This document shows positions 1 through 64,000 of a DNA stretch of 64,000 nucleotides, one piece after another (positions within the stretch are counted from its first letter, which is position 1; each line of letters begins with the position of its first letter). The notes beneath the pieces are model-generated. The model was given only the letters and a program-made list of their open reading frames with translations, searched no databases and was not told the DNA's origin. The position numbers and the translations under genes were made by a program. Source of the DNA: Alphaproteobacteria bacterium (GTDB taxonomy: Bacteria; Pseudomonadota; Alphaproteobacteria; Rhizobiales; Beijerinckiaceae); NCBI GenBank assembly GCA_021325385.1, contig JAJPHH010000032.1, positions 1-64,000 on the forward strand. Reading direction: 5' to 3'.

Positions 1-103
1 CTACGCCGCGCCGGTGCAGATGATCGCCTATCACACCGCCGTGCTCATGGGCAAAGACGCCGACCAGCCGCGGAACCTCGCCAAGTCGGTCACCGTGGAG
101 TAG
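1..103 (+). CDS. glmS: Glutamine-fructose-6-phosphate aminotransferase, C-terminal fragment
   Basis: Only the last 33 codons are inside the window (frame starts at base 2). They read ...[18 protein letters not shown] and end in [12 protein letters not shown], the highly conserved C-terminal tail of GlmS, which closes over the isomerase active site. GlmS makes glucosamine-6-phosphate from fructose-6-phosphate and glutamine for peptidoglycan and lipopolysaccharide. Start and catalytic domains lie upstream of the window. The tail match is clear, but a paralogous SIS-domain isomerase with the same tail cannot be fully excluded. Confidence 0.82.
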
Positions 104-151
104 GGCGGCCGCGCTCCTTTTGGGCGCTTGCGCTTCGAATGCAGCCTCGTA

Positions 152-182
152 TTGCAAAACGCGTTACGGCGCCTTATAAGGC
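152..182 (+). promoter_or_regulatory. Promoter and palindromic operator of the toxin-antitoxin pair
   Basis: TTGCAA (152-157), 17 bp, then TATAAG (175-180) form a good sigma-70-like promoter. The -10 sits inside a perfect 12-bp palindrome, GCCTTATAAGGC (171-182). A Shine-Dalgarno TCGGAGG follows and the antitoxin ATG is at 198. Antitoxins of the ribbon-helix-helix DUF1778 family normally bind palindromes over their own promoter, so autoregulation here is an inference from position and symmetry. Confidence 0.5.
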
Positions 183-197
183 CTATCGGAGGCTCAT

Positions 198-503
198 ATG
201 CGTCGGACGGCTGCGCGAAAAAAAGAATATCCGCTTTCAATGCGATTGCCTGAGTCGGATATTGCGATCATCGATCGGGCCGCGTCGCTGCGCGGTCGCT
301 CGCGTACCGATTTCATGCGCGACGCAGCGGTGCGTGCAGCCGAAGACGTATTGATGGAGACCTTGCCGATCCGAATGAGTCGAGCTGGCTTCAAAGCTTT
401 CATGAAAGCGTTGTCCGAACCAGCCGCGCCTGTGCCGGAACTGGTTGAGCTCTTCGAGCGCGCGGCGCCATGGGAGACGGGCGGTTCGAAGCCGGGGAAT
501 TGA
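198..503 (+). CDS. DUF1778 (TacA-like) ribbon-helix-helix antitoxin
   Basis: The 101-aa protein has the DUF1778 pattern: an N-terminal ribbon-helix-helix (EYPLSMRLPESDIAIIDRAA, residues about 10-29, then GRSRTDFMRDAAVRAAEDVL) followed by a C-terminal segment expected to wrap the toxin. Family members bind DNA as dimers and neutralise a co-encoded GNAT toxin. The gene has a strong Shine-Dalgarno (TCGGAGG) and is followed 3 bp downstream by the acetyltransferase gene, the classical antitoxin-first order. Function is assigned from family pattern and gene order. Confidence 0.82.
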   Translation: MRRTAARKKEYPLSMRLPESDIAIIDRAASLRGRSRTDFMRDAAVRAAEDVLMETLPIRMSRAGFKAFMKALSEPAAPVPELVELFERAAPWETGGSKPGN

Positions 504-506
504 GGC

Positions 507-1004
507 TTGGCCATATCCGGCCCTGAGCCCTTGACCGCGGCGCACGACCTTGAAGGATTTTCTTGCGGCAAACCTTCGCTCGACCGGTGGCTCAAGACGC
601 GAGCGCTGTCCAATCAGGAGAAGGGCTTCACGGCCGTTCTCGTCGTCCACGAGGCGATGCGGGTCGTCGGCTATTACGGGCTTGCGCCGACGGCGATCGC
701 GCCAACCGTAATGCCGCGCTCCATTCGCACCGGGCAGCCGCCCGATCCAGTCCCGTGCCTGCTGCTCGGGCAGCTCGCGACGGATCAGAATTGGATTGGC
801 AAAGGCGTTGGTACGGGCCTGCTCAAACACGCGCTGCAACGCTGCGTCGCCGCGGCGAGCCTTATCGGCGGCCGAGCGCTGATCGTCACCGCGGTTGACC
901 TTGAAGCAGCGGCGTTCTGGCGGCGACGGGGCTTCGTTCCTTCGAAGGACGATCCGCTCGTCTTGTTCAGATCGATTGCGGACATTGCCGCATCGCTTCG
1001 GTGA
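507..1004 (+). CDS. GNAT-family toxin (TacT-like acetyltransferase)
   Basis: The 165-aa protein starts at a TTG three bases after the antitoxin stop and opens with the family signature (LTAAHDLEGFSCGKPSLDRW). It has the acetyl-CoA loop region QLATDQNWIGKGVGTGLL at about residues 91-108. Known relatives acetylate the amino acid on charged tRNAs and so stop translation. The residue normally given as the catalytic Tyr in FYxxxGF is Trp here (AAAFWRRRGF), so this copy may be weakened or altered. It is probably co-transcribed with the DUF1778 gene. Confidence 0.8.
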   Translation: MAISGPEPLTAAHDLEGFSCGKPSLDRWLKTRALSNQEKGFTAVLVVHEAMRVVGYYGLAPTAIAPTVMPRSIRTGQPPDPVPCLLLGQLATDQNWIGKGVGTGLLKHALQRCVAAASLIGGRALIVTAVDLEAAAFWRRRGFVPSKDDPLVLFRSIADIAASLR

Positions 1005-1029
1005 GCCGCCTTCTGCGCTTTGTCTCGCC

Positions 1030-2121
1030 TCACGCGTCCGGCAAGGCGTACACCGCGCAAGGCGACGCGATCCCGCGCAGCTCGTGCGCTCCGAGCGCGA
1101 TCAGCGGCGCCTCCGTCTCCGCGGCGAGCGCGCCCGACACAAGCACGGTCTTCTGCAGCGGCCGGCACAGACCCTCCAACCGGCTCACCAGATTGACGGC
1201 GGGGCCGATCGCGGTGAAATCGAGGCGGTCGGCGGCGCCGATATTGCCCCAGAGCATCTCGCCGAGATGCAAGGCGGCGCCGAAGGGCAGAGGCGGCAGG
1301 CCCTGCCGCTGTCGCTCCTTGTCGAGATGCGCCATGCCGAGGCGGGCGGCGGCGACGGCGCGCAACGCTGCGTCGCAAGCGCTGCGTGGCGCTCCGCCGG
1401 CGACCGGGAAGATCGCCAGCACGCCGTCGCCGATGAATTTCAGCACTTCTCCGCCAAAGGCGTGAACCGCGCCGGCGATGCGATCGAACCAAGCGTTGAG
1501 GGCGGCGATCACCAGGGCGGGCGGGTTGCTTTCGGAAAGCGCGGTGAAGCCGCGCAGATCGGCGTAGAGCAGGGCGGCTTGGATCGTCTCGCCGATATCG
1601 CGCCGCAACGGAGAAACCATCACCCGCGCCGCGCTGCGCCGGCCGAGATAGGCTTCGAGCGCCGCGCTCAATGTGGCCCGCGCCGCCAGCACGGCCAGCG
1701 GCGCCGCGGCGAAGCGCGCGGCTCGCCGCAGCTCGTCGACCTCCTCGGATGTGAACGGGCGCGGCCCGATCCAGCTCAGCGACGGGCCGTCGGGCCGAGG
1801 CCCGACACTGTCCTCATGCGCGCGGCCGGCGCCGATTCCAGCGAGCCAGCGTCGGCCGGAATCGTCGGATGAGCTCGCCTGGCGGGCGGCGAATCCGCCG
1901 GGCGCGAAGCCCAGAGCCTCGATGACCTCGCCGCTCTCCGCCCGCCACAGCCAGGCGCGTCGGGCGATGAGCGGGTGCGGAACGGCCAGCGTCAAGGCGC
2001 CGCCGGCGAGCGGCAAGCCGTCCGCTATCAGGTGGGCGCCGAGCTCCGCCAACAGCCTGTCGGCGCCCGGCGTCTCGCAAGCGGCGTCGACGAGCCAGGC
2101 GAGAGTCGAGGAGAGTCGCAT
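1030..2121 (-). CDS. Class III adenylate/guanylate cyclase
   Basis: The 363-aa protein has an N-terminal domain of about 170 residues with no motif I recognise and a C-terminal class III nucleotide cyclase domain. The cyclase part shows LLYADLRGFTALSE (first metal Asp), FGGEVLKFIGDGVLAIFP (second metal Asp in GDG), and IGPAVNLVSRLE. It should make cAMP or cGMP as a second messenger. I chose the ATG at 2121 over the GTG at 2157 because homology begins after it. No effector or receptor gene is adjacent, so the input signal is unknown. Confidence 0.82.
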   Translation of the reverse strand: MRLSSTLAWLVDAACETPGADRLLAELGAHLIADGLPLAGGALTLAVPHPLIARRAWLWRAESGEVIEALGFAPGGFAARQASSSDDSGRRWLAGIGAGRAHEDSVGPRPDGPSLSWIGPRPFTSEEVDELRRAARFAAAPLAVLAARATLSAALEAYLGRRSAARVMVSPLRRDIGETIQAALLYADLRGFTALSESNPPALVIAALNAWFDRIAGAVHAFGGEVLKFIGDGVLAIFPVAGGAPRSACDAALRAVAAARLGMAHLDKERQRQGLPPLPFGAALHLGEMLWGNIGAADRLDFTAIGPAVNLVSRLEGLCRPLQKTVLVSGALAAETEAPLIALGAHELRGIASPCAVYALPDA

Positions 2122-2221
2122 GGCGCGATCATGGCGTTGACGCGCCGCGCTTGTCACGGCCTATCCTTGCGACCACATGCCTTCGCGCCGACGCGGCCTA
2201 GGAACAGCCGTGGAGGCCTTG

Positions 2222-2668
2222 ATGACTGACCCGCTCGTCGTTCGACGCGAGATCCGGATCGCGGCCCCGGCGGCCACGGTTTTCGCCTTCCTGACCGATC
2301 CGGAAAAGATCGTGAGCTGGGTGGGCGCCGAGGCGACGACCGAGCCGCAGCCGGGCGGGCTTTACCTCGTCAAAGGCAATGGCGTCGCGCGCGGCGCGTT
2401 CCGCGAAGTCGTCCCGGTCCACCGCCTCGCCTACAGCTTCGGCTGGGAGGGCAGCGCAGAGGCGCCGCCAGGATCGAGCCTGGTCGAGATCGATCTCGTC
2501 GAGCAGGACGGCGGCACATTGCTGCGTTTGACCCATAGCGGTCTTCCGAACGCATCGCAGTGCGCCAATCACGATCGGGGTTGGGCGCATTACCTGGATC
2601 GACTGGCCATGGCGTCCGCGGGCCGAAATCCCGGCGTCGATCGCGGCGTTCCGGCCGAGGAGCGATAG
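2222..2668 (+). CDS. SRPBCC/AHSA1-family START-like protein
   Basis: The 148-aa protein begins VRREIRIAAPAATVFAFLTD and continues with KIVSWVGAEATTEPQPGG, the typical start of activator-of-Hsp90-ATPase-1-like SRPBCC proteins, which have a hydrophobic cavity for small ligands. The ATG at 2222 was chosen because the homology starts 6 residues later; upstream in-frame starts add only low-complexity Arg-rich sequence. Family members are found in detoxification or as partners of ArsR regulators; there is no such partner here, so the ligand is unknown. Confidence 0.75.
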   Translation: MTDPLVVRREIRIAAPAATVFAFLTDPEKIVSWVGAEATTEPQPGGLYLVKGNGVARGAFREVVPVHRLAYSFGWEGSAEAPPGSSLVEIDLVEQDGGTLLRLTHSGLPNASQCANHDRGWAHYLDRLAMASAGRNPGVDRGVPAEER

Positions 2669-2719
2669 CCGAACCGCGCAAGCGCGGCGCTCAACCCGCC
2701 GTCGGCGGCGCGCGTCGGC

Positions 2720-3625
2720 TCATTGCTCCGATCTCGGCCAGGGGAAGAGCACGGAATGGGCCGAGGCGACTTGGCTCGCCGGCCGTCCCAAGCGGTCGGC
2801 CGGCCAATCAGAGCGATTCTCATGCGCCGGATCGCGCTCCACAGCCTTGCGGTACATGTGCCAGGTGGCGTGGCCCAACACCGGCATGATGACGACGAGG
2901 CCGAGGAAAAGCGGCAGCGAGCCGATCAATAAGAGAACGGCGATGGTCAGACCCCAGAGCGTCATGGCGGCGGGATTGCGCAGCACAGTCTTGACGGAAG
3001 CGCTCACCGCCGCCGCCGCGCCGACATCGCGGTCCAGCAGCAGCGGAAAAGCGACGACGCTGATCGAAAAGGCGAGGACGGCGAAGCAAAAGCCGATGAA
3101 GCAGCCGATCAGGATCAACGCCCAGCCGCGGCCGGAGGAGAAGACGTCGCCTAAAAACGCCGTATAGGATGCGGGCGGGATCGGGCCGAAGAGAAGCCCA
3201 TAGAGAACCTGCGCGGCGGCGACCCACAGCGCGAAAATGCAGAAGAGAACAAAGCCAAGGGCGATGATCGACGGAATCGACGGCGAGCGGATCACTGCGA
3301 AAGCATGCCGCCAGGACGTATCGAGGCCGATCTCGCGTCGCCGGCTCATCTCGTAAAGGCCGATCGCCGCGAACGGCCCGACCAAAGCAAAACCCGAAGC
3401 GAGCGGAAACAGGAGCTGCAACAGGTTTTCCTGGGACGTCAGATAGGCGAGGACCATGCCGCAGATCGGATAGACCAGCGTCAGGAACACGATATGGGAC
3501 GGCATGGCGCGGAAATCGTCAAACCCCTTGATCAGCGCGTCCTTGATGTCGCTCGGCGCGACCTTGCGGATGACGGGAAGGTCGGAGCCCAAAGCTTGGC
3601 CGACATAGACGTGAAAATTCGTCAT
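2720..3625 (-). CDS. DUF2189 integral membrane protein
   Basis: The 301-aa protein has about six hydrophobic segments, beginning with the conserved block DDFRAMPSHIVFLTLVYPIC and ending with FLGLVVIMPVLGHATWHMYR, as in DUF2189 proteins of Alphaproteobacteria. The polar C-terminal tail of about 45 residues is likely cytoplasmic. The start at 3625 is supported by GGGAGG eight bases upstream. Function of the family is unknown; it lies alone, convergent with the SRPBCC gene. Confidence 0.78.
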   Translation of the reverse strand: MTNFHVYVGQALGSDLPVIRKVAPSDIKDALIKGFDDFRAMPSHIVFLTLVYPICGMVLAYLTSQENLLQLLFPLASGFALVGPFAAIGLYEMSRRREIGLDTSWRHAFAVIRSPSIPSIIALGFVLFCIFALWVAAAQVLYGLLFGPIPPASYTAFLGDVFSSGRGWALILIGCFIGFCFAVLAFSISVVAFPLLLDRDVGAAAAVSASVKTVLRNPAAMTLWGLTIAVLLLIGSLPLFLGLVVIMPVLGHATWHMYRKAVERDPAHENRSDWPADRLGRPASQVASAHSVLFPWPRSEQ

Positions 3626-3909
3626 GACCAATCCTCCCAGGCGTAACATTTCACTCCGCGAGAAAGCGGCGCCGGTTGAGGAAGGCGCGACGTCTCGCGG
3701 CGGCCTTGGCGTCGATCATGCTACGCCGCTCGGGCGGCTCTGTCATTCTGCGCCGCCAAAGCCGCACCCTCGTCTGACGAGGATTTGAACGCTCGCGCCG
3801 AGACGAAGGCCGGCCTCGGTTTCGCCAACAACTTCCGGCTCTGTCGAGCTTGGTGTAGTTTGGCGAGGCCGAGAGCGGGCGTCGGCAGGCTTGACGTCCG
3901 AGTGTGGTC

Positions 3910-4659
3910 ATGACCCTTGCGCCGAACAAAATCGTCGAAAACGAACCCGCAATATCGGCCCGCAGTTTGGGCGTTCGAGTGCGGACCTGGTTCTTCACCG
4001 GCCTTGTCATTTTCGGCCCGGTCGCGGTCACGCTTTACATCGCCTGGTGGGCGGCCGATACGGTCGACAACTGGGTCAGGCCTCTCGTTCCCGCGCGCTA
4101 CTGGCCAGATTCCTATCTGCCCGTCCATGTGCCGGGCTTCGGCGTTGTCATCGCCTTCATCGGTTTGACCCTGCTCGGCTTCTTGACCGCGAACATCGCC
4201 GGGCGGACGTTGGTCAGAATTAGCGAGCGGCTGCTGCAGCGCATGCCGCTCGTGCGCGGCCTCTATCGCAGCGTCAAGCAGATTTTCGAGACCGTCTTCA
4301 CCCAGGGCGGGAGTCACTTTCGCCGAGTCGGCCTGGTCGAATTTCCGAAAGGGTGCTGGTCGCTGGTGTTCATTTCGGCCGAGCCGGCGCAGGTGATCGC
4401 CGGGGCGCTCCCGGCTGGCGAGCACATTTCGGTGTTTTTGCCGTGCACGCCCAATCCGACCACCGGCTTCTACTTTTTCGCGCCGGTGGAGGACGTGATC
4501 GAATTGCCGATCACGCCGGAAGACGCGGCCAAGCTGATCATGTCGGCTGGCCTGATCCAGCCCGAGGGGCAGGCCAGGCTGACGGCGATGGCGAAGGCGG
4601 CGAAAGAGTCCCGCGCCGCGCCCCACGCCGTGGTGACGAGCGGCGTCGGCGGCGAATGA
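3910..4659 (+). CDS. DUF502 family membrane protein
   Basis: The 249-aa protein has two membrane segments (WFFTGLVIFGPVAVTLYIAW and VVIAFIGLTLLGFLTANI) followed by the conserved DUF502 motif PLVRGLYRSVKQIFETVF and a soluble domain with TPNPTTGFYFF. The family is widespread in bacteria and plants (LCV-like proteins) but has no firm biochemical role. A GTG two codons upstream (3904) is an alternative start. Its stop overlaps the next ATG by 4 bp (ATGA), so it is translationally coupled to the aldo/keto reductase. Confidence 0.85.
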   Translation: MTLAPNKIVENEPAISARSLGVRVRTWFFTGLVIFGPVAVTLYIAWWAADTVDNWVRPLVPARYWPDSYLPVHVPGFGVVIAFIGLTLLGFLTANIAGRTLVRISERLLQRMPLVRGLYRSVKQIFETVFTQGGSHFRRVGLVEFPKGCWSLVFISAEPAQVIAGALPAGEHISVFLPCTPNPTTGFYFFAPVEDVIELPITPEDAAKLIMSAGLIQPEGQARLTAMAKAAKESRAAPHAVVTSGVGGE

Positions 4660-5510
4660 CTGGCGAGACCGGTCCGCAAACGGCGCCGGAGGCGCATTCT
4701 CTCACGGCCAAACTCGCCAATGGCGTCGCCATGCCGCGCGTCGGGCTTGGCGTCTATCTCGTCCCGCCCGGCCGCAAGGCGCGCGAGGCGGTCGCCGCCG
4801 CGCTCAAGCTCGGCTATCGCCATATCGACACGGCGCGGCTCTACGGCAACGAAGCCGATGTCGGCCAGGCCCTACGCGATAGCGGGCTGCCGCGCGACGA
4901 GTTGTTCGTCACGACCAAGCTGTGGAACGCGGATCACGGCTTCGAGCGGACGCTCGCCGCCTTCGACGAAAGCCGCGCGGCGCTTGGTTTTGAGACGGTC
5001 GATCTTTTTCTCCTCCATTGGCCTGTGCCGCGGCTGCGGAAGGATTCGTGGCGCGCCTTGGAGCGGCTCTACGACGAAGGCCGCGTCCGCGCGATCGGCG
5101 TCAGCAACTTCATGGTCCGTCACTTGGAGGAGTTGCTCGCCGGCGCGCGCATTGCGCCGATGGTCAATCAGATCGAGGTCCACCCGTTCTTTCAACAACG
5201 CGAAGTGCGGGCGTGGTGCGCGAAGCATAATATCGCCGTCGCCGCCTATTCGCCGCTGGCCAAGGGCGACGTCGCGCGCGATCCGACAATCCGGAAGGTC
5301 GCCGTGGAAGCGGGCGCGACGCCGGCGCAGGTCGCATTGGCTTGGGGCCTTCATCACGATCTGATCGTCTTGCCGAAATCCGTGCGGCTGGAACGGCAGA
5401 GGGAAAACCTCGCCGCGACGAAGATACGGCTGACGCCAGCGCAGATCGCCACGCTGGACGGCCTCGACCGCGGCCAGGTGACGGATTGGGATCCGCGCGA
5501 GGCCCCCTGA
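4656..5510 (+). CDS. Aldo/keto reductase (2,5-diketo-gluconate reductase type)
   Basis: The 284-aa TIM-barrel NAD(P)H-dependent carbonyl reductase shows the family tetrad: Asp and Tyr in GYRHIDTARLYGNEADVG, Lys in FVTTKLWN, and His in FLLHWP. The cofactor end VLPKSVRLERQRENL is also present. It should reduce small aldehydes or ketones in the cytoplasm. The start is the ATG overlapping the DUF502 stop. Substrate cannot be told from sequence, and coupling to a DUF502 membrane protein gives no clear clue. Confidence 0.88.
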   Translation: MTGETGPQTAPEAHSLTAKLANGVAMPRVGLGVYLVPPGRKAREAVAAALKLGYRHIDTARLYGNEADVGQALRDSGLPRDELFVTTKLWNADHGFERTLAAFDESRAALGFETVDLFLLHWPVPRLRKDSWRALERLYDEGRVRAIGVSNFMVRHLEELLAGARIAPMVNQIEVHPFFQQREVRAWCAKHNIAVAAYSPLAKGDVARDPTIRKVAVEAGATPAQVALAWGLHHDLIVLPKSVRLERQRENLAATKIRLTPAQIATLDGLDRGQVTDWDPREAP

Positions 5511-5551
5511 ACAATCGCCCGGAGCGGCTTAAATTTCGACCAGGCGGATTG

Positions 5552-5695
5552 CTACAACCACTTCCGCCAGCTCGGCGGCAGCAGGTCCGTCGGATAAGGG
5601 ATGTCAGAACCCATTGCGCGCATCAGGATGGCGAAGCCCCAATAGAGGAGCAACAGCGCCGCTCCAAACGCCACGACGGTTATTCGGCCGCTCAT
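5552..5695 (-). CDS. 47-aa single-pass membrane protein (not in the ORF track)
   Basis: Reading the minus strand from 5695 gives a 47-codon ORF starting MSGRITVVAFGAALLLLYW, followed by GFAILMRAMG and a polar tail ending PPSWRKWL. One hydrophobic segment spans about residues 5-26. A Shine-Dalgarno GGAGGT lies 5 bases before the ATG, and an AT-rich promoter-like stretch lies just upstream. These features together support a real small inner-membrane protein. I do not recognise a family. Confidence 0.6.
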   Translation of the reverse strand: MSGRITVVAFGAALLLLYWGFAILMRAMGSDIPYPTDLLPPSWRKWL

Positions 5696-6014
5696 TGCGA
5701 CCTCCGCGTCCGCCCATCGTTAAACTTCAGCCCGATGGTAAATTGAAACTTATAAAGATCAATTTAATAGGTCAATAAATGACCGCGCAAAAGCTGGGGA
5801 CGCGGCGCCAAGCTTGGCCGAGGAAGGAGAGCGGCTTGCCGATGAACACAGCGCGGAGCCGGCGGCGCGCCGCATGAGCTAAACACCGGCTGATCCGATT
5901 TGATAAAGCTTGAATCGTCGGCGGAGGCGACGGCTAAGCGTAGCCGCGACAAGCTGTTGACGCAGCGCATAAGTCTCTCAATCTCCCCCTGTCGCATCGA
6001 CAAGGGCGTTGCGT
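5696..6014. other. Intergenic region with AT-rich promoter-like core
   Basis: Bases about 5735-5782 are markedly AT-rich for this genome. On the minus strand TTGACC, 15 bp, TATAAG could drive the 47-aa gene; on the plus strand TTGAAA, 16 bp, TAATAG could drive rightward transcription. A 31-codon plus-strand ORF from 5778 is Arg-rich and unconvincing. I see no RNA gene or long inverted repeat. Confidence 0.4.
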
Positions 6015-6248
6015 ATGTCGCGACTTATCCTGGAGGCCGAAAGAACGATCGCCGTCGCGCGTCGTTCGCGCAGCCGCGTGCTGAAGATTCTGGACGCGAT
6101 TGAAGACGCTCGGAGCTCGATCGCTCGCGCAGAAAAGCAAGGCGCGACCCATATCGTCCTTGCGCTGCCGTCGCTGACTTTACGCGAAGCCGTGATTGCG
6201 GGGGTCGCGCTCAATCTCAATCGCCGAGAGAGACGCGACTCGCGCTGA
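6015..6248 (+). CDS. Hypothetical 77-aa protein
   Basis: The ORF MSRLILEAERTIAVARRSRS... reads as mostly amphipathic helix with a hydrophobic C-terminal stretch (LREAVIAGVALNL). A TTG at 6009 would add two residues. No recognisable family, weak ribosome binding site. A hairpin CCGCCG-TTT-CGGCGG follows at 6283-6297 and could end the transcript. Kept because composition and length look coding, but the evidence is modest; it may be an unexpressed ORF. Confidence 0.4.
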   Translation: MSRLILEAERTIAVARRSRSRVLKILDAIEDARSSIARAEKQGATHIVLALPSLTLREAVIAGVALNLNRRERRDSR

Positions 6249-6513
6249 TCGGCCGCCGCACGTAAGCTTCCCTGTCGCGCAGCCGCCGTTTCGGCGGACT
6301 GTCAAACGCGAACACTCGTGCGAGCGAGCTTATTCGCTGGGCAGCGGCAATTCTTTATCGGCGCGATCCCGAGGAAAGTATCGATCGGCCGCTCTCGTCC
6401 GGCGAATAGAGGTCCGGGACAACGTGTTTATGCGCCTGCGGGAGATGACGCCGCCGGCGCGCTTGCGTGGAGAGAAATGCTCCCGCCGCGGCAAGCGCGA
6501 TCAGGGAGCATCG

Positions 6514-7698
6514 ATGATGAGCACGGTTGAACCTCTGCTCGACACGGTCGAAAGACGGTCGTTTCTCAAAACGCTCGGCGCAGCCGGCGCCGTACTCACT
6601 TCAGGCGCGCTTTCCGCGACCGCGTCTCGCGCCCAGGAGGAGAAAGAGGAGAATGGCGGCCTTTCGAGAGGCGACGCCGCGCTGCTGCGCTTCGCCGCCG
6701 CGGCCGAAATCATAGAAAGCGACATCTGGTTGCAATACGCCGAACTCGGCGGCGCTCAGGGCGCCGAGCTGCCCGCGCTGGCGGCGAAGCTCATCCCGAA
6801 TTATCCGCCGACGCCGACCGGCGGCAATCCCGCCTATATCAACGCTCTGCAGCAGCTCGATACGGATATGCCGCAATATATCAGCGACAATACCGAAGAC
6901 GAACTCTCGCACGAGGTCTTCCTCAACACGTATCTCGCGTTCAAAGGCAGCCAGGGCGTCAATCTGGACAAGTTCCGCACGCTGCCCAGCAGCCAAGCGA
7001 CCGGCGCGAACAAGAAGTTCGGCCGGCTGACGAATTTGACCCGCCTGAGCGTCGACACCTCATGGTGGACCCGCTACCGCAGTCGGGACAAAAATCCAGA
7101 TCTCGGCGACACATTTCTTCCCGCCATTCCGACGCTCATGCAAGGCAAACATACCGCTATTCCTCGCACCGACGGCGACGCCACGGCGGACAAGGGTAAT
7201 TTCATCCAAGCGGTGGCCAACACGGCGGGCTTTCACTTCGCCTGGATCGAGCAAGGCGGGACCAGCCTCTACGCGCAATTGGCGCAACGCGCCACCCATG
7301 TCGAAACGCTGCGCGTCTTGCTCAGCATCGGCGGTACGGAGATCTGTCACTTCCAGACCTGGCACGACAAGGCGGGCAACGCCGTGATCCTGGCCAATGT
7401 GATCGACCCGGTCACCAACGTATCGGTGATGTTTCCGGATCTGAATTCTGCGTCGCCTCCCCCTCCGCTCGTCCTGGAGGACTTGCAGACCAATCTCATC
7501 CTGCCGGAACCGACGGCGTTTCTGAGCCGGCAATTTCCGCCATGCTCCATCATTCGTCCAACCGAGACGAGGGGAGCGGCGATGGCGGCGGCCAAGGCGT
7601 TTATCGACGACGGGCTTTTTGACGGCCAGTCCGGAGAATTCTTCGAACTGTTGCAAGACTTGGCGTCGGATGCGGACGCCGCGCGGCGCGGCTTCTGA
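6514..7698 (+). CDS. Tat-exported ferritin-like domain protein
   Basis: The 394-aa protein starts with a twin-arginine signal (RRSFLKTLGAAGAVLTSGAL, residues 11-30, cleavage after about ASRA). A ferritin-like four-helix part follows, with helices such as AAEIIESDIWLQYAELGG and TEDELSHEVFLNTYLAF, and a late helix SIGGTEICHFQTWHDKAG, which carry Glu/His spaced like carboxylate-bridge metal ligands. It resembles the ferritin_2 (PF13668-type) family of exported proteins of unknown role. The ATG at 6514 was chosen for the signal peptide; the long upstream ORF extension is not coding-like. A strong hairpin follows at 7711. Confidence 0.78.
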   Translation: MMSTVEPLLDTVERRSFLKTLGAAGAVLTSGALSATASRAQEEKEENGGLSRGDAALLRFAAAAEIIESDIWLQYAELGGAQGAELPALAAKLIPNYPPTPTGGNPAYINALQQLDTDMPQYISDNTEDELSHEVFLNTYLAFKGSQGVNLDKFRTLPSSQATGANKKFGRLTNLTRLSVDTSWWTRYRSRDKNPDLGDTFLPAIPTLMQGKHTAIPRTDGDATADKGNFIQAVANTAGFHFAWIEQGGTSLYAQLAQRATHVETLRVLLSIGGTEICHFQTWHDKAGNAVILANVIDPVTNVSVMFPDLNSASPPPPLVLEDLQTNLILPEPTAFLSRQFPPCSIIRPTETRGAAMAAAKAFIDDGLFDGQSGEFFELLQDLASDADAARRGF

Positions 7699-7710
7699 CG
7701 CGACGCGCCT

Positions 7711-7738
7711 CGGCGGGTCTGAAGATTCGGACCCGCCG
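7711..7738. terminator. Hairpin between convergent genes (copy A)
   Basis: CGGCGGGTC pairs with GACCCGCCG around the loop TGAAGATTCG. It sits between the ferritin-like gene (+) and the helicase gene (-) and could stop transcription from both sides. There is no strong T-run. The sequence is closely related to the hairpin at 19556-19582, including its loop. Confidence 0.6.
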
Positions 7739-7746
7739 ATTGCGCT

Positions 7747-10700
7747 TCAGAATAGGCTGTACTGTTTCGCCGCCGCCCGCCTCTCGCGTCGCAAAGGCGC
7801 ATCCCGGGCGATCAGCTCGGGCGCGATCTCTTGAAGGTAGGGCGAAGCGGGCAAGGCGCGCGCTTCGCCGCGCCAGAAGCGCTGCGCTGCGCGGGTCAGG
7901 CACAGCCGGTCCTTGGCGCGAGTCATCGCGACATAGAAGAGGCGGCGCTCTTCGGCGGCCGAGCGCCGCTCGTCGGCCGGCGCCTCGTCGCGAAAAGCGC
8001 TCCATGAGAACGGCGTCAGTCCATCTTCGACGCCGACGATGAAGACGACGGCGAACTCCAAGCCCTTGGCCGCATGCATGGTCAGAAGCGAGACGCGGTC
8101 AGCCCGGCGGTCATAGAAATCGGCTTCGTTCGACAGCGCGACCAGTTCGCGCCATTGCGCCTCGTCGTCCGCGCCGGCCAGGGCGGCAAGCCAGCGTTTA
8201 GCCTCGGCCAGCGCCGCCGCGTCGAATTCGGCTTCGCCGCGAATCTGCCTGGCCGCCGCATCGATCCGCTTCGCCAATGCGCCGGCTTTGCTCGGCTGCT
8301 GACTGAGGGCGCGTAACAAAGCGCGCACCGCCGGCTGCTGGGCGATCGGCGCCGGCGAGCTCTTCTTGTGCGGGACGCCGGCTTCGTCCAAGGCTTCGCG
8401 CAAGGCCGCGGCTTGCGCGTCGGTGCGATAGAGCACGGCGAAATCGGCGAAGCTCAAGGGATGCGCCGCGTGAGCCGCGCCCTGCCGGTTGGCGGCGAGA
8501 AGATCATGGCCGCCGAGCAGGCTCTCGATCGTCGCCGCGACATAGGCCGCCTCGGCCCTCTCGTCGTCGGCGATATGGAGCGCGATCGGCGCCCCGGGCG
8601 GCCGCATGACCGTTCTGGCCGCGCTGGCGCCGATCACCTGCGCCGCGGCCGCTGCGATGGCGCCGCTCGATCGGTAGTTGCGCGCGAGGCGGAACGTCGC
8701 GGCGCTGGGAAAGTCGCGCGCAAGGCGCTCGAAACACGAAGCGTCCGCGCCGCGGAAGCCGTAGATCGCCTGGTTCGGATCGCCGATCGCGCAAAAGCCC
8801 GTTTCAGGGCCGACCAGGGCGCGGATCAGCTTGTACTGTTGCTCGTCGACGTCCTGAAATTCATCGACGCAGACGTGGCGGAAGCGCCTGCGCCATCGCG
8901 CCGCGACCGCTGCGTCGCCGGCCAAGAGCTGGGCGGGCAGGGCGACGAGATCGTCGAACTCGACCCAATTGTTGGCCTGATCGATGCGCCGGCAGGCGGC
9001 GAGCGCGTCGGCCGTTTCGCCCTCCGCCGTCGCGCCCGTACGCTTGACCAATGACAGCGCCTTCAGCAGGCGCGCCGCCTTGCTTTCGGCGATTTGCATC
9101 TCGCGCGCCAGGGCGCTGGCGCGCTGGCGTTCGTCGGCGACGCGGAAATTCGGCGCGAGGCCGATCGCGCCGCCCTCGGCCCGCAGGATAACGAGGCCGA
9201 GCGAATGGAAGCTGTGAACGACGCATTGGCCGTTTTCGGCCGGGATGAGCGCGGCGAGCCGTTCGCCGAGCTCCGCCGTCGCGCGCCGCGTAAATGTGAC
9301 GGCGAGGCACGAGGCGGCGGGGACGCCGCGCTCCAGGACGAGATGCGCGAGCCGGCGCGTCAGCATGCGCGTCTTGCCCGAGCCGGGTCCGGCCAGGACG
9401 ACGACCGCGCCCTCGATCGCCTCGGCGGCGCGGCGTTGATCTTCGTCGAGGCCGGCGAGAACGCCCGCAGCGGGCGGACCAGGCTCTGCGGCTTTGGGCG
9501 CTTCCGCCGATCTTGATTTCGCGGGCTCTCCCGACGAGGCCGAGACCGCCAGACGCCGCGGCGCGGGCGCATCGAACAACAGGCCGCCTTTGGTGAGGCC
9601 TCTGAGCTCTTTCTCCTCGAAGAGGCGAATCACGCCATATTCGCCGTCATAGCCTGCTTCGCGGATCACCGCGCCCTTGCGCAAACGCGTCACTGCTTCG
9701 CCGAGCAGGGGATCGGCTCGGGTAACGTCCTCGATCGGCGCTTCTTCGAGAATGCTCAGCTCCGGACCCAGCGCCGCGGTGACGCGATCATAGGCTCGCG
9801 CGACGCCTCGCGAAGCGGCCCCGGTCGCGAGCAATTCGGAAAGGATTTCAGGCAGCGGCGTCAGGCTGGTCACAGCGCCGGCCGTCGGCGGCGGCGCAGC
9901 CTCGTCTTGACGGCGGTCGGCCAAGGTCTCGATCCGGTGGGCGACGCCGACCGTGACCTTGCCGCCGCAAACCGGGCAGCGCCCGTTAAGCGCGATCGTC
10001 TCGGTCGGCTCGAGCCTGACGCCGCAGGCGCGATGGCCATCGAGGTGGTACTTGCCTTCTTCAGGGAAGAACTCCACGGTTCCGACATAGCCGTCGCCGG
10101 TCTCCAAAGCGCGGCGAATGGCGAAATAATTCGGCTCGCAGGAGAAGCGCGTCGCTTCGCGGCCGAGCTTTCCCGGCGAATGGGCGTCGGAATTGGAGGT
10201 GAGGCGGAAGCGGTCGAGCGCCGAAATGCGCCAATTCATCGCCGGGTCCGAGGAGAGGCCGGTCTCGACCGCGAAAATATGGCCGGCGAGATCGCCGTAG
10301 CACTCTTCGATCGAATCGAAACCGGACTGTGAGCCGAGCGCCGCGAACCACGGCGTCCAGATATGGGCGGGCACAAGGTACGAATGAGGTCCAGACTCCA
10401 ACGCGATTTCCAGCAGATGTCGGGAATCGAGCCCGAGAATCGGCCGCCCGTCGGAAGCGATGTTGCCGATGCGGGCGAGGCTCGCAGCGAGCCGGTCCGC
10501 AGCCTCGAAGTCCGGCGCGTAGATCAAGTGATGGACTTTGCGGGTCTTGTCGCCCTTCTTGTAGATTGTCGAGATTTCGGTCGACAGCATGAAGCGGATT
10601 GGCGCGCGGCAGGCCGGCGGCAGGCTCTTGAAGACGTCCCTTTCGATCTCATCCTTCAGGCGGAACAGGCCGCTTCCGTCCGCGACGAGCTTGTCCTTCA

Positions 10701-10860
10701 GTTCGGCGAGCCAGGCGGGGTGAACGCAATCGCCTGTCCCAACGACTGAAATCCCCTTCCGCGCCGCCCAAAAGGCGAGATGTTCGAGGTCGAGGTCGCG
10801 GCTGGTGGCGCGTGAATATTTGGAGTGGATGTGGAGGTCGGCGTGGAAGGGATGGCTCAT
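7747..10860 (-). CDS. Endonuclease-Q-like PHP domain fused to UvrD/Rep helicase
   Basis: The 1037-aa protein joins two parts. Residues 1 to about 410 are a PHP-type metallo-nuclease of the TIGR00375/EndoQ group (ADLHIHSKYSRATSRDLDLE start, then a zinc-ribbon-like CPVCGGK). After a Pro/Ala-rich linker, residues about 470-1030 are a superfamily 1A helicase: Walker A AGPGSGKTRML, CVDEFQDVDEQQY, GDPNQAIYGFRGAD, ARNYRSSGAI, TMHAAKGLEF, YVAMTRAKDRL. Archaeal and Bacillus EndoQ nick 5' of deaminated bases (dU, dI, dX); the helicase could unwind from that nick. Both halves look intact. The domain calls are firm, the combined repair role is inferred. Confidence 0.85.
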   Translation of the reverse strand: MSHPFHADLHIHSKYSRATSRDLDLEHLAFWAARKGISVVGTGDCVHPAWLAELKDKLVADGSGLFRLKDEIERDVFKSLPPACRAPIRFMLSTEISTIYKKGDKTRKVHHLIYAPDFEAADRLAASLARIGNIASDGRPILGLDSRHLLEIALESGPHSYLVPAHIWTPWFAALGSQSGFDSIEECYGDLAGHIFAVETGLSSDPAMNWRISALDRFRLTSNSDAHSPGKLGREATRFSCEPNYFAIRRALETGDGYVGTVEFFPEEGKYHLDGHRACGVRLEPTETIALNGRCPVCGGKVTVGVAHRIETLADRRQDEAAPPPTAGAVTSLTPLPEILSELLATGAASRGVARAYDRVTAALGPELSILEEAPIEDVTRADPLLGEAVTRLRKGAVIREAGYDGEYGVIRLFEEKELRGLTKGGLLFDAPAPRRLAVSASSGEPAKSRSAEAPKAAEPGPPAAGVLAGLDEDQRRAAEAIEGAVVVLAGPGSGKTRMLTRRLAHLVLERGVPAASCLAVTFTRRATAELGERLAALIPAENGQCVVHSFHSLGLVILRAEGGAIGLAPNFRVADERQRASALAREMQIAESKAARLLKALSLVKRTGATAEGETADALAACRRIDQANNWVEFDDLVALPAQLLAGDAAVAARWRRRFRHVCVDEFQDVDEQQYKLIRALVGPETGFCAIGDPNQAIYGFRGADASCFERLARDFPSAATFRLARNYRSSGAIAAAAAQVIGASAARTVMRPPGAPIALHIADDERAEAAYVAATIESLLGGHDLLAANRQGAAHAAHPLSFADFAVLYRTDAQAAALREALDEAGVPHKKSSPAPIAQQPAVRALLRALSQQPSKAGALAKRIDAAARQIRGEAEFDAAALAEAKRWLAALAGADDEAQWRELVALSNEADFYDRRADRVSLLTMHAAKGLEFAVVFIVGVEDGLTPFSWSAFRDEAPADERRSAAEERRLFYVAMTRAKDRLCLTRAAQRFWRGEARALPASPYLQEIAPELIARDAPLRRERRAAAKQYSLF

Positions 10861-11000
10861 TCCGTAGGATTAGCCGCGCGGACGCGAGGTTCAAACCCGC
10901 GATCTGAGCCGCGACGCGCTCATCCACACCCGAAACGTCGCATGATGGCTTGGCGCAGCGCGCACATAAAGGCGTGTCGCGCGGAACGAGCTTTCGGCGC

Positions 11001-11216
11001 TCACTCCGGAAACGCGGCGAGGGCGTCGATCTCGTCGATTGTTCTCTTGAGCAACTCCAGTCGCTGCTCGAAGAGATCCGGCCTCGCGGCGCATTTTTGC
11101 AACCAGGCGACATTTGCGTCGCCGCCGACCAGCCGCTGTATCCGATCGTGCAATTGCTGAAGCCAGAATTCCAGCGTTTCGATGCGTTCGGCGTTGGCTC
11201 GTTCCGGATCTTTCAT
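11001..11216 (-). CDS. Hypothetical 71-aa helical protein
   Basis: From the ATG at 11216 the ORF reads MKDPERANAERIETLEFWLQ and continues as charged, heptad-like helix to LLKRTIDEIDALAAFPE. It looks like a short coiled-coil protein. The longer ORF-track start (11396) would run into sseA and adds Arg/Ala-rich sequence, so I reject it. It lies 112 bp downstream of sseA on the same strand and may share its transcript. No family recognised. Confidence 0.55.
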   Translation of the reverse strand: MKDPERANAERIETLEFWLQQLHDRIQRLVGGDANVAWLQKCAARPDLFEQRLELLKRTIDEIDALAAFPE

Positions 11217-11328
11217 CGCGAGTTCAGCGGTTGGCGCTTCAGCCTGAGGACGCGGATCGTTCGTCGCGGGACCGCGTCTCAACTGCTGGATTGCGGCGGT
11301 GTTCCTCCGAGCGCGCGTCAGCAGGGCT

Positions 11329-12177
11329 TCAGCCCGCCGGCCCGGTCGCGACCGGGCAATCGTCGCGGCCGCCCCATTCGGCCCAGGACCCGTCATAGAG
11401 GCCGGCGACTTTGCCGCCCGCTTCTTCGGCGGCCAAGGCGAGGATCGCCGCGGTGACTCCGGAGCCGCAGGTCGTGATGACCGGCTTTTTCAGATCGACG
11501 CCGCGCGCGGCGAAAGCCTGCGCCAGAGCCGGCGGCGACTTGAGTTTGCCGCCATCGAGGATTTCGACGAAGGGCAGGTTCAGCGCGCCCGGCATATGGC
11601 CGCTTTTCAGGCCCGGCCGCGGCTCGGGCGCTTTGCCTTCGAACCGATCCGCGGGCCGCGCGTCGACGACTTGGATCGCGTCGCTCGCCAGGGCCCGACG
11701 CACGTCGTCACGCGATGCGACAACGGCGGGATCGAGCCGGGCGACGAATGTCCGCGGCGCGCGAACCGTCTCGCCCTTTTCCAGCGGGCGCCCTTCCTTG
11801 ATCCATTTCGGCAGCCCGCCTTCGAGGATTTTGACTTTCGCAGCGCCGAAGGCGCGCAAGGTCCACCAGACTCTCGCCGCGGCGTAAAGGCCAAGCGAAT
11901 CGTAGACGACGATCGTCATGTCTTCGCTGAGGCCGAGCCGGCCCATGGCGTCGGCGAAGGCGGCGGCGTCGGGCAGCATATGAGGGAGGTCGGTCGAGCG
12001 ATCGGCGATTTCGTCGATGTCGAAGAAGACGGCGCCGGGAATGTGCTTTTCGCGAAACTCCTCGACGCCGCTGCGGCCGCTCGTCGGCAAGTGCCACGAG
12101 GCGTCGATCACGCCGAGCCCCGGCTCGTTGAGCCGCGCCGCAAGCCATTCGGTCGAGACGAAATTGTGCAAGCCCAT
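11329..12177 (-). CDS. sseA: 3-mercaptopyruvate/thiosulfate sulfurtransferase (two rhodanese domains)
   Basis: The 282-aa protein has an N-terminal inactive rhodanese domain (VSTEWLAARLNEPGLGVIDASWHLP, IPGAVFFDIDEIAD) and a C-terminal active one with the catalytic-Cys loop TTCGSGVTAAILALA. The loop CGSGVTA is the form typical of mercaptopyruvate sulfurtransferases rather than thiosulfate-specific enzymes (CRKGVTA). It moves sulfur from 3-mercaptopyruvate to thiols or cyanide. It lies 33 bp after queF on the same strand, so the two may be co-transcribed. Confidence 0.9.
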   Translation of the reverse strand: MGLHNFVSTEWLAARLNEPGLGVIDASWHLPTSGRSGVEEFREKHIPGAVFFDIDEIADRSTDLPHMLPDAAAFADAMGRLGLSEDMTIVVYDSLGLYAAARVWWTLRAFGAAKVKILEGGLPKWIKEGRPLEKGETVRAPRTFVARLDPAVVASRDDVRRALASDAIQVVDARPADRFEGKAPEPRPGLKSGHMPGALNLPFVEILDGGKLKSPPALAQAFAARGVDLKKPVITTCGSGVTAAILALAAEEAGGKVAGLYDGSWAEWGGRDDCPVATGPAG

Positions 12178-12210
12178 CCGATCGCTCCCGCCGCGGCGCC
12201 GTTTCTTGAA

Positions 12211-12690
12211 CTAGCCGCGGCCGCGATAGGGCGCAACGCCCTGATCCGGCGCCCAAACGCCTTTCGGCAATTGGCCGGTCTGCCAGAATACGTCAATTGG
12301 TATGCCGCCGCGCGGGAACCAATAGCCGCCGATGAGCAGCCAGCGCGGCTTCAACAGTGCGGCAATGTCCTTGCCGATTCGGACGGTGCAGTCTTCGTGA
12401 AATGCGCCGTGATTGCGAAAGCTCGCCAGGTAGAGCTTCAGCGACTTCGATTCGACCAGCCAGCGATTGGGAACGAAGTCGATGACGAGATGGGCGAAAT
12501 CCGGCTGGCCGGTGACCGGACAGAGCGAGGTGAATTCCGGCGCGGTGAAGCGCGTCACGTAGTCGGCGTCGGGATGCGGATTGGGGACGCGTTCGAGAAT
12601 CGACGCGGCGGGATGATCCGGGATCATCGACGGGCGGCCGAGATGAGTGAGGCCGCTCGGCGGTTGCGATTTACGCGGCGGTTTTGGCAT
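12211..12690 (-). CDS. queF: NADPH-dependent 7-cyano-7-deazaguanine reductase
   Basis: The 159-aa single-domain (type I, YkvM-like) QueF reduces preQ0 to preQ1 in queuosine tRNA modification. The sequence shows the nucleophilic Cys and proton-donor Asp in [18 protein letters not shown], the substrate motif [22 protein letters not shown], and the C-terminal [15 protein letters not shown]. The ATG at 12690 was chosen because the protein fold starts there; the upstream extension is Arg-rich. No other queuosine gene is nearby. Confidence 0.93.
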
Positions 12691-12888
12691 TGAAGCCCTT
12701 GCAAGAAAGCGCCGCCGGCGGAATTCCGCGGCGCGCCAGAGCCTTAGCTCACGGCGCGCGGCGAGGCTATCTTTTCGCGCGCCGATCACACGAAAGCCTT
12801 ATCCCCACCTTAGCTGCCGGCGGTGCCGGCCTTCCGCTTGCGCGCCGCGCGGCATTAGCCCAAGCCTTGGCTCTGGAGACGCCTGAGA

Positions 12889-15800
12889 ATGACTTTGAAG
12901 ACGGCGAAAACGCCGGTTCCCTCCTTTGCGCTCGCCGCAATCGGCGCGGCGCTGGTCGCCGCCGGCCTATGGGCCTCGCTCGCGATGACGGCCTGGAGCG
13001 GCGCGGCGATCGCCGGCGCGCTCGGCCTCGCGGCTTGGCGCGCCGCCGCGACCGGCTCGCCGGGCTCGCCGATCGAGGTCGCGCTCGACGCCTTCGCTTT
13101 CGGGATTTTCGCCGTCGCGCGCAACAACGCGATCGGCTTTTGGCAATTGCCCGGGCCGTGGAAGGATATTCCGCTCTTCAATCTCACCGGCGCGGACATC
13201 GCCTACGCCGTCTATCTATGCGGCTTCCTCGCCGCTTTGCTGCTTGGCCGGCGCGGCTTGACCTGGATCGAGTCGCTCGCGCTGATCGCGACGCCCTTCC
13301 TGTTCAACCTGCTGATGACGATCGCCGCGGACTGGCACATGCAGGAGCTCGGGGCGCTGTTGACGCCGGGCCTGCCGCTGCCGTTCCAGGCGCAGGTTTT
13401 CATCGGCCGCGCCGCGATTCTCTTCATCGTGGCCGAGGCGATGCTCGCCGCTTTTTCGACGCTGCGCATCGGCCGTCCGGCGCTCGATCCGAAGCTGCAC
13501 GGGCTGTTGATCGTCGTCGCCGGGCTCGCCGCGGCCACGCCGTCGCTCGCCAATTTCGCGCAACTGGCCGGCTTCTCGCCCGTCCTCGCCATCGTCGTCG
13601 GCTCGGCCTTCGCCGCGGTCGCGCAGGCGGGCTTGTGGAGCATCGTCTATGTCTTCACCGGCGTCGCGCTCGATTGGATCGGCGGCAAATCGCCGACCTT
13701 CGTCTCGGTCTATGGCCATTGGCGCAGCGGTTTGGTCAAAGGCGCGATCTATGGCGGGCTGTTCATGTTCGGCCTGCTCGTTGTGGCGGCGGCGCTGCGC
13801 GTCCCGGCTTTCGCCGCCTTCCTGAAGGATAACGCGCTCGTTCTTTCGCCATTCGTCGGCGCGCTCGCCTTTCCGCTCGCCGCGACGATCGTCGGCAGCG
13901 CCGACGGGACGCCGCCCTTTTTCGGTCGGCTCGCCGCCGCCTACCGGACTCCGCGCGCTTACGCTCGGGGCGCGGTCGCGGGATTGGGCGCGGCTCTGGC
14001 GCTGACGTCGAACCTGCGCGACGCCGACGGCTTGAGTCGGTTTCTTGCGCTGTTCGTCGTCGGCGCCCTCGCTTATGCCGGCGTCGATCTTCTGTTCGAT
14101 ATCGGCCTTATCGTTCGTGGCGAACGTCGCGCCCTCCAGACATGGCGGCTTTACGCGCTCGGCGTCGCATTGGGCGGCCTCGTCGCCGGCGCGCTTGGCT
14201 GGTATTTCGACGCGCCGCAGCTCAAAGTCGTCATCGACAAGTTCTGGGCTTACGCCGACGTCAATTACGTCTTGACCGGCCGCGCGCTCAACGACTTCAC
14301 GACCTATCCGATCTTCAACAAATACGGCGCGATCGATCTCGGCCAGATCGTCGGCGGGGTGCGCCTGTTCTATACCGAGTCGCTCGCCGGCGTGATCAAT
14401 TGGTCGATCGCCGCGCCGCTGTTCGGCGTCAACTTCGTCCTCTTGAATAGCTTGTTCGATCGCAGCTTGCGGCCGATCAAGGAATTGGTCAGCGCCGCCG
14501 GCATCGAAGGCCTCGTCGCGCAGACAGTGCGGGTGATGCGCTGGGGCCTATGGATGGCGCCGATCATCAACTCGTTCTTGCGCCAGCAGCCAGAGCCGAG
14601 CTGGTTCAATCAGGACGGGGCCATTCGAACGCTGGTTTCGATGGGTGCCGATATCGGCCTGCCGCCGGCGGATTTCAAAAGCTTCAGCCTGACCGTGTTC
14701 CTTGGCCTGCTCGCCTATGATTGGCTGCGCATCCTGATCTGGTTCGATCATATGGGCTTGCGCGTCGCAACCCTGGTCAACCTTACCTTCATCGGCGGCG
14801 ACCGGGCGGACGAAGCCGCGGCGCGCTATCTCGGCCATGCGGCGCGCACCCGCGTCGTGCCTGACGGCATCCGCCGCTTCGCGACTTGGGCGCCTTTGCT
14901 GATCCCGTTCTACATTCCGCGCGGCGCGGACTGGGACCACGCCTGGACCGGGGCCGAGGCGCTGCGCAATTCCGGCGCGCCGCTCCCGGGACCGGTGAAC
15001 GTCATGCTGGTCGCCTATTGTTGCGCGGGCGCCGCTTTCGCTGCGGCCGCGTTCATCGCCGGCGCCCGCATGCGCGAGAAGAAAGGCGAGCCGGCGCCGG
15101 CTCTGGTCGGCGCGCCGCCGACGCTCGGCGAGACGCCGGAAGAACTGTCGCTGACCAACGGCGCGGTCGGCCTCGACATTCTGCGCGACGGCCGCGGCGC
15201 GACCTTCGTCACGGGCGAAGAACGCGGCGGCTTTCCGATAGACATTACCCGAAGGCCGCTGGATCCGCTCCAGGCGCGCGGCGTGTTCTTCTACATCCGC
15301 GAAGGGGCCGCCGAGCCGTGGTCGATCGGCTATGAGCCGGCGCGGCGAGCGGGCGCCTACCGGTTCGAGGCGACGGCGCGCAACAGCGTCGTGATTGTTA
15401 ATGAGATCGACGGGCTCGAGGCGCGGATGGAGGCGGGCCCGGACGCGCAAGGCGCGGTTCTATCCTGGCGGCTGCGCTTCAGCGACCTGTCTGGTCGGGC
15501 GAGGCGGCTCCGGCTGGCCAGTTTCAGTGAAATCGCCGGCCACGAGACGGGCACCTATATGCGCGATCTCGACTTCGCCGGCATGCATGTCGAGACGTTC
15601 TTCGTTCGCGGTCTCAACGCGATCCTGGCGCGCAATCGACTGCTGCGCTCGAAGCGCGCCGGCCGAAGCGAGATGGCCTTCTTCGCAGCTCGGCCGCTCT
15701 CCGAAGGCGCCAAGCTCGTCGGCTACGAAGATTCGCGGGCCCGCTTTCTTGGCGAAGGCTCGCTCGCCAAGCCGCAAGGACTGGACGAGGCGCGGCCGCG

Positions 15801-18339
15801 GCCGCTCGACGATCAAGGCAAGCTATGGACGTTCGATCCGGCCGCGAGCCTCTCCTTCGACATCGAAATTGCCGCCCACGGCGCGGCGGAAGTCGAGTTC
15901 ATTATCGGACGCGCCGATCATGAAAGAGCCGCCGCCGATCTGATTGCGAGCCGGCTCGACCTGCCGACCATCGGCGAATACGAACTCGCCAGCCGCATCT
16001 ATCACACCCGCGCCGTCGAGCCGGCGCCGCAGCCCGCGTCGCGCTGGCCCTTCGCATTCTCGAGCGACGGAACGGCGCTCAGGATGACGCATCGCACGCC
16101 GCGGCCTTGGGCGCATGTGATGGCCAACGAGCTCGGCGCCGGAATCGTCGTCTCGAATGACGGCGAGGTCTATTCCTTCTTTGGCAACGCGCAACAGAAC
16201 GGCTTGACGCCGTACCGTTTCGACAGCGTGACGATCCCGCAGCCGGGCCAGGTCGTCTATTTGCGCAATCTCGAAACGGACGAGACGGACTCGGTCGGCT
16301 TTGCGCCGTTCCAGCGGGAAGACGCGACCTACGAGGCGGTCTACGAGCCGGGCGTCGCGACGTTCCGGAAGAAGCGTGGCGCGCTGGCTGTGGACTATTC
16401 GGTCTTCGCGCCGCCCGGCTTCCGCGGCGATATGCGTCTTCTGTCGCTGCGCAATGACGGCGACAAGCCGCTGCGCTTGCGAGTCGCGCCTTTCTTCGAC
16501 ATCGCGCTCGCCGAGACGCCGAACGCGAGCAAGGGTTTGCTCGCCGTAGAACGCGTTGGAAGCACGCTGCTCTTTGAAAATCCGCGCAACGATTTCCAGC
16601 GCGGGATTGCTTTCGCTGCGACAAGTCTCAAAGACGCCGCGATCGAGACGGTCCGCAAGCGCTTTTTTGGCGGCGCAGGGCGCAACATCGCCACGCCGGT
16701 CTTCGTCGAGACCGGGGCGTCCGACGCTTCGCAACCTGACGACGGCCGGAGAGTCGCCGCCTTTGGCCGCGACCTCCAGCTCCGGCCCGGCGAAGAGATC
16801 AAAGTCGCGATCGCTTTTGGCCAAGAAACGGACCGCGCCGCCGCCATCGCGGCCGCGGGCAAAGCCGAGGTCGCCGAGGTCGAGGCCGCGCTCGCCGCGA
16901 CGCGCCGATTTTGGCGCGAATGGCTGAATCAGGTCCATGTCGAGACCAACCGCCCCGACTTCGATCGGCTGGTCAATACGTGGCTGCCGTACCAGGCGAT
17001 CGCCTCGCGCCTGTTCGGCCGGGTCGGACCCAACCAGCGCGGCGGCGCCTTCGGCTACCGGGACCAGCTCCAGGACGTCTTGCCGCTCGTCTTCATCGAG
17101 CCGCGCCTGACCCGCGCGCAGATCGTGCTGCATGCCGGCCAGCAATTCCTCGAAGGCGACGTGCTCAAATGGTGGCATCGGGCGCCGGACGGCCGCACCG
17201 GCCTGGGCCAGCGGACTAAGGCGAGCGACCCGCATCTTTGGCTGCCCTATGTCGCGACCCGCTATGTCGAGGCGACGGGCGACCGCACCGTGCTCGACGA
17301 AAAGACGCCCTATCTCGAAGGCCCCGCCGTGCCGGATCACGAGGACACCTCGGTGATCGTCCCGCGCGCTTCGCGCGAAATCGGCTCCGTCTATGAGCAT
17401 TGCCAGCGGGCGATCGATTACACGCTTGGCCATATGGGCGAAAACGGCCTGCCGCTGCTCGGCGCCGGCGATTGGAACGACGGCATTGACGGGCTCGGCC
17501 GCGAAGGCCGCGGCACGAGCGTCTGGATGGGCTTCTTCTTCTATGACGTGCTCAATCGCTTCACGCCGCTCGCGGCCGCGCGCGGCGACAAGGCCTATGC
17601 CCGCAAATGCGACGACGCCCGCACGGCTTTGCGCGCCGCGCTCGAAATCGGCTGGCGGGGGACGCATTACGCGCTCGACTTCGCCGACAATGGCGAAGCG
17701 CTCGCCATGCCGAACGCGATGACGACTGGCTGGCCGGCTTATTCCGGCGCGGTCGATTTCGATCGCGGCCTCGCCGCGATCGAAGGCGGCCTCAAGGGGA
17801 TCGAACGGCCGGATCGCATCCTGCTTACCGAGAAGCCGTTCTTCGAACACTCCTCGCCCTATCCCGGCCGGATCGTCGATTACCCGCCAGGCGTGCGCGA
17901 GAATGGCGGCCAGTATAGCCACGGCGCCTCATGGATCGTCGACGGCTTCGTTCGGCTTTCGGAAGAGGCGCGGGAAGCGGGCGATCGCGACGAGGCGGCG
18001 CGGCTGCTCGGCCGCGCTTTCGAGATTTTCGAGAAAATATCGCCGCTCGGCAAAACCGATCCTGACCGCATCGCGCGCTACGGCCTTGCGCCGAACCAGC
18101 AGCCCGCGGACATTTACGACGGCTACGGCCATGACGGGCGCGGCGGCTGGTCGTGGTACACCGGCTCGGCGGCGCGCATGCTGTCGGCGGCCTATGCGAT
18201 CCTCGGCCTCAAGATGGAGGACGGCGAGATCGTCGTCTCGCCGGGATTGTTCGAGCCGAAAGGCGGCTTGCAGGTCGTGGAATTGCGGGCCGGCGGGCGC
18301 GAATGGCGCCGCGCCAAAGCAGAGGTCGCGGCGTCGTAA
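12889..18339 (+). CDS. Giant membrane-anchored GH94-like glycoside phosphorylase/hydrolase
   Basis: The 1816-aa protein has residues 1 to about 725 rich in membrane segments, then two tandem GH94-type beta-sandwich regions (about 735-1060 and 1065-1340) and an (alpha/alpha)6 barrel (about 1345-1790). The barrel carries GGAFGYRDQLQDVLPL and LLGAGDWNDGIDG near residue 1530, with the general-acid Asp of the GH94 family. This half resembles the C-terminal half of cyclic beta-1,2-glucan synthase (NdvB/ChvB), which trims chain length by phosphorolysis. I see no GT84 glycosyltransferase motif in the N-terminal part, and the protein is about 1000 residues shorter than NdvB. Substrate and direction are unknown. 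GGAG precedes the ATG; it appears to be a single-gene unit. Confidence 0.75.
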   Translation: MTLKTAKTPVPSFALAAIGAALVAAGLWASLAMTAWSGAAIAGALGLAAWRAAATGSPGSPIEVALDAFAFGIFAVARNNAIGFWQLPGPWKDIPLFNLTGADIAYAVYLCGFLAALLLGRRGLTWIESLALIATPFLFNLLMTIAADWHMQELGALLTPGLPLPFQAQVFIGRAAILFIVAEAMLAAFSTLRIGRPALDPKLHGLLIVVAGLAAATPSLANFAQLAGFSPVLAIVVGSAFAAVAQAGLWSIVYVFTGVALDWIGGKSPTFVSVYGHWRSGLVKGAIYGGLFMFGLLVVAAALRVPAFAAFLKDNALVLSPFVGALAFPLAATIVGSADGTPPFFGRLAAAYRTPRAYARGAVAGLGAALALTSNLRDADGLSRFLALFVVGALAYAGVDLLFDIGLIVRGERRALQTWRLYALGVALGGLVAGALGWYFDAPQLKVVIDKFWAYADVNYVLTGRALNDFTTYPIFNKYGAIDLGQIVGGVRLFYTESLAGVINWSIAAPLFGVNFVLLNSLFDRSLRPIKELVSAAGIEGLVAQTVRVMRWGLWMAPIINSFLRQQPEPSWFNQDGAIRTLVSMGADIGLPPADFKSFSLTVFLGLLAYDWLRILIWFDHMGLRVATLVNLTFIGGDRADEAAARYLGHAARTRVVPDGIRRFATWAPLLIPFYIPRGADWDHAWTGAEALRNSGAPLPGPVNVMLVAYCCAGAAFAAAAFIAGARMREKKGEPAPALVGAPPTLGETPEELSLTNGAVGLDILRDGRGATFVTGEERGGFPIDITRRPLDPLQARGVFFYIREGAAEPWSIGYEPARRAGAYRFEATARNSVVIVNEIDGLEARMEAGPDAQGAVLSWRLRFSDLSGRARRLRLASFSEIAGHETGTYMRDLDFAGMHVETFFVRGLNAILARNRLLRSKRAGRSEMAFFAARPLSEGAKLVGYEDSRARFLGEGSLAKPQGLDEARPRPLDDQGKLWTFDPAASLSFDIEIAAHGAAEVEFIIGRADHERAAADLIASRLDLPTIGEYELASRIYHTRAVEPAPQPASRWPFAFSSDGTALRMTHRTPRPWAHVMANELGAGIVVSNDGEVYSFFGNAQQNGLTPYRFDSVTIPQPGQVVYLRNLETDETDSVGFAPFQREDATYEAVYEPGVATFRKKRGALAVDYSVFAPPGFRGDMRLLSLRNDGDKPLRLRVAPFFDIALAETPNASKGLLAVERVGSTLLFENPRNDFQRGIAFAATSLKDAAIETVRKRFFGGAGRNIATPVFVETGASDASQPDDGRRVAAFGRDLQLRPGEEIKVAIAFGQETDRAAAIAAAGKAEVAEVEAALAATRRFWREWLNQVHVETNRPDFDRLVNTWLPYQAIASRLFGRVGPNQRGGAFGYRDQLQDVLPLVFIEPRLTRAQIVLHAGQQFLEGDVLKWWHRAPDGRTGLGQRTKASDPHLWLPYVATRYVEATGDRTVLDEKTPYLEGPAVPDHEDTSVIVPRASREIGSVYEHCQRAIDYTLGHMGENGLPLLGAGDWNDGIDGLGREGRGTSVWMGFFFYDVLNRFTPLAAARGDKAYARKCDDARTALRAALEIGWRGTHYALDFADNGEALAMPNAMTTGWPAYSGAVDFDRGLAAIEGGLKGIERPDRILLTEKPFFEHSSPYPGRIVDYPPGVRENGGQYSHGASWIVDGFVRLSEEAREAGDRDEAARLLGRAFEIFEKISPLGKTDPDRIARYGLAPNQQPADIYDGYGHDGRGGWSWYTGSAARMLSAAYAILGLKMEDGEIVVSPGLFEPKGGLQVVELRAGGREWRRAKAEVAAS

Positions 18340-18560
18340 GGGGACAATAGGCCTCGACGCCGGCAGCCCGGCGCACGCGTCCGCGCCTCAAGTCCCCGGC
18401 TGCGCCGCGGGATAGTTGCGCAATCGCCGCGCGCGGACGCCGTCCAGCCATTGCCGGCCGTTCCGGATCCCCGTCTTGTCGCCCGGACGCGGCGCAAAAC
18501 ATCCCTTAAGATAGACCCTACCCGCGGACGATCCAGTTCGCGGGCTGAGAGGGGATCATC

Positions 18561-19541
18561 ATGACGAAAGGTCGCGCTATGGGCGCCGTTGCGGCGCTCT
18601 CGCTGGTTTGCTTTGGTTTCGCCGCCAGTTCCGTGCACGCGGCGCCGAGTTCGAACCGCGCCTGGGTGTCGGGACACGGCGTCGACCAGGCCAGCTGCGG
18701 CTCGCCTGCCTCGCCATGCCGCACCTTTCAATACACGCACGACAACGTCATCGCCCCAGGCGGCGAGATCGACGTGCTCGACCCCGCTGGCTATGGCGCG
18801 GTGACGATCACGAAAGCGCTCAGCATCGTCAATGACGGCGTCGGCACAGCCGGCGTGCAGGCGGCGTCGGGCGACGCGATCACGATCAACGCGGGCGCGA
18901 GCGACACCGTCACTCTGCGCGGCCTCAACATTGACGGGCTCGGAACTGGTTCGAACGGGATCGTCTTCAACTCCGGCGGCAGCCTGACTGTGGTCAACTG
19001 CGTCATTCGGCATTTCTTTGGGCAAGTGACGACCGGCAACGGCATCCTGATCCAGCCGACGTCCGGCCCGATGAACTTTCTGATTTCGAACGTGATCGTC
19101 TCGGACAATAGCTATGTCGGCGTCTATTTTTTGCCGACAAGCGGAACGCCCAGCGTCACAGGGGCCATCGATCATGTCATCGCGACTAATAGCTCGTACG
19201 GCATCGAGCTCGACCCAGCCGTTGGCAGTTTGACTGCTGCGATAAGCAACACCGTCGCCAGCAACAATTTCGGACGAGGCATCGGGGTGTCGCCCACTAC
19301 CAGTGGTCGTGTGGTCGTGTCCATCGACAATTCGACGATAAGCGGCAACGAGACGAGCGGCGTCTATGCCGGAGGTGCAGCGATCGTGCGGATGGGTCGC
19401 ACGGTAAGCTCATCAAATGGCTTCGGCGTCTATAACAGTACCTCGGGAAATACGCTCTATACCTATGGCGACAACCGCATCAACGACAACGGGACGGACG
19501 TCGCCGGAACCGGCGTCTTGAATATCACTGGGCCGCGATAA
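18561..19541 (+). CDS. Secreted right-handed beta-helix protein
   Basis: The 326-aa protein starts with a Sec signal (AVAALSLVCFGFAASSVHA, cleavage near residue 28). The mature N-terminus RAWVSGHGVDQASCGSPASP is followed by PCRTFQYTHD, a start seen in many proteobacterial beta-helix proteins. The rest consists of short Val/Ile/Asn/Gly-rich strands such as NGIVFNSGGSLTVVNCVI and NSSYGIELDPAVGS, consistent with pectate-lyase-like coils. No catalytic residues were identified, so it may be a binding or structural surface protein. A hairpin terminator follows at 19556. Confidence 0.72.
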   Translation: MTKGRAMGAVAALSLVCFGFAASSVHAAPSSNRAWVSGHGVDQASCGSPASPCRTFQYTHDNVIAPGGEIDVLDPAGYGAVTITKALSIVNDGVGTAGVQAASGDAITINAGASDTVTLRGLNIDGLGTGSNGIVFNSGGSLTVVNCVIRHFFGQVTTGNGILIQPTSGPMNFLISNVIVSDNSYVGVYFLPTSGTPSVTGAIDHVIATNSSYGIELDPAVGSLTAAISNTVASNNFGRGIGVSPTTSGRVVVSIDNSTISGNETSGVYAGGAAIVRMGRTVSSSNGFGVYNSTSGNTLYTYGDNRINDNGTDVAGTGVLNITGPR

Positions 19542-19555
19542 TCGGCTTGTCTCGA

Positions 19556-19582
19556 GGGCGGACTGAAAGATTCGGTCCGCCC
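19556..19582. terminator. Hairpin between convergent genes (copy B)
   Basis: GGGCGGAC pairs with GTCCGCCC around TGAAAGATTCG, 15 bp after the beta-helix gene and 29 bp before the end of the convergent FrnE-like gene. It is likely a bidirectional terminator. Its stem core and loop are nearly those of the hairpin at 7711-7738. Confidence 0.6.
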
Positions 19583-19610
19583 TGCCTTCTCCCGAAGGGG
19601 CGGGGCGACG

Positions 19611-20276
19611 TTAGATCGTCTCGATCCCGGCCAGGCTCTTGCGCGCCCGGTCGATCGCGGTCGACAGCACTTCGGGACTCTGCGCGCCGGGCACGCCGAA
19701 ACGCGAGGCGACGATGAAGAACGGCACGCCGGTCACGCCGAGGCTTTGCGCCTGGGCGATTTCTTGGCGCACCTCCTTTTCGTCGACGTTGTCGGCGAGG
19801 CGCTCCTCGACGTTGTCGGCGTCCATGCCGGCTTGGCGCGCGACCTCGACCAGGATCTTGCGATCGCCGATGTCGCGTCCCTGCTCGAAATACAGGCTGA
19901 ACAATTTCTCGACCACCGCGTCCTGAACGCCGGCCTCCGCCGCCCAGCGGATCAGGCGATGGGCGTCGAGCGTGTTGGGGGCGCGTTCGATCTTGTCGAA
20001 AGCATAGGCGATGCCTTCTTCCGCGCCCAGCGCGCGCAGGCGATCATGGACCTGCTCGAGCCGGCCGTCCTCGCCGAACTTCTTGCGCATATAGTCCTTG
20101 CGGTCGAGGCCGTCCGGCGGAATTGTCGGGTCGAGCTGGTAGGGCCGCCAGCGCACTTCAATGTCGCCCGGCTCCTTGACCAGGGCGCGCTCGAGGCGTT
20201 TCTTGCCGAGATAGCACCAGGGGCAGACGACGTCGCTCACCACGTCGATCGTCAGAGCTTGGCTTCTCTCGGTCAT
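19611..20276 (-). CDS. DsbA-family (FrnE-like) oxidoreductase
   Basis: The 221-aa thioredoxin-fold protein has no signal peptide and has the active-site motif CPWC in VVSDVVCPWCYLGKKRLE, the long helical insertion, and the cis-Pro loop GVTGVPFFIVASRFGVPGAQ. This is the cytoplasmic FrnE/2-hydroxychromene-2-carboxylate isomerase-like branch of DsbA proteins, some of which act in disulfide redox or stress protection. It follows the solute-binding protein gene on the same strand with a 36-bp gap, so they may be co-transcribed. Confidence 0.85.
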   Translation of the reverse strand: MTERSQALTIDVVSDVVCPWCYLGKKRLERALVKEPGDIEVRWRPYQLDPTIPPDGLDRKDYMRKKFGEDGRLEQVHDRLRALGAEEGIAYAFDKIERAPNTLDAHRLIRWAAEAGVQDAVVEKLFSLYFEQGRDIGDRKILVEVARQAGMDADNVEERLADNVDEKEVRQEIAQAQSLGVTGVPFFIVASRFGVPGAQSPEVLSTAIDRARKSLAGIETI

Positions 20277-20312
20277 CTCGCGCCTCCATTCGCGCGTGAG
20301 GCGCGAAGAGCT

Positions 20313-22133
20313 TCACTGCGCCTTGCTCCATAGGGAATCAAGAGCGACGCCGAAGAGAGGCGTTTGTTCCGGCACGCCGATTTTGCTCGAATAGGCGACC
20401 CATTGGTCGGGCGCGTAGAACAACGGCACGACGTAGAAGCCGGAAATGAGCAGACGGTCGAGCGCGCGGACCGCGGCGACGAAATCTTCGCGACTGTCCG
20501 CCGCCAGCATCTTGTCGATCATCGCGTCGATCGCCGGCGAGGCGACGCCGCAAATGTTGTAGGCGCCCGGCATATTGGCCGAAATCGAGCCCCAGCGCGC
20601 GCGCTGTTCCGCGCCCGGCGAAGGGCTGGCGGTCCAGGCGGCGATCATCATATCGAAATTGAACGCGGTGCGTCGGCGCTGATATTGCACCTCGTCGACC
20701 AGCCGGACGTTCGCGGAAACGCCGATCCGGGCGAGGCTTTGCGCATAGGCGGAGGCGAGGCGCTCCTCCTGGCGATCCTTGACCAGAATTTCGAAGGCGA
20801 GTCGCCGGCCGGCGGCGTCCGCCAGCGCGCCGTCCTTGATCGCGTAGCCGGCGCCGCCGAGTTCGTCCAAGGCTTTGCGCGCGACATCGCGGTCGCGGCC
20901 GCTGCCGTTCGAGACCGGCGGCGCCCATGTTCCGTCCATCACGTCGGCCCTCGCCGCGCCGGGAAACGGCGCGAGCAACGCCCGCTCTCGGGCGGAAGCC
21001 GGACGTCCCGCGGCGGACAATTCGCTATCGTCAAAGAAGCTCTTCGCGCGCCGATAGACGCCGCCATAGAACTCGGCGTTGATCCATTCAAAGTCGAACA
21101 TCATGGCGAGCGCCTCGCGCACGCGCGGATCGGCGAAGATCGACCGCCTCGTATTGAAGGCGAAGCCCTCCATGCCCTTGGGCAAGCGGATCGGCAGCGT
21201 TTTTTTGACCACGCGGCCGTCGCGCATGGCCGGGAAGTCGTAGCCGTTCAGCCACAGCGCCGGATCGGTCTCGACGCGGAAATCGTAGAGGCCGGCCTTG
21301 AAGGCCTCGAACAGCGAGGCGGCGTCGCGATAATAATCGATGTCGATCTCGTCGAAATTGTAGAGGCCGCGCATGATCGGCAGGTCTTTGGCCCAGTAAT
21401 CGGGATTGCGCTTGAGGATCAGCCTTTGGCCGGGCTGGACCTCGGCGACCGCGTAAGGGCCGGAGGCGGTCGGGAATTGCAGCGTCTGGTCGTCGAAATT
21501 CTCGGCGTCCGTATGCGCTCTCGAGAGTACGGGCATCAGCGCGAGGGTCAGCGGCAATTCGCGATCCTCGGCGCCGGTCAGATCGAAATGCACTGTCAGG
21601 TCGTCAGGCGTGTCGATGTCTTTGACCGCGTCATAGGCGGCGCGCTGCTGCGGGCGGCCCTTTCGCTTGAGGAGGTTGAAGGTAAAGGCGACATCGGCCG
21701 CGGTGATCGGCGAACCGTCCGAGAACTTGGCCCGCGGATCGAGGTGAAAGACGACTTGATCCCGCGCGGCGTCGGTCTCGATCGATTTGGCGATCAGCCC
21801 GTAGAGCGTGAACGGCTCGTCGGCGGAGCGAAACATCAGCGACTGGTAGACATTTCCGATCAGGCCTCGCGCGGTGCTTAGCGCCTTGACGTTGAAAGGA
21901 TTGAGGCTGTCGAACGCGCCGAGGTAAGCGAGCCGCAAGCGGCCGCCTTTGGGCGCGTCGGGATTAGCGTAGGGCAGGTGGGCGAAATCGGCCGGCAGGG
22001 CCGGCGCGCCGTGCATGGCGATGGCGTCGGACCGCGCTTCCGGCGCCGCGGCCTGCGGGGCTGCGGGCGCTTCGGCGACGAATGCTAGCGCGGCGAGCGC
22101 CGCCAATCCCCGTCCGACCGATTTGAGATCCAT
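20313..22133 (-). CDS. Periplasmic oligopeptide-type solute-binding protein (YejA-like)
   Basis: The 606-aa protein begins with a signal peptide (MDLKSVGRGLAALAALAF, cleavage about residue 25) and has the SBP_bac_5 fold pattern: YANPDAPKGGRLRLAYLGAF and SLNPFNVKALSTARGLIGN, then KFSDGSPITAADVAFTFNLL. It should deliver peptides or peptide-like compounds (YejA carries microcin C and oligopeptides) to an ABC permease. No permease or ATPase gene is adjacent, so the partner must be elsewhere. An ATG 27 bp upstream (22160) is possible; I chose the start that gives a compact signal peptide. Confidence 0.85.
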   Translation of the reverse strand: MDLKSVGRGLAALAALAFVAEAPAAPQAAAPEARSDAIAMHGAPALPADFAHLPYANPDAPKGGRLRLAYLGAFDSLNPFNVKALSTARGLIGNVYQSLMFRSADEPFTLYGLIAKSIETDAARDQVVFHLDPRAKFSDGSPITAADVAFTFNLLKRKGRPQQRAAYDAVKDIDTPDDLTVHFDLTGAEDRELPLTLALMPVLSRAHTDAENFDDQTLQFPTASGPYAVAEVQPGQRLILKRNPDYWAKDLPIMRGLYNFDEIDIDYYRDAASLFEAFKAGLYDFRVETDPALWLNGYDFPAMRDGRVVKKTLPIRLPKGMEGFAFNTRRSIFADPRVREALAMMFDFEWINAEFYGGVYRRAKSFFDDSELSAAGRPASARERALLAPFPGAARADVMDGTWAPPVSNGSGRDRDVARKALDELGGAGYAIKDGALADAAGRRLAFEILVKDRQEERLASAYAQSLARIGVSANVRLVDEVQYQRRRTAFNFDMMIAAWTASPSPGAEQRARWGSISANMPGAYNICGVASPAIDAMIDKMLAADSREDFVAAVRALDRLLISGFYVVPLFYAPDQWVAYSSKIGVPEQTPLFGVALDSLWSKAQ

Positions 22134-22381
22134 CCGCCGACCATAAGGAATGGGCCCCATCGCGTCATGCGCCGTCCGGGGGGCGCGACTTTGCGTCGCC
22201 GCCGCCCTGGGCGGAAGAATTCTTGTTGGATTTTAAGGGCCAATATGGAAAGAGGGCGGCCGGACGGCTATGCGCCCGCCGTTCTCCGGCCGCATTGTCG
22301 CTCCAAGCAACGGCGCGTTTCTCAGAGCGATGGGCGGCTCTTTAACGAGCGGCGGCGGAAGTTAACTCGAAAGGACCCGTG

Positions 22382-23086
22382 ATGACGTCTCTTCTTGGGC
22401 GCTGGGGCGCCGTGGCTTTAGCCGGCGGGCTGGCGGTGGCGGGCGGCCCGGCTTGGGCGCAAAAACCGGCCCCGCCCGCGCCGACGGCGCCGGGCCAGGC
22501 CGCGCCGGCGCAACAGCAGCAAGGCCCGGTTAAGCTTGATCTCCAGCCTTCGCAGGCCAATTGGACCAAGATCTGCGGCAAGGATCAGTCCAACCAAAAA
22601 GAGGTCTGCTACACGACCCGCGATTTCGGCCAAGGCGCGGACCAGCCGCCGACGCTGGCGGTGGCGATCTACCAGATGTCGGGCGAGGATCGGCGCATCG
22701 CCAGATTCCTGTTGCCGGTCGCCTTGATGCTGCAGCCGGGCTTTCGCTTGATCATCGATAAGGGCGAGCCGATCGCCGGCCATTTCGCGATCTGCTTCCC
22801 CAATGGCTGTTTCGCCGAAGCCGACCTCAACGGCGCAGCGATCGCGGCTTTGAAGAAGGCGCAGACGGTCAGCGTTCAGGTCCGCAATCAGGTCAACAAC
22901 GAAGTCACCTTCAATGTGCCGATGAAGGATTTCGCCGCCGCTTTCGACGGCCCGGCGGTCGATCCGAAAGTGCTGGAGCAGCAGCAACAGGAATTGCAGA
23001 AGCAGCTCGAAGAAAAGGCCAAGCAGCAGCGCGAGCAGCTCGAGAAACAGCAGCAGAGCTCGGCTCCGGCTGCGCCGGCGAAGTAG
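22382..23086 (+). CDS. Invasion-associated locus B (IalB) family protein
   Basis: The 234-aa exported protein has the signal peptide ...GGLAVAGGPAWAQ, then a Pro/Ala/Gln-rich linker, then the IalB domain (ANWTKICGKDQSNQKEVCYTTRDF, with paired cysteines, and GHFAICFPNGCFAEADL). The last 40 residues are a Gln/Glu/Lys-rich helix (EQQQQELQKQLEEKAKQQRE), probably a coiled coil. IalB proteins are common in Hyphomicrobiales; in Bartonella one affects erythrocyte invasion, but in free-living species the role is unknown. A GTG one codon upstream is an alternative start. Confidence 0.85.
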   Translation: MTSLLGRWGAVALAGGLAVAGGPAWAQKPAPPAPTAPGQAAPAQQQQGPVKLDLQPSQANWTKICGKDQSNQKEVCYTTRDFGQGADQPPTLAVAIYQMSGEDRRIARFLLPVALMLQPGFRLIIDKGEPIAGHFAICFPNGCFAEADLNGAAIAALKKAQTVSVQVRNQVNNEVTFNVPMKDFAAAFDGPAVDPKVLEQQQQELQKQLEEKAKQQREQLEKQQQSSAPAAPAK

Positions 23087-23112
23087 TCCAGAGCAAAGCG
23101 ACGCGCTTAGCG

Positions 23113-23143
23113 ATCGAGCCGGCTAAAGCCGGCTCGATTCTTT
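23113..23143 (+). terminator. Strong intrinsic terminator
   Basis: ATCGAGCCGGC (23113-23123) and GCCGGCTCGAT (23128-23138) form a perfect 11-bp stem with loop TAAA, followed by TCTTT. It lies 26 bp after the ialB-like gene and before the end of the convergent hspQ, the best terminator in the window. Confidence 0.85.
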
Positions 23144-23198
23144 CCGAGGCGAGGGCGCCTCGCTCACGGCGAAGCGACGGAGGGATGGCGCGCGCGGG

Positions 23199-23531
23199 TC
23201 AACTAGCCCGCGGGGCGGCGCGCATGCGATAGAGGCCGTCGGAGGCTCGCTCGAATATCTCTTCGACCTGAGGATGGCGGATCGGCTCGCTCGAATCGTC
23301 CGGCAGCAGATTCTGCTCCGAGACATAGGCGATATATTGCGTCTCGGCGTTTTCGGCGAAGAGATGATAAAAGGGTTGATCCTTGGACGGCCGCACCTCG
23401 GCCGGGATCGATAGCCACCATTCCTCGGTGTTGGCGAAGGTCGGGTCGACGTCGAAAATGACTCCGCGGAAGGGATAGACGCGGTGCCTGACGACTTGAC
23501 CGATGCCGAACTTGGCGACGCGGGCTTTCAT
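23199..23531 (-). CDS. hspQ: Heat shock protein HspQ (hemimethylated-DNA-binding-like)
   Basis: The 110-aa protein matches the YccV/HspQ fold: AKFGIGQVVRHRVYPFRGVI, DVDPTFANTEEWW, then FYHLFAENAETQYIAYVSEQ. In Escherichia coli HspQ is a specificity-enhancing factor for Lon and was first described as binding hemimethylated oriC. The ATG at 23531 (MKARVAKFG) is preferred to the start three codons upstream. It stands alone, convergent with the ialB-like gene. Confidence 0.9.
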   Translation of the reverse strand: MKARVAKFGIGQVVRHRVYPFRGVIFDVDPTFANTEEWWLSIPAEVRPSKDQPFYHLFAENAETQYIAYVSEQNLLPDDSSEPIRHPQVEEIFERASDGLYRMRAAPRAS

Positions 23532-23914
23532 GAAAAGCAACTCGGCTGGAGCCTCACGCCGCTCCGGCGCGCAGCGGGCAAAAAACGCTTGCCGACTCTC
23601 GGTTACGCGCGCCGCGCCGATCTGTCAATTCATCAAAAGGTTCAAGCGGATCGGCAGGCGCTCTCGACATTCGCTTTGAGTGAAAACGGCCGGGCCTCTC
23701 GCCGCCGGCGTTGCGCCCGCTGACGTCGCAAAAGGTTGAAAGCCCATAATCGGGAACAAAACGGGTCTAAAGGCGATTTTTCTTGACACTTCGACCTATT
23801 GCCGATGGATTCTACATTAGAATGTGACTTATTGACCTGACCGGACGCGTTTGAACGTCCGGCCGAGAAGAGACAAACGGGAGGCGGGCGGCCAGACTTC
23901 CCGGGGAGAGTTGT
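23532..23914. other. Upstream region of the oxoacid oxidoreductase operon
   Basis: This 383-bp gap has no convincing ORF; the minus-strand ORF across it is a shadow. A TTGACA box lies at 23783-23788 with TACATT at 23813-23818 (24-bp spacing, too long for a simple sigma-70 promoter) in an AT-richer patch, so the exact promoter is unclear. GGGGAGAG immediately precedes the TTG start at 23915. Confidence 0.35.
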
Positions 23915-25708
23915 TTGAAGGCGACCGACGTCTCCCATCCCGATTACTTCCATAAAGTGGTCGATTGTCAGTGGGCGTGTCCGGCGCACACGCCCGTGCC
24001 CGAATATATTCGGCTGATCGCGGCCGGCGATTATGTCGGCGCCTATATGATCAATTGGCGGTCGAACGTCTTTCCCGGCATTTTGGGACGAACTTGCGAC
24101 CGGCCTTGCGAGCCGGCCTGTCGCCGCGGCCGGGTCGAGGAGGAGCCGGTCGCCATCTGCCGCTTGAAGCGCGTCGCCGCCGATTACAAGGGCGACATCG
24201 CGCCGTTGCTGCCGAAGCCGCCGCAAAACCGCAATGGCAAGCGCGTCGCCTGCATCGGCGCCGGGCCGGCTTCGCTGACGGTCGCGCGCGATCTCTCCCC
24301 GCTGGGCTACGACGTTGTCATTTTCGACGGCGATCAGAAAGCCGGCGGCATGATGCGCAGCCAGATCCCAAAATTTCGCCTGCCCGATTCGGTGCTCGAC
24401 GAGGAGGTCGGCTATGCGCTCGGCTGCGGAGCGACCTTTGTCGCCAACCGATGGATCGATAGTCTGAAGGGGCTGCTCGGAGAAGGCTACGACGCGATCT
24501 TCGTCGGCAGCGGCGCGCCGCGCGGACGCGACCTCGATCTTCCTGGTCGCAAGGAGGCGGCGGCCCATATCCATATCGGCATCGATTGGCTGGCCAGCGT
24601 CTCCTTCGGCCACACGACGAAGATCGGGCGCCGCGTCGTCGTCCTAGGCGGCGGCAATACGGCGATGGATTGTTGCCGCTCCTCGCGCCGACTCGGCGGC
24701 GTCGACGTCAAGGTTGTCGTTCGCTCCGGCTTCGCTGAAATGAAGGCGTCGCCCTGGGAGAAGGAGGACGCCCTCCGCGAGGGCATTCCGATCCTGAATT
24801 ATCACGTGCCCAAAGCTTTCATCCAGGACAACGGACGCCTGCTCGGCGTCGCCTTCGAGAAAGTCGCGGCGTCGAAGGACGACAAGGGCGCGCGCGTGCT
24901 GACGCCGACCGGCGAACCGGAGGTTGTGGTCGAGTGCGACGACGTGCTGATCGCGGTCGGCCAGGAGAATGCGTTCCCTTGGATCGAAAAGGACGCCGGG
25001 ATCGCTTTTGACCGCTGGGGCATGCCCAAGGTCGATCCGCTCACGTTCCAGTCGAGCCGGCCTGACGTCTTTTTCGGCGGCGACGCCGCGCTCGGGCCGA
25101 AGAACATCATCACCGCGGTCGCGCATGGCCACGAGGCGGCGATCTCGATCGACGCCTATTGCCGGGGCGAAGACGTGCGGCTTCGGCCGCCGCCCATGAC
25201 CAATCTCGTCAGCCAGAAAATGGGCATCCATGAATGGTCGTACGACAACGCGATCACGGTAGACCGACGATTCAAAGTGCCGCATGCCGAACTGGCGATC
25301 GCGCTGAAGAATATTCGCGCCGAGGTCGAACTCGGGTTCGATCCGAAACTTGCGGCGGCGGAGGCGCAGCGCTGCCTCAATTGCGACGTTCAGACCGTCT
25401 TTTCGGCGCCCGATTGCATCGAATGCGACGCCTGCGTCGACATCTGCCCGGTGGACTGCATCTCGTTCGTGCCGAACGCCGACAGCGAAGAGCGCCTTCG
25501 CGCTTCGCTCAACGCGCCTTCGACCAATCCCTCTCAGGCGATCTATGTCTCGACGCCGGTCAAGACCGGCCGGGTCATGGCCAAGGACGAAGACCTTTGC
25601 TTGCATTGCGGCCTTTGCGCTGAGCGCTGTCCGACCGGCGCCTGGGACATGCAGAAATTCACGCTGGACATGGCGCAGGCAGGGACTTCATGCCAATCCA
25701 GAGCGTAA
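23915..25708 (+). CDS. GltD-like FAD/NAD(P) iron-sulfur oxidoreductase with C-terminal ferredoxin domain
   Basis: The 597-aa protein has three parts. The N-terminal Cys-rich domain (CQWACPAHTPVPEY and CDRPCEPACRRG) and the FAD/NADPH folds (CIGAGPASLTVARDL near 110 and VVVLGGGNTAMDCC near 245) resemble the small subunit of glutamate synthase. The C-terminus carries two ferredoxin motifs, CIECDACVDICPVDC and CLHCGLCAERCPTGAW. It probably passes electrons between a pyridine nucleotide and the downstream oxoacid oxidoreductase in the cytoplasm. Start is TTG with GGGGAGAG upstream. Its end overlaps the next gene by 19 bp, implying translational coupling. The electron direction is inferred, not shown. 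Confidence 0.85.
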   Translation: MKATDVSHPDYFHKVVDCQWACPAHTPVPEYIRLIAAGDYVGAYMINWRSNVFPGILGRTCDRPCEPACRRGRVEEEPVAICRLKRVAADYKGDIAPLLPKPPQNRNGKRVACIGAGPASLTVARDLSPLGYDVVIFDGDQKAGGMMRSQIPKFRLPDSVLDEEVGYALGCGATFVANRWIDSLKGLLGEGYDAIFVGSGAPRGRDLDLPGRKEAAAHIHIGIDWLASVSFGHTTKIGRRVVVLGGGNTAMDCCRSSRRLGGVDVKVVVRSGFAEMKASPWEKEDALREGIPILNYHVPKAFIQDNGRLLGVAFEKVAASKDDKGARVLTPTGEPEVVVECDDVLIAVGQENAFPWIEKDAGIAFDRWGMPKVDPLTFQSSRPDVFFGGDAALGPKNIITAVAHGHEAAISIDAYCRGEDVRLRPPPMTNLVSQKMGIHEWSYDNAITVDRRFKVPHAELAIALKNIRAEVELGFDPKLAAAEAQRCLNCDVQTVFSAPDCIECDACVDICPVDCISFVPNADSEERLRASLNAPSTNPSQAIYVSTPVKTGRVMAKDEDLCLHCGLCAERCPTGAWDMQKFTLDMAQAGTSCQSRA

Positions 25709-27525
25709 ACGACTTTGTCATCCGCTTCGCCAATGTGAACGGCTCAGGCTCGGCGAGCGCCAATCTCCTCTTCGCGCGCTCGATCTTGCGCATGGGCGTG
25801 CCGATCGCGCCGCGAAACATTTTTCCATCCAACATCCAAGGTCTGCCGACCTGGTACGAAGTCCGCGTCAGCGGCGACGGCCATTTGGGCGCGCGCGGCG
25901 GCGCCGACTTCGTCGTCGCCATGAACCCGCAGACCTTCGCCAATGACGTCAAGGCGATCGAGCCCGGCGGCTATCTCTTCTACGATTCGTCGCGCTACGT
26001 GCCGCCCGCGCAATTGCGCGACGACATCGTCGTGCTCGGAATGCCGCTGACCGAGATTTGCACGAAAGAATATCGCGATGCGCGCCAGCGCCAGCTCTTC
26101 AAGAACATCGTCTATGTCGGCGCGCTCGCGGCTTTGCTCGACATCGAGATCGCGACGGTCGAGAAGCTGATCGGCGATCAGTTCAAGGGAAAAGAGAAGC
26201 TGATCCAGCCCAATTTGCGCGCTCTGCGACTCGGCTATGAAGACGCGAAGCAGCGCTTCTCGTGCCCGATCGGCCTGCGCGTCAAGCGCAGCGACGCAGT
26301 CGGCGACCGCATTTTGACCGATGGCAATTTCGCCGCCGCGCTTGGCGCGGTCTATGGCGGCGCGACGGTCTGCGCATGGTACCCGATCACCCCGTCTACG
26401 TCGCTGGCCGAAGCCTTCGAGAAGAATTGCGCGCGGCTCCGGGTCGATCGAGAGACCGGGGAGAAGCGTTACGCCATCGTCCAAGCCGAAGACGAGATCG
26501 CCGCGATCGGCGTCGTCGTCGGCGCCGGCTGGAACGGCGCCCGCGCCTTCACGGCGACCTCCGGGCCCGGAATTTCCCTGATGCAGGAATTTCTGGGTCT
26601 TGCTTATTTCGCCGAGATTCCGGCCGTGATTTTCGACGTGCAGCGCGGCGGGCCGTCGACTGGCATGCCGACCCGCACTCAGCAGTCGGACGTCATCTCC
26701 GCCGCTTTCGCCTCGCATGGCGACACCAAGCACGTGCTGCTCTTTCCCGAGGATCCGGGCGAAGCCTTCGAATTCGGCGCGCTCGCCTTCGATCTGGCGG
26801 ACCGGCTGCAGACGCCGATCTTCGTCATGCTCGATCTCGACATCGGCATGAATTCGCATCTCTCGGCGCCGTTCCGCTGGGACGATTCCCGTAAATACGA
26901 CCGCGGCAAGGTCATGTCCTTCGACGATCTCGAATCGGGCAAGGATTTCGGCCGCTATCTCGACGTCGATGGCGACGGGGTTCCGTACCGCACAATTCCA
27001 GGAACGCATCCAACCCGCGGCGCATTCTTCACCCGCGGCACCAGCCGCGACCGCTACGCGAAATACACGGAAGAGGGCGGACCTTACGTCGAGAATATGG
27101 ACCGGCTCGCGCGCAAGTTCGACACGGCGCGCAAACTTGTCCCTCGGCCGGCGCTGCGCAAAGCGGCGAAGCCGACGCGGATCGGCGTCATCCATTATGG
27201 TTCGACGGCCCCCGCCATGGAGGAAGCGGCCGAATTGCTGGCGGCGGAAGGCGTGCATATCGACGCGCTGCGCCTGCGCGCCTTTCCTTTCGGCGCCGAA
27301 GTCGGCGAGTTCATCGCCGCGCATGAGCAGGTCTTCGTCGTCGAGCAGAATCGCGACGCGCAGATGCGCACGCTGTTGATCGCCGATCTCGGCGTCGACC
27401 CGGCCCAATTGGTCGCGATCCTCCATTACGACGGAACGCCGATCACCGCTCGTTTCATCCGCCGCGAAATCGCCGATCGCTCGCGCGGCTTCGCTGCGCC
27501 GTTGACCAAAGAGACCGTGTCGTGA
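25690..27525 (+). CDS. 2-oxoacid:acceptor oxidoreductase, fused gamma-alpha subunit
   Basis: The 611-aa protein has a gamma domain (residues 1 to about 190, FVIRFANVNGSGSASANLLF) joined to an alpha domain (about 205-590) with AWYPITPSTSLAEAFEKN, EDEIAAIGVVVGAGWNGARA and TSGPGISLMQEFLGLAYF. This is the KorA-type layout of 2-oxoglutarate or pyruvate:ferredoxin oxidoreductases, which interconvert a 2-oxoacid with acyl-CoA and CO2 using thiamine diphosphate. The beta subunit is the next gene, with a 4-bp overlap. Substrate (2-oxoglutarate, pyruvate or branched 2-oxoacid) cannot be settled from sequence. Confidence 0.88.
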   Translation: MPIQSVNDFVIRFANVNGSGSASANLLFARSILRMGVPIAPRNIFPSNIQGLPTWYEVRVSGDGHLGARGGADFVVAMNPQTFANDVKAIEPGGYLFYDSSRYVPPAQLRDDIVVLGMPLTEICTKEYRDARQRQLFKNIVYVGALAALLDIEIATVEKLIGDQFKGKEKLIQPNLRALRLGYEDAKQRFSCPIGLRVKRSDAVGDRILTDGNFAAALGAVYGGATVCAWYPITPSTSLAEAFEKNCARLRVDRETGEKRYAIVQAEDEIAAIGVVVGAGWNGARAFTATSGPGISLMQEFLGLAYFAEIPAVIFDVQRGGPSTGMPTRTQQSDVISAAFASHGDTKHVLLFPEDPGEAFEFGALAFDLADRLQTPIFVMLDLDIGMNSHLSAPFRWDDSRKYDRGKVMSFDDLESGKDFGRYLDVDGDGVPYRTIPGTHPTRGAFFTRGTSRDRYAKYTEEGGPYVENMDRLARKFDTARKLVPRPALRKAAKPTRIGVIHYGSTAPAMEEAAELLAAEGVHIDALRLRAFPFGAEVGEFIAAHEQVFVVEQNRDAQMRTLLIADLGVDPAQLVAILHYDGTPITARFIRREIADRSRGFAAPLTKETVS

Positions 27526-28577
27526 GCTTTCTGCCCAAGCCGAAATTCCATCACCCGGCGCTCGCCGTCAACGCGCTGGGCTTCACCCATCGCGACTACG
27601 AGGGCGCGATTTCGACGCTCTGCGCCGGCTGCGGCCACGATTCGATCAGCGCCGCGATCATTCACGCCTGCTACGAACTGTCCCTGCCGCCCCACCGCAT
27701 CGCCAAACTCAGCGGCATCGGCTGCTCGTCGAAGACGCCGACCTACATGCTGGGCCAGAGCCATGGCTTCAATTCCGTCCATGGCCGAATGCCGTCGGTG
27801 CTGACCGGCGCCAATCTCGCCAATCGCGATCTGATCTATCTCGGCGTTTCCGGCGACGGCGATACGGCTTCGATCGGCCTAGGCCAATTCGCGCACGCCA
27901 TGCGGCGCGGCGTCAACATGGTCTATATCGTCGAGAACAATGGCGTCTACGGCCTGACCAAGGGCCAATTCTCGGCGACGTCAGACCGCGGCTCGAAGAG
28001 CAAGAAGGGCGTCGAGAATCTCGATTCGCCGATCGACCTCGTCGCACTGGCCGTGCAACTCGGCGCGACGTTCGCCGCGCGCAGTTTTTCCGGCGACAAA
28101 GCGCAACTCGTTCCTCTGATCAAAGCGGCCTTCGAGCATCGCGGCGCCGCCTTTATCGACGTGATTTCGCCCTGCGTCGCCTTCAACAATCACGACGGCT
28201 CGACCAAAAGCTTCGACTATGTTCGCGAGCACAATGTCGCCCTGAATGCGCTGGACTTCATCACCGGCCGGTCGCCGATCGAGATCGATTATCCCGAAGG
28301 CGCGGCCGAGCGCGTCGCTTTGCACGACGGGTCGACAATCACCTTGCGCAAACTGGCCGACGACCACGATTGGCGCGACCGCGCCGCGGCGCTGGCGGCG
28401 CTCGAGAAGCATCGCGCCGAAGGCGAGATCGTGACCGGGCTGATTTACCTCAACGATGAGCCGGTCGATCTGCACGCCCGGCTCAACACGGCGAAGAAGC
28501 CGCTGAACGAAATGGGCGAAGCCGAGCTTTGTCCGGGAGCGAAAGCATTGGCGGCGATCAACGCGTCGCTCCGATAA
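27522..28577 (+). CDS. 2-oxoacid:acceptor oxidoreductase, beta subunit
   Basis: The 351-aa thiamine-diphosphate-binding subunit has CAGCGHDSISAAIIHACYEL at about residues 29-48, KLSGIGCSSKTPTYM, and the ThDP/Mg motif GDGDTASIGLGQFAHAMRRG ending VENNGVYGLTKGQ. The conserved Cys residues (CAGC and GIGC) would hold a [4Fe-4S] cluster. The GTG start overlaps the alpha stop (GTGA). Together with the GltD-like protein it makes a self-contained module that may bypass free ferredoxin. Confidence 0.9.
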   Translation: MSFLPKPKFHHPALAVNALGFTHRDYEGAISTLCAGCGHDSISAAIIHACYELSLPPHRIAKLSGIGCSSKTPTYMLGQSHGFNSVHGRMPSVLTGANLANRDLIYLGVSGDGDTASIGLGQFAHAMRRGVNMVYIVENNGVYGLTKGQFSATSDRGSKSKKGVENLDSPIDLVALAVQLGATFAARSFSGDKAQLVPLIKAAFEHRGAAFIDVISPCVAFNNHDGSTKSFDYVREHNVALNALDFITGRSPIEIDYPEGAAERVALHDGSTITLRKLADDHDWRDRAAALAALEKHRAEGEIVTGLIYLNDEPVDLHARLNTAKKPLNEMGEAELCPGAKALAAINASLR

Positions 28578-28680
28578 TCGGCGCGCCGGCTCGATTTCAT
28601 TAGCTTCGATAGATTCGACAAGGGCGCCGTATCGCGCAGTCGCGATCGTCGCCGGCTGCAAGGCGGCGAGGCCGGCGCAG

Positions 28681-28887
28681 CTAATTCAGCGACCTTGACC
28701 GGCAATCCGGCGGCCGAAAGCCGACGACGCGCTCGAAGACGCGCTCGACACCGTCGCGCTCCTGACGGGCGACCGTACCGAGCCGCGCCTTGACGTAATT
28801 GATCACCTCGGTCATGTCGCCGCCATGCTGGAGGACGGCTTCTTCAAAAATCTTATTGATACGATTCACGGCGTCTTCAGGAGTCAT
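28681..28887 (-). CDS. Hypothetical 68-aa protein
   Basis: The ORF begins MTPEDAVNRINKIFEEAVLQ and is mainly acidic/basic helix ending in a Cys/Arg tail. A good AGGCAGGT ribosome-binding site lies five bases before the ATG. It is convergent with the oxoacid oxidoreductase operon and divergent from the GNAT-like gene. I do not recognise a family; the codon pattern and ribosome site make it likely real. Confidence 0.55.
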   Translation of the reverse strand: MTPEDAVNRINKIFEEAVLQHGGDMTEVINYVKARLGTVARQERDGVERVFERVVGFRPPDCRSRSLN

Positions 28888-29007
28888 GGGTTACCTGCCT
28901 GGGACGGTTGCACAATCGTGAGCAAGGGCTGTTCAAAATCACGTCTTCCGGGAACGCGCCAACTGACCGATGCTTCCGCATGTTCGTCCTTCACGCAGCA
29001 TCCGTCC

Positions 29008-29580
29008 ATGAGCGAATCGATGATTCACAAATCGGACAATGCCATTCGCGTCGCCGTCGTCACGAATAGCGAGCAACTCCTGCATGCCCAAGCGGTGCGC
29101 AGCATTTGCTTCATGGAGGAGACCGGACTCCCGGCCCGCCGCGTGTTCGACGGCAACGATTTCCAAGCGACGCACATCGTCATCTATCATGACGATGAGC
29201 CGATTGGCAGTTCCAGGATACGTTGGTTCAACGGCTTTGCCAAGATTGAGCGGACCGGCTTTCGTAAGGCTTATCGGAACGTCCGCGTACTGAAGCAGAC
29301 CGCCGATTTCATCTTCGACCATGTGGCGCGCAAAGGGTATCCCCGCGTGATCACGCTCGCCGAGCCCAAATACGCGGCGGTCTGGACCCGCATGCTCGGC
29401 TTCAAACCGCTCAACGATCGGCCGCCGACACTCTCGGGAGACGGCGAGCCGTTCATCGAACTCGTCAAAGAGTTGACGGTGCCGAGCGACGCCATTTCGA
29501 TCGACACCGACGCCGGCATGCTCTTCCGCGTGGAAGGCTATTGGCAAATACCGAGCGCATTCGAGGGCGGCGGGGGCTGA
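29008..29580 (+). CDS. GNAT-fold N-acyltransferase
   Basis: The 190-aa protein shows a GNAT-like core: AQAVRSICFMEETGLPARRV, HIVIYHDDEPIGSSRIRWF, IERTGFRKAYRNVRVLKQTA and the C-terminal KYAAVWTRMLGFKPL. The early RSICFMEE segment resembles the R..VF..E motif of N-acyl amino acid synthases and autoinducer-synthase-like enzymes, which use long-chain acyl donors. The ATG at 29008 is chosen because the conserved part starts soon after; 29020 is possible. Substrate is unknown. Confidence 0.65.
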   Translation: MSESMIHKSDNAIRVAVVTNSEQLLHAQAVRSICFMEETGLPARRVFDGNDFQATHIVIYHDDEPIGSSRIRWFNGFAKIERTGFRKAYRNVRVLKQTADFIFDHVARKGYPRVITLAEPKYAAVWTRMLGFKPLNDRPPTLSGDGEPFIELVKELTVPSDAISIDTDAGMLFRVEGYWQIPSAFEGGGG

Positions 29581-29811
29581 GGGCTAATCGAAATAAGGCC
29601 TTGGCGGACTATCAGCCCTCGCCGGCCTCGGAACATTCTCGTCTCTAAACACGAAGCGCCGCGGCGACCTTGGCGCTCGCCTTAATGGCCCATCGGCGCG
29701 GCGAGGACTTGGCGATGCTGCGCGCCGAAATCGGCGCGCATGTCGCCCGCGCGGCGCCTTTCTTTTTGGCCGGCTGTCGACACGGCGATCAATGATCGGC
29801 GGTTTTTTTCG

Positions 29812-30867
29812 TCAAAGGTTGAAAAGCCGCAAATAGCCGTCGTTGAACGGCGAGTCGCGGCCGGTGTCCAGAACCAAATCGTTGGCGAACCATGGATTCC
29901 TTTCGCTCAAGAGCGACAGGACGAAATCGTAGACGATCTGGACCGGCTTCGACTGAAGCCGCTCCGTGAGGGCGGTCAGATAGAGCGGTATGCCGACCTG
30001 GCAGTCGAGATCGAGCGGCGTGAAGGCCGGGTCCAAGACATTGATCGTGCCGAGCAAACCGATGCCGAGCCCGGCCTTGACCATCATGCCATAGGTGATC
30101 GAAGCGTCGCAGCAATGAGATACGTAGCCGCGCTCGACCAATTTGCGCCAGGGTCTCCAAACCTCCACTTTAGCCGAGTACCTCTCGGAATCGATGAAAT
30201 TGTGCCGTTCAAGGTCATCATAGGTCGGCACGCCCATACGGTCGACATAGGAGCGGCTGACCAGGGGCAGATAGTGGAACGTGCCCATGCGCTCGGACGT
30301 CAGGTCTTGATGAGTCTCGGGCGCAAAGCCGACCATGATGTCGGTCTGGTTCTCGACGAGGCTCATATAATTATGCGGACTCTTCAGCTCGACGCGAATA
30401 CGGGGATGGGTCTGGGCGAGCCGTCGCAATCCCGGTACGACGAAAGTGACGCTGATGCCGTCTGTGACGCCGAGCCGCACCACGCCTTCGGCCCCCTTGA
30501 ATTGAGCGCGAAGATCGCTGGTCAGCGTATGAATTTCCTGATCGAGCCTTAGCAACGCGCGGGCCAATTCCTCGCCGCGTCGGGTCAAGGCCGCTCCCGT
30601 CTTGCCGAAAATGACGAGCTGCGCGCCGATCGCGTCCTGCAGACGCCGGATCTCGCGGCCTACCGTCATCCGGCTGACGCCCAATTCGTCGGCCGCCCGA
30701 TTGAGGCTCTTGGCTTTGGCCACCGCGAGAAAGGTGCGCAATTCGCCCCAGTAGCGGCCGCTCAGGATCGAGCCTTCCTCGATCGCGAGTCTGCTGATCG
30801 ACGGCGCGCCTGATCGGAACGGATGATCCATGTTTTGGCCCAATGACGTGGCTTTCTTTAAGGACAT
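29812..30867 (-). CDS. LysR-family transcriptional regulator
   Basis: The 351-aa protein has an N-terminal extension of about 38 residues, then the winged helix-turn-helix ELRTFLAVAKAKSLNRAADE and LGVSRMTVGREIRRLQ, then an effector domain with VRLGVTDGISVTFVVPGLRR. It lies 63 bp downstream of glpK on the same strand. Being distal on the transcript rather than divergent is unusual for LysR proteins, so the target is not obvious. AAGGA precedes the ATG at 30867. Confidence 0.85.
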   Translation of the reverse strand: MSLKKATSLGQNMDHPFRSGAPSISRLAIEEGSILSGRYWGELRTFLAVAKAKSLNRAADELGVSRMTVGREIRRLQDAIGAQLVIFGKTGAALTRRGEELARALLRLDQEIHTLTSDLRAQFKGAEGVVRLGVTDGISVTFVVPGLRRLAQTHPRIRVELKSPHNYMSLVENQTDIMVGFAPETHQDLTSERMGTFHYLPLVSRSYVDRMGVPTYDDLERHNFIDSERYSAKVEVWRPWRKLVERGYVSHCCDASITYGMMVKAGLGIGLLGTINVLDPAFTPLDLDCQVGIPLYLTALTERLQSKPVQIVYDFVLSLLSERNPWFANDLVLDTGRDSPFNDGYLRLFNL

Positions 30868-30930
30868 CGTCCTTCGAAGCGTAGCAGATTAGATTGTCGC
30901 TTGTCAGAGGCTGCGCAAAATTGTCGAAGG

Positions 30931-32451
30931 TCAAAGCGCGTCGGACGATTCGGGCTTTAAAAGACTGCGCGCCACCGCGTCGCGCCAGCCCCGGTAGCGC
31001 TTGTCGCGCTGGTCCTTGGTCATGGTCGGCGTGAATCGTCGCTCCAGCCGCCAAATCTTGGCGAAGTCGTCGGGTCCGGCGAAGATTCCGGCTTGCCAGC
31101 CGGCGAGAAAGGCTACGCCCAGCGCCGTCGTTTCGAGGACGTTCGGCCGGTCGACGGGCGCGTCGAGCATGTCGGCCAGGAATTGCAAGGTCCAGTCGCT
31201 CGCCGTCATGCCGCCGTCGACTCTGATGACGGGCGCAGCCGCGCCGTCGAAAGCGGCGCCGAGATCGGCCCGCATCGCCGCGACCAGGTCGCGGGTCTGA
31301 TAAGCAACGCTCTCCAGCGCGGCGCGGGCGAGCTCTTTCCGGGTCGAGCCGCGGGTCAGGCCGACAATCGTCCCGCGCGCGTCGCTGCTCCAATGCGGCG
31401 CGCCGAGGCCGGCGAAGGCCGGGACGAGATAAACGGCCTGCTCCGGGTCGGCAGCGGCGGCGAGCGCGCCGGATTCGGCGGAAGACGCAATGATCCCGAG
31501 CGCATCGCGCAGCCATTGCACGCTGGCGCCCGCCGCGAAAATGGAGCCTTCGAGCGCATAGGTCGTTTGGCCGCGCCATTGGTAGGCGATCGTGCTCAGA
31601 AGGCGATGTTTGGAGCGAATGCGCGTCGAGCCCGTATTGAGCAGGATGAAGCCGCCGGTTCCGTAGGTCGCCTTCACCATGCCGGGCTCGAAACACGCTT
31701 GGCCGATCAGCGCCGCCTGCTGATCGCCGGCGACGGCCAGGATCGGCAGGGTGAAGCCGAGATGCTCTTTGACGATCGCGCTAAAATCGCCGACCGTGTC
31801 CCTGACCTCGGGCAACATCGCGCGCGGGATGCGGAACAGGCGCAGAAGATCGTCGTCCCACGTCCCGCGATCGATGTTGAAGAGGAGAGTCCGCGAGGCG
31901 TTGGTCGCGTCAGTTGCGAAGACGCCGCCGTTCGTCATACGCCACAGGAGGTACGTGTCGACTGTGCCGAAGGCGAGTTCGCCGCGCTCCGCCCGCGCTC
32001 TGGCGCCAGCGACATTGTCGAGCAGCCAGGCGATTTTTGTCGCCGAGAAGTAAGGATCGAGCAGCAAGCCGGAGCGTTCGCTGACCGGGGGCTCCGCGCC
32101 TTCCGCCCGCAACCGCGCGCACTGATCGGCGGTGCGTCGGTCCTGCCATACGATCGCATTGTGGATCGGCTCACCGGTTTCGCGGCTCCAGACCAGGGCT
32201 GTCTCGCGCTGATTGGCGAGGCCGATCGCGGCCAGCTCGGAAGCGGGCAGGCCGGCTTTGTCGACAGCCTCGCGCATGGTGGACAGCGTCGTCGACCACA
32301 GATCGGCCGGGTCGTGCTCGATCCAACCAGGATGCGGGTAGATCTGAGGAAATTCCCGCTGCGCCATCGCCACGGGCGCGGCGTTCGGCCCGAAAATGAT
32401 CGCGCGCGTCGAAGTCGTGCCTTGGTCGACGACAAGGATATGAGCCGGCAT
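30931..32451 (-). CDS. glpK: Glycerol kinase
   Basis: The 506-aa FGGY kinase converts glycerol to sn-glycerol-3-phosphate in the cytoplasm. The sequence has the phosphate-binding start [16 protein letters not shown], the substrate motif [20 protein letters not shown], the FGGY signature region [20 protein letters not shown], then [15 protein letters not shown] and [23 protein letters not shown] precedes the ATG. No glpF or glpD gene is adjacent; the nearest genes are an AtuA-like pair upstream and a LysR gene downstream. Confidence 0.93.
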
Positions 32452-32531
32452 GAGACGCTTCCTCCCAACGCCACTCTGATAACCGAGCTTCCATCAAGCC
32501 CGCAACGCCGGCCAAGCGGGGCAGGTTCGCC

Positions 32532-32945
32532 TCAGTGCGCCTCTCCTCCTGCGATCGGATCGCCGTGAAGAGCAGAGCGGAGATTCGGGCCAACGGCTAT
32601 ATGGCGGGCCAACTCCTCGTCGATCCCGATCGGCAAGCCGAGCACCCGAAACGCCGAAGTTTTACCATGCGCATCCAGGGACAGGCTGGAATTGACGCCG
32701 CCTTCCAGCGCGTCGTCGATGACGAAATTCAACGCCGCGAGGCGAGGTAGGGCGTAGCGCGCGACCCGGCAGGCGCCGCGATGCGAAAAAAGCGCGAGCA
32801 CGCGCTGCTCGGTGACTTCGGCGAGAAGCACGGGCCACGCCTCGGGGCGATAGGCGATGACGCTGACATTGAGGCGATTGCCCTTATCGCCGGCGCGGCC
32901 ATGAGCGATGCGGTGTAAAGGAATCCTGATCAGCCGGTTATTCAT
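32532..32945 (-). CDS. AtuA C-terminal-domain-like protein
   Basis: The 137-aa protein begins LIRIPLHRIAHGRAGDKGNR and continues LNVSVIAYRP, then ALFSHRGACRVARYALPRLA and NFVIDDALEGGVNSSLSLD. This corresponds to the small C-terminal domain of AtuA-type proteins, here encoded as a separate gene. Its ATG overlaps the stop of the large AtuA-like gene by 4 bp, so the two products are probably made together and may form a complex. Confidence 0.75.
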   Translation of the reverse strand: MNNRLIRIPLHRIAHGRAGDKGNRLNVSVIAYRPEAWPVLLAEVTEQRVLALFSHRGACRVARYALPRLAALNFVIDDALEGGVNSSLSLDAHGKTSAFRVLGLPIGIDEELARHIAVGPNLRSALHGDPIAGGEAH

Positions 32946-34303
32946 GGCGCCGCCTCGAAGCTGAACCGCGTCGGCGCAAGCTCGCGCGGGACGAGGTACG
33001 ACAACGTGCGGATGCGTTGCTGCATGCGCGTGCGAACGCCGCCGCCGCCGGCCGGCCCGCAACAATAAAGCGCCGTCACCTCCTGCAAAGCTGCATCGAC
33101 TTTGCGCTTGTCCTCGCCGCTAACCGCGAGGCGCACGCGCAAGTCTTCGGCGCCGAGATCGGCCAAAGCGTGGCGCAGATCGCCGCGATCGTTATCGAAC
33201 GCGCTGATGGCGCCGATCACATCGATGCGGCGGCGCAAATCGAGGCCGCGCAGCGCCAGGCGCTTTTCGAGAATGTCGGCGGCGTGCCGTGCGCGGGCGA
33301 AGGCGTTGGGGCCGGCGTAAGAAATCTCGGCTTCGCCGAGCCAATCGCCGGCGAATCCCGCCGTGGCCTTCAAAGTCGGCGGCGGCGGCTTTCCGCGCGC
33401 GCCGCTGACGGCGACCCGATCCGGCCCGTCATCGGCGAGGAGGACGTCGGTAATGTCGAGGGTGACGTCCGGCGTGACGTAAGCGGCGGGATCGTGGATT
33501 TCGTAGAGGAGTTGCTCCTTGACCGTCCGCTGGTCGACCAGGCCGCCGGTATCTTCAGGCTTGGTGATCACGAAACGACCGTCTTCGGCGACTTCGGCTA
33601 TCGGAAATCCGATTGCTTCCGGCCGCGGAACATCCTTGAAGCCCGGATCGGCGAAATAGCCGCCGGCGACCTGCGCGCCGCATTCGAGCAGATGGCCGAC
33701 CAGCGTTCCAGCGGCGATGCGGTCGAGATCGTCCCAATCCCAGCCGAAATGGGCGACCAAGGGGCCGAGCGCGAGGGCAGGGTCGGCGACCCGTCCGGCG
33801 ATCACGACTTGCGCGCCCGCAGCAATCGCCTCGGCGATCGGCCGCGCGCCGATATAGGCGTTGACCGAGATCGGGGCGCCTCTCGGCGCGGGCAGGCCGC
33901 GCTCGCCCTCCCAGACCGCGTGGTCCGCGAGATCGATCCCGCCGGCGATGTCGTCGCCTTCGACGATCGCGATGCGAAGCCCCCTGACGCCTTGCCGGCG
34001 CGCAATCTCTCTGACCACGGCGGCGGCCGCCTTTGGATTGGCGCAGCCGAAATTACCGACGATGACAATTCCCGCTTCGACCGCCGGCTTGAGAATGGGC
34101 GACAAGAAGTCGGGCAGGAGAGGCTCGTAGCCGGCGTCGGGATTCCTTTGCTTGGCGAGTTGGCCGAGCGCCAGCGTTCGCTCGCCGATCGTCTCGAAGA
34201 TGATTGCGCCCCCTTGGCCGCGCGCGGCGATCGAGGCGACGACTGGGATGGCGGCGTCGACCCGATCGCCGGAAAACCCGGCGCCGCTGCCGATCAGATA
34301 CAT
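32942..34303 (-). CDS. AtuA family (DUF1446) acyclic-terpene-utilisation-like protein
   Basis: The 453-aa protein shows DUF1446 landmarks: YLIGSGAGFSGDRVDAAIPV at the start, GGAIIFETIGERTLALGQLA, IVIVGNFGCANPKAAAAVV and VVIAGRVADPALALGPLVAH. AtuA is required for citronellol/geraniol breakdown in Pseudomonas, but its reaction is not established. There are no geranyl-CoA carboxylase genes here, and glpK is next, so the substrate may not be a terpene. The ATG at 34303, with GGGGAG nine bases upstream, is preferred to 34342. Confidence 0.78.
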   Translation of the reverse strand: MYLIGSGAGFSGDRVDAAIPVVASIAARGQGGAIIFETIGERTLALGQLAKQRNPDAGYEPLLPDFLSPILKPAVEAGIVIVGNFGCANPKAAAAVVREIARRQGVRGLRIAIVEGDDIAGGIDLADHAVWEGERGLPAPRGAPISVNAYIGARPIAEAIAAGAQVVIAGRVADPALALGPLVAHFGWDWDDLDRIAAGTLVGHLLECGAQVAGGYFADPGFKDVPRPEAIGFPIAEVAEDGRFVITKPEDTGGLVDQRTVKEQLLYEIHDPAAYVTPDVTLDITDVLLADDGPDRVAVSGARGKPPPPTLKATAGFAGDWLGEAEISYAGPNAFARARHAADILEKRLALRGLDLRRRIDVIGAISAFDNDRGDLRHALADLGAEDLRVRLAVSGEDKRKVDAALQEVTALYCCGPAGGGGVRTRMQQRIRTLSYLVPRELAPTRFSFEAAP

Positions 34304-34444
34304 CAGCGTACTCCCCTCAGAGCCCGACCTGGCGATGGCCAAGCCGCACGATCACTCTCGCGCCCGACCGGATGCGACGGCAACCACGAACCGAAGCGGG
34401 TCGCTATAGCCGCAGATTTGTTTCGAGGCGGCGCGGCCTGAACT

Positions 34445-35818
34445 TCACGGGGCGACGCGGCGGGCGAGCCGCCCCTCTTCGCCGATCAGGCGGCAGCAAT
34501 AGGGAATGCCGCGCAGGACCGCGGTCGCCGACCACGAGGCCGCCAAGGCGGCGCTGAAAACAATCGCCGCCTTCGCGACAGCCGGCAAGGACGTCCCCAA
34601 AAGCGCATATTGAAGCCAGACCACAGGGGCGTAATGCAAGATGTAAATGCCCATCGCGTTTCTCGCCAAACTGTCCAGAAGAGGCGACCGCAGGGCTCCA
34701 AAGCGCAGCGCTAGGGCCATGGCGAAGAAGAGGCTCGCCGCGCAGGTTGCGGCGAAGGCGATATCGGCTGCGAGCTGAAGGAGCAGAGGGGACGATGCGC
34801 CTTCGCTCAGAGTGAGCCCGGTTAGACCCATCCAGGCGAACAGAAAGGTCGCAGCAAGAGCCAGCCACAGCCTCCAGCCGCGCGCCAATACGCCGCCAGA
34901 CGCAAGCAGGCCCCGCTCGAGGCCGGCGGCGCCGACGACCAAGCCGAGGAAATAATAGAGCGCGTAAAGCAGAGGACGACTGAATTGCAGCGCCAGCGGA
35001 CCGTGGTCGGCCCAGCGCCAGGGCGTGAAGGCGATCGCCAATGGGACATAGGCCAGGGCGGAGGCGGCGGCCAACCAGGCAAAGCTGCTCCCTGGACGAG
35101 AACGAGCCTGAGAGAGCCTCCGTGCGAGGCGTTCGACCGCATCTGGCCAGAAGCGGCGCAGCGCCGCGGCGGCGATCGTCAAGGCCAAGAGCTGCCACAG
35201 GAACCACATCGGCCCGTTCGGCCAAAAAGGCAGCGCCAGGAAATGTCGCCCGTAAGCGCTGAGACTGGGATCAGAGGCCGTGACTCGATAGACGGGATAA
35301 AGCGCGATCGGCATCATGACGCCGACGCCGAATAGGAAAGGAGCGCCGAGCCGCAGCAAGCGGTCGGTCAGGAATCTCGCCACGCCTTTACGCGCCAGGC
35401 TGGGCCACGTGAACAGAGCTGAAAGAAAGAACATCAGCGCCATCAAGTAGACGTCTTGCCAGGCGCAGAACAAATCGAAACCGAAAAACCGATGAGTGTC
35501 GATGATCGCGAAAGCGCGCCACTGATAGGGCGGCTCGTCGAAGGGAAACGGCGAAGGAGGCGACGAGCCGAGATAGGCGAGAGCCGAATGGAAGGCGACC
35601 ACGATCAAAATGACGACGCCGCGAAGATTATGCAGGGCGAGGCTCGTGCCGCCCATGCCCTGGCGGCCGGTCTCGGCCGGCGCTAAATCCGCCGGGGAAA
35701 GCGCGAGCGAGGCGGCCTCGAAGTCTCGTCGAGCCAGAAGGCCGCTTGCCGGCGGTCGGCTTTCTTCGGCCCCAGCGCGAGTGCGATTGCTCCGGCGGTC
35801 TTCAACCGACCCTTCCAT
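34445..35818 (-). CDS. Acyltransferase-3 family membrane protein
   Basis: The protein, 457 aa from the chosen start, has about ten membrane segments and the AT3 start NLRGVVILIVVAFHSALAYL with its conserved His. Later come FFLSALFTWPSLARKGVARF and NAMGIYILHYAPVVWLQYAL. Family members O-acetylate or O-acylate surface polysaccharides, lipids or glucans. Starts at 35818, 35911 and 35941 are all possible; 35818 has an AAAGGT site. It is a single gene with no sugar transferases nearby. Confidence 0.82.
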   Translation of the reverse strand: MEGSVEDRRSNRTRAGAEESRPPASGLLARRDFEAASLALSPADLAPAETGRQGMGGTSLALHNLRGVVILIVVAFHSALAYLGSSPPSPFPFDEPPYQWRAFAIIDTHRFFGFDLFCAWQDVYLMALMFFLSALFTWPSLARKGVARFLTDRLLRLGAPFLFGVGVMMPIALYPVYRVTASDPSLSAYGRHFLALPFWPNGPMWFLWQLLALTIAAAALRRFWPDAVERLARRLSQARSRPGSSFAWLAAASALAYVPLAIAFTPWRWADHGPLALQFSRPLLYALYYFLGLVVGAAGLERGLLASGGVLARGWRLWLALAATFLFAWMGLTGLTLSEGASSPLLLQLAADIAFAATCAASLFFAMALALRFGALRSPLLDSLARNAMGIYILHYAPVVWLQYALLGTSLPAVAKAAIVFSAALAASWSATAVLRGIPYCCRLIGEEGRLARRVAP

Positions 35819-36169
35819 GGGCTGACCTTTTGGCGATCGTCTGGCGGGAGCGCCGGCGGCCGCCGGCGTCAAGGCACTAACTACTTTTTTCGGATGAGGT
35901 TCCAAGCCCATGCCGAGATGAGCCGCGGCCCGGGCGGCCAAATTTCAGCGCAATGGCTCAGATGGTCGGCAGCCTCGGACTCCGAACGGCGGAGGCTTCG
36001 CAGGCGGCGTAAACCAGCGGACCGGACCGGGAGGCGGTCTCGCGCGAGGACGCCTACACACTTCGCACCAACGACGGTCGCGATCGTGTTGGGCCGCGGC
36101 GACGCCGCCGCGACCCGTCGAGGTTCTGCTCGCCTTGATCCGCCCCTCAGCCCGACCCCAAAGGCCGTC

Positions 36170-36796
36170 TTACTGCTGCGACACTTCCGGCCCATGCGAG
36201 GGCGGAGGGATGTCGGCCGGGGCCATCGCATCGTCCGGGAGGCGCTGCCAGACTTGTGTCTGGCCGAGCAGAGGGATGCCGAGATAGCCGCGCACGGAGA
36301 GTTTTTGATTGTCCGGGCTGACCTCCATCTGGGCGTGATAGACGGTGCCGTCGCGCGGATCGAGAATCGTGCCGTCCTCGTATTTGTTGCCGTCCCGCTT
36401 CATGCCCTTGATGATGGTGAGCCCCATCATCGGCGCGTCTTTTTCGTCGCCTTCGCATTTGTCGCAGACGCTGCTGTAATGGTGCGTATCGCCGGGCTGC
36501 TTGAACATCTTGACGAGACGGCCGTCATAAACGCCGTCGTGCTTTTCAAAATAGAACCAGCCGTTGACCTTGCCGTCGTCGCCGACCTGCGCCCAGAAGC
36601 CGGCCGCCGTCGGCGGCTGGTCGGTCTGAACGGGCGACTGGGTCGCCGCATGCGCGGTCTTCTTCGACGCGTGTTTCGGCGCGGCGGGCGCCGTCGTCTG
36701 CGCCGCCAGAGGATAGGAGAATGTCGCCGCCAGCAAGGCGCTCGCGACGACGGGCGTGAATTTGGGCCTCATGACTTGCATCTCAAATATGCGCAT
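36170..36796 (-). CDS. Secreted DUF2147 protein
   Basis: The 208-aa protein has a signal peptide (FTPVVASALLAATFSYPLAA) and a DUF2147 domain: AAGFWAQVGDDGKVNGWFYF, DGVYDGRLVKMF, a Cys pair in SVCDKCEGDEKDAPMMGLTI, and GTILDPRDGTVYHAQMEVS. Relatives are abundant periplasmic proteins of unclear function. The start at 36796 has GAGGAG six bases upstream; the upstream ORF extension is rejected. A Pro/His-rich tail ends the protein. Confidence 0.82.
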   Translation of the reverse strand: MRIFEMQVMRPKFTPVVASALLAATFSYPLAAQTTAPAAPKHASKKTAHAATQSPVQTDQPPTAAGFWAQVGDDGKVNGWFYFEKHDGVYDGRLVKMFKQPGDTHHYSSVCDKCEGDEKDAPMMGLTIIKGMKRDGNKYEDGTILDPRDGTVYHAQMEVSPDNQKLSVRGYLGIPLLGQTQVWQRLPDDAMAPADIPPPSHGPEVSQQ

Positions 36797-36873
36797 GGAC
36801 GGCTCCTCTGCCTCGCCAATGCGACAGTTTAATGTTCGAATTTCGGTTTTGCTTGACGCTGTTCGGCGCAAAT

Positions 36874-37104
36874 CTATGCGCCGTGCCGCTCCAATACGGT
36901 CCGACAAGGCCGCGTCAGCCGGACGCGATGCGCCTGCAGGCACTGCATAAAGGCGTTGGACCCTTCTTCCGGCCTCAGCTTGTAGCAGAAGCGGCGGACG
37001 TCCGGGCGACAGGCGGCCTGCTCTTCGGGCGTTCCGGAGAGCTGGGCGAATGCGGCGGTCGTCATGCTCAACAGAAGGCCGGATACGAGGATTGAGCGGA
37101 TCAT
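36874..37104 (-). CDS. Small secreted Cys-rich protein
   Basis: The 76-aa protein has the signal peptide MIRSILVSGLLLSMTTAAFA and then EEQAACRPDVRRFCYKLRPE, FMQCLQAHRVRLTRPC. The four spaced cysteines fit the cysteine-rich repeat seen in short exported proteins of Hyphomicrobiales. GAGGAGGACGACATC precedes the ATG. It lies 35 bp after hpnN on the same strand and may be read with it, but a role in hopanoid biology is only a suggestion from position. Confidence 0.7.
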   Translation of the reverse strand: MIRSILVSGLLLSMTTAAFAQLSGTPEEQAACRPDVRRFCYKLRPEEGSNAFMQCLQAHRVRLTRPCRTVLERHGA

Positions 37105-37139
37105 GATGTCGTCCTCCTCGGGTTGGTTAGGCGACTGCT

Positions 37140-39734
37140 TTACTCTTGGCGCACAGGTTGGGGATGGCGCGGCTTGCCCATGAGAATTGGCTGGAAGAGA
37201 ACCGCGGCGGCCAGCGTGCAGACGAGAGACAAGGCGAGCAGCTTGCCCATGCTCGATGCGCCAGGATTGTCTGAAAACCACAGGCTGCCAAAGGCGGTCG
37301 CCGTGGTCAACGCGCTATAGATGACGGCGCGCGTCAGGCTGGTCTGGAGAAGGTGGGTCGTGCCGCCTCGCCAAGCCATGATGTAGTAGATTTTGAACGC
37401 GACGCCGACGCCGAGCAGCAACGGCAGGGCGATGATGTTGGCGAAATTGAACGGCATGCCGACCAAGACCATCAGCTCCAGGGTCACCACCCCGGCAAGC
37501 GCCAAAGGGATCAACGTCAAGAGCACGTCGCCGACCCGCCGCAGGACGAGCCAGAGCAGCACGGCGATGGAGGCGAAAGCCCAGAGCCCCGCTTCGACAA
37601 AAGCGTGGACGATCGTATCGCCAGCCTTGAGAATAGCGATCGGCCCCTCGGTCGCGTTCGGGACCACGGCCGTCACGGCGTTGGCGAAGCGACGCATGGC
37701 GGACATGTCGCTCAGGCTGGCCTTCGGCGCGATGGAAATGCGGGCGCGCCCGTCCGACGCAATCCAGCTGTCGACGATTCCAGCAGGCAGGCTCTGCTGC
37801 GTAACGGGCTCCGCTTTAAGCGAGTCCTGCAGCTCCTGCAGCGCGACGTTGAGAGGCCAGACGAAGGCCTGCTCGGCGCGCGCGCGCAGCCCCTGGTCGC
37901 CATGCGCGAGCTTGGCGAGACCAGCAGCGAGACGCCGCATGGCGTCCGCCCCGGGCCCTTTCTGATTGTCGGCCGCCTCGTTAAGCCTGTCGGCGCCCTC
38001 GTTCAGCGCGTCGACATTCTCCGCGTCGGTCGGCGGGGACTCGGCGTTCTTGGGCTCAAACGTGCTTTGGAGCTTGGCCGCGGCGTTCCGGATCAGCGGG
38101 ATCTTCTGCTCCTGATCGGCCGGAATGAAGTTCGTCAACGTCATAACGCCCGCGACTTCCGGGAGTTTCGCCAAGCGCGCCGCGATCGCATTGGCCTGGT
38201 CGAGGGAGGGGGCTAGCGCCTCGATTGAATTCGTCCCGAGCGTCGGATCGCGGCTGAGCTCGCGATAGGTAGCGACCGCCTCGCTATGCGGGTTCTGCAG
38301 GTCGATCGGATCAAAATCGAATTTCAGCCAGTAAAGCAGCGGCAAGCCGCAAATGACCACGAGGGCCGTCCCGGCGATGATCGGAATTCTACGCCGCAGC
38401 AGATATTCGTCGACCGGCGCGAGCGCGCTATAGCCGAGCGGCTCGGGCTCGCCGCCGGGATTAAAAAGGACGATGAGCGCCGGCAACATGGTGATCGCGG
38501 TGGCGAAGGCGATGATCATTCCGACGCCGGCGATCATTCCGAGTTCGGAGACGCCTCGATAGTCGGTCGGCAAGAAGGAGAGGAATCCAGCCGCGGTGGC
38601 GAAAGAGGCCAGCGTCAGCGGCGCGGCCACGTGCTCGCCGGCGCTCGAAATGGCGGTCTTCAAGTCCCCGAGGGCATGACGCTCAGCGCGGTAGCGGACG
38701 CTGAATTGGATGGCGAAATCGACGCCGATGCCGACGAAGAGCACGGCGAAATAAACCGAAATCAGATTGAAGGCGCCGACCATCAACAGGCCGAGCGCCG
38801 CGGTCAGCGAGAGGCCGACCAGCACATTTATGCTGAGCGCAATGATCAGCCTCGGCGATCGCAACGCCAACCAGAGAATGAAGACGACGATCGCCGCGGT
38901 GATCAGGCCGTTGCGCAGCGCGTTTTCCTTGATCGTCCCGAATTGCTCGTCGTTCATCACGACGGGACCTGTGAGACCGACGGTCGCCTGGTATTTGGGC
39001 GCGATCTCGTTGGCGATCCTGTGGATCGCCTCGATCGCCGCATGGCCAGGCTGGATGGCGTGGTAGTCCAGCTTGGGCCGGACTTCGATGAAGCCGCGCA
39101 ATTCGTTCGGCGCGGGCGGCTTGCCTTCGGCCAAGGCGCGCCACGAAAAGCTGGCCGGCCGCCCCTCGAGAACTTTGTCCAACGTGTCCGAGATCTTGTT
39201 CAACGGCGCGGCGAAATCGTCGAGCTTGAGGCGGTTGTCGTTCAAGCCCAACAGCGCGTCCTCGAGCCCGGCGATCAGCCCGCGCAGGCTGCGGTCCGTG
39301 GCGACGTCGTGGATCAGCGGTTCGCCCTGAATCAAGCCGTCGAGATTGCGGCGCAGCTGGTCCATCGGCAGGAATAGGAGGCCGTTTTGGGCGAAAAACG
39401 TGCTGCCGCCGACATTGTCTACGGATTCGAATTCGGCCTTGTCCTTGGCCAACGCCTCGGTCACCGCCGCGGTCGCGGCGCTGGCCAGCTCCGGCGTCGG
39501 CGCCTGGACGACCACGTCGATCAGCTCGAACCGCCGGAACGCGGTTTCGAAGGCGATCTCGGACTTCCGCCATTCGAGATTGCTTGGCAGCAGCGCGTTG
39601 ATGTCGGAATTGATGCGGAAATTAGAGGCCGCGTAGACGCCGCAGAGCAGGGCGAGAAGCAAGCCAACGAGGACGACGGCCCGGGCGTGATCGGCGCAAA
39701 AGCCGACAATGGAATGGACGATGCGCGTGAGCAT
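37140..39734 (-). CDS. hpnN: Hopanoid transporter HpnN (RND/MMPL family)
   Basis: The 864-aa inner-membrane protein has two RND repeats, each with a large periplasmic loop. The first helix is AVVLVGLLLALLCGVYAASN, followed by FRINSDINALLPSNLEWR; the sterol-sensing-like helical block has LISVYFAVLFVGIGVDFAIQ. HpnN moves hopanoids from the inner to the outer membrane in Rhodopseudomonas palustris and Burkholderia. It follows hpnH with a 104-bp gap that holds a strong hairpin, so it may be expressed at a lower level than hpnH. Length matches known HpnN. Confidence 0.92.
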   Translation of the reverse strand: MLTRIVHSIVGFCADHARAVVLVGLLLALLCGVYAASNFRINSDINALLPSNLEWRKSEIAFETAFRRFELIDVVVQAPTPELASAATAAVTEALAKDKAEFESVDNVGGSTFFAQNGLLFLPMDQLRRNLDGLIQGEPLIHDVATDRSLRGLIAGLEDALLGLNDNRLKLDDFAAPLNKISDTLDKVLEGRPASFSWRALAEGKPPAPNELRGFIEVRPKLDYHAIQPGHAAIEAIHRIANEIAPKYQATVGLTGPVVMNDEQFGTIKENALRNGLITAAIVVFILWLALRSPRLIIALSINVLVGLSLTAALGLLMVGAFNLISVYFAVLFVGIGVDFAIQFSVRYRAERHALGDLKTAISSAGEHVAAPLTLASFATAAGFLSFLPTDYRGVSELGMIAGVGMIIAFATAITMLPALIVLFNPGGEPEPLGYSALAPVDEYLLRRRIPIIAGTALVVICGLPLLYWLKFDFDPIDLQNPHSEAVATYRELSRDPTLGTNSIEALAPSLDQANAIAARLAKLPEVAGVMTLTNFIPADQEQKIPLIRNAAAKLQSTFEPKNAESPPTDAENVDALNEGADRLNEAADNQKGPGADAMRRLAAGLAKLAHGDQGLRARAEQAFVWPLNVALQELQDSLKAEPVTQQSLPAGIVDSWIASDGRARISIAPKASLSDMSAMRRFANAVTAVVPNATEGPIAILKAGDTIVHAFVEAGLWAFASIAVLLWLVLRRVGDVLLTLIPLALAGVVTLELMVLVGMPFNFANIIALPLLLGVGVAFKIYYIMAWRGGTTHLLQTSLTRAVIYSALTTATAFGSLWFSDNPGASSMGKLLALSLVCTLAAAVLFQPILMGKPRHPQPVRQE

Positions 39735-39780
39735 GCGGCGTTAGAGATATTCCGGCGCGCGGGCTTCTTGAACAAGAAAG

Positions 39781-39802
39781 GGCGGCGCCGCAAGGCGCCG
39801 CC
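39781..39802 (-). terminator. Hairpin between hpnH and hpnN
   Basis: GGCGGCGCC and GGCGCCGCC form a perfect 9-bp stem with a four-base loop. Read on the minus strand it lies just after the hpnH stop and is followed by CTTTCTTGTTC, so it can act as a full or partial terminator for hpnH. TTCTTGAACAAGAA, a further 14-bp palindrome, sits next to it at 39765-39778. Confidence 0.65.
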
Positions 39803-39838
39803 GACGGGCTGGCGAACTCGTCGCTGCGAACAGCTCGC

Positions 39839-41002
39839 TTATTGCGCCAAAGACGAGCTCTTCGCGGACGCCGACTTGGCTGGACCAGCTTTATTTTTCT
39901 CTTGAATATCAGCGAGCATCCGCTCGACATGGCGCGAGAAGACGTATTGCGCCTTCCGCTGCTTGTCGAGCGGGATTTCGGGGGCCATCGGTCCCGTCGT
40001 GCGCACGCCGCGAATAGCCGTCAGCATCGCCGACAGCGGATTCCTGACCGCCGCGTCCGCAGCCGTCGGCTCGTAGCCGCAATGGGCCATGCAATTGGCG
40101 CATTTTTCATACCGGCCGGTGCCGTAGGAATCCCAGTCGGTCGTCTCCATCAGCTCTTTGAAGGAGCCGACATAGCCTTCGCCAAGGAGATAGCAGGGCT
40201 TTTGCCAACCGAAGACGTTGCGGGTCGGCATGCCCCAGGGCGTGCAGAGATATTCCCGATTCCCGGCCAGGAAGTCCAAGAACAGGGTCGAATGCATGAA
40301 CCGCCACTTCTTGCCCTTTCCCAGGGCGAAGACCCGGCGGAACAGCTCTTTGGTCTTGCGGCGGTTGAGGAAGTGCTCTTGGTCGGGCGCCCGCTCATAG
40401 GCGTAGCCGGGCGATATGGAGACGCCGACGCCGAGCTCGGCGGCGAGGTCGAGAAAGGCGGCGATGTCCTCGGCCGGGTGGCCGTCGAAAATCGTGGCGT
40501 TCACATTCACCGCGAAGCCCTTGGCCTTGGCCTTCTTGATTGCAGCGACCGCTTTCTCGAATACGCCTTCCTGCGCCACGGCCGCGTCGTGCCGCTCCTT
40601 CAGCCCGTCGAGATGGACGGAGAAGAAGAGATAAGGCGAAGGCTCGAATAGGTGCAGCTTCTTTTCGAGAAGCAGCGCGTTGGTGCAGAGCGAGACGAAT
40701 TTCTTCCGCGCCACGATGCCTTTGACGATCTCGCCGATTTCACGGTGAATCAGCGGTTCGCCGCCGGGAATGGCGACCATCGGCGCGCCGCATTCATCGA
40801 CCGCGTCCAAGCATTCCTGGACGGAGAGGCGCTGGTTGAGGATCGGATCAGGGTAATCGATCTTGCCGCAACCAGGGCAAGCCAGATTGCAGCGAAACAA
40901 CGGCTCCAGCATCAGAACGAGCGGGTAGCGCTTACGGCCGGCGAGCCGCTGCCTAAGGATGTAAGCGCCGATCTTTATTTCTTTGAGGAACGGTATCGTC
41001 AT
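39839..41002 (-). CDS. hpnH: Adenosylhopane synthase HpnH (radical SAM)
   Basis: The 387-aa radical SAM protein has the [4Fe-4S] motif CNLACPGCGKIDYP (CxxxCxxC) and the conserved IPGGEPLIHREIGEIVKGIV; the C-terminal part has CYLLGEGYVGSFKEL and a Cys cluster CANCMAHCGYEP. HpnH joins a 5'-deoxyadenosyl radical to diploptene, giving adenosylhopane, the first step toward extended (C35) hopanoids. The ATG at 41002 starts the conserved MTIPFLKEIKIGAYIL. The gene is 50 bp downstream of ispH on the same strand. Confidence 0.95.
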   Translation of the reverse strand: MTIPFLKEIKIGAYILRQRLAGRKRYPLVLMLEPLFRCNLACPGCGKIDYPDPILNQRLSVQECLDAVDECGAPMVAIPGGEPLIHREIGEIVKGIVARKKFVSLCTNALLLEKKLHLFEPSPYLFFSVHLDGLKERHDAAVAQEGVFEKAVAAIKKAKAKGFAVNVNATIFDGHPAEDIAAFLDLAAELGVGVSISPGYAYERAPDQEHFLNRRKTKELFRRVFALGKGKKWRFMHSTLFLDFLAGNREYLCTPWGMPTRNVFGWQKPCYLLGEGYVGSFKELMETTDWDSYGTGRYEKCANCMAHCGYEPTAADAAVRNPLSAMLTAIRGVRTTGPMAPEIPLDKQRKAQYVFSRHVERMLADIQEKNKAGPAKSASAKSSSLAQ

Positions 41003-41052
41003 GGCGATCCTTTGATCCGACGGCTGCGCCGAATTTGCAAGCGAGGAAACCG

Positions 41053-42090
41053 TTAGGCCCGCGCCAGTTCCGGCGGCAAGCGAAATTCGACAGTCTCCTG
41101 ACGCCCATCCAGGGTCGAAACTTCGGCAGGGCCAAGGCGCTTGAGCCAATCGACGACGCCCTGCACCAGCTCCTCGGGCGCCGAGGCGCCCGCCGTGACG
41201 CCCACCGCGCGGGCGTTCTCGATCCATTCGCGGCGCAGCTCGCTGCTGTCGCCGATCAGGTAGCTGGGCGCCCCCATCTGCCGGCCGATTTCTCGTAACT
41301 GATTGGAGTTCGAGCTATTTTTGGCTCCGACCACGAGGATCACGTCGACCATCTTGCTGAGCTCGCGCACGGCGGTTTGGCGGTTTTGCGTCGCATAGCA
41401 AATATCGCGGGTGTCGGGGCCAGCCAAATTTGAAAACTTTCGCCGCAAGGCGGCGATCACGGCCCGCGTGTCGTCCACGCTGAGCGTGGTCTGGGTGACA
41501 TAGCCGACCGGCGCATCGCTGGGAATGTTCAATTTTTCGACATCGCCCTCGTTCTGAACGAGGGCGACCGGCGCCGGGACTTGCCCCAACGTGCCCTCGA
41601 CCTCGGGATGTCCGGCATGGCCGATTAGCACCAAAGCGCGTCCTTCCCTGAAGTGTCGCCTCGCCTGCAAATGGACCTTCGCGACGAGCGGGCAGGTGGC
41701 GTCGTGCACAATGAGGTTGCGAGCGCCGGCTTCTTTTTCGACGCGCTTCGGCACGCCGTGAGCGCTGAATATCGTCACAGCCCCTTCCGGAATTTCGGAT
41801 AGCTGTTCGACGAAGCGAGCGCCTTTTGCTCTGAGACCGTCGACGACGTGCTTGTTGTGAACGATCTCGTGACGGACATAAACTGGCGCGTCGTATTTCT
41901 CGAGCGCGCGCTCGACCGTCTCGATCGCGCGAACGACGCCCGCGCAGAATCCCCGCGGCTGGGCGAGGATGATCTGCAGCGGCCTGCGTCGTCGGGGGAG
42001 AGGCCGGCGGCGCATAGCAACGCTGCCCTGGCTTAGGTCAGCCTCGGCGCGGGGTCGTAAGTCTCTCGGGCCCTCGATGCGATCGAGCAT
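41053..42090 (-). CDS. ispH: 4-hydroxy-3-methylbut-2-enyl diphosphate reductase
   Basis: The 345-aa iron-sulfur enzyme performs the last MEP-pathway step, giving IPP and DMAPP. The three cluster cysteines are in [31 protein letters not shown] and ICYATQNRQ, with the catalytic Glu near [17 protein letters not shown] and the His motifs [13 protein letters not shown] and [18 protein letters not shown] precedes the ATG. Its place just upstream of hpnH is the common hopanoid-cluster arrangement, linking isoprenoid precursor supply to hopanoid synthesis. Confidence 0.94.
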
Positions 42091-42697
42091 GCGGCGTTCC
42101 CCTTTTTCGAAGCAGAGAGCGCTTAAAATTCTGCTTTACCGAGTCGTAACTGCTCGAGGGCGTCGCCCACCCAACCGTTTTCAACATTCAACCGCCAAGC
42201 CGGGTCGAAGGTTCCAAATAACCATGGAAGTCTGGTGAAACACAACTCGGCGGGACGCCTTCAGGAAATTCGCTTCGGAAGCGACGGACGGATTGCCCAA
42301 AACGCCGCCTCCTGCGAGGATGCCATATAAAAGAATCGCAAGGGGCCAGATCGTGTCTTCCCGCTTCTTTCGGCGCGGGACCTATTTCGCGCCTATCCTG
42401 CCCTCTACCAGTCCGGATTGCGTCTGGATCGGCGGCCCCTTGTGGTAAAGGGAGAACAATTTGCGACCCGCTTGACCGCCTGACATGAGGCTGAAATTGG
42501 CGGTGCCGCCCCGTCTTTGCGATTTCAAAAGAATAGTGGGTCAGGATTATGAATAGTTGCGGCGGTACGGGTATTTTCATTCTCGAGACAGACATAATGG
42601 GACCGAGCGGAACGATATCCGCCGAAAATTTGGGGCGCATGACTCGGGCTTTTGAAGCAGAGGAGAGCGTTGCGTCGGCGATGCGGGGCCTTCGCTG
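42091..42697. other. 607-bp region between ispH and hpnG
   Basis: This divergent spacer probably holds promoters for ispH-hpnH-hpnN (minus) and hpnG (plus). Base composition is less GC-rich than the genes around it, especially 42520-42600. The minus ORF that crosses it (42188-43270) is the antisense of hpnG with a Arg/Pro-rich tail, so I reject it. I find no convincing promoter pair, RNA gene or conserved repeat here, though the length leaves room for a small RNA or regulator site. Confidence 0.4.
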
Positions 42698-43570
42698 ATG
42701 TCGCTCATTGTCGTCACCGGACTGGCCGCGGAGGCGCGCATCGCCGTCGCCAAAGACGCGGCGATTATTGGCGCGGGGCGGGCCAATCGCCTCTTTCGGG
42801 ATCTTGAAGCGGCGATCGCCGCCGGCGCGCGGCGGCTCCTGAGCTTCGGCATAGCCGGCGCGCTCGTTCCGCAATTGCAGCCCGGCGATCTGATCGTCGC
42901 GCACGGCGTGCGCGACGGCGAGAACAACTTTTCTTGCGATCCCGATTGGCGCGCCGCGATCCACAAACGCCTCCAGCGCCCCTTGTCCTGGCGCGCCGAC
43001 GCGCCGGCTCCGGCCGAGAAGCCGGCGTCGGCTTTGCTCCGCTTTGGCCGCAATATCGGCTGGCGACCAATCCCAGACGCGGCGGGCGGATTTCCCATCG
43101 CGCAAATCGCCGGCGCGGAAACTCCGGTCGCCGACAGAATCGGCAAGGCTGCGCTGTTCGCCGCGACGGGCGCGGTCGCTGTCGACATGGAATCGATGAT
43201 CGTCGCGCGCGTGGCGCGGCGTTACGGATTGCCGTTCGCTATATTGCGCGTGATCGCCGATCCGGCGCACCGCTCTCTTCCGAGCGCGGCGCTGGTGACG
43301 ATGCGTCCGGACGGCGAGGTTGACATGGCCGGCGTGTTCAGCGCGCTAAGCCGCAATCCGCGCCAGATCGCGACGTTGGCCCACCTTGCGGTTGACGCCC
43401 GTCGCGCTTTCGCCGCGCTGGCGCGGGCTCGCGCCATGCTCGGCGCGGATTTCGCCAGCCTCGAACTCGAAGAGGTCTCGGCCGATTGGCGCGGGGCGGC
43501 GCCAGCCCGGCGATCGCATAGCGCAGTCTTGGCGGCGGCGATCCGCGCTTACGCGCATGACTGGGCGTGA
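42698..43570 (+). CDS. hpnG: Adenosylhopane phosphorylase/nucleosidase HpnG
   Basis: The 290-aa protein has the nucleosidase/phosphorylase fold of the MTAN-PNP superfamily: IVVTGLAAEARIAVAKD, LLSFGIAGALVPQLQPGDLI, AVDMESMIVARVARRYGLPF and ILRVIADPAHRSLP. HpnG removes adenine from adenosylhopane, giving phosphoribohopane or ribosylhopane for later steps. It is divergent from ispH-hpnH, so substrate supply and use are on opposite transcripts. Family and context agree well. Confidence 0.88.
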   Translation: MSLIVVTGLAAEARIAVAKDAAIIGAGRANRLFRDLEAAIAAGARRLLSFGIAGALVPQLQPGDLIVAHGVRDGENNFSCDPDWRAAIHKRLQRPLSWRADAPAPAEKPASALLRFGRNIGWRPIPDAAGGFPIAQIAGAETPVADRIGKAALFAATGAVAVDMESMIVARVARRYGLPFAILRVIADPAHRSLPSAALVTMRPDGEVDMAGVFSALSRNPRQIATLAHLAVDARRAFAALARARAMLGADFASLELEEVSADWRGAAPARRSHSAVLAAAIRAYAHDWA

Positions 43571-43769
43571 CGCCACGGATCAGCTGAGAGACCTCGCGCG
43601 AGCGAATCCCGAAATTTCGTAATCGGTCCAGGCATGCCGGCCGTGCGCGGCCAGACGGGAACCGCGCGGAGCGAGCCGCGTTGAACGGCGCGCGCCGGGC
43701 GGGACCTTCGATTCGCTGGCGGCGTGGGGCGAGGGCCAGAGCCGCTCGTCATCCCTGGAGGTTGAGTCC

Positions 43770-44276
43770 ATGCTGTTTCGCTCCTCGGCTTTGAACGCCT
43801 CGGCTTTCGCTGGCGCGCTGCTGGCCGCCTTGATCGTCGCGGCGCCCGCGTCCAGCTTCGCCCAGACCGGTCCCTTCGCGAATCTCGAGGGCGCCTGGGC
43901 CGGAAGCGGCACAATCCTAACCAATGACGGTCGTAGCGAGCGCATCCGCTGTCGTGCGGAATATTTCGTTTCGCCCAGCGGAAGCAATCTCGATCAGCAA
44001 CTGCGCTGCGCAAGCCCCGGCTATCGCTTCGACGTCAATAGTGGACTGGTTCGTCAACCCAATGGCGAAATCTTGGGCCGGTGGACGGAAACGAACCGTA
44101 ACGCAACCGGCAGCGTCAGCGCGCGCGAGCGGGGCGACGTCATTGAAGCGCTCATCACCGGGCCGAGCTTCACCGCAAATATGACCCTGGCCACCCGCGG
44201 CGACGGCCAAACCGTGGAGATCGTTCCGAACGGCTCGGAGATCCGGTCAGTTTCGGTAGAGTTGCATCGCGAGTGA
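43770..44276 (+). CDS. Hypothetical secreted protein
   Basis: The 168-aa protein has a signal peptide (FAGALLAALIVAAPASSFA, cleavage about residue 31). The mature part, starting FANLEGAWAGSGTILTNDGR, reads as beta-rich, with CRAEYFVSP and LRCASPGYRFDVNSG giving two cysteines that could pair. This looks like the small lipocalin-like exported proteins common in Hyphomicrobiales. TGGAGG precedes the ATG. Function unknown; it lies 199 bp downstream of hpnG. Confidence 0.7.
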   Translation: MLFRSSALNASAFAGALLAALIVAAPASSFAQTGPFANLEGAWAGSGTILTNDGRSERIRCRAEYFVSPSGSNLDQQLRCASPGYRFDVNSGLVRQPNGEILGRWTETNRNATGSVSARERGDVIEALITGPSFTANMTLATRGDGQTVEIVPNGSEIRSVSVELHRE

Positions 44277-44675
44277 GAGGCGCGTTGAGTTCGCGGGCTC
44301 CCCTTTCGAGACGTCGGGACGCCGCCGCGTGGTCCTTCAAGATCTAAACGCGCAGGCCGAGCTGCGATGGGTTTCTTATGTACGAACGCCGCTAATTATA
44401 GCGCTGTCCGACCAGACGGAGGCGCAGGAGCGCCAAACGCGCCCTATCCGGCATGCCATCGCCGTGCTCGGCGTCAATCCCTAGCCGCTTCGCGGTCGCC
44501 TCGCCAAAGTAAGCTCGGAGCACATTCTCGTCGTCACCCGCAAGGGCCGAAACGAAGTGAAGGACCCGCCATAGCGGCGCGCAGGCGGACGTACTTTCGC
44601 GCGAACGTTCGTGGCGGTATGGCGGGCTGACGGCGATCGGCCGGCGTAGCGCCGCAGTCCTGGTCGGAAACCGCT
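44277..44675. other. Intergenic region with short coding-like remnants
   Basis: No full gene is visible in 399 bp. In one plus frame a piece reads ...LNAQAELRWVSYVRTPLIIA and stops at about 44484; in another a piece reads EHILVVTRKGRNEVKDPP and stops at 44573. These are less random-looking than the surrounding sequence and may be remains of a decayed regulator, but I cannot name a family. The ORF-track entry 44367-44630 is Arg/Ala-rich and unconvincing. Confidence 0.25.
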
Positions 44676-45731
44676 CTAGGCCGAGGCGGAATGCGCGACA
44701 ATCGGCTGGGCGGCGTTCAGCAGGCTGTCGCTCTCTCCGCTAATCCTTCTCATCGGCCAGATATCCTGCGCTAGGTCGCTCGGATAGAGATGCGCGAAAT
44801 CGCTCATCCGACCGAGCAGAGCTTCGCCGAGCCGAGCGCCGAGACTCTTTAGGTCGGTTTGATAGCAGGTCAGAGCCGGGGCAAGATACTTGCAGTGCGG
44901 CGCATAGAGAAAGCCGGTAATCGCGATATCCGCGCCCGGCCGGATCCCCGCCTCATTGAGCCGCCGATAGAGTCCAATCGCCGTATCGACATTGACGAGA
45001 ATGATCGCGGTTGGCCGCGGCGACGCTGCGATGACTTGGTCGCCTAGCGCGTAGCCCCCGGCCTCGGTTGATTCGGCGCGCATCAGCGCGCCATGGCAAC
45101 CGTCGCGACGCGCGATCGCCTCGCTGAAGGCTTTGGCGGACACGTAGCCGTAATTGACTTCGCTCGCCGGCAAGGCCATCGCGATCCGCTTATGGCCGAG
45201 ATCGGCGAGATGGCGAACCGCGTCCTCCGCCATACCCTCCAAGTCCAAATCGATCCAGGGCTGCGCGCCGCCCGACCTGCTGCGGCCAAAGGTGACGAAG
45301 GGCATTTTGCGCGCGATCAGATAATCGATGCGCGGATCGACGCGCTGCGTGTCGGCGATAATGAGACCGTCGACGATTCGCCGGGCGACCACGCGTTTCG
45401 TATAGGCCAAGGCGTCCTCTTCAGGGCCGCATAGCAAAAGGACAAGGTCGAGGTTGCGCGCGCCTAAAAAGCCGCGCAAGCCGTCGACCACCTCCATGAA
45501 AATCGTGTCGCCGAGCGCCTTCTTGTCGCTGGTGGGGATCATCATGCCGATCATTCCGGTCACGCCGCGGCGCAACGAGCGACCGGACTGAGTCGGCGCG
45601 TAGCCGAGCCGCTCGGCGGCTTCGAGCACGCGAGCCCGCGTCTGCGGATTGACGTCGGCCTTGCCGTTCAGCGCGCGCGAAACTGTACCGATCGAAATAT
45701 TGAGATGGCGGGCGAGTTCGCGGATGCCCAT
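44676..45731 (-). CDS. LacI-family transcriptional repressor
   Basis: The 351-aa protein has the N-terminal helix-turn-helix IRELARHLNISIGTVSRALN and hinge helix PQTRARVLEAAERLGYAP, then a periplasmic-binding-protein-like sugar domain (GMIGMMIPTSDKKALGDTIF, GCHGALMRAESTEAGG). It is divergent from the oxidoreductase/isomerase/ABC operon. Two repeats of AAACGTTACGGTC in the spacer, with the AACGTT centre typical of LacI operators, are its likely targets. The inducer is probably the imported sugar or a derivative. Confidence 0.9.
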   Translation of the reverse strand: MGIRELARHLNISIGTVSRALNGKADVNPQTRARVLEAAERLGYAPTQSGRSLRRGVTGMIGMMIPTSDKKALGDTIFMEVVDGLRGFLGARNLDLVLLLCGPEEDALAYTKRVVARRIVDGLIIADTQRVDPRIDYLIARKMPFVTFGRSRSGGAQPWIDLDLEGMAEDAVRHLADLGHKRIAMALPASEVNYGYVSAKAFSEAIARRDGCHGALMRAESTEAGGYALGDQVIAASPRPTAIILVNVDTAIGLYRRLNEAGIRPGADIAITGFLYAPHCKYLAPALTCYQTDLKSLGARLGEALLGRMSDFAHLYPSDLAQDIWPMRRISGESDSLLNAAQPIVAHSASA

Positions 45732-45787
45732 GACCTGCCTCGGAACGCCTTTTCAGAATAGGGGAGACAACGCCGCAGCGCAAAGAA

Positions 45788-45816
45788 TTGACATTAAAAA
45801 CGTTACGGTCTACCGT
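45788..45816 (+). promoter_or_regulatory. Promoter of the sugar-catabolism operon
   Basis: A perfect TTGACA (45788-45793), a 17-bp spacer and TACCGT (45811-45816) precede the GTG start at 45874. The first operator repeat fills the spacer, and the second lies just after the -10, as expected for steric repression. Confidence 0.55.
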
Positions 45817-45832
45817 CGTAAACGTTACGGTC
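45798..45832. promoter_or_regulatory. Tandem LacI-type operator repeats
   Basis: AAACGTTACGGTC occurs at 45798-45810 and again at 45820-45832, a 22-bp period equal to about two DNA turns. Each contains AACGTT, a self-complementary hexamer and the usual centre of LacI/PurR-family sites. They lie between the LacI gene and its divergent operon. Binding is inferred, not shown. Confidence 0.6.
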
Positions 45833-45873
45833 GTGCGTTCGTAAGAAACGCCGGCCGCCCAGGAGGCCGCGCC

Positions 45874-46905
45874 GTGAGGGAATTGCGAGCGATCGCCGTC
45901 GGTTGCGGGGCGATGAGCGCGGCCTGGCTCCGCGCCGCCGCGCAGATCGACGGCCTCGAGATCGTCGGTCTCGCGGATCTCGATCGCGAACGCGCCGCCG
46001 CAAAGGCCGCGGAGCTCCAGCTTGACGTACCCGTCGCCGCGGACGCGGTCGAATTGATCGACCGCTTGAAACCCGACCTCGTCTTCGACATCGTCGTCCC
46101 CGAGGCGCGGCGCGACATTGTCCTGGCGGCCTTGCGCCGTGGCTGCCACGTGCTCAGTGAAAAGCCGCTCGCCGACACCCTCGACCGCGCCAAGGAGCTC
46201 GTCGCCGCCGCCAAGGCCGCCGGCAAAATTCACGCTATCATCCAGAACCGCCGCTATTTTCCCGGCACGCGGCGCGCGCGGCGCTTCGCCATGAGCGGGG
46301 CGATTGGTCCGCTGACCGCTCTGCACTGTGATTTCTTCGTCGGTCCCCATTTCGGCGGCTTTCGCGAGCAGATGGACCATGTGCTGCTGATCGACATGGC
46401 TATTCACACGTTCGATCTTGCGCGGACGATCGCCGGCGCGACGCCAGTCGCCGTTTATTGCCAGGAAAGCAATCCGCCAAATTCTTGGTTCAAGCACGGC
46501 GGCGCGGCCAATGCGATCTTCGAATTCGCCGACGGAATGATCTTCACTTATCGGGGCTCATGGTGCGCGGAAGGGCTGCGCACGAGCTGGCAGGGCGCGT
46601 GGCGGCTGATCGGCACAAGAGGGACGCTGACCTGGGACGGCGAGGAGGAATTTCGCGCCGAACGGCCGACGGATTCGGACGAGCTCATTCGCAAGGTCGA
46701 ACCCGTTCCAATCCCGCCGCTCGATCCCGCAGACGCGGTCGGCGGCCATGCCGGCGTCATGCGCGACTTCATCGCCGCCTTGCGCGGCGGAAGCGAGCCC
46801 GAGACGGTCTCGCGCGATAATATCAAAAGCCTCGCAATGTGCTTTGCCGCGATCGAAAGCGCGACGACGGGAAAGCGCACGCTTCTCGATTTTGAAAGGC
46901 CTTGA
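45874..46905 (+). CDS. Gfo/Idh/MocA-family NAD(P) oxidoreductase
   Basis: The 343-aa Rossmann-fold dehydrogenase begins RELRAIAVGCGAMSAAWLRA with its dinucleotide site and has the family motif LSEKPLADTLDRAKELV and the C-terminal sheet (PVAVYCQESN, TLTWDGEEEF). The probable active-site His is in DHVLLIDMAIHTFDLAR. GTG at 45874 with AGGAGG seven bases upstream is far better than the ATG 225 bp upstream, which would run through the promoter. It should oxidise or reduce a sugar or polyol. The next gene begins directly at its stop. Confidence 0.88.
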   Translation: MRELRAIAVGCGAMSAAWLRAAAQIDGLEIVGLADLDRERAAAKAAELQLDVPVAADAVELIDRLKPDLVFDIVVPEARRDIVLAALRRGCHVLSEKPLADTLDRAKELVAAAKAAGKIHAIIQNRRYFPGTRRARRFAMSGAIGPLTALHCDFFVGPHFGGFREQMDHVLLIDMAIHTFDLARTIAGATPVAVYCQESNPPNSWFKHGGAANAIFEFADGMIFTYRGSWCAEGLRTSWQGAWRLIGTRGTLTWDGEEEFRAERPTDSDELIRKVEPVPIPPLDPADAVGGHAGVMRDFIAALRGGSEPETVSRDNIKSLAMCFAAIESATTGKRTLLDFERP

Positions 46906-47811
46906 ATGAGCGACGCCCTGCGCGACATCCGCATCGGCACGATGGTCAAGGCCAATGGACCAGACCCGGCAGGGTACGTTCGCCAGATTGTAGGCTACGG
47001 CTTCGAGAGCATTCAACCCTATTTCTGGCAAACGCTTGGCGGCAAGGACATCGCGCGCCTGGCCGGCGAGTTGCGCGAAGCGATCGGCGGCGCGGACGTG
47101 ACGATCGAAGCGCTCGGCATGTTCGGCAACCCTCTCGAAGGGCGAGAGCTTGATCTTGAAACATTGCGCGGCTGGGAAGTCCTCATCGACAACGCCCACC
47201 TCTTCGGCGCGAAAATCGTCGCCGGCTTCACCGGACGCCTTCGCGGCAAACGCCTCGAAGAGAGCTTGCCGCAATTCAAGGCGGTGTGGAGCGAATTGGC
47301 GCGTCGTGCCGCCGATAGAGGCGTCAAAATCGCCTTCGAAAATTGCGCCATGGACGGCAATTGGTCGAGCGGCGATTGGAACATCGCGCACAATCCCGAC
47401 GCCTGGGAACTTATGTTCAACGAGGTTCCGGCCGAAAATCTCGGCCTTGAATGGGAGCCGTGCCATCAACTCGTCTATCTGATCGAGCCGCTGCCGCAAA
47501 TCCGCAAATGGGCGAAGAAGATTTTCCATGTCCATGGCAAGGACGCAACCGTGCGTTGGGACGTGATCCGCGAGCACGGCGTTTTTGGCAAGGAGCGCTT
47601 CGTCTTCATGCGCACGCCCGGCTTTGGCGACAGCAATTGGACGGATATCGTCTCCGAATTGCGTCGCGCCGGGTACAAGGGCTCCATAGACATCGAGGGT
47701 TGGCATGATCCCGTCTACCGGGAAGAGCTTGAAATGACCGGCCAGGTCTATGCACTGAACCATCTCAAAGCCTGTCGCGGCGGCGAGCGGCTTGTCGCAA
47801 ATCCGGCTTGA
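46906..47811 (+). CDS. Sugar-phosphate isomerase/epimerase-type TIM-barrel protein
   Basis: The 301-aa protein matches the xylose-isomerase-like (AP_endonuc_2) TIM barrel: RQIVGYGFESIQPYFWQTLG, VKIAFENCAMDGNWSSG, LGLEWEPCHQLVYLIEP, IFHVHGKDATVRWDVI and GSIDIEGWHDPVYREE. The Glu, Asp/His, His and Glu residues at the strand ends form a divalent metal site. The ATG follows the previous stop directly. Working with the Gfo/Idh protein, it likely isomerises or epimerises the imported sugar. Confidence 0.86.
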   Translation: MSDALRDIRIGTMVKANGPDPAGYVRQIVGYGFESIQPYFWQTLGGKDIARLAGELREAIGGADVTIEALGMFGNPLEGRELDLETLRGWEVLIDNAHLFGAKIVAGFTGRLRGKRLEESLPQFKAVWSELARRAADRGVKIAFENCAMDGNWSSGDWNIAHNPDAWELMFNEVPAENLGLEWEPCHQLVYLIEPLPQIRKWAKKIFHVHGKDATVRWDVIREHGVFGKERFVFMRTPGFGDSNWTDIVSELRRAGYKGSIDIEGWHDPVYREELEMTGQVYALNHLKACRGGERLVANPA

Positions 47812-47836
47812 GGCGCCCCGCGCGCTTCGTCAAACC

Positions 47837-47850
47837 CCGTCGAAAGACGG
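47837..47850 (+). other. GAAA-tetraloop hairpin before the binding-protein gene
   Basis: CCGTC-GAAA-GACGG forms a 5-bp stem with a stable GNRA loop in the 101-bp gap between the isomerase and the substrate-binding protein. Such hairpins can mark mRNA processing or protect the highly expressed binding-protein transcript. The effect here is inferred. Confidence 0.35.
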
Positions 47851-47912
47851 CAAGAGGAACGTCGGCTCGAAGCCGGGCGCTCACAAGGAGAGAAAACGAT
47901 CGGGAGGGACAA

Positions 47913-48917
47913 ATGAATCATGCGATGTCGAAATGGCTTGGCGCCGCGGCTTGCGCGGCGGCGTTGGCGGGCGCGTTCGGCGGGAGCGCCGAGGCGCAGA
48001 CCTTGCGCGACAAATGGTGCAAGGGCGTCCATCTGCGCTTCTTCGCCGGCGGCGCGGAAGGCGACGCGTTCGCCTCCATCGTCTATAATGGCGCGAAGCA
48101 GGCGGAGCGCGATCTCGGACCGACGGTCGACTATCTCTTCTCGGGGTGGCAAGCCGAGACCATGGTCCAGCAGCTCCGCGAGGCGGTGGCCGCCAAGCCC
48201 GACGGCATCGCGATGATGGGCCATCCCGGCGAGGCCGCGATCATGCCGCTCGCCGAGCAAGCGGCGAAGGCCGGCGTCAAGATGATGTACCAGAACGTGC
48301 CGCTGCCCGGCGTCGTCGCCAAGTTCGGCGGCGGCTATGTCGGCGCGCAGCAGGCGCAGCAAGGTAAAGCGCTCGGCGAGGAGGCGATCCGGCGCTTCGG
48401 CCTGAAGAACGGCGACAATGCGATCGTTTTAGGGCCTTTCGACCAGCAGCCGGAGCGCTACGCCCGCGAAGGCGCGACGGCCGACGCCTTGAGCGCCGCG
48501 GGCCTCGCCGTCACCAAGCTGGTCGCGCCGGCCGCCGCCGCCGCCGACCCCAATCTGCTGATCCCGGTGATTACCGCGGCGCTGCTCAACCAGCCGGATA
48601 CGAAGGTGATCGTCTATCCCGGCGGTCAGGCGCTCGGCAATGTCCCGGCCTATATGAAGGCGGCGGGCAAGAAGCCTGGCGAAGTCATCGCCGTCGGATT
48701 CGACACCAGTCCGCAGATCGTTGAAGGCTTCAAGGACGGCTGGGTGCAATTGACCGCGGACCAGCAGCCGTTCCTGCAGGGCTATATGCCAATCCTCAGC
48801 CTCTGCCAGCAGGTCGTCTATGGCCTGGCGCCGATCAATGTCGATACCGGCGCCGGCTTCGTGACCGTCGAGAATTATCAGGCGGTCGCCGGCCTCGCCA
48901 AGGAAGGTCTCCGCTGA
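47913..48917 (+). CDS. Periplasmic sugar-binding protein of an ABC importer
   Basis: The 334-aa protein has a signal peptide (LGAAACAAALAGAFGGSAEA, cleavage about residue 28) and the Peripla_BP_4 (ribose/fructose type) fold: VHLRFFAGGAEGDAFASIVY, YLFSGWQAETMVQQLREAV, KPDGIAMMGHPGEAAIMPLA. The start at 47913 with GGGAGGG upstream is clear; the longer ORF start is wrong. It gives substrate specificity to the downstream FrcAC-like transporter. The exact sugar or polyol is unknown. Confidence 0.88.
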   Translation: MNHAMSKWLGAAACAAALAGAFGGSAEAQTLRDKWCKGVHLRFFAGGAEGDAFASIVYNGAKQAERDLGPTVDYLFSGWQAETMVQQLREAVAAKPDGIAMMGHPGEAAIMPLAEQAAKAGVKMMYQNVPLPGVVAKFGGGYVGAQQAQQGKALGEEAIRRFGLKNGDNAIVLGPFDQQPERYAREGATADALSAAGLAVTKLVAPAAAAADPNLLIPVITAALLNQPDTKVIVYPGGQALGNVPAYMKAAGKKPGEVIAVGFDTSPQIVEGFKDGWVQLTADQQPFLQGYMPILSLCQQVVYGLAPINVDTGAGFVTVENYQAVAGLAKEGLR

Positions 48918-48979
48918 GACGGCCGATCGCGCCGCCGGCCGATGCGGTCGGCGGCTCCGGCGAGGATAGGAGAAAGGCA

Positions 48980-49743
<764 letters not shown>

Positions 49744-49747
<4 letters not shown>

Positions 49748-50784
49748 TCGACTTCGCGGAAACAAGCGATCTTGGCGGCTCGATGAGCGCCGACCCGCAA
49801 CAGGAGCCGTTGCATCCGGCGGAGCGGCCGCTGCGGCGGTTTCTTCTCGGCAATCGCGCCTGGCTCGGCACGCTTGGCGTGTTCGTGACGATGATGGCGA
49901 TCTTCATCGCCGCCAATCCCCGCGTCTTTTCGAACTGGGGCCTTTACGCCTCGGTGCTGACGACGCTGCCGGTCGCCTTGTTCCTGACCGCGCCGCTTGT
50001 CTACATCGTCACCGCCGGCGAGATCGACTTATCGTTCCCGGCGACGATGGGCTTCGCCTCCTGGGTTTTCGCGCTCGTCGTTCAGGCCGGCTTCGACCCT
50101 TTCCTGGCGATCGTCGCCGCGATCGTCGTCGGGATGGCGCTGGGACTACTTGTCGGCTCACTCGTCGTTTACGCCAATCTGTCTTCCCTTGTCGCGACCC
50201 TCGGCATGAATTTCATGCTGCGCGGGCTCATCCTGATCGTCACCCAGTCGAAGTCGATCGCCCTCGTCACCCTCGGCCAGACCTGGGCGTACAAGCTCTT
50301 CTCCAGTCAGATCTACGGCGTCCCGGCGCAAATCCTTTGGGGCCTAGCCTTCGTCGCCTTTTGCGCGCTGCTTTACAACCGTCATCGGTTCGGCGTTCAG
50401 GTCCATGTCGTCGGCGACAATCCGGATAGCGCCCGCGAAATGGGCGTCGACGTCAACCGCGTTCGGGTGAAGGCCTTCGTTTTCATGGGGCTTGGCGCGG
50501 CCTTGGCCGGCGTCTTCTCGACGATGATCAACTTCACCTGGTGGCCGACCTCCGGCGACGGCTACCTGTTACCCGTCCTCGCCTCCGTCTTTGTCGGCGG
50601 CACGCCGACCTGGGGCGGGATTGGGACGGTTGTCGGCGGCGCGATCGGCGCGCTGATCGTCTCCTTCATCCAGACCGGGGTAGTCGGCGCTGGCCTATCC
50701 GGCTTCTATGTCCAGTTCTTCAACGGGCTGATCATAATCCTATCGCTTCTCGGTCATCGTTGGAACCAGAGCCGCTATCGGTAA
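49744..50784 (+). CDS. ABC sugar importer, permease (FrcC/RbsC-like)
   Basis: The 346-aa inner-membrane protein has about ten hydrophobic segments and the BPD_transp_2 features of carbohydrate (CUT2) permeases: LVYIVTAGEIDLSFPATMGF, LVATLGMNFMLRGLILIVTQ and VGGTPTWGGIGTVVGGAIGA. It starts with GTG, coupled to the ATPase. It is the last gene of the LacI-regulated operon. Confidence 0.9.
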
Positions 50785-51009
50785 CGTTGCCGACTTTCGC
50801 GTGCGCCTGGGATAGCTCGCACGTACATATAGCAGAGTTCGATCCGCCCAATGGCGGGCAATTGCCGCTGAACAAGGTCGGCGCGCACCCCGAAACGAAC
50901 GATTCGGCGTCGCGAGCTCCGCTGCCGACGGCCCTTCCGCCGAGCGGATACTCAACCACGCCTCGCCCATCGGCTGCAAGAGAAGAGACTAAAGCGATAA
51001 TTATCGGGG

Positions 51010-52029
51010 TCAGGCAGGGTTTCGACCGACGAAAAACTCGCGAAACGGGTCCATGCTTGGTTCGAAACCCGCATCGATCAGGCCTTTGCGCAAAGCGTGC
51101 ATTTGCGGATCGTGGATTCTCTGCGTGGGCTGGCGCAACGGTCCGCCGTTATAGCCCTGCAACCATCCTTGAAATTTCCAAGCCTGTCGATTGAGGAAGG
51201 CGCCGCCGTGAAGAACCGGGGCCAAAGCGGCTTTGACCTTTCTGGCTGGGTGGAGACGCCAGTAAATTCGTGTCGCGTCCTCGTATTCGCCGTTGCGGAG
51301 ATGATTGAACGCCTTTGGAATCATCGGACCGTAATATTCGTGATCGCTGGTTGCGGAAAGCTGTATGTTCATGATCTGGCCGAGCGGGATCAGCTCGCCC
51401 TCGATCGGCATCGAGATTACGACCTCCTTGCCAAAGAGCCGCTCGCATTCGATGACGCTTTGAATCGAGGGGAAGCCGCCCTCCGCCTTGATGGCTGCGA
51501 TGTTGGGGCAATCGTCAATCAGGCGGCGGATGAGCCGCGTCGGAATGTCGGATGGGTGAATGCGGCTGGAGAAGCCCCAGAGGAACATCGGGAAAAGCAT
51601 CACTGCGAGATTTGTCGCGTCGCAAACCGCCTTCGTGTAGTCGAATATGTCCTGTTCGCTTTCGGGATAGAAGTTCGGGGGATAGGAAAGCAGTACGAAT
51701 TCTGCGCCAGCTGATTCTGCGCCGCGGATCGCTTCGATGTTTTGCTCGAGGTTGTTCCAACTCGCATGGTGCGTGACAATCAGCCGGCCTGCGGCTTCGT
51801 CAACCATGATGCGAAGGAAGTCCAGATATTCGGGAAGCGTGATCGAGATTTCCGATACGCCCAGAGTGCCGATGAACCCATGGGAAATGGCCAGGCGGAC
51901 GTCGTGCCGGATCGCCCTCTCGTTTATGCGCTTCAAGTCCGTCGTGAAGGAGGGGATGGTGCAATTGACGACGCCAACAAGTTTCTCGCGCGCCCATTCG
52001 CGCGCTTCGCCAAGTTTGTATCGCGCCAT
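51010..52029 (-). CDS. DapA/NAL-family aldolase-like protein
   Basis: The 339-aa class I aldolase-fold protein has the Schiff-base lysine at about residue 181 in NIAAIKAEGGFPSI and the pocket motif FVLLSYPPNFYPESEQD. At the position of the usual catalytic Tyr (LYN) it reads LFP, so the chemistry may differ from dihydrodipicolinate synthase. As the last gene of the ring-cleavage operon it may cleave a 4-hydroxy-2-oxoacid or act as a hydratase-aldolase; this is inference. AAGGAGA precedes the ATG. Confidence 0.8.
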   Translation of the reverse strand: MARYKLGEAREWAREKLVGVVNCTIPSFTTDLKRINERAIRHDVRLAISHGFIGTLGVSEISITLPEYLDFLRIMVDEAAGRLIVTHHASWNNLEQNIEAIRGAESAGAEFVLLSYPPNFYPESEQDIFDYTKAVCDATNLAVMLFPMFLWGFSSRIHPSDIPTRLIRRLIDDCPNIAAIKAEGGFPSIQSVIECERLFGKEVVISMPIEGELIPLGQIMNIQLSATSDHEYYGPMIPKAFNHLRNGEYEDATRIYWRLHPARKVKAALAPVLHGGAFLNRQAWKFQGWLQGYNGGPLRQPTQRIHDPQMHALRKGLIDAGFEPSMDPFREFFVGRNPA

Positions 52030-52084
52030 GATGGGTCTCCTTAAAAGATGTCAGGCTACGGCGATGATGGCGCAAAGCGCGGCG

Positions 52085-53089
52085 TTACTTCAGAACTGGC
52101 GCTATGCTGACGGGCAGCTCGGTTCCGCGTGACAGTTCGCGCGCTCGCGCTACGCAAAGACCGGCAATGACAAGGTCCTGCAAGGCGCTCCCAACCGATT
52201 TGTAAAGCCTCAAACCATCCTCAGGCGTAAAGGCCCGCCCGAGCGCGTCCGAAAGCGATCGAAGACGCGGTTCGAACGGGATCCCTGCTTGACGCGCCGC
52301 CAGCATATCTCCCGTTTCATGCGCGACTTCCTCGACCACGTCCGCCACGATTGTCTGCGCTCGCGCAACGACCGACGTATCGACCTCGCGCTGCTCCGGG
52401 AGAGTCGAGCCGACCGAAATGACCGTGGCGTGTTCTTCGAGCCACTCGCCGTAGAGTGTCGGCGTTTCGTTGCGCGACCGGGCGGCGCAAATCACCACAT
52501 CCGCGCCCGCTGCCGCCGCCGCTCCTTGCGCTACTGGCTCGATCGGGAAGCCGAGCTCGGCCAATTCGGCGGCGAAGCGAGAGCGGTTCTCAGGGTTAGG
52601 GCTGAATACGCGCGCTCGGGCGATCGTGCGAGTGGCCGCAAGCGCCCGCAAATGCATTCTGGCCTCGAAACCCGAGCCGATCACCGCCACTTCAATGGCC
52701 CCTGGCGACGCGAGCGCGTCGGCGGCGAGGGCGGAGGTTGCGGCGGTGCGAAAGCCGGTAATCGAAGCGGCGTCGATGAGCGCGACGAGCTCGACTGTCT
52801 GCTGGTCGAACAGCGGGATCAGGTACGACGCGCGACGGTTGCGGATTGACGCGGCGATCAGCTTGGCGCCCATCAGCGATCCGTCTGGGTTGACGCCCGA
52901 CAAAGTTCGAAGCCATAGGCCGTCGGCACGGGCCATTCCGCGCGGCGGAAACATCGCGGCGTTCGCCGGCGCGGAATAGGCGCGCCGCAGCGCCTCGATG
53001 GCGCTTCGCCACTCGAAAACCGAGCGCACGTCTGCATCAGTGAGGAAGAGCGGCGCCGCGCTGGGCGTCGCGACGGCGACCTCGCTCAT
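52085..53089 (-). CDS. Ornithine cyclodeaminase/mu-crystallin-family protein
   Basis: The 334-aa protein has the family layout: an N-terminal substrate part (LTDADVRSVFEWRSAIEALR, LMGAKLIAASIRNRR) and a Rossmann domain with AIEVAVIGSGFEARMHLRAL and RVFSPNPENRSRFAAEL. Members range from ornithine cyclodeaminase to ketimine or imino acid reductases. Its ATG overlaps the epimerase stop by 4 bp. In this operon it may act on an amino or imino intermediate, consistent with a nitrogen-containing substrate, but this is not certain. Confidence 0.85.
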   Translation of the reverse strand: MSEVAVATPSAAPLFLTDADVRSVFEWRSAIEALRRAYSAPANAAMFPPRGMARADGLWLRTLSGVNPDGSLMGAKLIAASIRNRRASYLIPLFDQQTVELVALIDAASITGFRTAATSALAADALASPGAIEVAVIGSGFEARMHLRALAATRTIARARVFSPNPENRSRFAAELAELGFPIEPVAQGAAAAAGADVVICAARSRNETPTLYGEWLEEHATVISVGSTLPEQREVDTSVVARAQTIVADVVEEVAHETGDMLAARQAGIPFEPRLRSLSDALGRAFTPEDGLRLYKSVGSALQDLVIAGLCVARARELSRGTELPVSIAPVLK

Positions 53090-54036
53090 GGTCGAAGAGC
53101 CTCCTTCATCAACTCCATTGCCGATCCGTCATGGGCGAAGCCGAGTTGCTCCTCCCGCGCGGTCGATAATTCTGGGTAGCGCCCGAAGACCGCTTCAATC
53201 CGCGGATCGGGCTCGAATGAAACGAGCTCGCGGCGATCCTCGCCATAAAGTTCGCAAAGCGCGCCGACGATTTCGCCGATGGACAGGCGCAAGGAGGGAA
53301 GGAGGGCGACGCCGCAATAGTCGATCATGGCCGCATGGATAAGATTTTGCGCCGCGCGGCGAACCGACATCCACCAGGCGGTCGCATTCGGCGAAATCGG
53401 ACAGAGATAGGGCTCGCCGGCTGCGAGAGCGCGCGGCAATTCGCTCATGAACGCCGAGCCAAAACCCGAGGCGCGGCCCGGCCGCGCGATCACGCCCGGG
53501 AGCCGGATCGCGACGCCCGAGACGTCGCCCCTGCGGGAGAAATCGTCGAGCGCGATCTCGACCATGCGTTTGTGCGCCCCGTAGGTCATCGAGGGCTGCG
53601 CGGGACTCTCCGCGCTGATCGCTTCTCCTGTCATTTCGCCGTAGACCGCGACGCTGCTGGCGTAGACGAAGCGGGGCCTCGCGCCGGAGGTCGCGATGCG
53701 ATCGAGCAGATCGAGGCTCGCGTCGAGGTTGACCCGACGGCTGAGGGCCGGGTCGCGCTCGGCGAGCGCGCCCGGAACGCTGGCGAGGTGGAAGACGACG
53801 TCGAATCTCGCGCGAAGCGCCTCGCTTAAGACGGCGGCTTCGTCCAGCCTGCCGACGATCCAGCGCACGTCGCCCGACAAGGCCTGCTTGGGGCCGGCGG
53901 CAAGATCGAGGGCGACGATCTCCGTTCCCGCTGTTTGCTCCGCCAGCGCGTCGAGAAGCGCGCCGCCGACGAAACCCGCCGCGCCGGTGACGAGGATTCG
54001 TCTTGGCCGCGCCCGTTCAGTCGCCATCGCGCTCAT
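53086..54036 (-). CDS. NAD-dependent epimerase/dehydratase (extended SDR)
   Basis: The 316-aa extended short-chain dehydrogenase has the NAD site RILVTGAAGFVGGALLDALA, the active-site Ser and YxxxK in YASSVAVYGEMTGEAIS and SMTYGAHKRMVEIALDD, and the RLPGVIARPG motif. It resembles D-erythronate/uronate dehydrogenase-like family members (DenD type). It may oxidise or epimerise a hydroxy acid made downstream of ring cleavage. Starts at 54036 and 54027 are both possible. It is translationally coupled to the next gene. Confidence 0.85.
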   Translation of the reverse strand: MSAMATERARPRRILVTGAAGFVGGALLDALAEQTAGTEIVALDLAAGPKQALSGDVRWIVGRLDEAAVLSEALRARFDVVFHLASVPGALAERDPALSRRVNLDASLDLLDRIATSGARPRFVYASSVAVYGEMTGEAISAESPAQPSMTYGAHKRMVEIALDDFSRRGDVSGVAIRLPGVIARPGRASGFGSAFMSELPRALAAGEPYLCPISPNATAWWMSVRRAAQNLIHAAMIDYCGVALLPSLRLSIGEIVGALCELYGEDRRELVSFEPDPRIEAVFGRYPELSTAREEQLGFAHDGSAMELMKEALRP

Positions 54037-54081
54037 CCGGGAAGAACCGGCAGACGAGCCGCGCCTGAACGGAACGAGTGT

Positions 54082-55059
54082 TCACGCTTTCACGACCCGT
54101 TGATCGATGCGGCCAAACGGCCCGCTTCGACCGTCCTCGAACCTCGCCTCCATTTCGACGCGATCGCCGAAGCTCAGGAACGGAGTTCGCGACGCGCCGT
54201 GATCGAGCATTTCGATCACGCGCTTTTCGGCCAGGCAGCTGGAGCCGGCGGCGCGATCGGCGTTTGATACCGTTCCTGAGCCGATCAGCGCGCCGGCCTT
54301 CAGGCGGCGGGTTCGCGCGGCATAGGCGATGAGCTCCGGGAACGAGAACGCCATCTCCGCGCCGGAGGCTGAGCCGATCCACTCGCCGTTCCTCGTCACA
54401 TGGAGCGCCATATAGATACGACCGTCGCGCCAAGCCGGGCCGAGTTCGTCCGGCGTGACGGCGATCGGCGCGAAACTGGTCGAGGGCTTGGCTTGCAGAA
54501 AGCCGAAGCCTCGCGGCATCTCGCGTGCGCCGACCGCCCGTAAGCTCCAATCGTTGAGCTGCACGACGAGGCGGATGCGGCCGACCGCCGCCTCGGCCGT
54601 CGTCCCCATCGCGACCTCGTCGACGATCACGCCGAATTCGCCTTCGAAGTCAATCCCGTCCTCTTCGGCGGCGAAGGGAACGTCGACGCGAGGGCCGAGG
54701 AAGTCGTCGCTGGCCCCCTGGTACATCACGGGGATCGTCTCGAAATCCGGAATAGGCGGCTTGTTGAAGGCGAGGTCCATCAGCCGGCCGTGATTGAGGA
54801 AAGCGGAGCCGTCGCACCATTGCGGGGCGCGAGGCAGCGGGGCGAGGCAGCGCCTTGCATCGAACGGCGTCACCTCGATCCGATGCGCTTCGAGATCATC
54901 GGAGAACCGACGCAGCGGCTCTTCGACGGCGTCCCAATTTTGGAGCGCGTTCAGCAAGTCTGGCGCTATTGCGCCAGCGTCGGCGGCGCGGGCCTCGTCG
55001 CGAGCCACCACCATCAGCCGGCCGTCGAGAGAGCCGTCGTCGTAGGTCGCCAGTCTCAC
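54082..55059 (-). CDS. Fumarylacetoacetate hydrolase-family protein
   Basis: The 325-aa protein begins RLATYDDGSLDGRLMVVARD and has the FAH metal and catalytic motifs: IDFEGEFGVIVDEVAMG, VQLNDWSLRAVGAREMPRGF, FLQAKPSTSFAPIAVTPDEL and IGSGTVSN. Such enzymes cleave C-C bonds of acylpyruvates or hydrate/decarboxylate 2-oxoacids. The start is a GTG that overlaps the cupin stop by 4 bp, not the much longer ORF in the track. It fits as a late step after ring opening. Confidence 0.88.
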   Translation of the reverse strand: MRLATYDDGSLDGRLMVVARDEARAADAGAIAPDLLNALQNWDAVEEPLRRFSDDLEAHRIEVTPFDARRCLAPLPRAPQWCDGSAFLNHGRLMDLAFNKPPIPDFETIPVMYQGASDDFLGPRVDVPFAAEEDGIDFEGEFGVIVDEVAMGTTAEAAVGRIRLVVQLNDWSLRAVGAREMPRGFGFLQAKPSTSFAPIAVTPDELGPAWRDGRIYMALHVTRNGEWIGSASGAEMAFSFPELIAYAARTRRLKAGALIGSGTVSNADRAAGSSCLAEKRVIEMLDHGASRTPFLSFGDRVEMEARFEDGRSGPFGRIDQRVVKA

Positions 55060-55628
55060 GTGCGGCTCTTCGAAATTTCTTCGTCGAATCTCCCATCGAC
55101 CAGGATAAACAACATCCGGCAGGTTTTGCCCGAGCGGTTGGCCCATGCGTGATTGGTGCCGCGCTGGATCACCACGTCGCCGGCGCGCAGCGACGCCTCG
55201 CCTTTGTCGAGAATGAGAGTAATCTCGCCGGCAATGACGACGCCGTAATCGATGGACTCCGTACGGTGCATGAGAGGATGCGGCGAATCGGCTTTCACGG
55301 TGGAAGCATGCGCGTCGCCGATCTCGGCAAACGCGCTTCCCATTTTCTCGGCGCCGCGCCGGAGAAACTCTTCGGTATCTGGCGGAATGTCGACGAACCG
55401 AAACCGCGTGCCCTGGCGCGGCGGCGGCAAGCGGATCGGACCGATCGATGGATCCGGACCATTGCCGATCGAGGCCGGCGCCCCTTCCGTATTCCAGACT
55501 TCGTGGAAAACCGTGCCGGGAATCGCCGCGAGCTCCGTCACGGTCGGCAGCGCGCCGTCGATTGCGATAATCGCTTGGCCGGAAGCGTCGTGGCCGGTCA
55601 CGACGCGGCGTATTGGCGGTAGGGACAT
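55056..55628 (-). CDS. Cupin-domain protein
   Basis: The 190-aa protein has one cupin fold at residues about 110-180. The first motif HPLMHRTESIDYGVVIAGEI and the second GDVVIQRGTNHAWANRSG give His and Glu residues that could bind a metal. The N-terminal part (VTGHDASGQAIIAIDGALPT and FHEVWNTEGAPASI) is typical of cupins found beside FAH and aromatic-degradation genes. It could be a small dioxygenase, isomerase or a sensor; I cannot choose. It is coupled to the FAH gene. Confidence 0.8.
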   Translation of the reverse strand: MSLPPIRRVVTGHDASGQAIIAIDGALPTVTELAAIPGTVFHEVWNTEGAPASIGNGPDPSIGPIRLPPPRQGTRFRFVDIPPDTEEFLRRGAEKMGSAFAEIGDAHASTVKADSPHPLMHRTESIDYGVVIAGEITLILDKGEASLRAGDVVIQRGTNHAWANRSGKTCRMLFILVDGRFDEEISKSRT

Positions 55629-55645
55629 CGGATATTCTCTCCGGA

Positions 55646-56809
55646 TTAGGCGACCGCTTTCGGCGCGGCGGCGAGCGCGCCGTCCGGCGCATGGACGCGG
55701 GCGAACAAAGCAACGCCGCAGGCGGCGATGATTATTGCGGCGACGCCCAGACTCGCATAGCCGAACGCCTGGACGAGCGTTCCGCCAAGGATCGGGCCAA
55801 TCGCAGCGCCGATCATCAGCATAGCCGGCGTGCCGGCGAGCGCGCGAGCGCTGGGATCGAGCTTAGCGAGGACGCCGAAGGCGAAGGTATGGGTGAAAAT
55901 CATGACCGCGGCGAAGAAGATCGCCGGACCTGCATAGGCAGGGAAACTGCCGCTCAGGGTGATCGTCAGTACGATGGCCGCCTGCAGGATGGGGCCGGCC
56001 AGCAGGACCGCGCGGGCGGAAAGCCGCTTTTCCAGGATGGCCGCCAACGGCGCCGGGAAGAGATTGACGAAACCGAGCGCGATCAGCACGCCCGTCACCG
56101 CCTCGCGGCCGAAGCCGCGGTCTATGCCGATGCGCTCGAGAAAACTGAACATCATCGCCTGAGTCAGCGCCATGCAGCTTACGCCGGCAATTCCGTACCA
56201 GACGGCGGGACGGAGACGGGCGACCTCGGCGACGAGGTCTTCGTCGTCGCTGAGGCGCGCACTCGGAAATGAAATCGCCCCGGCGAGCGCCGCGACGGCC
56301 ATCACGGCGGCGAAGGTCGCAAACAGCGCGCGGCCGCCAAAAGCGGCGATCAGATTCGGCGTGGCGCCGAGAAACACGATCGCAAAAACGCCGAGCGCAA
56401 GGCCGACAATTGCGAACAGGCGGTGCGGGTTGGCGCTTCGCGCGATCGTCCCATGCGTGAAGCTCAGGGCGCAGCCGGCCGAAGCGCCGGCGAGCGCGTG
56501 AAGCGCAGCCAGCGCGATGTAGGACGTCACAAAAGTTGCGCCAAGAAACGCCAGAGCGGCAAGTGCGAATCCCCCCGTCGCCGCCCAGCGCGCGTCGATA
56601 TTATTGAAGCGCGGCGCGAAGGTGAGGCTGCTGATGACGGCGCCGATCAGGAACAAGGTCGCGAGGCCGCCGGCGCGTTGCGGCTCGAATTTGTATTCGG
56701 CGATGAGGGCGCCGACCCAAACCGGCAGGGCGACCAGGTCGACCATGCCGGCGCAATGGCCGATCATCAAGGGTATTCGGCCGGACCAGTTTTCAGTGCT
56801 CGCGCGCAT
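55646..56809 (-). CDS. MFS transporter
   Basis: The 387-aa protein has 12 predicted membrane helices and an MFS-like first loop (VWVGALIAEYKFEPQRAGGL). The central block runs LHALAGASAGCALSFTHGTI. A clear GGGAGGAG precedes the ATG. Being inside the ring-cleavage operon between the cupin and the monooxygenase genes, it most likely imports the substrate across the inner membrane. Direction and substrate are inferred. Confidence 0.85.
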   Translation of the reverse strand: MRASTENWSGRIPLMIGHCAGMVDLVALPVWVGALIAEYKFEPQRAGGLATLFLIGAVISSLTFAPRFNNIDARWAATGGFALAALAFLGATFVTSYIALAALHALAGASAGCALSFTHGTIARSANPHRLFAIVGLALGVFAIVFLGATPNLIAAFGGRALFATFAAVMAVAALAGAISFPSARLSDDEDLVAEVARLRPAVWYGIAGVSCMALTQAMMFSFLERIGIDRGFGREAVTGVLIALGFVNLFPAPLAAILEKRLSARAVLLAGPILQAAIVLTITLSGSFPAYAGPAIFFAAVMIFTHTFAFGVLAKLDPSARALAGTPAMLMIGAAIGPILGGTLVQAFGYASLGVAAIIIAACGVALFARVHAPDGALAAAPKAVA

Positions 56810-56832
56810 GGGCTCCTCCCGTTCGGCCTTGC

Positions 56833-57963
56833 TCAGATCGGCGCGGCCAGCGCCGTCATCGATTCCCGCATGATCCTGGCGTGCTCAGCAGGATCGCCGT
56901 CCTTAATCTCGATCTCGCCCAGCCGCAGCGAGTTCTCGACGACCATTCGGCATCGCTCCCACCGGCGCGATTCGAAAGCTTGCAAAGCGTCCGCCACGTT
57001 GCCGGCGCGGTCGATCTCCTCGGCGAGCACGATCGCGTCTTCGATGCCGATGCAGGCGCCCGAAGCGAGATGGGGCGTCGTCGCGTGAGCGGCGTCGCCG
57101 ATCAGAACCACGTAGTTTCTCGACCAAGGCCGCGGCATAAGCAGAGCTTCCAACGGCCGATAGACGATCTGCGAATTCACGCCGAGCGAGGCGCGCACGT
57201 CCTGAACGACCGGCGAAGAAAACGGCGCGATCAGCTCGGCGAGCATCGAGACGAAGCGCGCTGGGTCGATGCGGTCGTTCGTCGGCCGGTCCTCTGTGAC
57301 GAACATGTACATTTCATCGCGCGAGACCGGATTGACGCCAACTTTCACTCTATGGCCGAGCCACATGGTCGGGCGCTCGACTTCCCGGGGACGCGGCGCG
57401 ACTGCCCGCCAGACGCATTGGCCGGTATAGCGAGGCTGCGGCGCATCGGGAAACAGAGCGGCGCGCGTCTTCGAATAGAGTCCGTCGGCGCCGATCGCGA
57501 GATCGTAGGCGCTCTCCGAGCCGTCGCTGAAAAGGACACGCACGCCCTTTTCGGTCGCCTCGATCCTTTCGAAAGTCGCGCCCAGCCGTACCGAAGCGCC
57601 GCAACCTCGGGTCGCCTCCGCGAGAATGCCGGCAAGAACGGGGCGCATGATCGCGCCGCCGCCGGGCACGTCGGGACCGGCGAGCCGCGGCGTCGGCAGG
57701 CTGGCGATTCTGTGTCCGGCGGCCGTGAAGACGTCGACGCCGTCCGTCGCGGCGCCCTTTTCGAGGAACGCGTCGAGCGCGCCAATCGTTCGCAGCGCGC
57801 GTAGGCTTGCCCCGCCAAGCGTGATGCCGGCGCCGTAGGAGCGCCAGACCGGATCGATTTCGACGAGATCGACGCTTGCGCCGACTTTGCGCAATTGAAT
57901 GGCGGCGGCCATGCCGGAAAAGCCGCCGCCTATGATCAAAATCCGCTTGCCCTCGGCCGACAT
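56833..57963 (-). CDS. FAD-dependent aromatic monooxygenase (class A)
   Basis: The 376-aa flavoprotein has the three class A motifs: GxGxxG in RILIIGGGFSGMAAAIQLRK, the DG motif in LAIGADGLYSKTRAALFP, and the GD motif in VLIGDAAHATTPHLASGACI. It belongs to the salicylate hydroxylase/6-hydroxynicotinate 3-monooxygenase type and should use NAD(P)H and O2 to hydroxylate (possibly with decarboxylation) a phenolic or hydroxypyridine ring. AGGAGG precedes the ATG. It is likely the ring-activating step of the operon. Confidence 0.88.
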   Translation of the reverse strand: MSAEGKRILIIGGGFSGMAAAIQLRKVGASVDLVEIDPVWRSYGAGITLGGASLRALRTIGALDAFLEKGAATDGVDVFTAAGHRIASLPTPRLAGPDVPGGGAIMRPVLAGILAEATRGCGASVRLGATFERIEATEKGVRVLFSDGSESAYDLAIGADGLYSKTRAALFPDAPQPRYTGQCVWRAVAPRPREVERPTMWLGHRVKVGVNPVSRDEMYMFVTEDRPTNDRIDPARFVSMLAELIAPFSSPVVQDVRASLGVNSQIVYRPLEALLMPRPWSRNYVVLIGDAAHATTPHLASGACIGIEDAIVLAEEIDRAGNVADALQAFESRRWERCRMVVENSLRLGEIEIKDGDPAEHARIMRESMTALAAPI

Positions 57964-57981
57964 GGCTTCCTCCTGAATTGC

Positions 57982-58317
57982 TTATCCTTTGAGGACGAGC
58001 TCGCCGTTCGCAGTCGCTTCGATTGGCGCCGGCCTCAGCGACTTGCCGAGCGCCGCGCCGAGAAGGCAGCGTCCGGTCTCGATCTCGAATTCTGCGCCAT
58101 GCGAGGCGCAAACGATCCGGTCGCCCGCGGCGTTGAGATAAGCGTCTGTCCGCCACGCCATCGGCGTATCGCCGTAATGCGGACAAGCGTCCCAATAAGC
58201 GTGGATGTGCTCGCCCTTACGCACCACGAACGCCTTGGTCCGGCCGCCATCGAACGGGCCGAAGGCGCGCGCTTCGCCGTCGGCGATGTCGTCGAGCTTG
58301 CAGAGGAAGCGCGCCAT
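57982..58317 (-). CDS. Rieske [2Fe-2S] ferredoxin-like protein
   Basis: The 111-aa single-domain Rieske protein has the cluster ligands in YWDACPHYGDTPMAW (C-x-H) and IVCASHGAEFEIETG (C-x2-H), with length typical of stand-alone Rieske ferredoxins or nitrite-reductase small-subunit-like proteins. There is no Rieske oxygenase alpha subunit in the operon, so it may supply electrons to, or reactivate the iron of, the adjacent extradiol dioxygenase. The gap to the next gene upstream is only 6 bp. Confidence 0.9.
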   Translation of the reverse strand: MARFLCKLDDIADGEARAFGPFDGGRTKAFVVRKGEHIHAYWDACPHYGDTPMAWRTDAYLNAAGDRIVCASHGAEFEIETGRCLLGAALGKSLRPAPIEATANGELVLKG

Positions 58318-58323
58318 ATCCGA

Positions 58324-59268
58324 TCAGCGTCCCATGCCCGGCGGGGGCCCGCCCGGCGCCCATTTCTCGCGATGTTCGAACAGAAAGGCCTGCGCCGCCT
58401 CCGCGCTCATCGGCGTCTCCCGCGGCGCCCATTCATCGTCGTGCTGATCCATGTCGGCGTCATATTCGACATGGCAGCCGAGCGGGCTGTTGAAATACCA
58501 GAACCAGTTCGAGCCGAATTTGTGCCGGCCTGGCCCCCAGAAGGATTGGTAACCGGCTTTGATGAAACGCGAGCCGGCAAGCATGAGCTCGGTCGGGCCG
58601 CCCATATGGAAGGCGAAATGCTCGCAGCCCTTCATGTAAACGGGCGTTTGAATGAAGAACAAGGTATGGTGATCGTTCGTTCCGGCAGGGCGCAGGAACG
58701 GACCGGAATTGCCAAGCCGGTCCGTAACCTTGAAGCCGAGGCGGTTGACGTAGAAGGCTTCCGCCTGAGCGATATCCGGCACGAAGCAGACGACATGCGA
58801 CAGCGTCCGCGGCTTGGCTGGCATATCTTGCCAGACGCCGATCTGGTTCACGCCGCGCTGCGCCGGCGCGCCTGGGGCGTTGACGCGCTCGCCGGGCAGG
58901 TCGAGCTTCCGCCGAATTGTACGTTGGAAGCGCAGGGCGAAGCCGTGATCGTCCGTGGCTTCGATTCCGCCGTCAGCTCGGCGCTGGACCTGGCGATCGC
59001 GCGCAAGCTCGTCGGCCACCGCGCCGAGCGTCGCTTCGTCGGCGACGCCATAGACGATCTGGCGCAGCATCGCGCCGGTCTCGAGCGGCGCCGGCAGGCT
59101 CGGGTCGCCGCGTCGGCGCAGGACGATTCCAGTCCCGTCGAGCGCCTCGAAGCGGCCGCCCTTCTCGTCGACGCCGACCGGATCGAGGCCGAAGGCGACG
59201 AGGTATTTGGCGCAAGCCTCCACGTCGTCGACGCCGAAAACGAGAGCGTCCGGTCCGATGATGTTCAT
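58324..59268 (-). CDS. VOC-family type I extradiol dioxygenase
   Basis: The 314-aa protein has two VOC modules. The C-terminal module has the 2-His-1-Glu iron triad expected for type I extradiol enzymes: H158 in TLSHVVCFVPD, H217 or H221 in GCEHFAFHMGG, and E268 in GCHVEYDADMD, with H200/H201 (NDHHTLFF) at the place of the BphC base His195. It should open a catechol-type or hydroxylated heterocyclic ring next to the two hydroxyls using O2 and Fe(II). The ATG at 59268 has GGAGA upstream. Substrate unknown. Confidence 0.86.
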   Translation of the reverse strand: MNIIGPDALVFGVDDVEACAKYLVAFGLDPVGVDEKGGRFEALDGTGIVLRRRGDPSLPAPLETGAMLRQIVYGVADEATLGAVADELARDRQVQRRADGGIEATDDHGFALRFQRTIRRKLDLPGERVNAPGAPAQRGVNQIGVWQDMPAKPRTLSHVVCFVPDIAQAEAFYVNRLGFKVTDRLGNSGPFLRPAGTNDHHTLFFIQTPVYMKGCEHFAFHMGGPTELMLAGSRFIKAGYQSFWGPGRHKFGSNWFWYFNSPLGCHVEYDADMDQHDDEWAPRETPMSAEAAQAFLFEHREKWAPGGPPPGMGR

Positions 59269-59284
59269 GGAGTTCTCCGTTCGG

Positions 59285-60451
59285 CTAATCGGCAAGCGCG
59301 GTGCGGCCGCCGAGCGTTTCGGCGACCCAGTCGGCGATATAGGCGCCCGCATTGGCGGAATTGTCGAAACTCGCATGCTGCGCGCCGCCTTCGCGCTCGC
59401 CGAATATCTTCAGTTCGCGCTTCGGGCTGTTCACAAGCTGATCATAGGTGCGCTGCGCCCAATGAAGCGGGATTTGCGAATCTTTCTCGCCATGCGCGAC
59501 GAGGAACGGAACCTTGATGCGGTCGAGAACGCCGTCGAGATGAACCTTCTCGACAATACGCATGAACTCATCCGAGTCGCGCGCGCCCCAGACCCACCGC
59601 ACATGCTCCCAGTAATGAGGAACCGGAAAGTCGCCTTCGCGCTGCAGGCGCTTCTTTTGCACGTCGCGCCAATCGTGATTGGCGCCCCACGCGACGCCGC
59701 AGGCGAAGCGCGGTTCGAACGCGACCGCCCGCGGGCAATAGTAGCCGCCCAGCGAAACGCCTTCGCAGCCGATCCGCTTCGGGTCGACGTCGTCGCGGGT
59801 CTCGAGCCAATCGACGATTTTGCTCGCCCAAGCCTCGGTATTGTAGACGGCCCGCATGCCGTGAAGCCGCAGAGCTTCGCCGCTCCCGGGCTGATCGACC
59901 ACCAGCGAGGCGACGCCGCGCTTGGCGAGCCAAAGCGGCAGTCCGACGCGGTATTTCATCTCCTTGGTCGAATCGAGGCCGTTGAGCTGGACCAGGAGCG
60001 GCGCTCGTTTCTGAGCGCCATCGGCGCGAATGTAAAGCGCGGCGAGATGGGCGCCGCCGTACGGAATCTCGACCCGCTCGCAATTCTCGCCGGCGAGACG
60101 GATGCCGCGGGCGAAGGTCTCGAGGACGCGGCGATAGAGCGCCATGCGGCCGGGCGCATTATGCGCCTGGAGGCGCTCGGCGGTAAGATAATAGCTGGCG
60201 GCGCGGCCGTATTTCTCGCCGGCGGAAATGAGCCTGCCGCGGCTCTCGTCCTCCTCGGCCAGGCCGCAGAGCTTGTCCGCCATTTTCGACCAGGCCTCCC
60301 GAAAGGCGAGGGTTCCGGCCGGGTCGGGCTGCTTCGCGGCCTCCTGGAGAGGGGCGCACATCTCCTCGATCTCGCCGATCTTGGCGCCCATCTCTAGGGC
60401 GAGGTCGACCGAGAGATTCCAGGGATAATTGGTCGGAAAATACTTGAACAT
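59285..60451 (-). CDS. Alpha/beta hydrolase (C-C hydrolase/FrsA-like)
   Basis: The 388-aa protein has a helical N-terminal part and an alpha/beta hydrolase domain with the nucleophile elbow GVSLGG (Ser about 233), an acid residue near VAHGEKDSQIPLHW and a His in GGAQHASFDN. It resembles the DUF1100/2,6-dihydroxypseudooxynicotine hydrolase group, which can cut C-C bonds next to a ring carbonyl. As the first gene of the operon it may hydrolyse the ring-fission product or release a side chain. The ATG has a weak ribosome site. Confidence 0.83.
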   Translation of the reverse strand: MFKYFPTNYPWNLSVDLALEMGAKIGEIEEMCAPLQEAAKQPDPAGTLAFREAWSKMADKLCGLAEEDESRGRLISAGEKYGRAASYYLTAERLQAHNAPGRMALYRRVLETFARGIRLAGENCERVEIPYGGAHLAALYIRADGAQKRAPLLVQLNGLDSTKEMKYRVGLPLWLAKRGVASLVVDQPGSGEALRLHGMRAVYNTEAWASKIVDWLETRDDVDPKRIGCEGVSLGGYYCPRAVAFEPRFACGVAWGANHDWRDVQKKRLQREGDFPVPHYWEHVRWVWGARDSDEFMRIVEKVHLDGVLDRIKVPFLVAHGEKDSQIPLHWAQRTYDQLVNSPKRELKIFGEREGGAQHASFDNSANAGAYIADWVAETLGGRTALAD

Positions 60452-60583
60452 CCGCTACCCCGCCGATGGACGGGTATGGCCGACGTCCCGCGCGCGCGCC
60501 GCCGCTCGCCCTGCCGAAATCTTCATGCGCTTTCCTCCTCGATCCCTGTTTAGGGAAGGGCGGCGCGTCAGAAAAATGAATTG

Positions 60584-60611
60584 TTGAAATTGCTCTTATT
60601 GATTCTATAAA
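60584..60611 (+). promoter_or_regulatory. Promoter of the LysR regulator gene
   Basis: TTGAAA (60584-60589), 16 bp, TATAAA (60606-60611) lie 25 bp before the LysR ATG, in the most AT-rich patch of the divergent spacer. The same patch (about 60570-60620) is the natural binding zone for the LysR protein that would control both directions. Confidence 0.5.
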
Positions 60612-60635
60612 TATATCGTCCGTGGGCTCAGGCGC

Positions 60636-61541
60636 ATGCGTTTCAAACGGCTCGACCTCAATCTCCTCGTGGCGTTGGATCACTTGCTCAGCTTGCGGAG
60701 CGTCAGCGCCGCCGCCGAACGTATGAACCTGACGCAGTCGGCGATGAGCAACGCGCTGCAACGCCTTCGGGATTACTTCGACGATGATCTCTTGGCGAAG
60801 GTCGGCCGTCGCTTGGAGCTGACGCCGCGCGCCGAGGCTCTGAAGGGCCCGGTACGGGACGTCCTGGTCCGTGTCGAATGGACGATTGCGGCCACCTCGC
60901 AATTCGATCCGTCGACCTCAGATCGGAAATTCAATCTCCTCGTTTCCGATTACACTTTGGCGACCTTGATTCCACGCGTTCTGGCGCGCTGCCGTAACGT
61001 TTCACGAACCGTGCAGTTCAATTTCCTGCACCAGGTCGAAGCGCCGGAGCGACTGCTCGATCGCGGCGATGTCGACCTGCTTATCATTCCATACGACTTT
61101 TGTTCGAAGCGGCATCCCGCCGAGGTGATCTTCGAAGAGCGCTACTGCGCGATCGTCTGGCGAAACGGAAATCTCGCGCAAGGGAAGCTCTCTCGACGCG
61201 AGTTTGCGGAAGCTTCGCACATCGTCATGCAACCGCCGGGAGGCGCGCAATCGCTTGAATCAGTGTATTTCAAGCAACTAGGCGTGGAGAGACGGATCGA
61301 CGTGACCACGTACAGCTTCAATACGATTCCCCTTCTTGTCGTCGGAACCGACCGCATTGCGACGCTTCAGGAACGGTTGGCTCGACAGGCGGAAAGGATG
61401 TTGCCGATCAAGGTCATCGAACTCCCGGTTCGTCTGCCGAGGATGAGGCAAGCTATGCAGTGGCACAAATATCGAGCGCAGGACGCCGGTCTGACCTGGT
61501 TGCGCGAGCTCATCAGGGACGTGGCGCAAACCCCGGCTTGA
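60636..61541 (+). CDS. LysR-family regulator (NodD-like group)
   Basis: The 301-aa protein starts FKRLDLNLLVALDHLLSLRS with the helix-turn-helix SVSAAAERMNLTQSAMSNAL, then QRLRDYFDDDLLAKVGRRLE. The effector domain has KFNLLVSDYTLATLIPRVL. This start pattern matches the NodD/NahR/SyrM branch, which often senses aromatic compounds. It is divergent from the ten-gene ring-cleavage operon (184-bp spacer), so it is the probable activator that responds to the substrate or an intermediate. Confidence 0.88.
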   Translation: MRFKRLDLNLLVALDHLLSLRSVSAAAERMNLTQSAMSNALQRLRDYFDDDLLAKVGRRLELTPRAEALKGPVRDVLVRVEWTIAATSQFDPSTSDRKFNLLVSDYTLATLIPRVLARCRNVSRTVQFNFLHQVEAPERLLDRGDVDLLIIPYDFCSKRHPAEVIFEERYCAIVWRNGNLAQGKLSRREFAEASHIVMQPPGGAQSLESVYFKQLGVERRIDVTTYSFNTIPLLVVGTDRIATLQERLARQAERMLPIKVIELPVRLPRMRQAMQWHKYRAQDAGLTWLRELIRDVAQTPA

Positions 61542-61640
61542 CTAACTGCGGCGGCGCAGCCCAACCGTGACCTGTTTGAGCCGAACTGAGCGCAATGGAG
61601 GACCGATGCCGCGCGCTTCAACGCACAGGCGGACGGGTCG

Positions 61641-61680
61641 GGCCGGACTTGTCGACACGTCAAGCCGGCCGTTTATTTTC
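61641..61680 (+). terminator. Intrinsic terminator after the LysR gene
   Basis: GGCCGGACTTG and CAAGCCGGCC form a long stem with a one-base bulge around TCGACACGT, followed by GTTTATTTTC. It ends the LysR transcript and separates it from the convergent aminotransferase gene. Confidence 0.75.
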
Positions 61681-61729
61681 AAGCGCCGCGCCCGGTCATG
61701 AGCAAGACTCGGTCAGGCGCGCCGCTCAT

Positions 61730-63136
61730 TCATTCTCGCCTCATCAGCCCTTCCGCGTTCGCCCAAGCATAAGTATCGTCCAAAGCGCGCTCGATACGCG
61801 CCATGAGTTCATCGATCAATGGCTCGTCGATGATCAATGGCGGACAAAGGCTGACCGTGTCGCCGATGCCTCGAGTGATGACGCCGTGCGCTTGCGCACG
61901 CCGCGCGACGTCCGCCGCGATCGCAAGCGAAGGGTCGAACAACGCCCGGTTCGCCTTGTCGGGCGAGACTTCGAGGCCTGCGACGAGGCCGACGCCGCGC
62001 GCTTCTCCGACCAGGGGATGCCCGGCGAGCCGCTGAACGTGCGCCTGAAAGCGCGGCGCCACCCGTCGGACATGGCCGACTATGTCTCTCTCATCGTAGA
62101 TGTTGAGGGCCTCCAGGGCGACGGCCGCCGCGGCCGGATGACCCGAATAGGTGAAGCCATGGGCGAAGCTCCCGATCTTTTCGCTTTCCGCAACAATCGC
62201 CCGATAGACCTTCTCATTGATCATGAGCGCAGAGATCGGTAGATAGGCGGCGGACAGCTGCTTTGCGACCGTGATCATATCCGGTTCTAGCCCGTATGTT
62301 TCCACGCCGAACATATGGCCGGTACGGCCGAAGCCGCAGATCACCTCGTCCGCCACAAACAGGATGTCATGGCGTTTTAGAATAGGCTGAATCTTGTCGA
62401 AATAGGTGCGCGGCGGCGTGACGACGCCGCCGGAAACCATCACCGGCTCGGCGAAGAAGGCCGCGATCGTGTCGGCGCCTTCGCGCTCAATTAGCGCTTC
62501 CAGCTCGGCCGCGCAGCGGGAAGCGAATTCCTCCTCTGTCTCGCCGGGTTCGCCGTGCCGATAGAAATGCGGGCACATGAGGTGGAAGATGCCGGAAATT
62601 GGCAGATCGAAATCGCGATGATTGTTGGGTAGGCCCGTCAAGCTCGCGGTCGCGACCGTCACGCCATGATAGGCGCGCCAACGGGAGATGATTTTCTTCT
62701 TCCGCGGCCGGCCGAGCGCGTTGTTGTAGTACCAAATCAGCTTGATAGCCGTGTCGTTCGCCTCGGAGCCCGAATTCGCGAAAAAGACTTTCGACATCGG
62801 AACCGGCGCCAAGGCGATCAACCGCTCGGCGAGAAGAGCGCTGGGTTCGGTCGTCTTGTGCCCGAAAGCGTGGTAGAAAGGCATCGTCGCCATTTGTCGC
62901 GACGCCGCGGCCGCAAGCCGTTTTTCGCTGAAGCCGAGCGAGGCGCAGAATAGCCCGGCTAGCCCCTCAATATAACGCCGACCGGAAGCGTCGATCACAT
63001 GGACGCCGTCGCCGCCGACAATGACGAGCGGACCTTCTTTTTCGTGCAAAGCGGCGTTCGTGTAGGGATGCAGGTGGAACGCAGCGTCGCGCGCTTCGAG
63101 CGAATTCGGACGAAGATGGCCGACCTGCGTTGACAT
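61730..63136 (-). CDS. Class III (omega) aminotransferase, PLP-dependent
   Basis: The 468-aa protein has the fold-type I features of class III aminotransferases: KVFFANSGSEANDTAIKLIW, RWRAYHGVTVATASLTGLPN, the PLP Asp in LFVADEVICGFGRTGHMFG and the PLP lysine in MITVAKQLSAAYLPISAL. Family members use beta-alanine, putrescine, aromatic or other amines with pyruvate or 2-oxoglutarate as acceptor. The ATG at 63136 begins the conserved part; the longer ORF start overlaps the ABC gene. The neighbouring ABC ATPase suggests uptake and transamination of an amino compound. Confidence 0.9.
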   Translation of the reverse strand: MSTQVGHLRPNSLEARDAAFHLHPYTNAALHEKEGPLVIVGGDGVHVIDASGRRYIEGLAGLFCASLGFSEKRLAAAASRQMATMPFYHAFGHKTTEPSALLAERLIALAPVPMSKVFFANSGSEANDTAIKLIWYYNNALGRPRKKKIISRWRAYHGVTVATASLTGLPNNHRDFDLPISGIFHLMCPHFYRHGEPGETEEEFASRCAAELEALIEREGADTIAAFFAEPVMVSGGVVTPPRTYFDKIQPILKRHDILFVADEVICGFGRTGHMFGVETYGLEPDMITVAKQLSAAYLPISALMINEKVYRAIVAESEKIGSFAHGFTYSGHPAAAAVALEALNIYDERDIVGHVRRVAPRFQAHVQRLAGHPLVGEARGVGLVAGLEVSPDKANRALFDPSLAIAADVARRAQAHGVITRGIGDTVSLCPPLIIDEPLIDELMARIERALDDTYAWANAEGLMRRE

Positions 63137-63188
63137 TTTCCGTTCCCAGTCAATGATTATCGAGCGATGTCCGCGGCGGCCGTTCGTT

Positions 63189-63998
63189 TCAGCCGGCCGT
63201 TCGGGTCCTTGATAGGAATTGGCGCAGACGCTCGGATTTTGGATTGGCGAAGATCGCCGCAGGCGCTCCCTCTTCCTCGACCCGGCCGTCATGGACGAAG
63301 AGCACGCGCGACGACACATCGCGCGCAAAGGCCATCTCGTGCGTGACGACGAGCATGGTTCGCCCCTCATCGGCGAGCGACCGCATCACCCGGAGCACTT
63401 CGCCGACAAGCTCCGGGTCGAGCGCCGAGGTCGGTTCGTCGAACAACAGGACTTTCGGGTGCATCGCGAGGGCGCGCGCAATCGCCGCGCGCTGCTGCTG
63501 ACCGCCAGAGAGGTGAGCAGGATAATAATGCCGGCGCTCGGCAAGGCCGACTTTGGCGAGCAGCGCCTCCGCCTCCGCTACGCATTCCAGCCGCGGCCTT
63601 TTCAAGACATGGACTGGGGCTTCGATGACGTTCTCCAAGATCGTCATATGAGACCAGAGGTTGAAACTCTGGAACACCATCGCTGCACTGCGGCGCAGGC
63701 GCTCCACTTGCTTGCGATCCGGACGCTGCAATCGTCCCTTGCGATCCGGCGCGAACCGCAAGGTTTCGTCGCCGATGGTGATCGCGCCGCGGCCGGGCGT
63801 CTCGAGCAGGTTGAGACAGCGGAGCAAGGTCGACTTGCCCGAACCCGATGACCCGAGAATCGAGACGACCTCGCCCTGCGCAGCGCGGAGCGAAACGCCC
63901 TTGAGCACTTCGATGGGACCGAAGCTTTTGTGAAGGTCTTCGACAATGACGGCCGCCGGCCGGTCCCGCGTCGCGGTTCCCGCTTGATCGAGGGCCAA
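63189..63998 (-). CDS. Polar amino acid-type ABC ATPase (HisP/GlnQ-like)
   Basis: The ATPase, 269 aa from a TTG at the window edge, has Walker [21 protein letters not shown], the Q-loop [20 protein letters not shown], signature [16 protein letters not shown] and Walker [19 protein letters not shown]. The insertion [16 protein letters not shown] is common in the histidine/opine (HisP/OccP) branch. The true start may lie just beyond the window, so the 5' end should be treated as open. The permease and binding protein, if linked, would be outside to the right. Confidence 0.9.
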
Positions 63999-64000
63999 AT

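Follow-up and report, generated by a model that had tools for sequence, protein, structure and literature searches.

A Cgs-related GH94 half joined to an unrelated membrane domain in an 1816 aa bacterial protein and its family

The gene, its family and its neighbourhood

The window analysed, 64,000 nt of a contig from a Beijerinckiaceae genome, contains an open reading frame with an ATG start and no internal stop that encodes a protein of 1816 aa (Table 1). A Pfam scan of this protein gave no match to residues 1-740, whilst both GH94 profiles scored over their cut-offs further along the chain (PF17167 at 212.9 bits, cut-off 27, with E 7.6e-64 in a search of the protein's own genome; PF06165 at 210.2 bits, cut-off 23); judged by these profiles, membership of GH94 is clear. 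An NCBIfam match to a MobF relaxase, at 12.7 bits with a cut-off of 100, was discarded as noise. A sequence-only reading had described about 725 residues of membrane helices, two beta-sandwich regions and a GH94-like barrel with a GDWNDG motif. These were recovered as an all-helical AlphaFold2 domain with 14 clear hydrophobic helices before residue 523, as two separate PF06165 stretches, and as a catalytic domain in which GDWNDG occupies residues 1527-1532. Sequence and profile comparisons, phylogeny and fold searches all back its overall description of an NdvB-like GH94 half attached to an unrelated membrane domain.

Table 1. Features of the gene and of associated genes; positions are those of the window unless a locus is named
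Feature	Residues	Position	Strand	Basis or remark
Whole gene	1816 aa	12889-18339	+	membrane domain, two GH94-type supersandwiches and GH94 barrel
N-terminal membrane domain	13-732	12925-15084	+	AlphaFold2 model; no Pfam, PDB-sequence or Cgs match
Best-conserved membrane-domain block	440-695	14206-14973	+	invariant or near-invariant alignment columns
RVMRW	548-552	14530-14544		[RQ]xxRW; 23 of 25 family rows
First GH94 supersandwich	about 786-1007	15244-15909	+	PF06165 E 9.7e-23; hhalign to Cgs
Second GH94 supersandwich	1071-1311	16099-16821	+	PF06165 E 7e-40
GH94 catalytic (alpha/alpha)6 domain	1341-1769	16909-18195	+	PF17167 E 8.5e-63
RDQLQD	R1391, D1392	17059-17076	+	subsite -1; aligned with LpSOGP R630/D631
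GDWNDG	W1529, D1531	17467-17484	+	general acid D1531; aligned with LpSOGP D760 and Cgs D2528
RENGGQYSH	R1670, E1671, Y1676, H1678	17896-17922	+	substrate/phosphate site; LpSOGP R916, E917, Y922, H924
GWSWYTG	Y1757, T1758, G1759	18145-18165	+	Y1757 subsite +2, T1758/G1759 phosphate loop; LpSOGP Y1004, S1005, S1006
QueF-like gene		12211-12789	-	just upstream
Next gene downstream	326 aa	18561-19541	+	signal-like N-terminus
Paired protein on Planctomycete plasmids	~700 aa	L104:17121-19235, L105:17324-19402, L106:17277-19391		follows the family gene

The same fusion was found at 19 loci in genomes of independent GTDB species, at further loci detected by profile and on three Planctomycete plasmids, the hosts comprising Alphaproteobacteria, Gammaproteobacteria, relatives of Desulfomicrobium and the Planctomycetes; Methylocapsa sp. 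S129 and Roseiarcus fermentans are carriers that can be cultured and are not pathogenic. It is rare, being present in 5 of 385 alphaproteobacterial genomes and in 2 of 120 from the class of the Desulfomicrobium-like carrier. Those shortened copies that were checked are cut by contig ends, and none of the 505 genomes, 72,556 plasmids or phages searched showed the membrane domain apart from GH94. The joining of this membrane domain to GH94 is a real family.

Across ten proteobacterial loci, no neighbour was conserved beyond close relatives, the adjacent genes being unrelated housekeeping or unassigned ones; hence the family gene forms no operon with OPG genes in Proteobacteria. QueF and other neighbours were considered as operon partners, but are common to close Beijerinckiaceae only (the QueF-like gene lies in a neighbourhood common to L003, L004, L006, L007 and L009), and were read as plain synteny. 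The next gene downstream in the window encodes a protein of repetitive, beta-helix-like sequence, which has no Pfam family and was not among the neighbours common to at least three related loci. In L009, the translation of a + frame at 15.6-17.7 kb, downstream of the family gene, resembles a membrane pyrophosphatase, and L004-L007 have open reading frames in the equivalent position that cluster with it.

The GH94 half

When compared with the cyclic-glucan synthase Cgs/NdvB using hhalign, the C-terminal half gave a colinear alignment of 1020 columns at probability 100, corresponding to Cgs residues from about 1522 to 2756 minus the Rossmann-like insert that Cgs carries between its sandwiches (PMC10901819). 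The first supersandwich, where this alignment starts at profile column 1524, is the counterpart of LpSOGP Ndom1 and Cgs GP1, such that the extra N-terminal sandwich characteristic of SOGP (1,2-beta-oligoglucan phosphorylase), which in that enzyme adjoins the catalytic pocket, is present here in the form of two PF06165 stretches. A maximum-likelihood tree was built from 39 GH94 catalytic regions, including 19 family members, 12 Cgs and three SOGP-like proteins. All 19 family members form one clade (100/100) that is sister to the 12 Cgs (96/98), and this grouping stands apart from the other sampled GH94 sequences and the three SOGP-like proteins; as the SOGP branches and some others are long, only the family/Cgs grouping was used from the tree.

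The active site is intact. In LpSOGP, R630, D631, W758, D760 and E917 form subsite -1, Y922 and H924 surround the phosphate, Q621 and Y1004 are the sophorose ligands of subsite +2, and R907 belongs to subsite +1 (PMC5309861); the general acid is D760 in this enzyme and D2528 in the phosphorylase of Cgs (PMC10901819, PMC5309861). Exact counterparts of the subsite -1 and phosphate residues are found in R1391, D1392, W1529, D1531, E1671, Y1676 and H1678. Conservation of D1531, Y1676, H1678, T1758 and G1759 extends throughout the family, Planctomycete orthologs included, with T1758 replaced by Ser in a single locus, L008. On this basis the GH94 half is very probably competent as a phosphorylase.

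As regards its substrate, equivalents of Q621, D631, Y1004 and R916 of the SOGP sophorose-binding set (subsites +1/+2) are present, the R907 region being one that could not be aligned. Q1383 and Y1757, which align with LpSOGP Q621 and Y1004, are kept in the family and in Cgs but are absent from the other GH94 sequences aligned; beta-1,2-oligosaccharides are therefore the favoured substrates, a specificity that we consider likely. The family protein does have R1661 where Cgs has Tyr at the aligned position, as might be expected if the GH94 half acted on a beta-1,3- or beta-1,4-glucan and its link to OPGs were incidental; however, the subsite +2 residues, the kinship with Cgs and the co-occurrence with OPG genes described below all indicate beta-1,2 linkages, making such an activity highly improbable.

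The membrane domain

AlphaFold2 modelled residues 1-735 as a single, almost all-helical membrane domain (mean pLDDT 88.2, pTM 0.86) using 25 aligned homologs, an earlier model from 17 rows having reached a pLDDT of 79.6. There are about 14-18 membrane helices in total, one of which, at residues 706-724, lies beyond the clearly hydrophobic series that ends before residue 523. From one loop to the next along that series, the mean net positive charge of the aligned sequences by and large alternates, the contrast being weak at loops 260-275 and 299-320, and residues 718-745, after the last helix, have a high net charge of +2.6. Because the positive-inside pattern alternates and residues 718-745 are positive, both ends of the membrane domain, together with the GH94 half, in all likelihood lie in the cytoplasm. 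The Planctomycete orthologs (L104, L105 and L106) have an extra N-terminal domain spanning the first ~90-200 residues, then one added hydrophobic helix, which would return the chain to the cytoplasm ahead of helix 1, consistent with the predicted topology. These extensions have no Pfam family, and are possibly glycan-binding; that of L105, read by eye, begins with a signal-peptide-like stretch.

Searches for relatives of this domain returned little. Pfam scanning of the membrane domains of 17 family members yielded only stray matches above E 0.01, a membrane-domain profile found a single chance match (E 0.033) among all PDB sequences, and hhalign of residues 1-745 with six full-length Cgs gave a probability of 0.1. 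Foldseek detected no match in the PDB at E<=0.001 for either model, nor any in BFVD at the same threshold for the first model (pLDDT 79.6), and no known transporter or flippase fold from the PDB was recognised in either. Hence the domain, of about 730 residues, seems to represent a new family and, by Foldseek against the PDB, a new fold, although with the comparison covering the PDB and BFVD it may possibly have relatives of unsolved structure.

The possibility that a GT84 or GT2 domain is hidden in this region was rejected. Profile searches gave neither a Pfam GT nor a Cgs match, in agreement with the sequence-only reading, which had noticed no GT84 motif; no GT2-like DxD/ED signature is conserved; and the structure prediction that the same reading had proposed produced a confident model of residues 1-735 from which the Rossmann-like GT fold (GT-A/GT-B) is absent. 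Profile, motif and fold comparisons agree that the N-terminal region corresponds to no known GT domain. The [RQ]xxRW string at residue 548 recalls the QxxRW of processive GT2 enzymes, but sits in a helix, without other GT motifs or a GT-A fold. An internal repeat, as is seen in many transporters, was also sought by aligning the two halves with hhalign and none was found, the matches reflecting the segments' common overlap.

The best-conserved block comprises a large periplasmic loop, amphipathic helices and short membrane helices, and contains the motifs WxMAPII, WYNQDG, WFDHMGLRVATLVNL and RRFxTWxPLxxPFYIPRG. The conserved membrane-domain positions that were checked are also kept in the Planctomycete orthologs, except for K451, which is Asn in one of them, and R662, which is Lys in all three. 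Among the invariant or near-invariant polar residues located in interfacial loops are D339, R347, D576, D620, R625 and D638. As these look as enzyme-like as they do transporter-like, the N-terminal domain could itself be an enzyme whose substrate is, for example, a lipid carrier or a substituent of a glycan, with the GH94 half acting upon its product; this appears improbable for a domain that has no known transferase fold or motif.

Co-occurrence with OpgG and OpgH

OpgG and OpgH belong to the system for linear, periplasmic beta-1,2-glucan (OPG). OpgG/MdoG was detected in all 23 carrier genomes tested, against a background of 40/289 Alphaproteobacteria and 17/120 genomes in the Desulfomicrobium-like class (~14% each), both family carriers of the latter class being among its 17 OpgG-positive genomes. 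Of 26 carriers, 25 scored above the curated threshold for OpgH; the remaining one, G485, has an OpgG match starting 20 bases from a contig end, so that its OpgH may simply be unassembled. These counts leave out the Planctomycete hosts, and are not independent, since the carriers fall into related clusters. OpgG is moreover widespread in Gammaproteobacteria (PMC10514313), so carriers from this class add little, and the strength of the co-occurrence rests on the alphaproteobacterial and Desulfomicrobium-like samples. Most OpgG-positive genomes do not have the family gene, hence OpgG is clearly not sufficient for its presence.

Within the genome containing the window, OpgG and OpgH are encoded side by side on contig C204, and the 1816 aa protein is the only GH94 found; a third OpgG/OpgD copy is apparently split over two contig ends (G000:C183 and G000:C136). 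In the Desulfomicrobium-like class, an OpgG domain lies inside an 1818 aa open frame (G530:C2:38928-40403), possibly representing an OpgG fusion. The idea that the family protein replaces Cgs to its exclusion was abandoned, about eight of the 23 carriers also holding a Cgs-like gene.

Phosphate in the cytoplasm normally favours phosphorolysis, and the carriers already have OpgH. These observations argue against a reverse direction, in which the GH94 half would use glucose 1-phosphate to build beta-1,2-glucan for export by the membrane domain, constituting a nucleotide-independent synthase. GH94 reactions are reversible and SOGP has served for the in vitro synthesis of beta-1,2-glucan (PMC11842490), but we give such a synthase very little credence.

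A gene pair on Planctomycete plasmids

On three plasmids of Isosphaeraceae-type Planctomycetes, the gene directly after the family gene, at distances of -4, +34 and -4 bp, encodes a ~700 aa protein with a signal-like N-terminus and no Pfam or NCBIfam family. The profile of this protein matches EeSGL1 (PDB 8XUJ) at E 1.5e-4. EeSGL1 is an endo-beta-1,2-glucanase of GH192 in which D149 and E221 have been proposed as catalytic on the basis of mutation (PMC12102758); these align with the invariant D255 and E342 of the paired protein, the chain numbering of 8XUJ apparently being shifted by one. Independently, hhalign places the paired protein on the GH189 domain of Cgs, over the same Glu region, at E 9e-4 with a probability of only 23. 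From such weak profile matches, the paired protein is probably a secreted, distant relative of the SGL clan of beta-1,2-glucanases, and is a candidate for a new GH family. Together with the co-occurrence with OpgG and OpgH, this pair indicates that the family gene accompanies extracytoplasmic beta-1,2-glucan enzymes in two distant settings.

The Planctomycete pair also bears on whether the protein might be a controller of chain length, the membrane domain docking on OpgH or another synthase whilst the growing beta-1,2-glucan is shortened by the GH94 half with no transport involved. Such a role would accord with the presence of OpgH in nearly all carriers and with the position of the family as sister to the GH94 of Cgs, whose GP domain trims glucan likewise at the cytoplasmic face, within one polypeptide (PMC10901819). 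However, the number of membrane helices far exceeds the needs of an anchor, and the Planctomycete version is paired with a secreted glucanase-like protein rather than a synthase. Furthermore, a BcsA-like synthase holds the growing end in its active site. We consider length control of this kind unlikely; a partner that is secreted and glucanase-like, and so large a membrane domain, speak more for uptake.

Proposed function

In broad terms, the protein probably serves to recover or shorten a glucose polymer of the cell envelope. The reading we prefer, at a probability of roughly 45%, is that of a membrane-integrated, inverting GH94 phosphorylase, whose membrane domain admits beta-1,2-gluco-oligosaccharides and whose GH94 half yields glucose 1-phosphate. 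The inner membrane would house the membrane domain, and the phosphorylase half would face the cytoplasm. In Proteobacteria, OPGs made by OpgH and processed by GH186 enzymes of the OpgG/OpgD type could provide the outside source of glucan, and in Planctomycetes the glucan would be cut outside by the secreted SGL-like enzyme. The membrane domain would then let beta-1,2-glucan chains or fragments through, or present them, and phosphate would cleave the non-reducing end to give glucose 1-phosphate, without ATP. The architecture, the intact active site, the kinship with the GH94 of Cgs and the genomic link to OPG genes are established here; the beta-1,2 specificity, the cytoplasmic side and the direction of salvage are what we infer from them. 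Least certain is the role of the membrane domain as a sugar importer, which we rate a little below even odds. The sequence-only reading had offered two functional ideas, a phosphorylase working with a separate synthase and one coupled to a transporter. The Planctomycete pair and the presence of OpgG/OpgH in the carriers now favour both as possible roles, although Foldseek matched the membrane domain to no solved transporter.

Knowledge of OPGs concerns chiefly their synthesis and decoration, and we know of no established cytoplasmic route for their salvage; the family gene, which accompanies OpgG/OpgH across three proteobacterial lineages, is a tangible candidate for a role in turning OPGs over or controlling their length. 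Were the membrane domain to transport, this would be the first case known to us of a glycan importer combined with its own phosphorylase. A bolder and unlikely extension is vectorial phosphorolysis, whereby a single polypeptide would draw a periplasmic beta-glucan chain through a novel type of membrane channel, each glucose being cleaved by phosphate on entry. If true, uptake would itself be the phosphorylation step and would need neither ATP nor PEP, adding a third principle to the group translocation of the PTS and the combination of permease plus kinase.

Comparison with known systems

A literature search found no account of the architecture combining this membrane domain with GH94, or of its function. 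GH94 phosphorylase genes are listed on the Isosphaeraceae plasmids pPALBO1 and pPL62-1 (PMC5352709), and are presumably the same genes as two of the plasmid orthologs described here. The available part of that source counts them as GH94 only, giving no membrane domain, paired gene or function, and this listing being all that the search brought up, the family does not seem to have been characterised already.

OpgG/OpgD (GH186) and OpgH (GT2) are genomic companions of the family, but are different proteins with no sequence relation seen, and in the loci examined the family gene lies outside the OpgG/OpgH operon. SOGP, represented by LpSOGP (5H3Z), is similar in having two sandwiches and a barrel, with catalytic and subsite +2 residues that align; it lacks the membrane domain, is very distant in sequence (E 0.031) and falls on a separate branch of the tree. 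One carrier from the same family as the window genome (L085; G775:C6:636500-644500) additionally encodes a soluble, SOGP-like GH94 protein of 1092 aa. Cgs also has a GT84 synthase, a GH189 cyclase and the Rossmann-like insert, all three of which are missing from the family protein; PF10091, the cyclase, is absent both from the 1816 aa protein and from the whole of its own genome. As two of the three defining catalytic domains, GT84 and the cyclase, were tested for and are absent, the protein is not a Cgs/NdvB. The transmembrane domain of Cgs has six helices (PMC10901819), whereas that of the family is much larger and unrelated. What Cgs/NdvB and the family have in common is a large inner-membrane protein bearing tandem supersandwiches and a GH94 barrel with the same active site.

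Follow-up and report, generated by a model that had tools for sequence, protein, structure and literature searches.

In the fde operon of Herbaspirillum, naringenin is hydroxylated at C8, after which its A ring is cleaved. FdeR is the LysR-type regulator of this system, fdeA its first gene, and FdeC, FdeD and FdeE are the dioxygenase, the Rieske protein and the FAD monooxygenase, respectively (PMC10799723, PMC8552027, PMC11069340); letters beyond A, C, D and E were assigned here from gene order. FdeE hydroxylates C8 of flavanones, flavones, flavonols and isoflavones; of the compounds tried as substrates, only flavonoids gave activity (PMC11303751). A related system is the ifc cluster for isoflavone catabolism in Variovorax sp. 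V35, whose monooxygenase IfcA is isoflavone-specific (PMC11069340).

The operon considered here lies in a 64,000-nucleotide stretch of the genome of a soil alpha-proteobacterium (hereafter the window) and is very probably of the fde type, allowing plant flavonoids such as naringenin to be degraded aerobically. This gives a substrate class to an operon previously taken as having an unknown one. What is new is an fde-type member with a recurrent two-gene addition, the fde operon itself being already described. All eleven genes are present at the coordinates listed here, together with one candidate site (percentages are identities; L126 is a Herbaspirillum locus described below and L003 comes from a Hyphomicrobiales MAG):

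60636..61541, plus strand: LysR-type regulator, FdeR orthologue candidate, 301 aa; 52% to L126 and 75% to L003, same divergent position
60571..60590, no strand: GAAAAATGAATTGTTGAAAT, candidate site for the regulator between the divergent genes; position-conserved 20-mer
59285..60451, minus strand: alpha/beta hydrolase in the FdeB position, proposed C-C hydrolase, 388 aa; 77% to L126, 85% to L003
58324..59268, minus strand: VOC extradiol dioxygenase, FdeC/IfcB-like, 314 aa; 70% to L126, 62-65% to ifc-type loci
57982..58317, minus strand: Rieske [2Fe-2S] protein in the FdeD position, 111 aa; 39% to L126, ligands conserved
56833..57963, minus strand: class A FAD monooxygenase, FdeE orthologue candidate, 376 aa; 64% to L126, GD motif GDAAHATTPHLASG, placed by tree
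55646..56809, minus strand: MFS transporter, 387 aa; PF07690 (63.5 bits), 62% to L126
55056..55628, minus strand: cupin, 190 aa; PF07883, 68% to L126
54082..55059, minus strand: FAH-family hydrolase, 325 aa from a GTG start; 64% to L126, with 3lzk (E 1e-75) as nearest solved relative
53086..54036, minus strand: SDR/epimerase-type dehydrogenase, 316 aa; 48% to L126
52085..53089, minus strand: ornithine cyclodeaminase (OCD)/mu-crystallin-family oxidoreductase, 334 aa, optional module; PF02423 (E 9e-33)
51010..52029, minus strand: DapA-superfamily class I aldolase-like protein, 339 aa, optional module; 47-54% to 11 homologues, Lys181 invariant

The ten catabolic genes thus form a block on the minus strand (51010-60451), with the LysR gene divergent. 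Pfam and NCBIfam assign them to the alpha/beta hydrolase, glyoxalase/dioxygenase, Rieske, FAD_binding_3, MFS, cupin_2, FAA hydrolase, NAD-dependent epimerase (SDR), OCD/mu-crystallin and DHDPS families, and recognize both the HTH and the substrate domain of the regulator. From the 5' end, the gaps are 16 bp (hydrolase/VOC), 6 bp (VOC/Rieske), 18 bp (Rieske/monooxygenase), 23 bp (monooxygenase/MFS), 17 bp (MFS/cupin), -4 bp (cupin/FAH), 45 bp (FAH/SDR), -4 bp (SDR/OCD) and 55 bp (OCD/aldolase), a spacing that suggests co-transcription of all ten genes. Two starts were revised: that of the VOC gene to 59268, as a longer ORF reaching 59376 would overlap the hydrolase gene, and that of the FAH gene to a GTG at 55059, which overlaps the cupin stop by 4 bp. 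The layout given in the original prediction, namely ten minus-strand genes with gaps ranging from a 4-bp overlap to 55 bp and a divergent LysR, is confirmed in both coordinates and families.

For comparison, locus L126 (genome G317) was taken as the published H. seropedicae fde locus, on the basis of its T-N11-A count, the identities of its monooxygenase and dioxygenase to ifc-type proteins, and its FdeD/FdeE order. Between its LysR gene and fdeA there are 14 T-N11-A boxes, as many as published for the fdeR-fdeA intergenic region, a count that is suggestive and not unique to L126, because the related locus L068 holds 15. Against four Variovorax ifc-type loci (L127, L129, L131 and L134), identities are 36.1-37.6% for its monooxygenase and 65.5-68.5% for its dioxygenase; the published values are 36.3% for FdeE/IfcA and 65.8% for FdeC/IfcB (PMC11069340). 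L126 and five other Herbaspirillum loci (L043, L068 from H. huttiense, L071, L075 and L081) have one common order, with ten genes after a divergent LysR: LysR(-), fdeA, hydrolase, VOC, Rieske, monooxygenase, MFS, fdeG, cupin, FAH and SDR.

The window operon resembles that of H. seropedicae SmR1 in the order and orientation of its hydrolase, dioxygenase, Rieske, monooxygenase, MFS, cupin, FAH and SDR genes and in its divergent LysR. Apart from the Rieske protein (39%), its proteins are 48-77% identical to those of L126: 76.8% for the hydrolase, 69.6% for the dioxygenase, 68.3% for the cupin, 64.4% for the monooxygenase, 63.7% for the FAH protein, 62.5% for the MFS protein, 52.0% for the LysR and 48.4% for the SDR. 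Accordingly, the features found in common with fde operons are a monooxygenase of the FdeE clade, a VOC protein with its triad beside the Rieske and monooxygenase genes, a divergent LysR, and the Herbaspirillum order of the hydrolase, MFS, cupin, FAH and SDR genes. It differs from the H. seropedicae operon in lacking fdeA and fdeG, in carrying the appended OCD and DapA-like genes, and in a regulator that is just 52% identical.

When genome contigs were scanned using the window monooxygenase as query, 80 loci were returned, of which the 63 longer than 20 kb were counted; as loci were picked by monooxygenase similarity, the counts reflect linkage, not frequency. The hydrolase, dioxygenase, Rieske and monooxygenase genes lie on a single strand in the order of the window in 55 of these 63 loci, accompanied by FAH (55), SDR (47), MFS (45), cupin (44) and LysR (35) genes. 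A search for the same gene order elsewhere, as the original prediction had proposed, thus finds it in dozens of genomes, including L126 and the five Herbaspirillum loci named above, and, since corresponding genes recur in a constant order, the grouping is not due to chance. The view of the locus as one catabolic operon, combining hydroxylation, extradiol cleavage and C-C hydrolysis and lying beside a divergent NodD/NahR-like LysR, is borne out. The substrate, however, had been regarded as unknown, and a match of the gene order to a characterised pathway had been named beforehand as speaking against the proposal; both gene set and order do match the characterised fde flavonoid operon. Although fdeA and fdeG are present in all Herbaspirillum loci examined, they are not strictly defining for fde operons, because only 10 and 49 of the 63 long loci, respectively, carry them.

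In the genome of the window, a search for an FdeA homologue gave no match (an empty result obtained without a positive control), and an fdeG copy with 69% identity is found outside the operon, on contig C147, beside another FAH gene. The missing FdeA match and the external position of fdeG count against the fde reading.

The monooxygenase is informative as to the type of operon. Its tree places the window protein in the fde clade, within an alpha-proteobacterial subgroup (SH-aLRT 97) that also holds proteins of Methylocapsa, Mesorhizobium, Rhizobium and the Hyphomicrobiales MAG (L003, 75% identity); the ifc-type enzymes lie at a great distance from it. Its GD motif GDAAHATTPHLASG is intact. 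A broad flavonoid range is the better guess for this enzyme, because it sits in the clade of FdeE, which is broad, whereas IfcA is isoflavone-specific. Its 64% identity with the Herbaspirillum enzyme does not point to one particular flavonoid as substrate.

Could the operon instead be isoflavone-specific? Genes like the terminal OCD and DapA-like pair of the window operon occur in all ifc-type clusters examined, including those of other Variovorax genomes, and the V35 ifc cluster has dioxygenase and cupin families in common with the window, whose cupin is 64% and 45% identical to two cupins of L127. However, the window monooxygenase is 36-38% identical to ifc-type enzymes, outside whose clade it falls, versus 64-75% to most fde-type ones. 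In addition, the window encodes a hydrolase 77% identical to that of Herbaspirillum, whereas no fde-type hydrolase was found at E < 1e-40 in five Variovorax genomes that carry VOC genes of the ifc type. An ifc-type operon is thus quite improbable, and one of the IfcA type proper was rejected on monooxygenase identity and tree. Re-tuning of an fde-derived operon to another plant polyphenol whose A ring is of the same type, such as a chalcone, chromone or coumarin, could account for a monooxygenase and a regulator only 64% and 52% identical to those of Herbaspirillum, for the two extra enzymes and for the two missing genes. This also is unlikely, given the conservation of active sites and gene order, and an FdeE whose breadth lies within flavonoids, with activity seen on these only among tested substrates.

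The catalytic residues of the core enzymes are well conserved. The 2-His-1-Glu triad of the VOC dioxygenase, noted as intact from the outset, consists of His158, His217 and Glu268; at least 98% of 93 sequences keep these residues, along with His201, His249 and Tyr258. The Ser233-Asp324-His359 triad of the hydrolase is conserved in 78 sequences, and the Rieske ligands Cys45-His47 and Cys70-His73 in 91. A classical catechol, homoprotocatechuate or biphenyl meta-cleavage role was rejected for the dioxygenase, which scores 40.6 bits as catechol 2,3-dioxygenase, 37.0 as HpaD and 30.7 as biphenyl-2,3-diol dioxygenase, far below NCBIfam cut-offs of at least 320. The SDR protein reaches 206.9 bits with the NCBIfam D-erythronate dehydrogenase model, under its cut-off of 325.

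The best solved relative of the hydrolase is the 2,6-dihydroxypseudooxynicotine (DHPON) hydrolase 2jbw of the nicotine pathway. They have in common the fold, the Ser-Asp-His triad and, likely, the chemistry of hydrolytic C-C cleavage beside an electron-rich ring, but they are distant in sequence (E 5.5e-19) and differ in pathway and substrate. The same resemblance has been reported for an isoflavone-cluster hydrolase (PMC11069340). It was this likeness, with the imine-reductase-type OCD gene, that had hinted at an N-heterocyclic or aminated aromatic substrate; imine reduction is indeed common in the OCD family, and the monooxygenase is distantly related to 6-hydroxynicotinate 3-monooxygenase and 2,6-dihydroxypyridine hydroxylase. 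Nevertheless, such a route was rejected as barely credible: the likenesses of the hydrolase and monooxygenase are at superfamily level only, the OCD-like gene recurs in flavonoid clusters, and near relatives of all core genes are found in fde/ifc-type arrangements, for which the substrates established so far are naringenin and isoflavones.

The appended pair is a recurrent companion of flavonoid genes. The OCD gene is 46-58% identical to genes near a DapA-like aldolase in other flavonoid clusters, and both genes occur together in fde-type (L020, L037, L048, L066) and ifc-type loci (L101, L127/L128, L130, L131, L134), as well as in L159 and L160, there without other flavonoid genes. An aldehyde dehydrogenase gene lies near the pair in most such loci; none was found within the window operon. 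In a random sample of the order of Variovorax G304, the aldolase was found in 3 and the VOC gene in 5 of 399 genomes, a weak association, with two genomes in common, one of them the sample centre.

The DapA-like protein belongs to the class I aldolase superfamily, having a predicted TIM barrel and a lysine, Lys181, that occupies the Schiff-base position and is invariant in 12 sequences. The AlphaFold model (mean pLDDT 72), compared by Foldseek, matches DapA, Nal and the PhdJ hydratase-aldolase with the same lysine, differing from them in sequence (15-20% identity in the fold alignments); the prediction confirms the superfamily and does not separate hydratase-aldolase from DapA-type proteins. 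The DapA of lysine biosynthesis was rejected as an identity (29.7 bits with NCBIfam dapA, cut-off 206), and the position of DapA Tyr133 appears to be Phe146. The subfamily yielded no characterised member.

We propose the following pathway, each step of which is inferred for this organism from homology. A flavonoid bound to the FdeR-like LysR would switch the operon on, and the MFS protein would serve transport. The FAD monooxygenase would add a hydroxyl at A-ring C8, with the Rieske protein as a possible electron carrier, and the VOC enzyme would open the 7,8-diol in extradiol fashion at C8-C8a, yielding a lactone with a four-carbon chain on C4a. For homologous enzymes, C8 hydroxylation and A-ring dioxygenation are established, and the daidzein route includes a pyranone intermediate, X3, acted on by the cupin IfcD (PMC11069340). 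When a 5-hydroxyl is present, as in naringenin and genistein, the chain would be an acyl group, and the DHPON-hydrolase-like enzyme may split C4a-C5 to give a C4 oxo acid (oxaloacetate) and a pyranone bearing the B ring; alternatively, acylpyruvate cleavage of the FAH type would give pyruvate. In its absence, as in daidzein, the chain would be an enone, which the DHPON-like hydrolase is not expected to cut. The cupin, FAH and SDR proteins would work on the pyranone remainder, and the B ring would leave as 4-hydroxybenzoate or a similar acid, entering PobA and protocatechuate dioxygenase.

The roles of the hydrolase, OCD and DapA-like genes in this scheme are inferred only. Knockout of an alpha/beta-hydrolase in Variovorax was reported to have no effect on daidzein, which lacks the 5-hydroxyl; this result and the five Variovorax genomes without a match to the fde-type hydrolase fit a hydrolase acting on 5-hydroxy but not on 5-deoxy products. 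The OCD/DapA-like pair might be responsible for freeing the A-ring fragment when 5-deoxy flavonoids are degraded. A more specific version, possible if rather doubtful, is that the DapA-like protein is the X2-to-X3 enzyme of the isoflavone pathway, a hydratase-aldolase removing the A-ring fragment from the C4a-CH=CH-CO-COOH type of ring-fission product of 5-deoxy flavonoids such as daidzein, the DHPON-like hydrolase being its 5-hydroxy counterpart, and that an operon with both degrades both classes. Release of the fragment by the appended aldolase, if true, would close a gap that the literature leaves in isoflavone catabolism by bacteria, and would fit the hydrolase knockout. A second role that fits the DapA-like protein is retro-aldol cleavage of the beta-hydroxyketone left from flavanones, giving 4-hydroxybenzaldehyde.

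The regulator is of the FdeR type, with the same position and an upstream motif in common with L126; its nearest solved relatives are LysR-type regulators, e.g., 2uye, 1uth and 5ae5. The shared motif is the 20-mer GAAAAATGAATTGTTGAAAT (60571-60590), with ATCAAATGGATTGTTTTGAT as its Herbaspirillum counterpart: upstream of LysR in 36 related loci, 11-17 of its 20 positions match, with at least 13 matches in 24 of the 36. It is a candidate FdeR site, and its conserved position makes it a better regulatory sign than T-N11-A boxes, which show no excess in the window LysR-hydrolase gap (7, versus 7.4 expected from shuffles). Scans for sigma-70 promoters and terminators gave matches no more frequent than chance.

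Elsewhere in the genome, pobA scores above its curated cut-off, and contig C112 carries two adjacent intradiol-dioxygenase genes that look like a protocatechuate dioxygenase pair; because PobA and such a pair are present, use of a B-ring acid would be feasible. In this analysis the fde pathway was met mostly in beta-proteobacteria; here it is encountered in an alpha-proteobacterial genome of an order that rarely carries it: of 298 genomes in the order, 2 have the hydrolase, this one included, which fits sporadic transfer.

An OCD-family gene paired with a gene for a DapA-like aldolase, the two extra genes at the end of the operon, forms a module, mostly accompanied by an aldehyde dehydrogenase gene, that is repeated in fde-type (L020, L037, L048 and L066) as well as in ifc-type clusters (L101, L127, L128, L130, L131 and L134), and in two loci outside either type (L159 and L160).

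Elsewhere in the source genome, contig C147 carries an FdeG-like cyclase-family gene (C147:18359-19138; L138:10354-11163; 69% to the Herbaspirillum copy), adjoined by a further FAH-family gene (L138:11160-12164). Apparent ABC-transporter genes lie close by, and the pair is possibly a second locus related to flavonoids.

Past the LysR gene, on the operon's strand, lie genes for a class III aminotransferase and for an ABC ATPase (61730-63998); neither belongs to the fde layout. Genes for a LacI-like regulator, a TIM-barrel protein resembling xylose isomerase and what appears to be a sugar-type ABC transporter (44676-50784) converge toward the operon end and are its neighbours by position.

Farther away, consecutive genes for an MMPL-family transporter, an HpnH-like radical SAM protein that carries DUF3463, and LytB/IspH (37140-42090) resemble a hopanoid/isoprenoid neighbourhood. 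The window also contains a set of three genes (23915-28577), of which one encodes an Fe-S/pyridine-nucleotide flavoprotein and the other two encode parts of an enzyme resembling 2-oxoacid:ferredoxin oxidoreductase, as well as a gene (12889-18339) for a cyclic beta-glucan-synthase-like protein of 1816 aa with GH94 catalytic and supersandwich domains.
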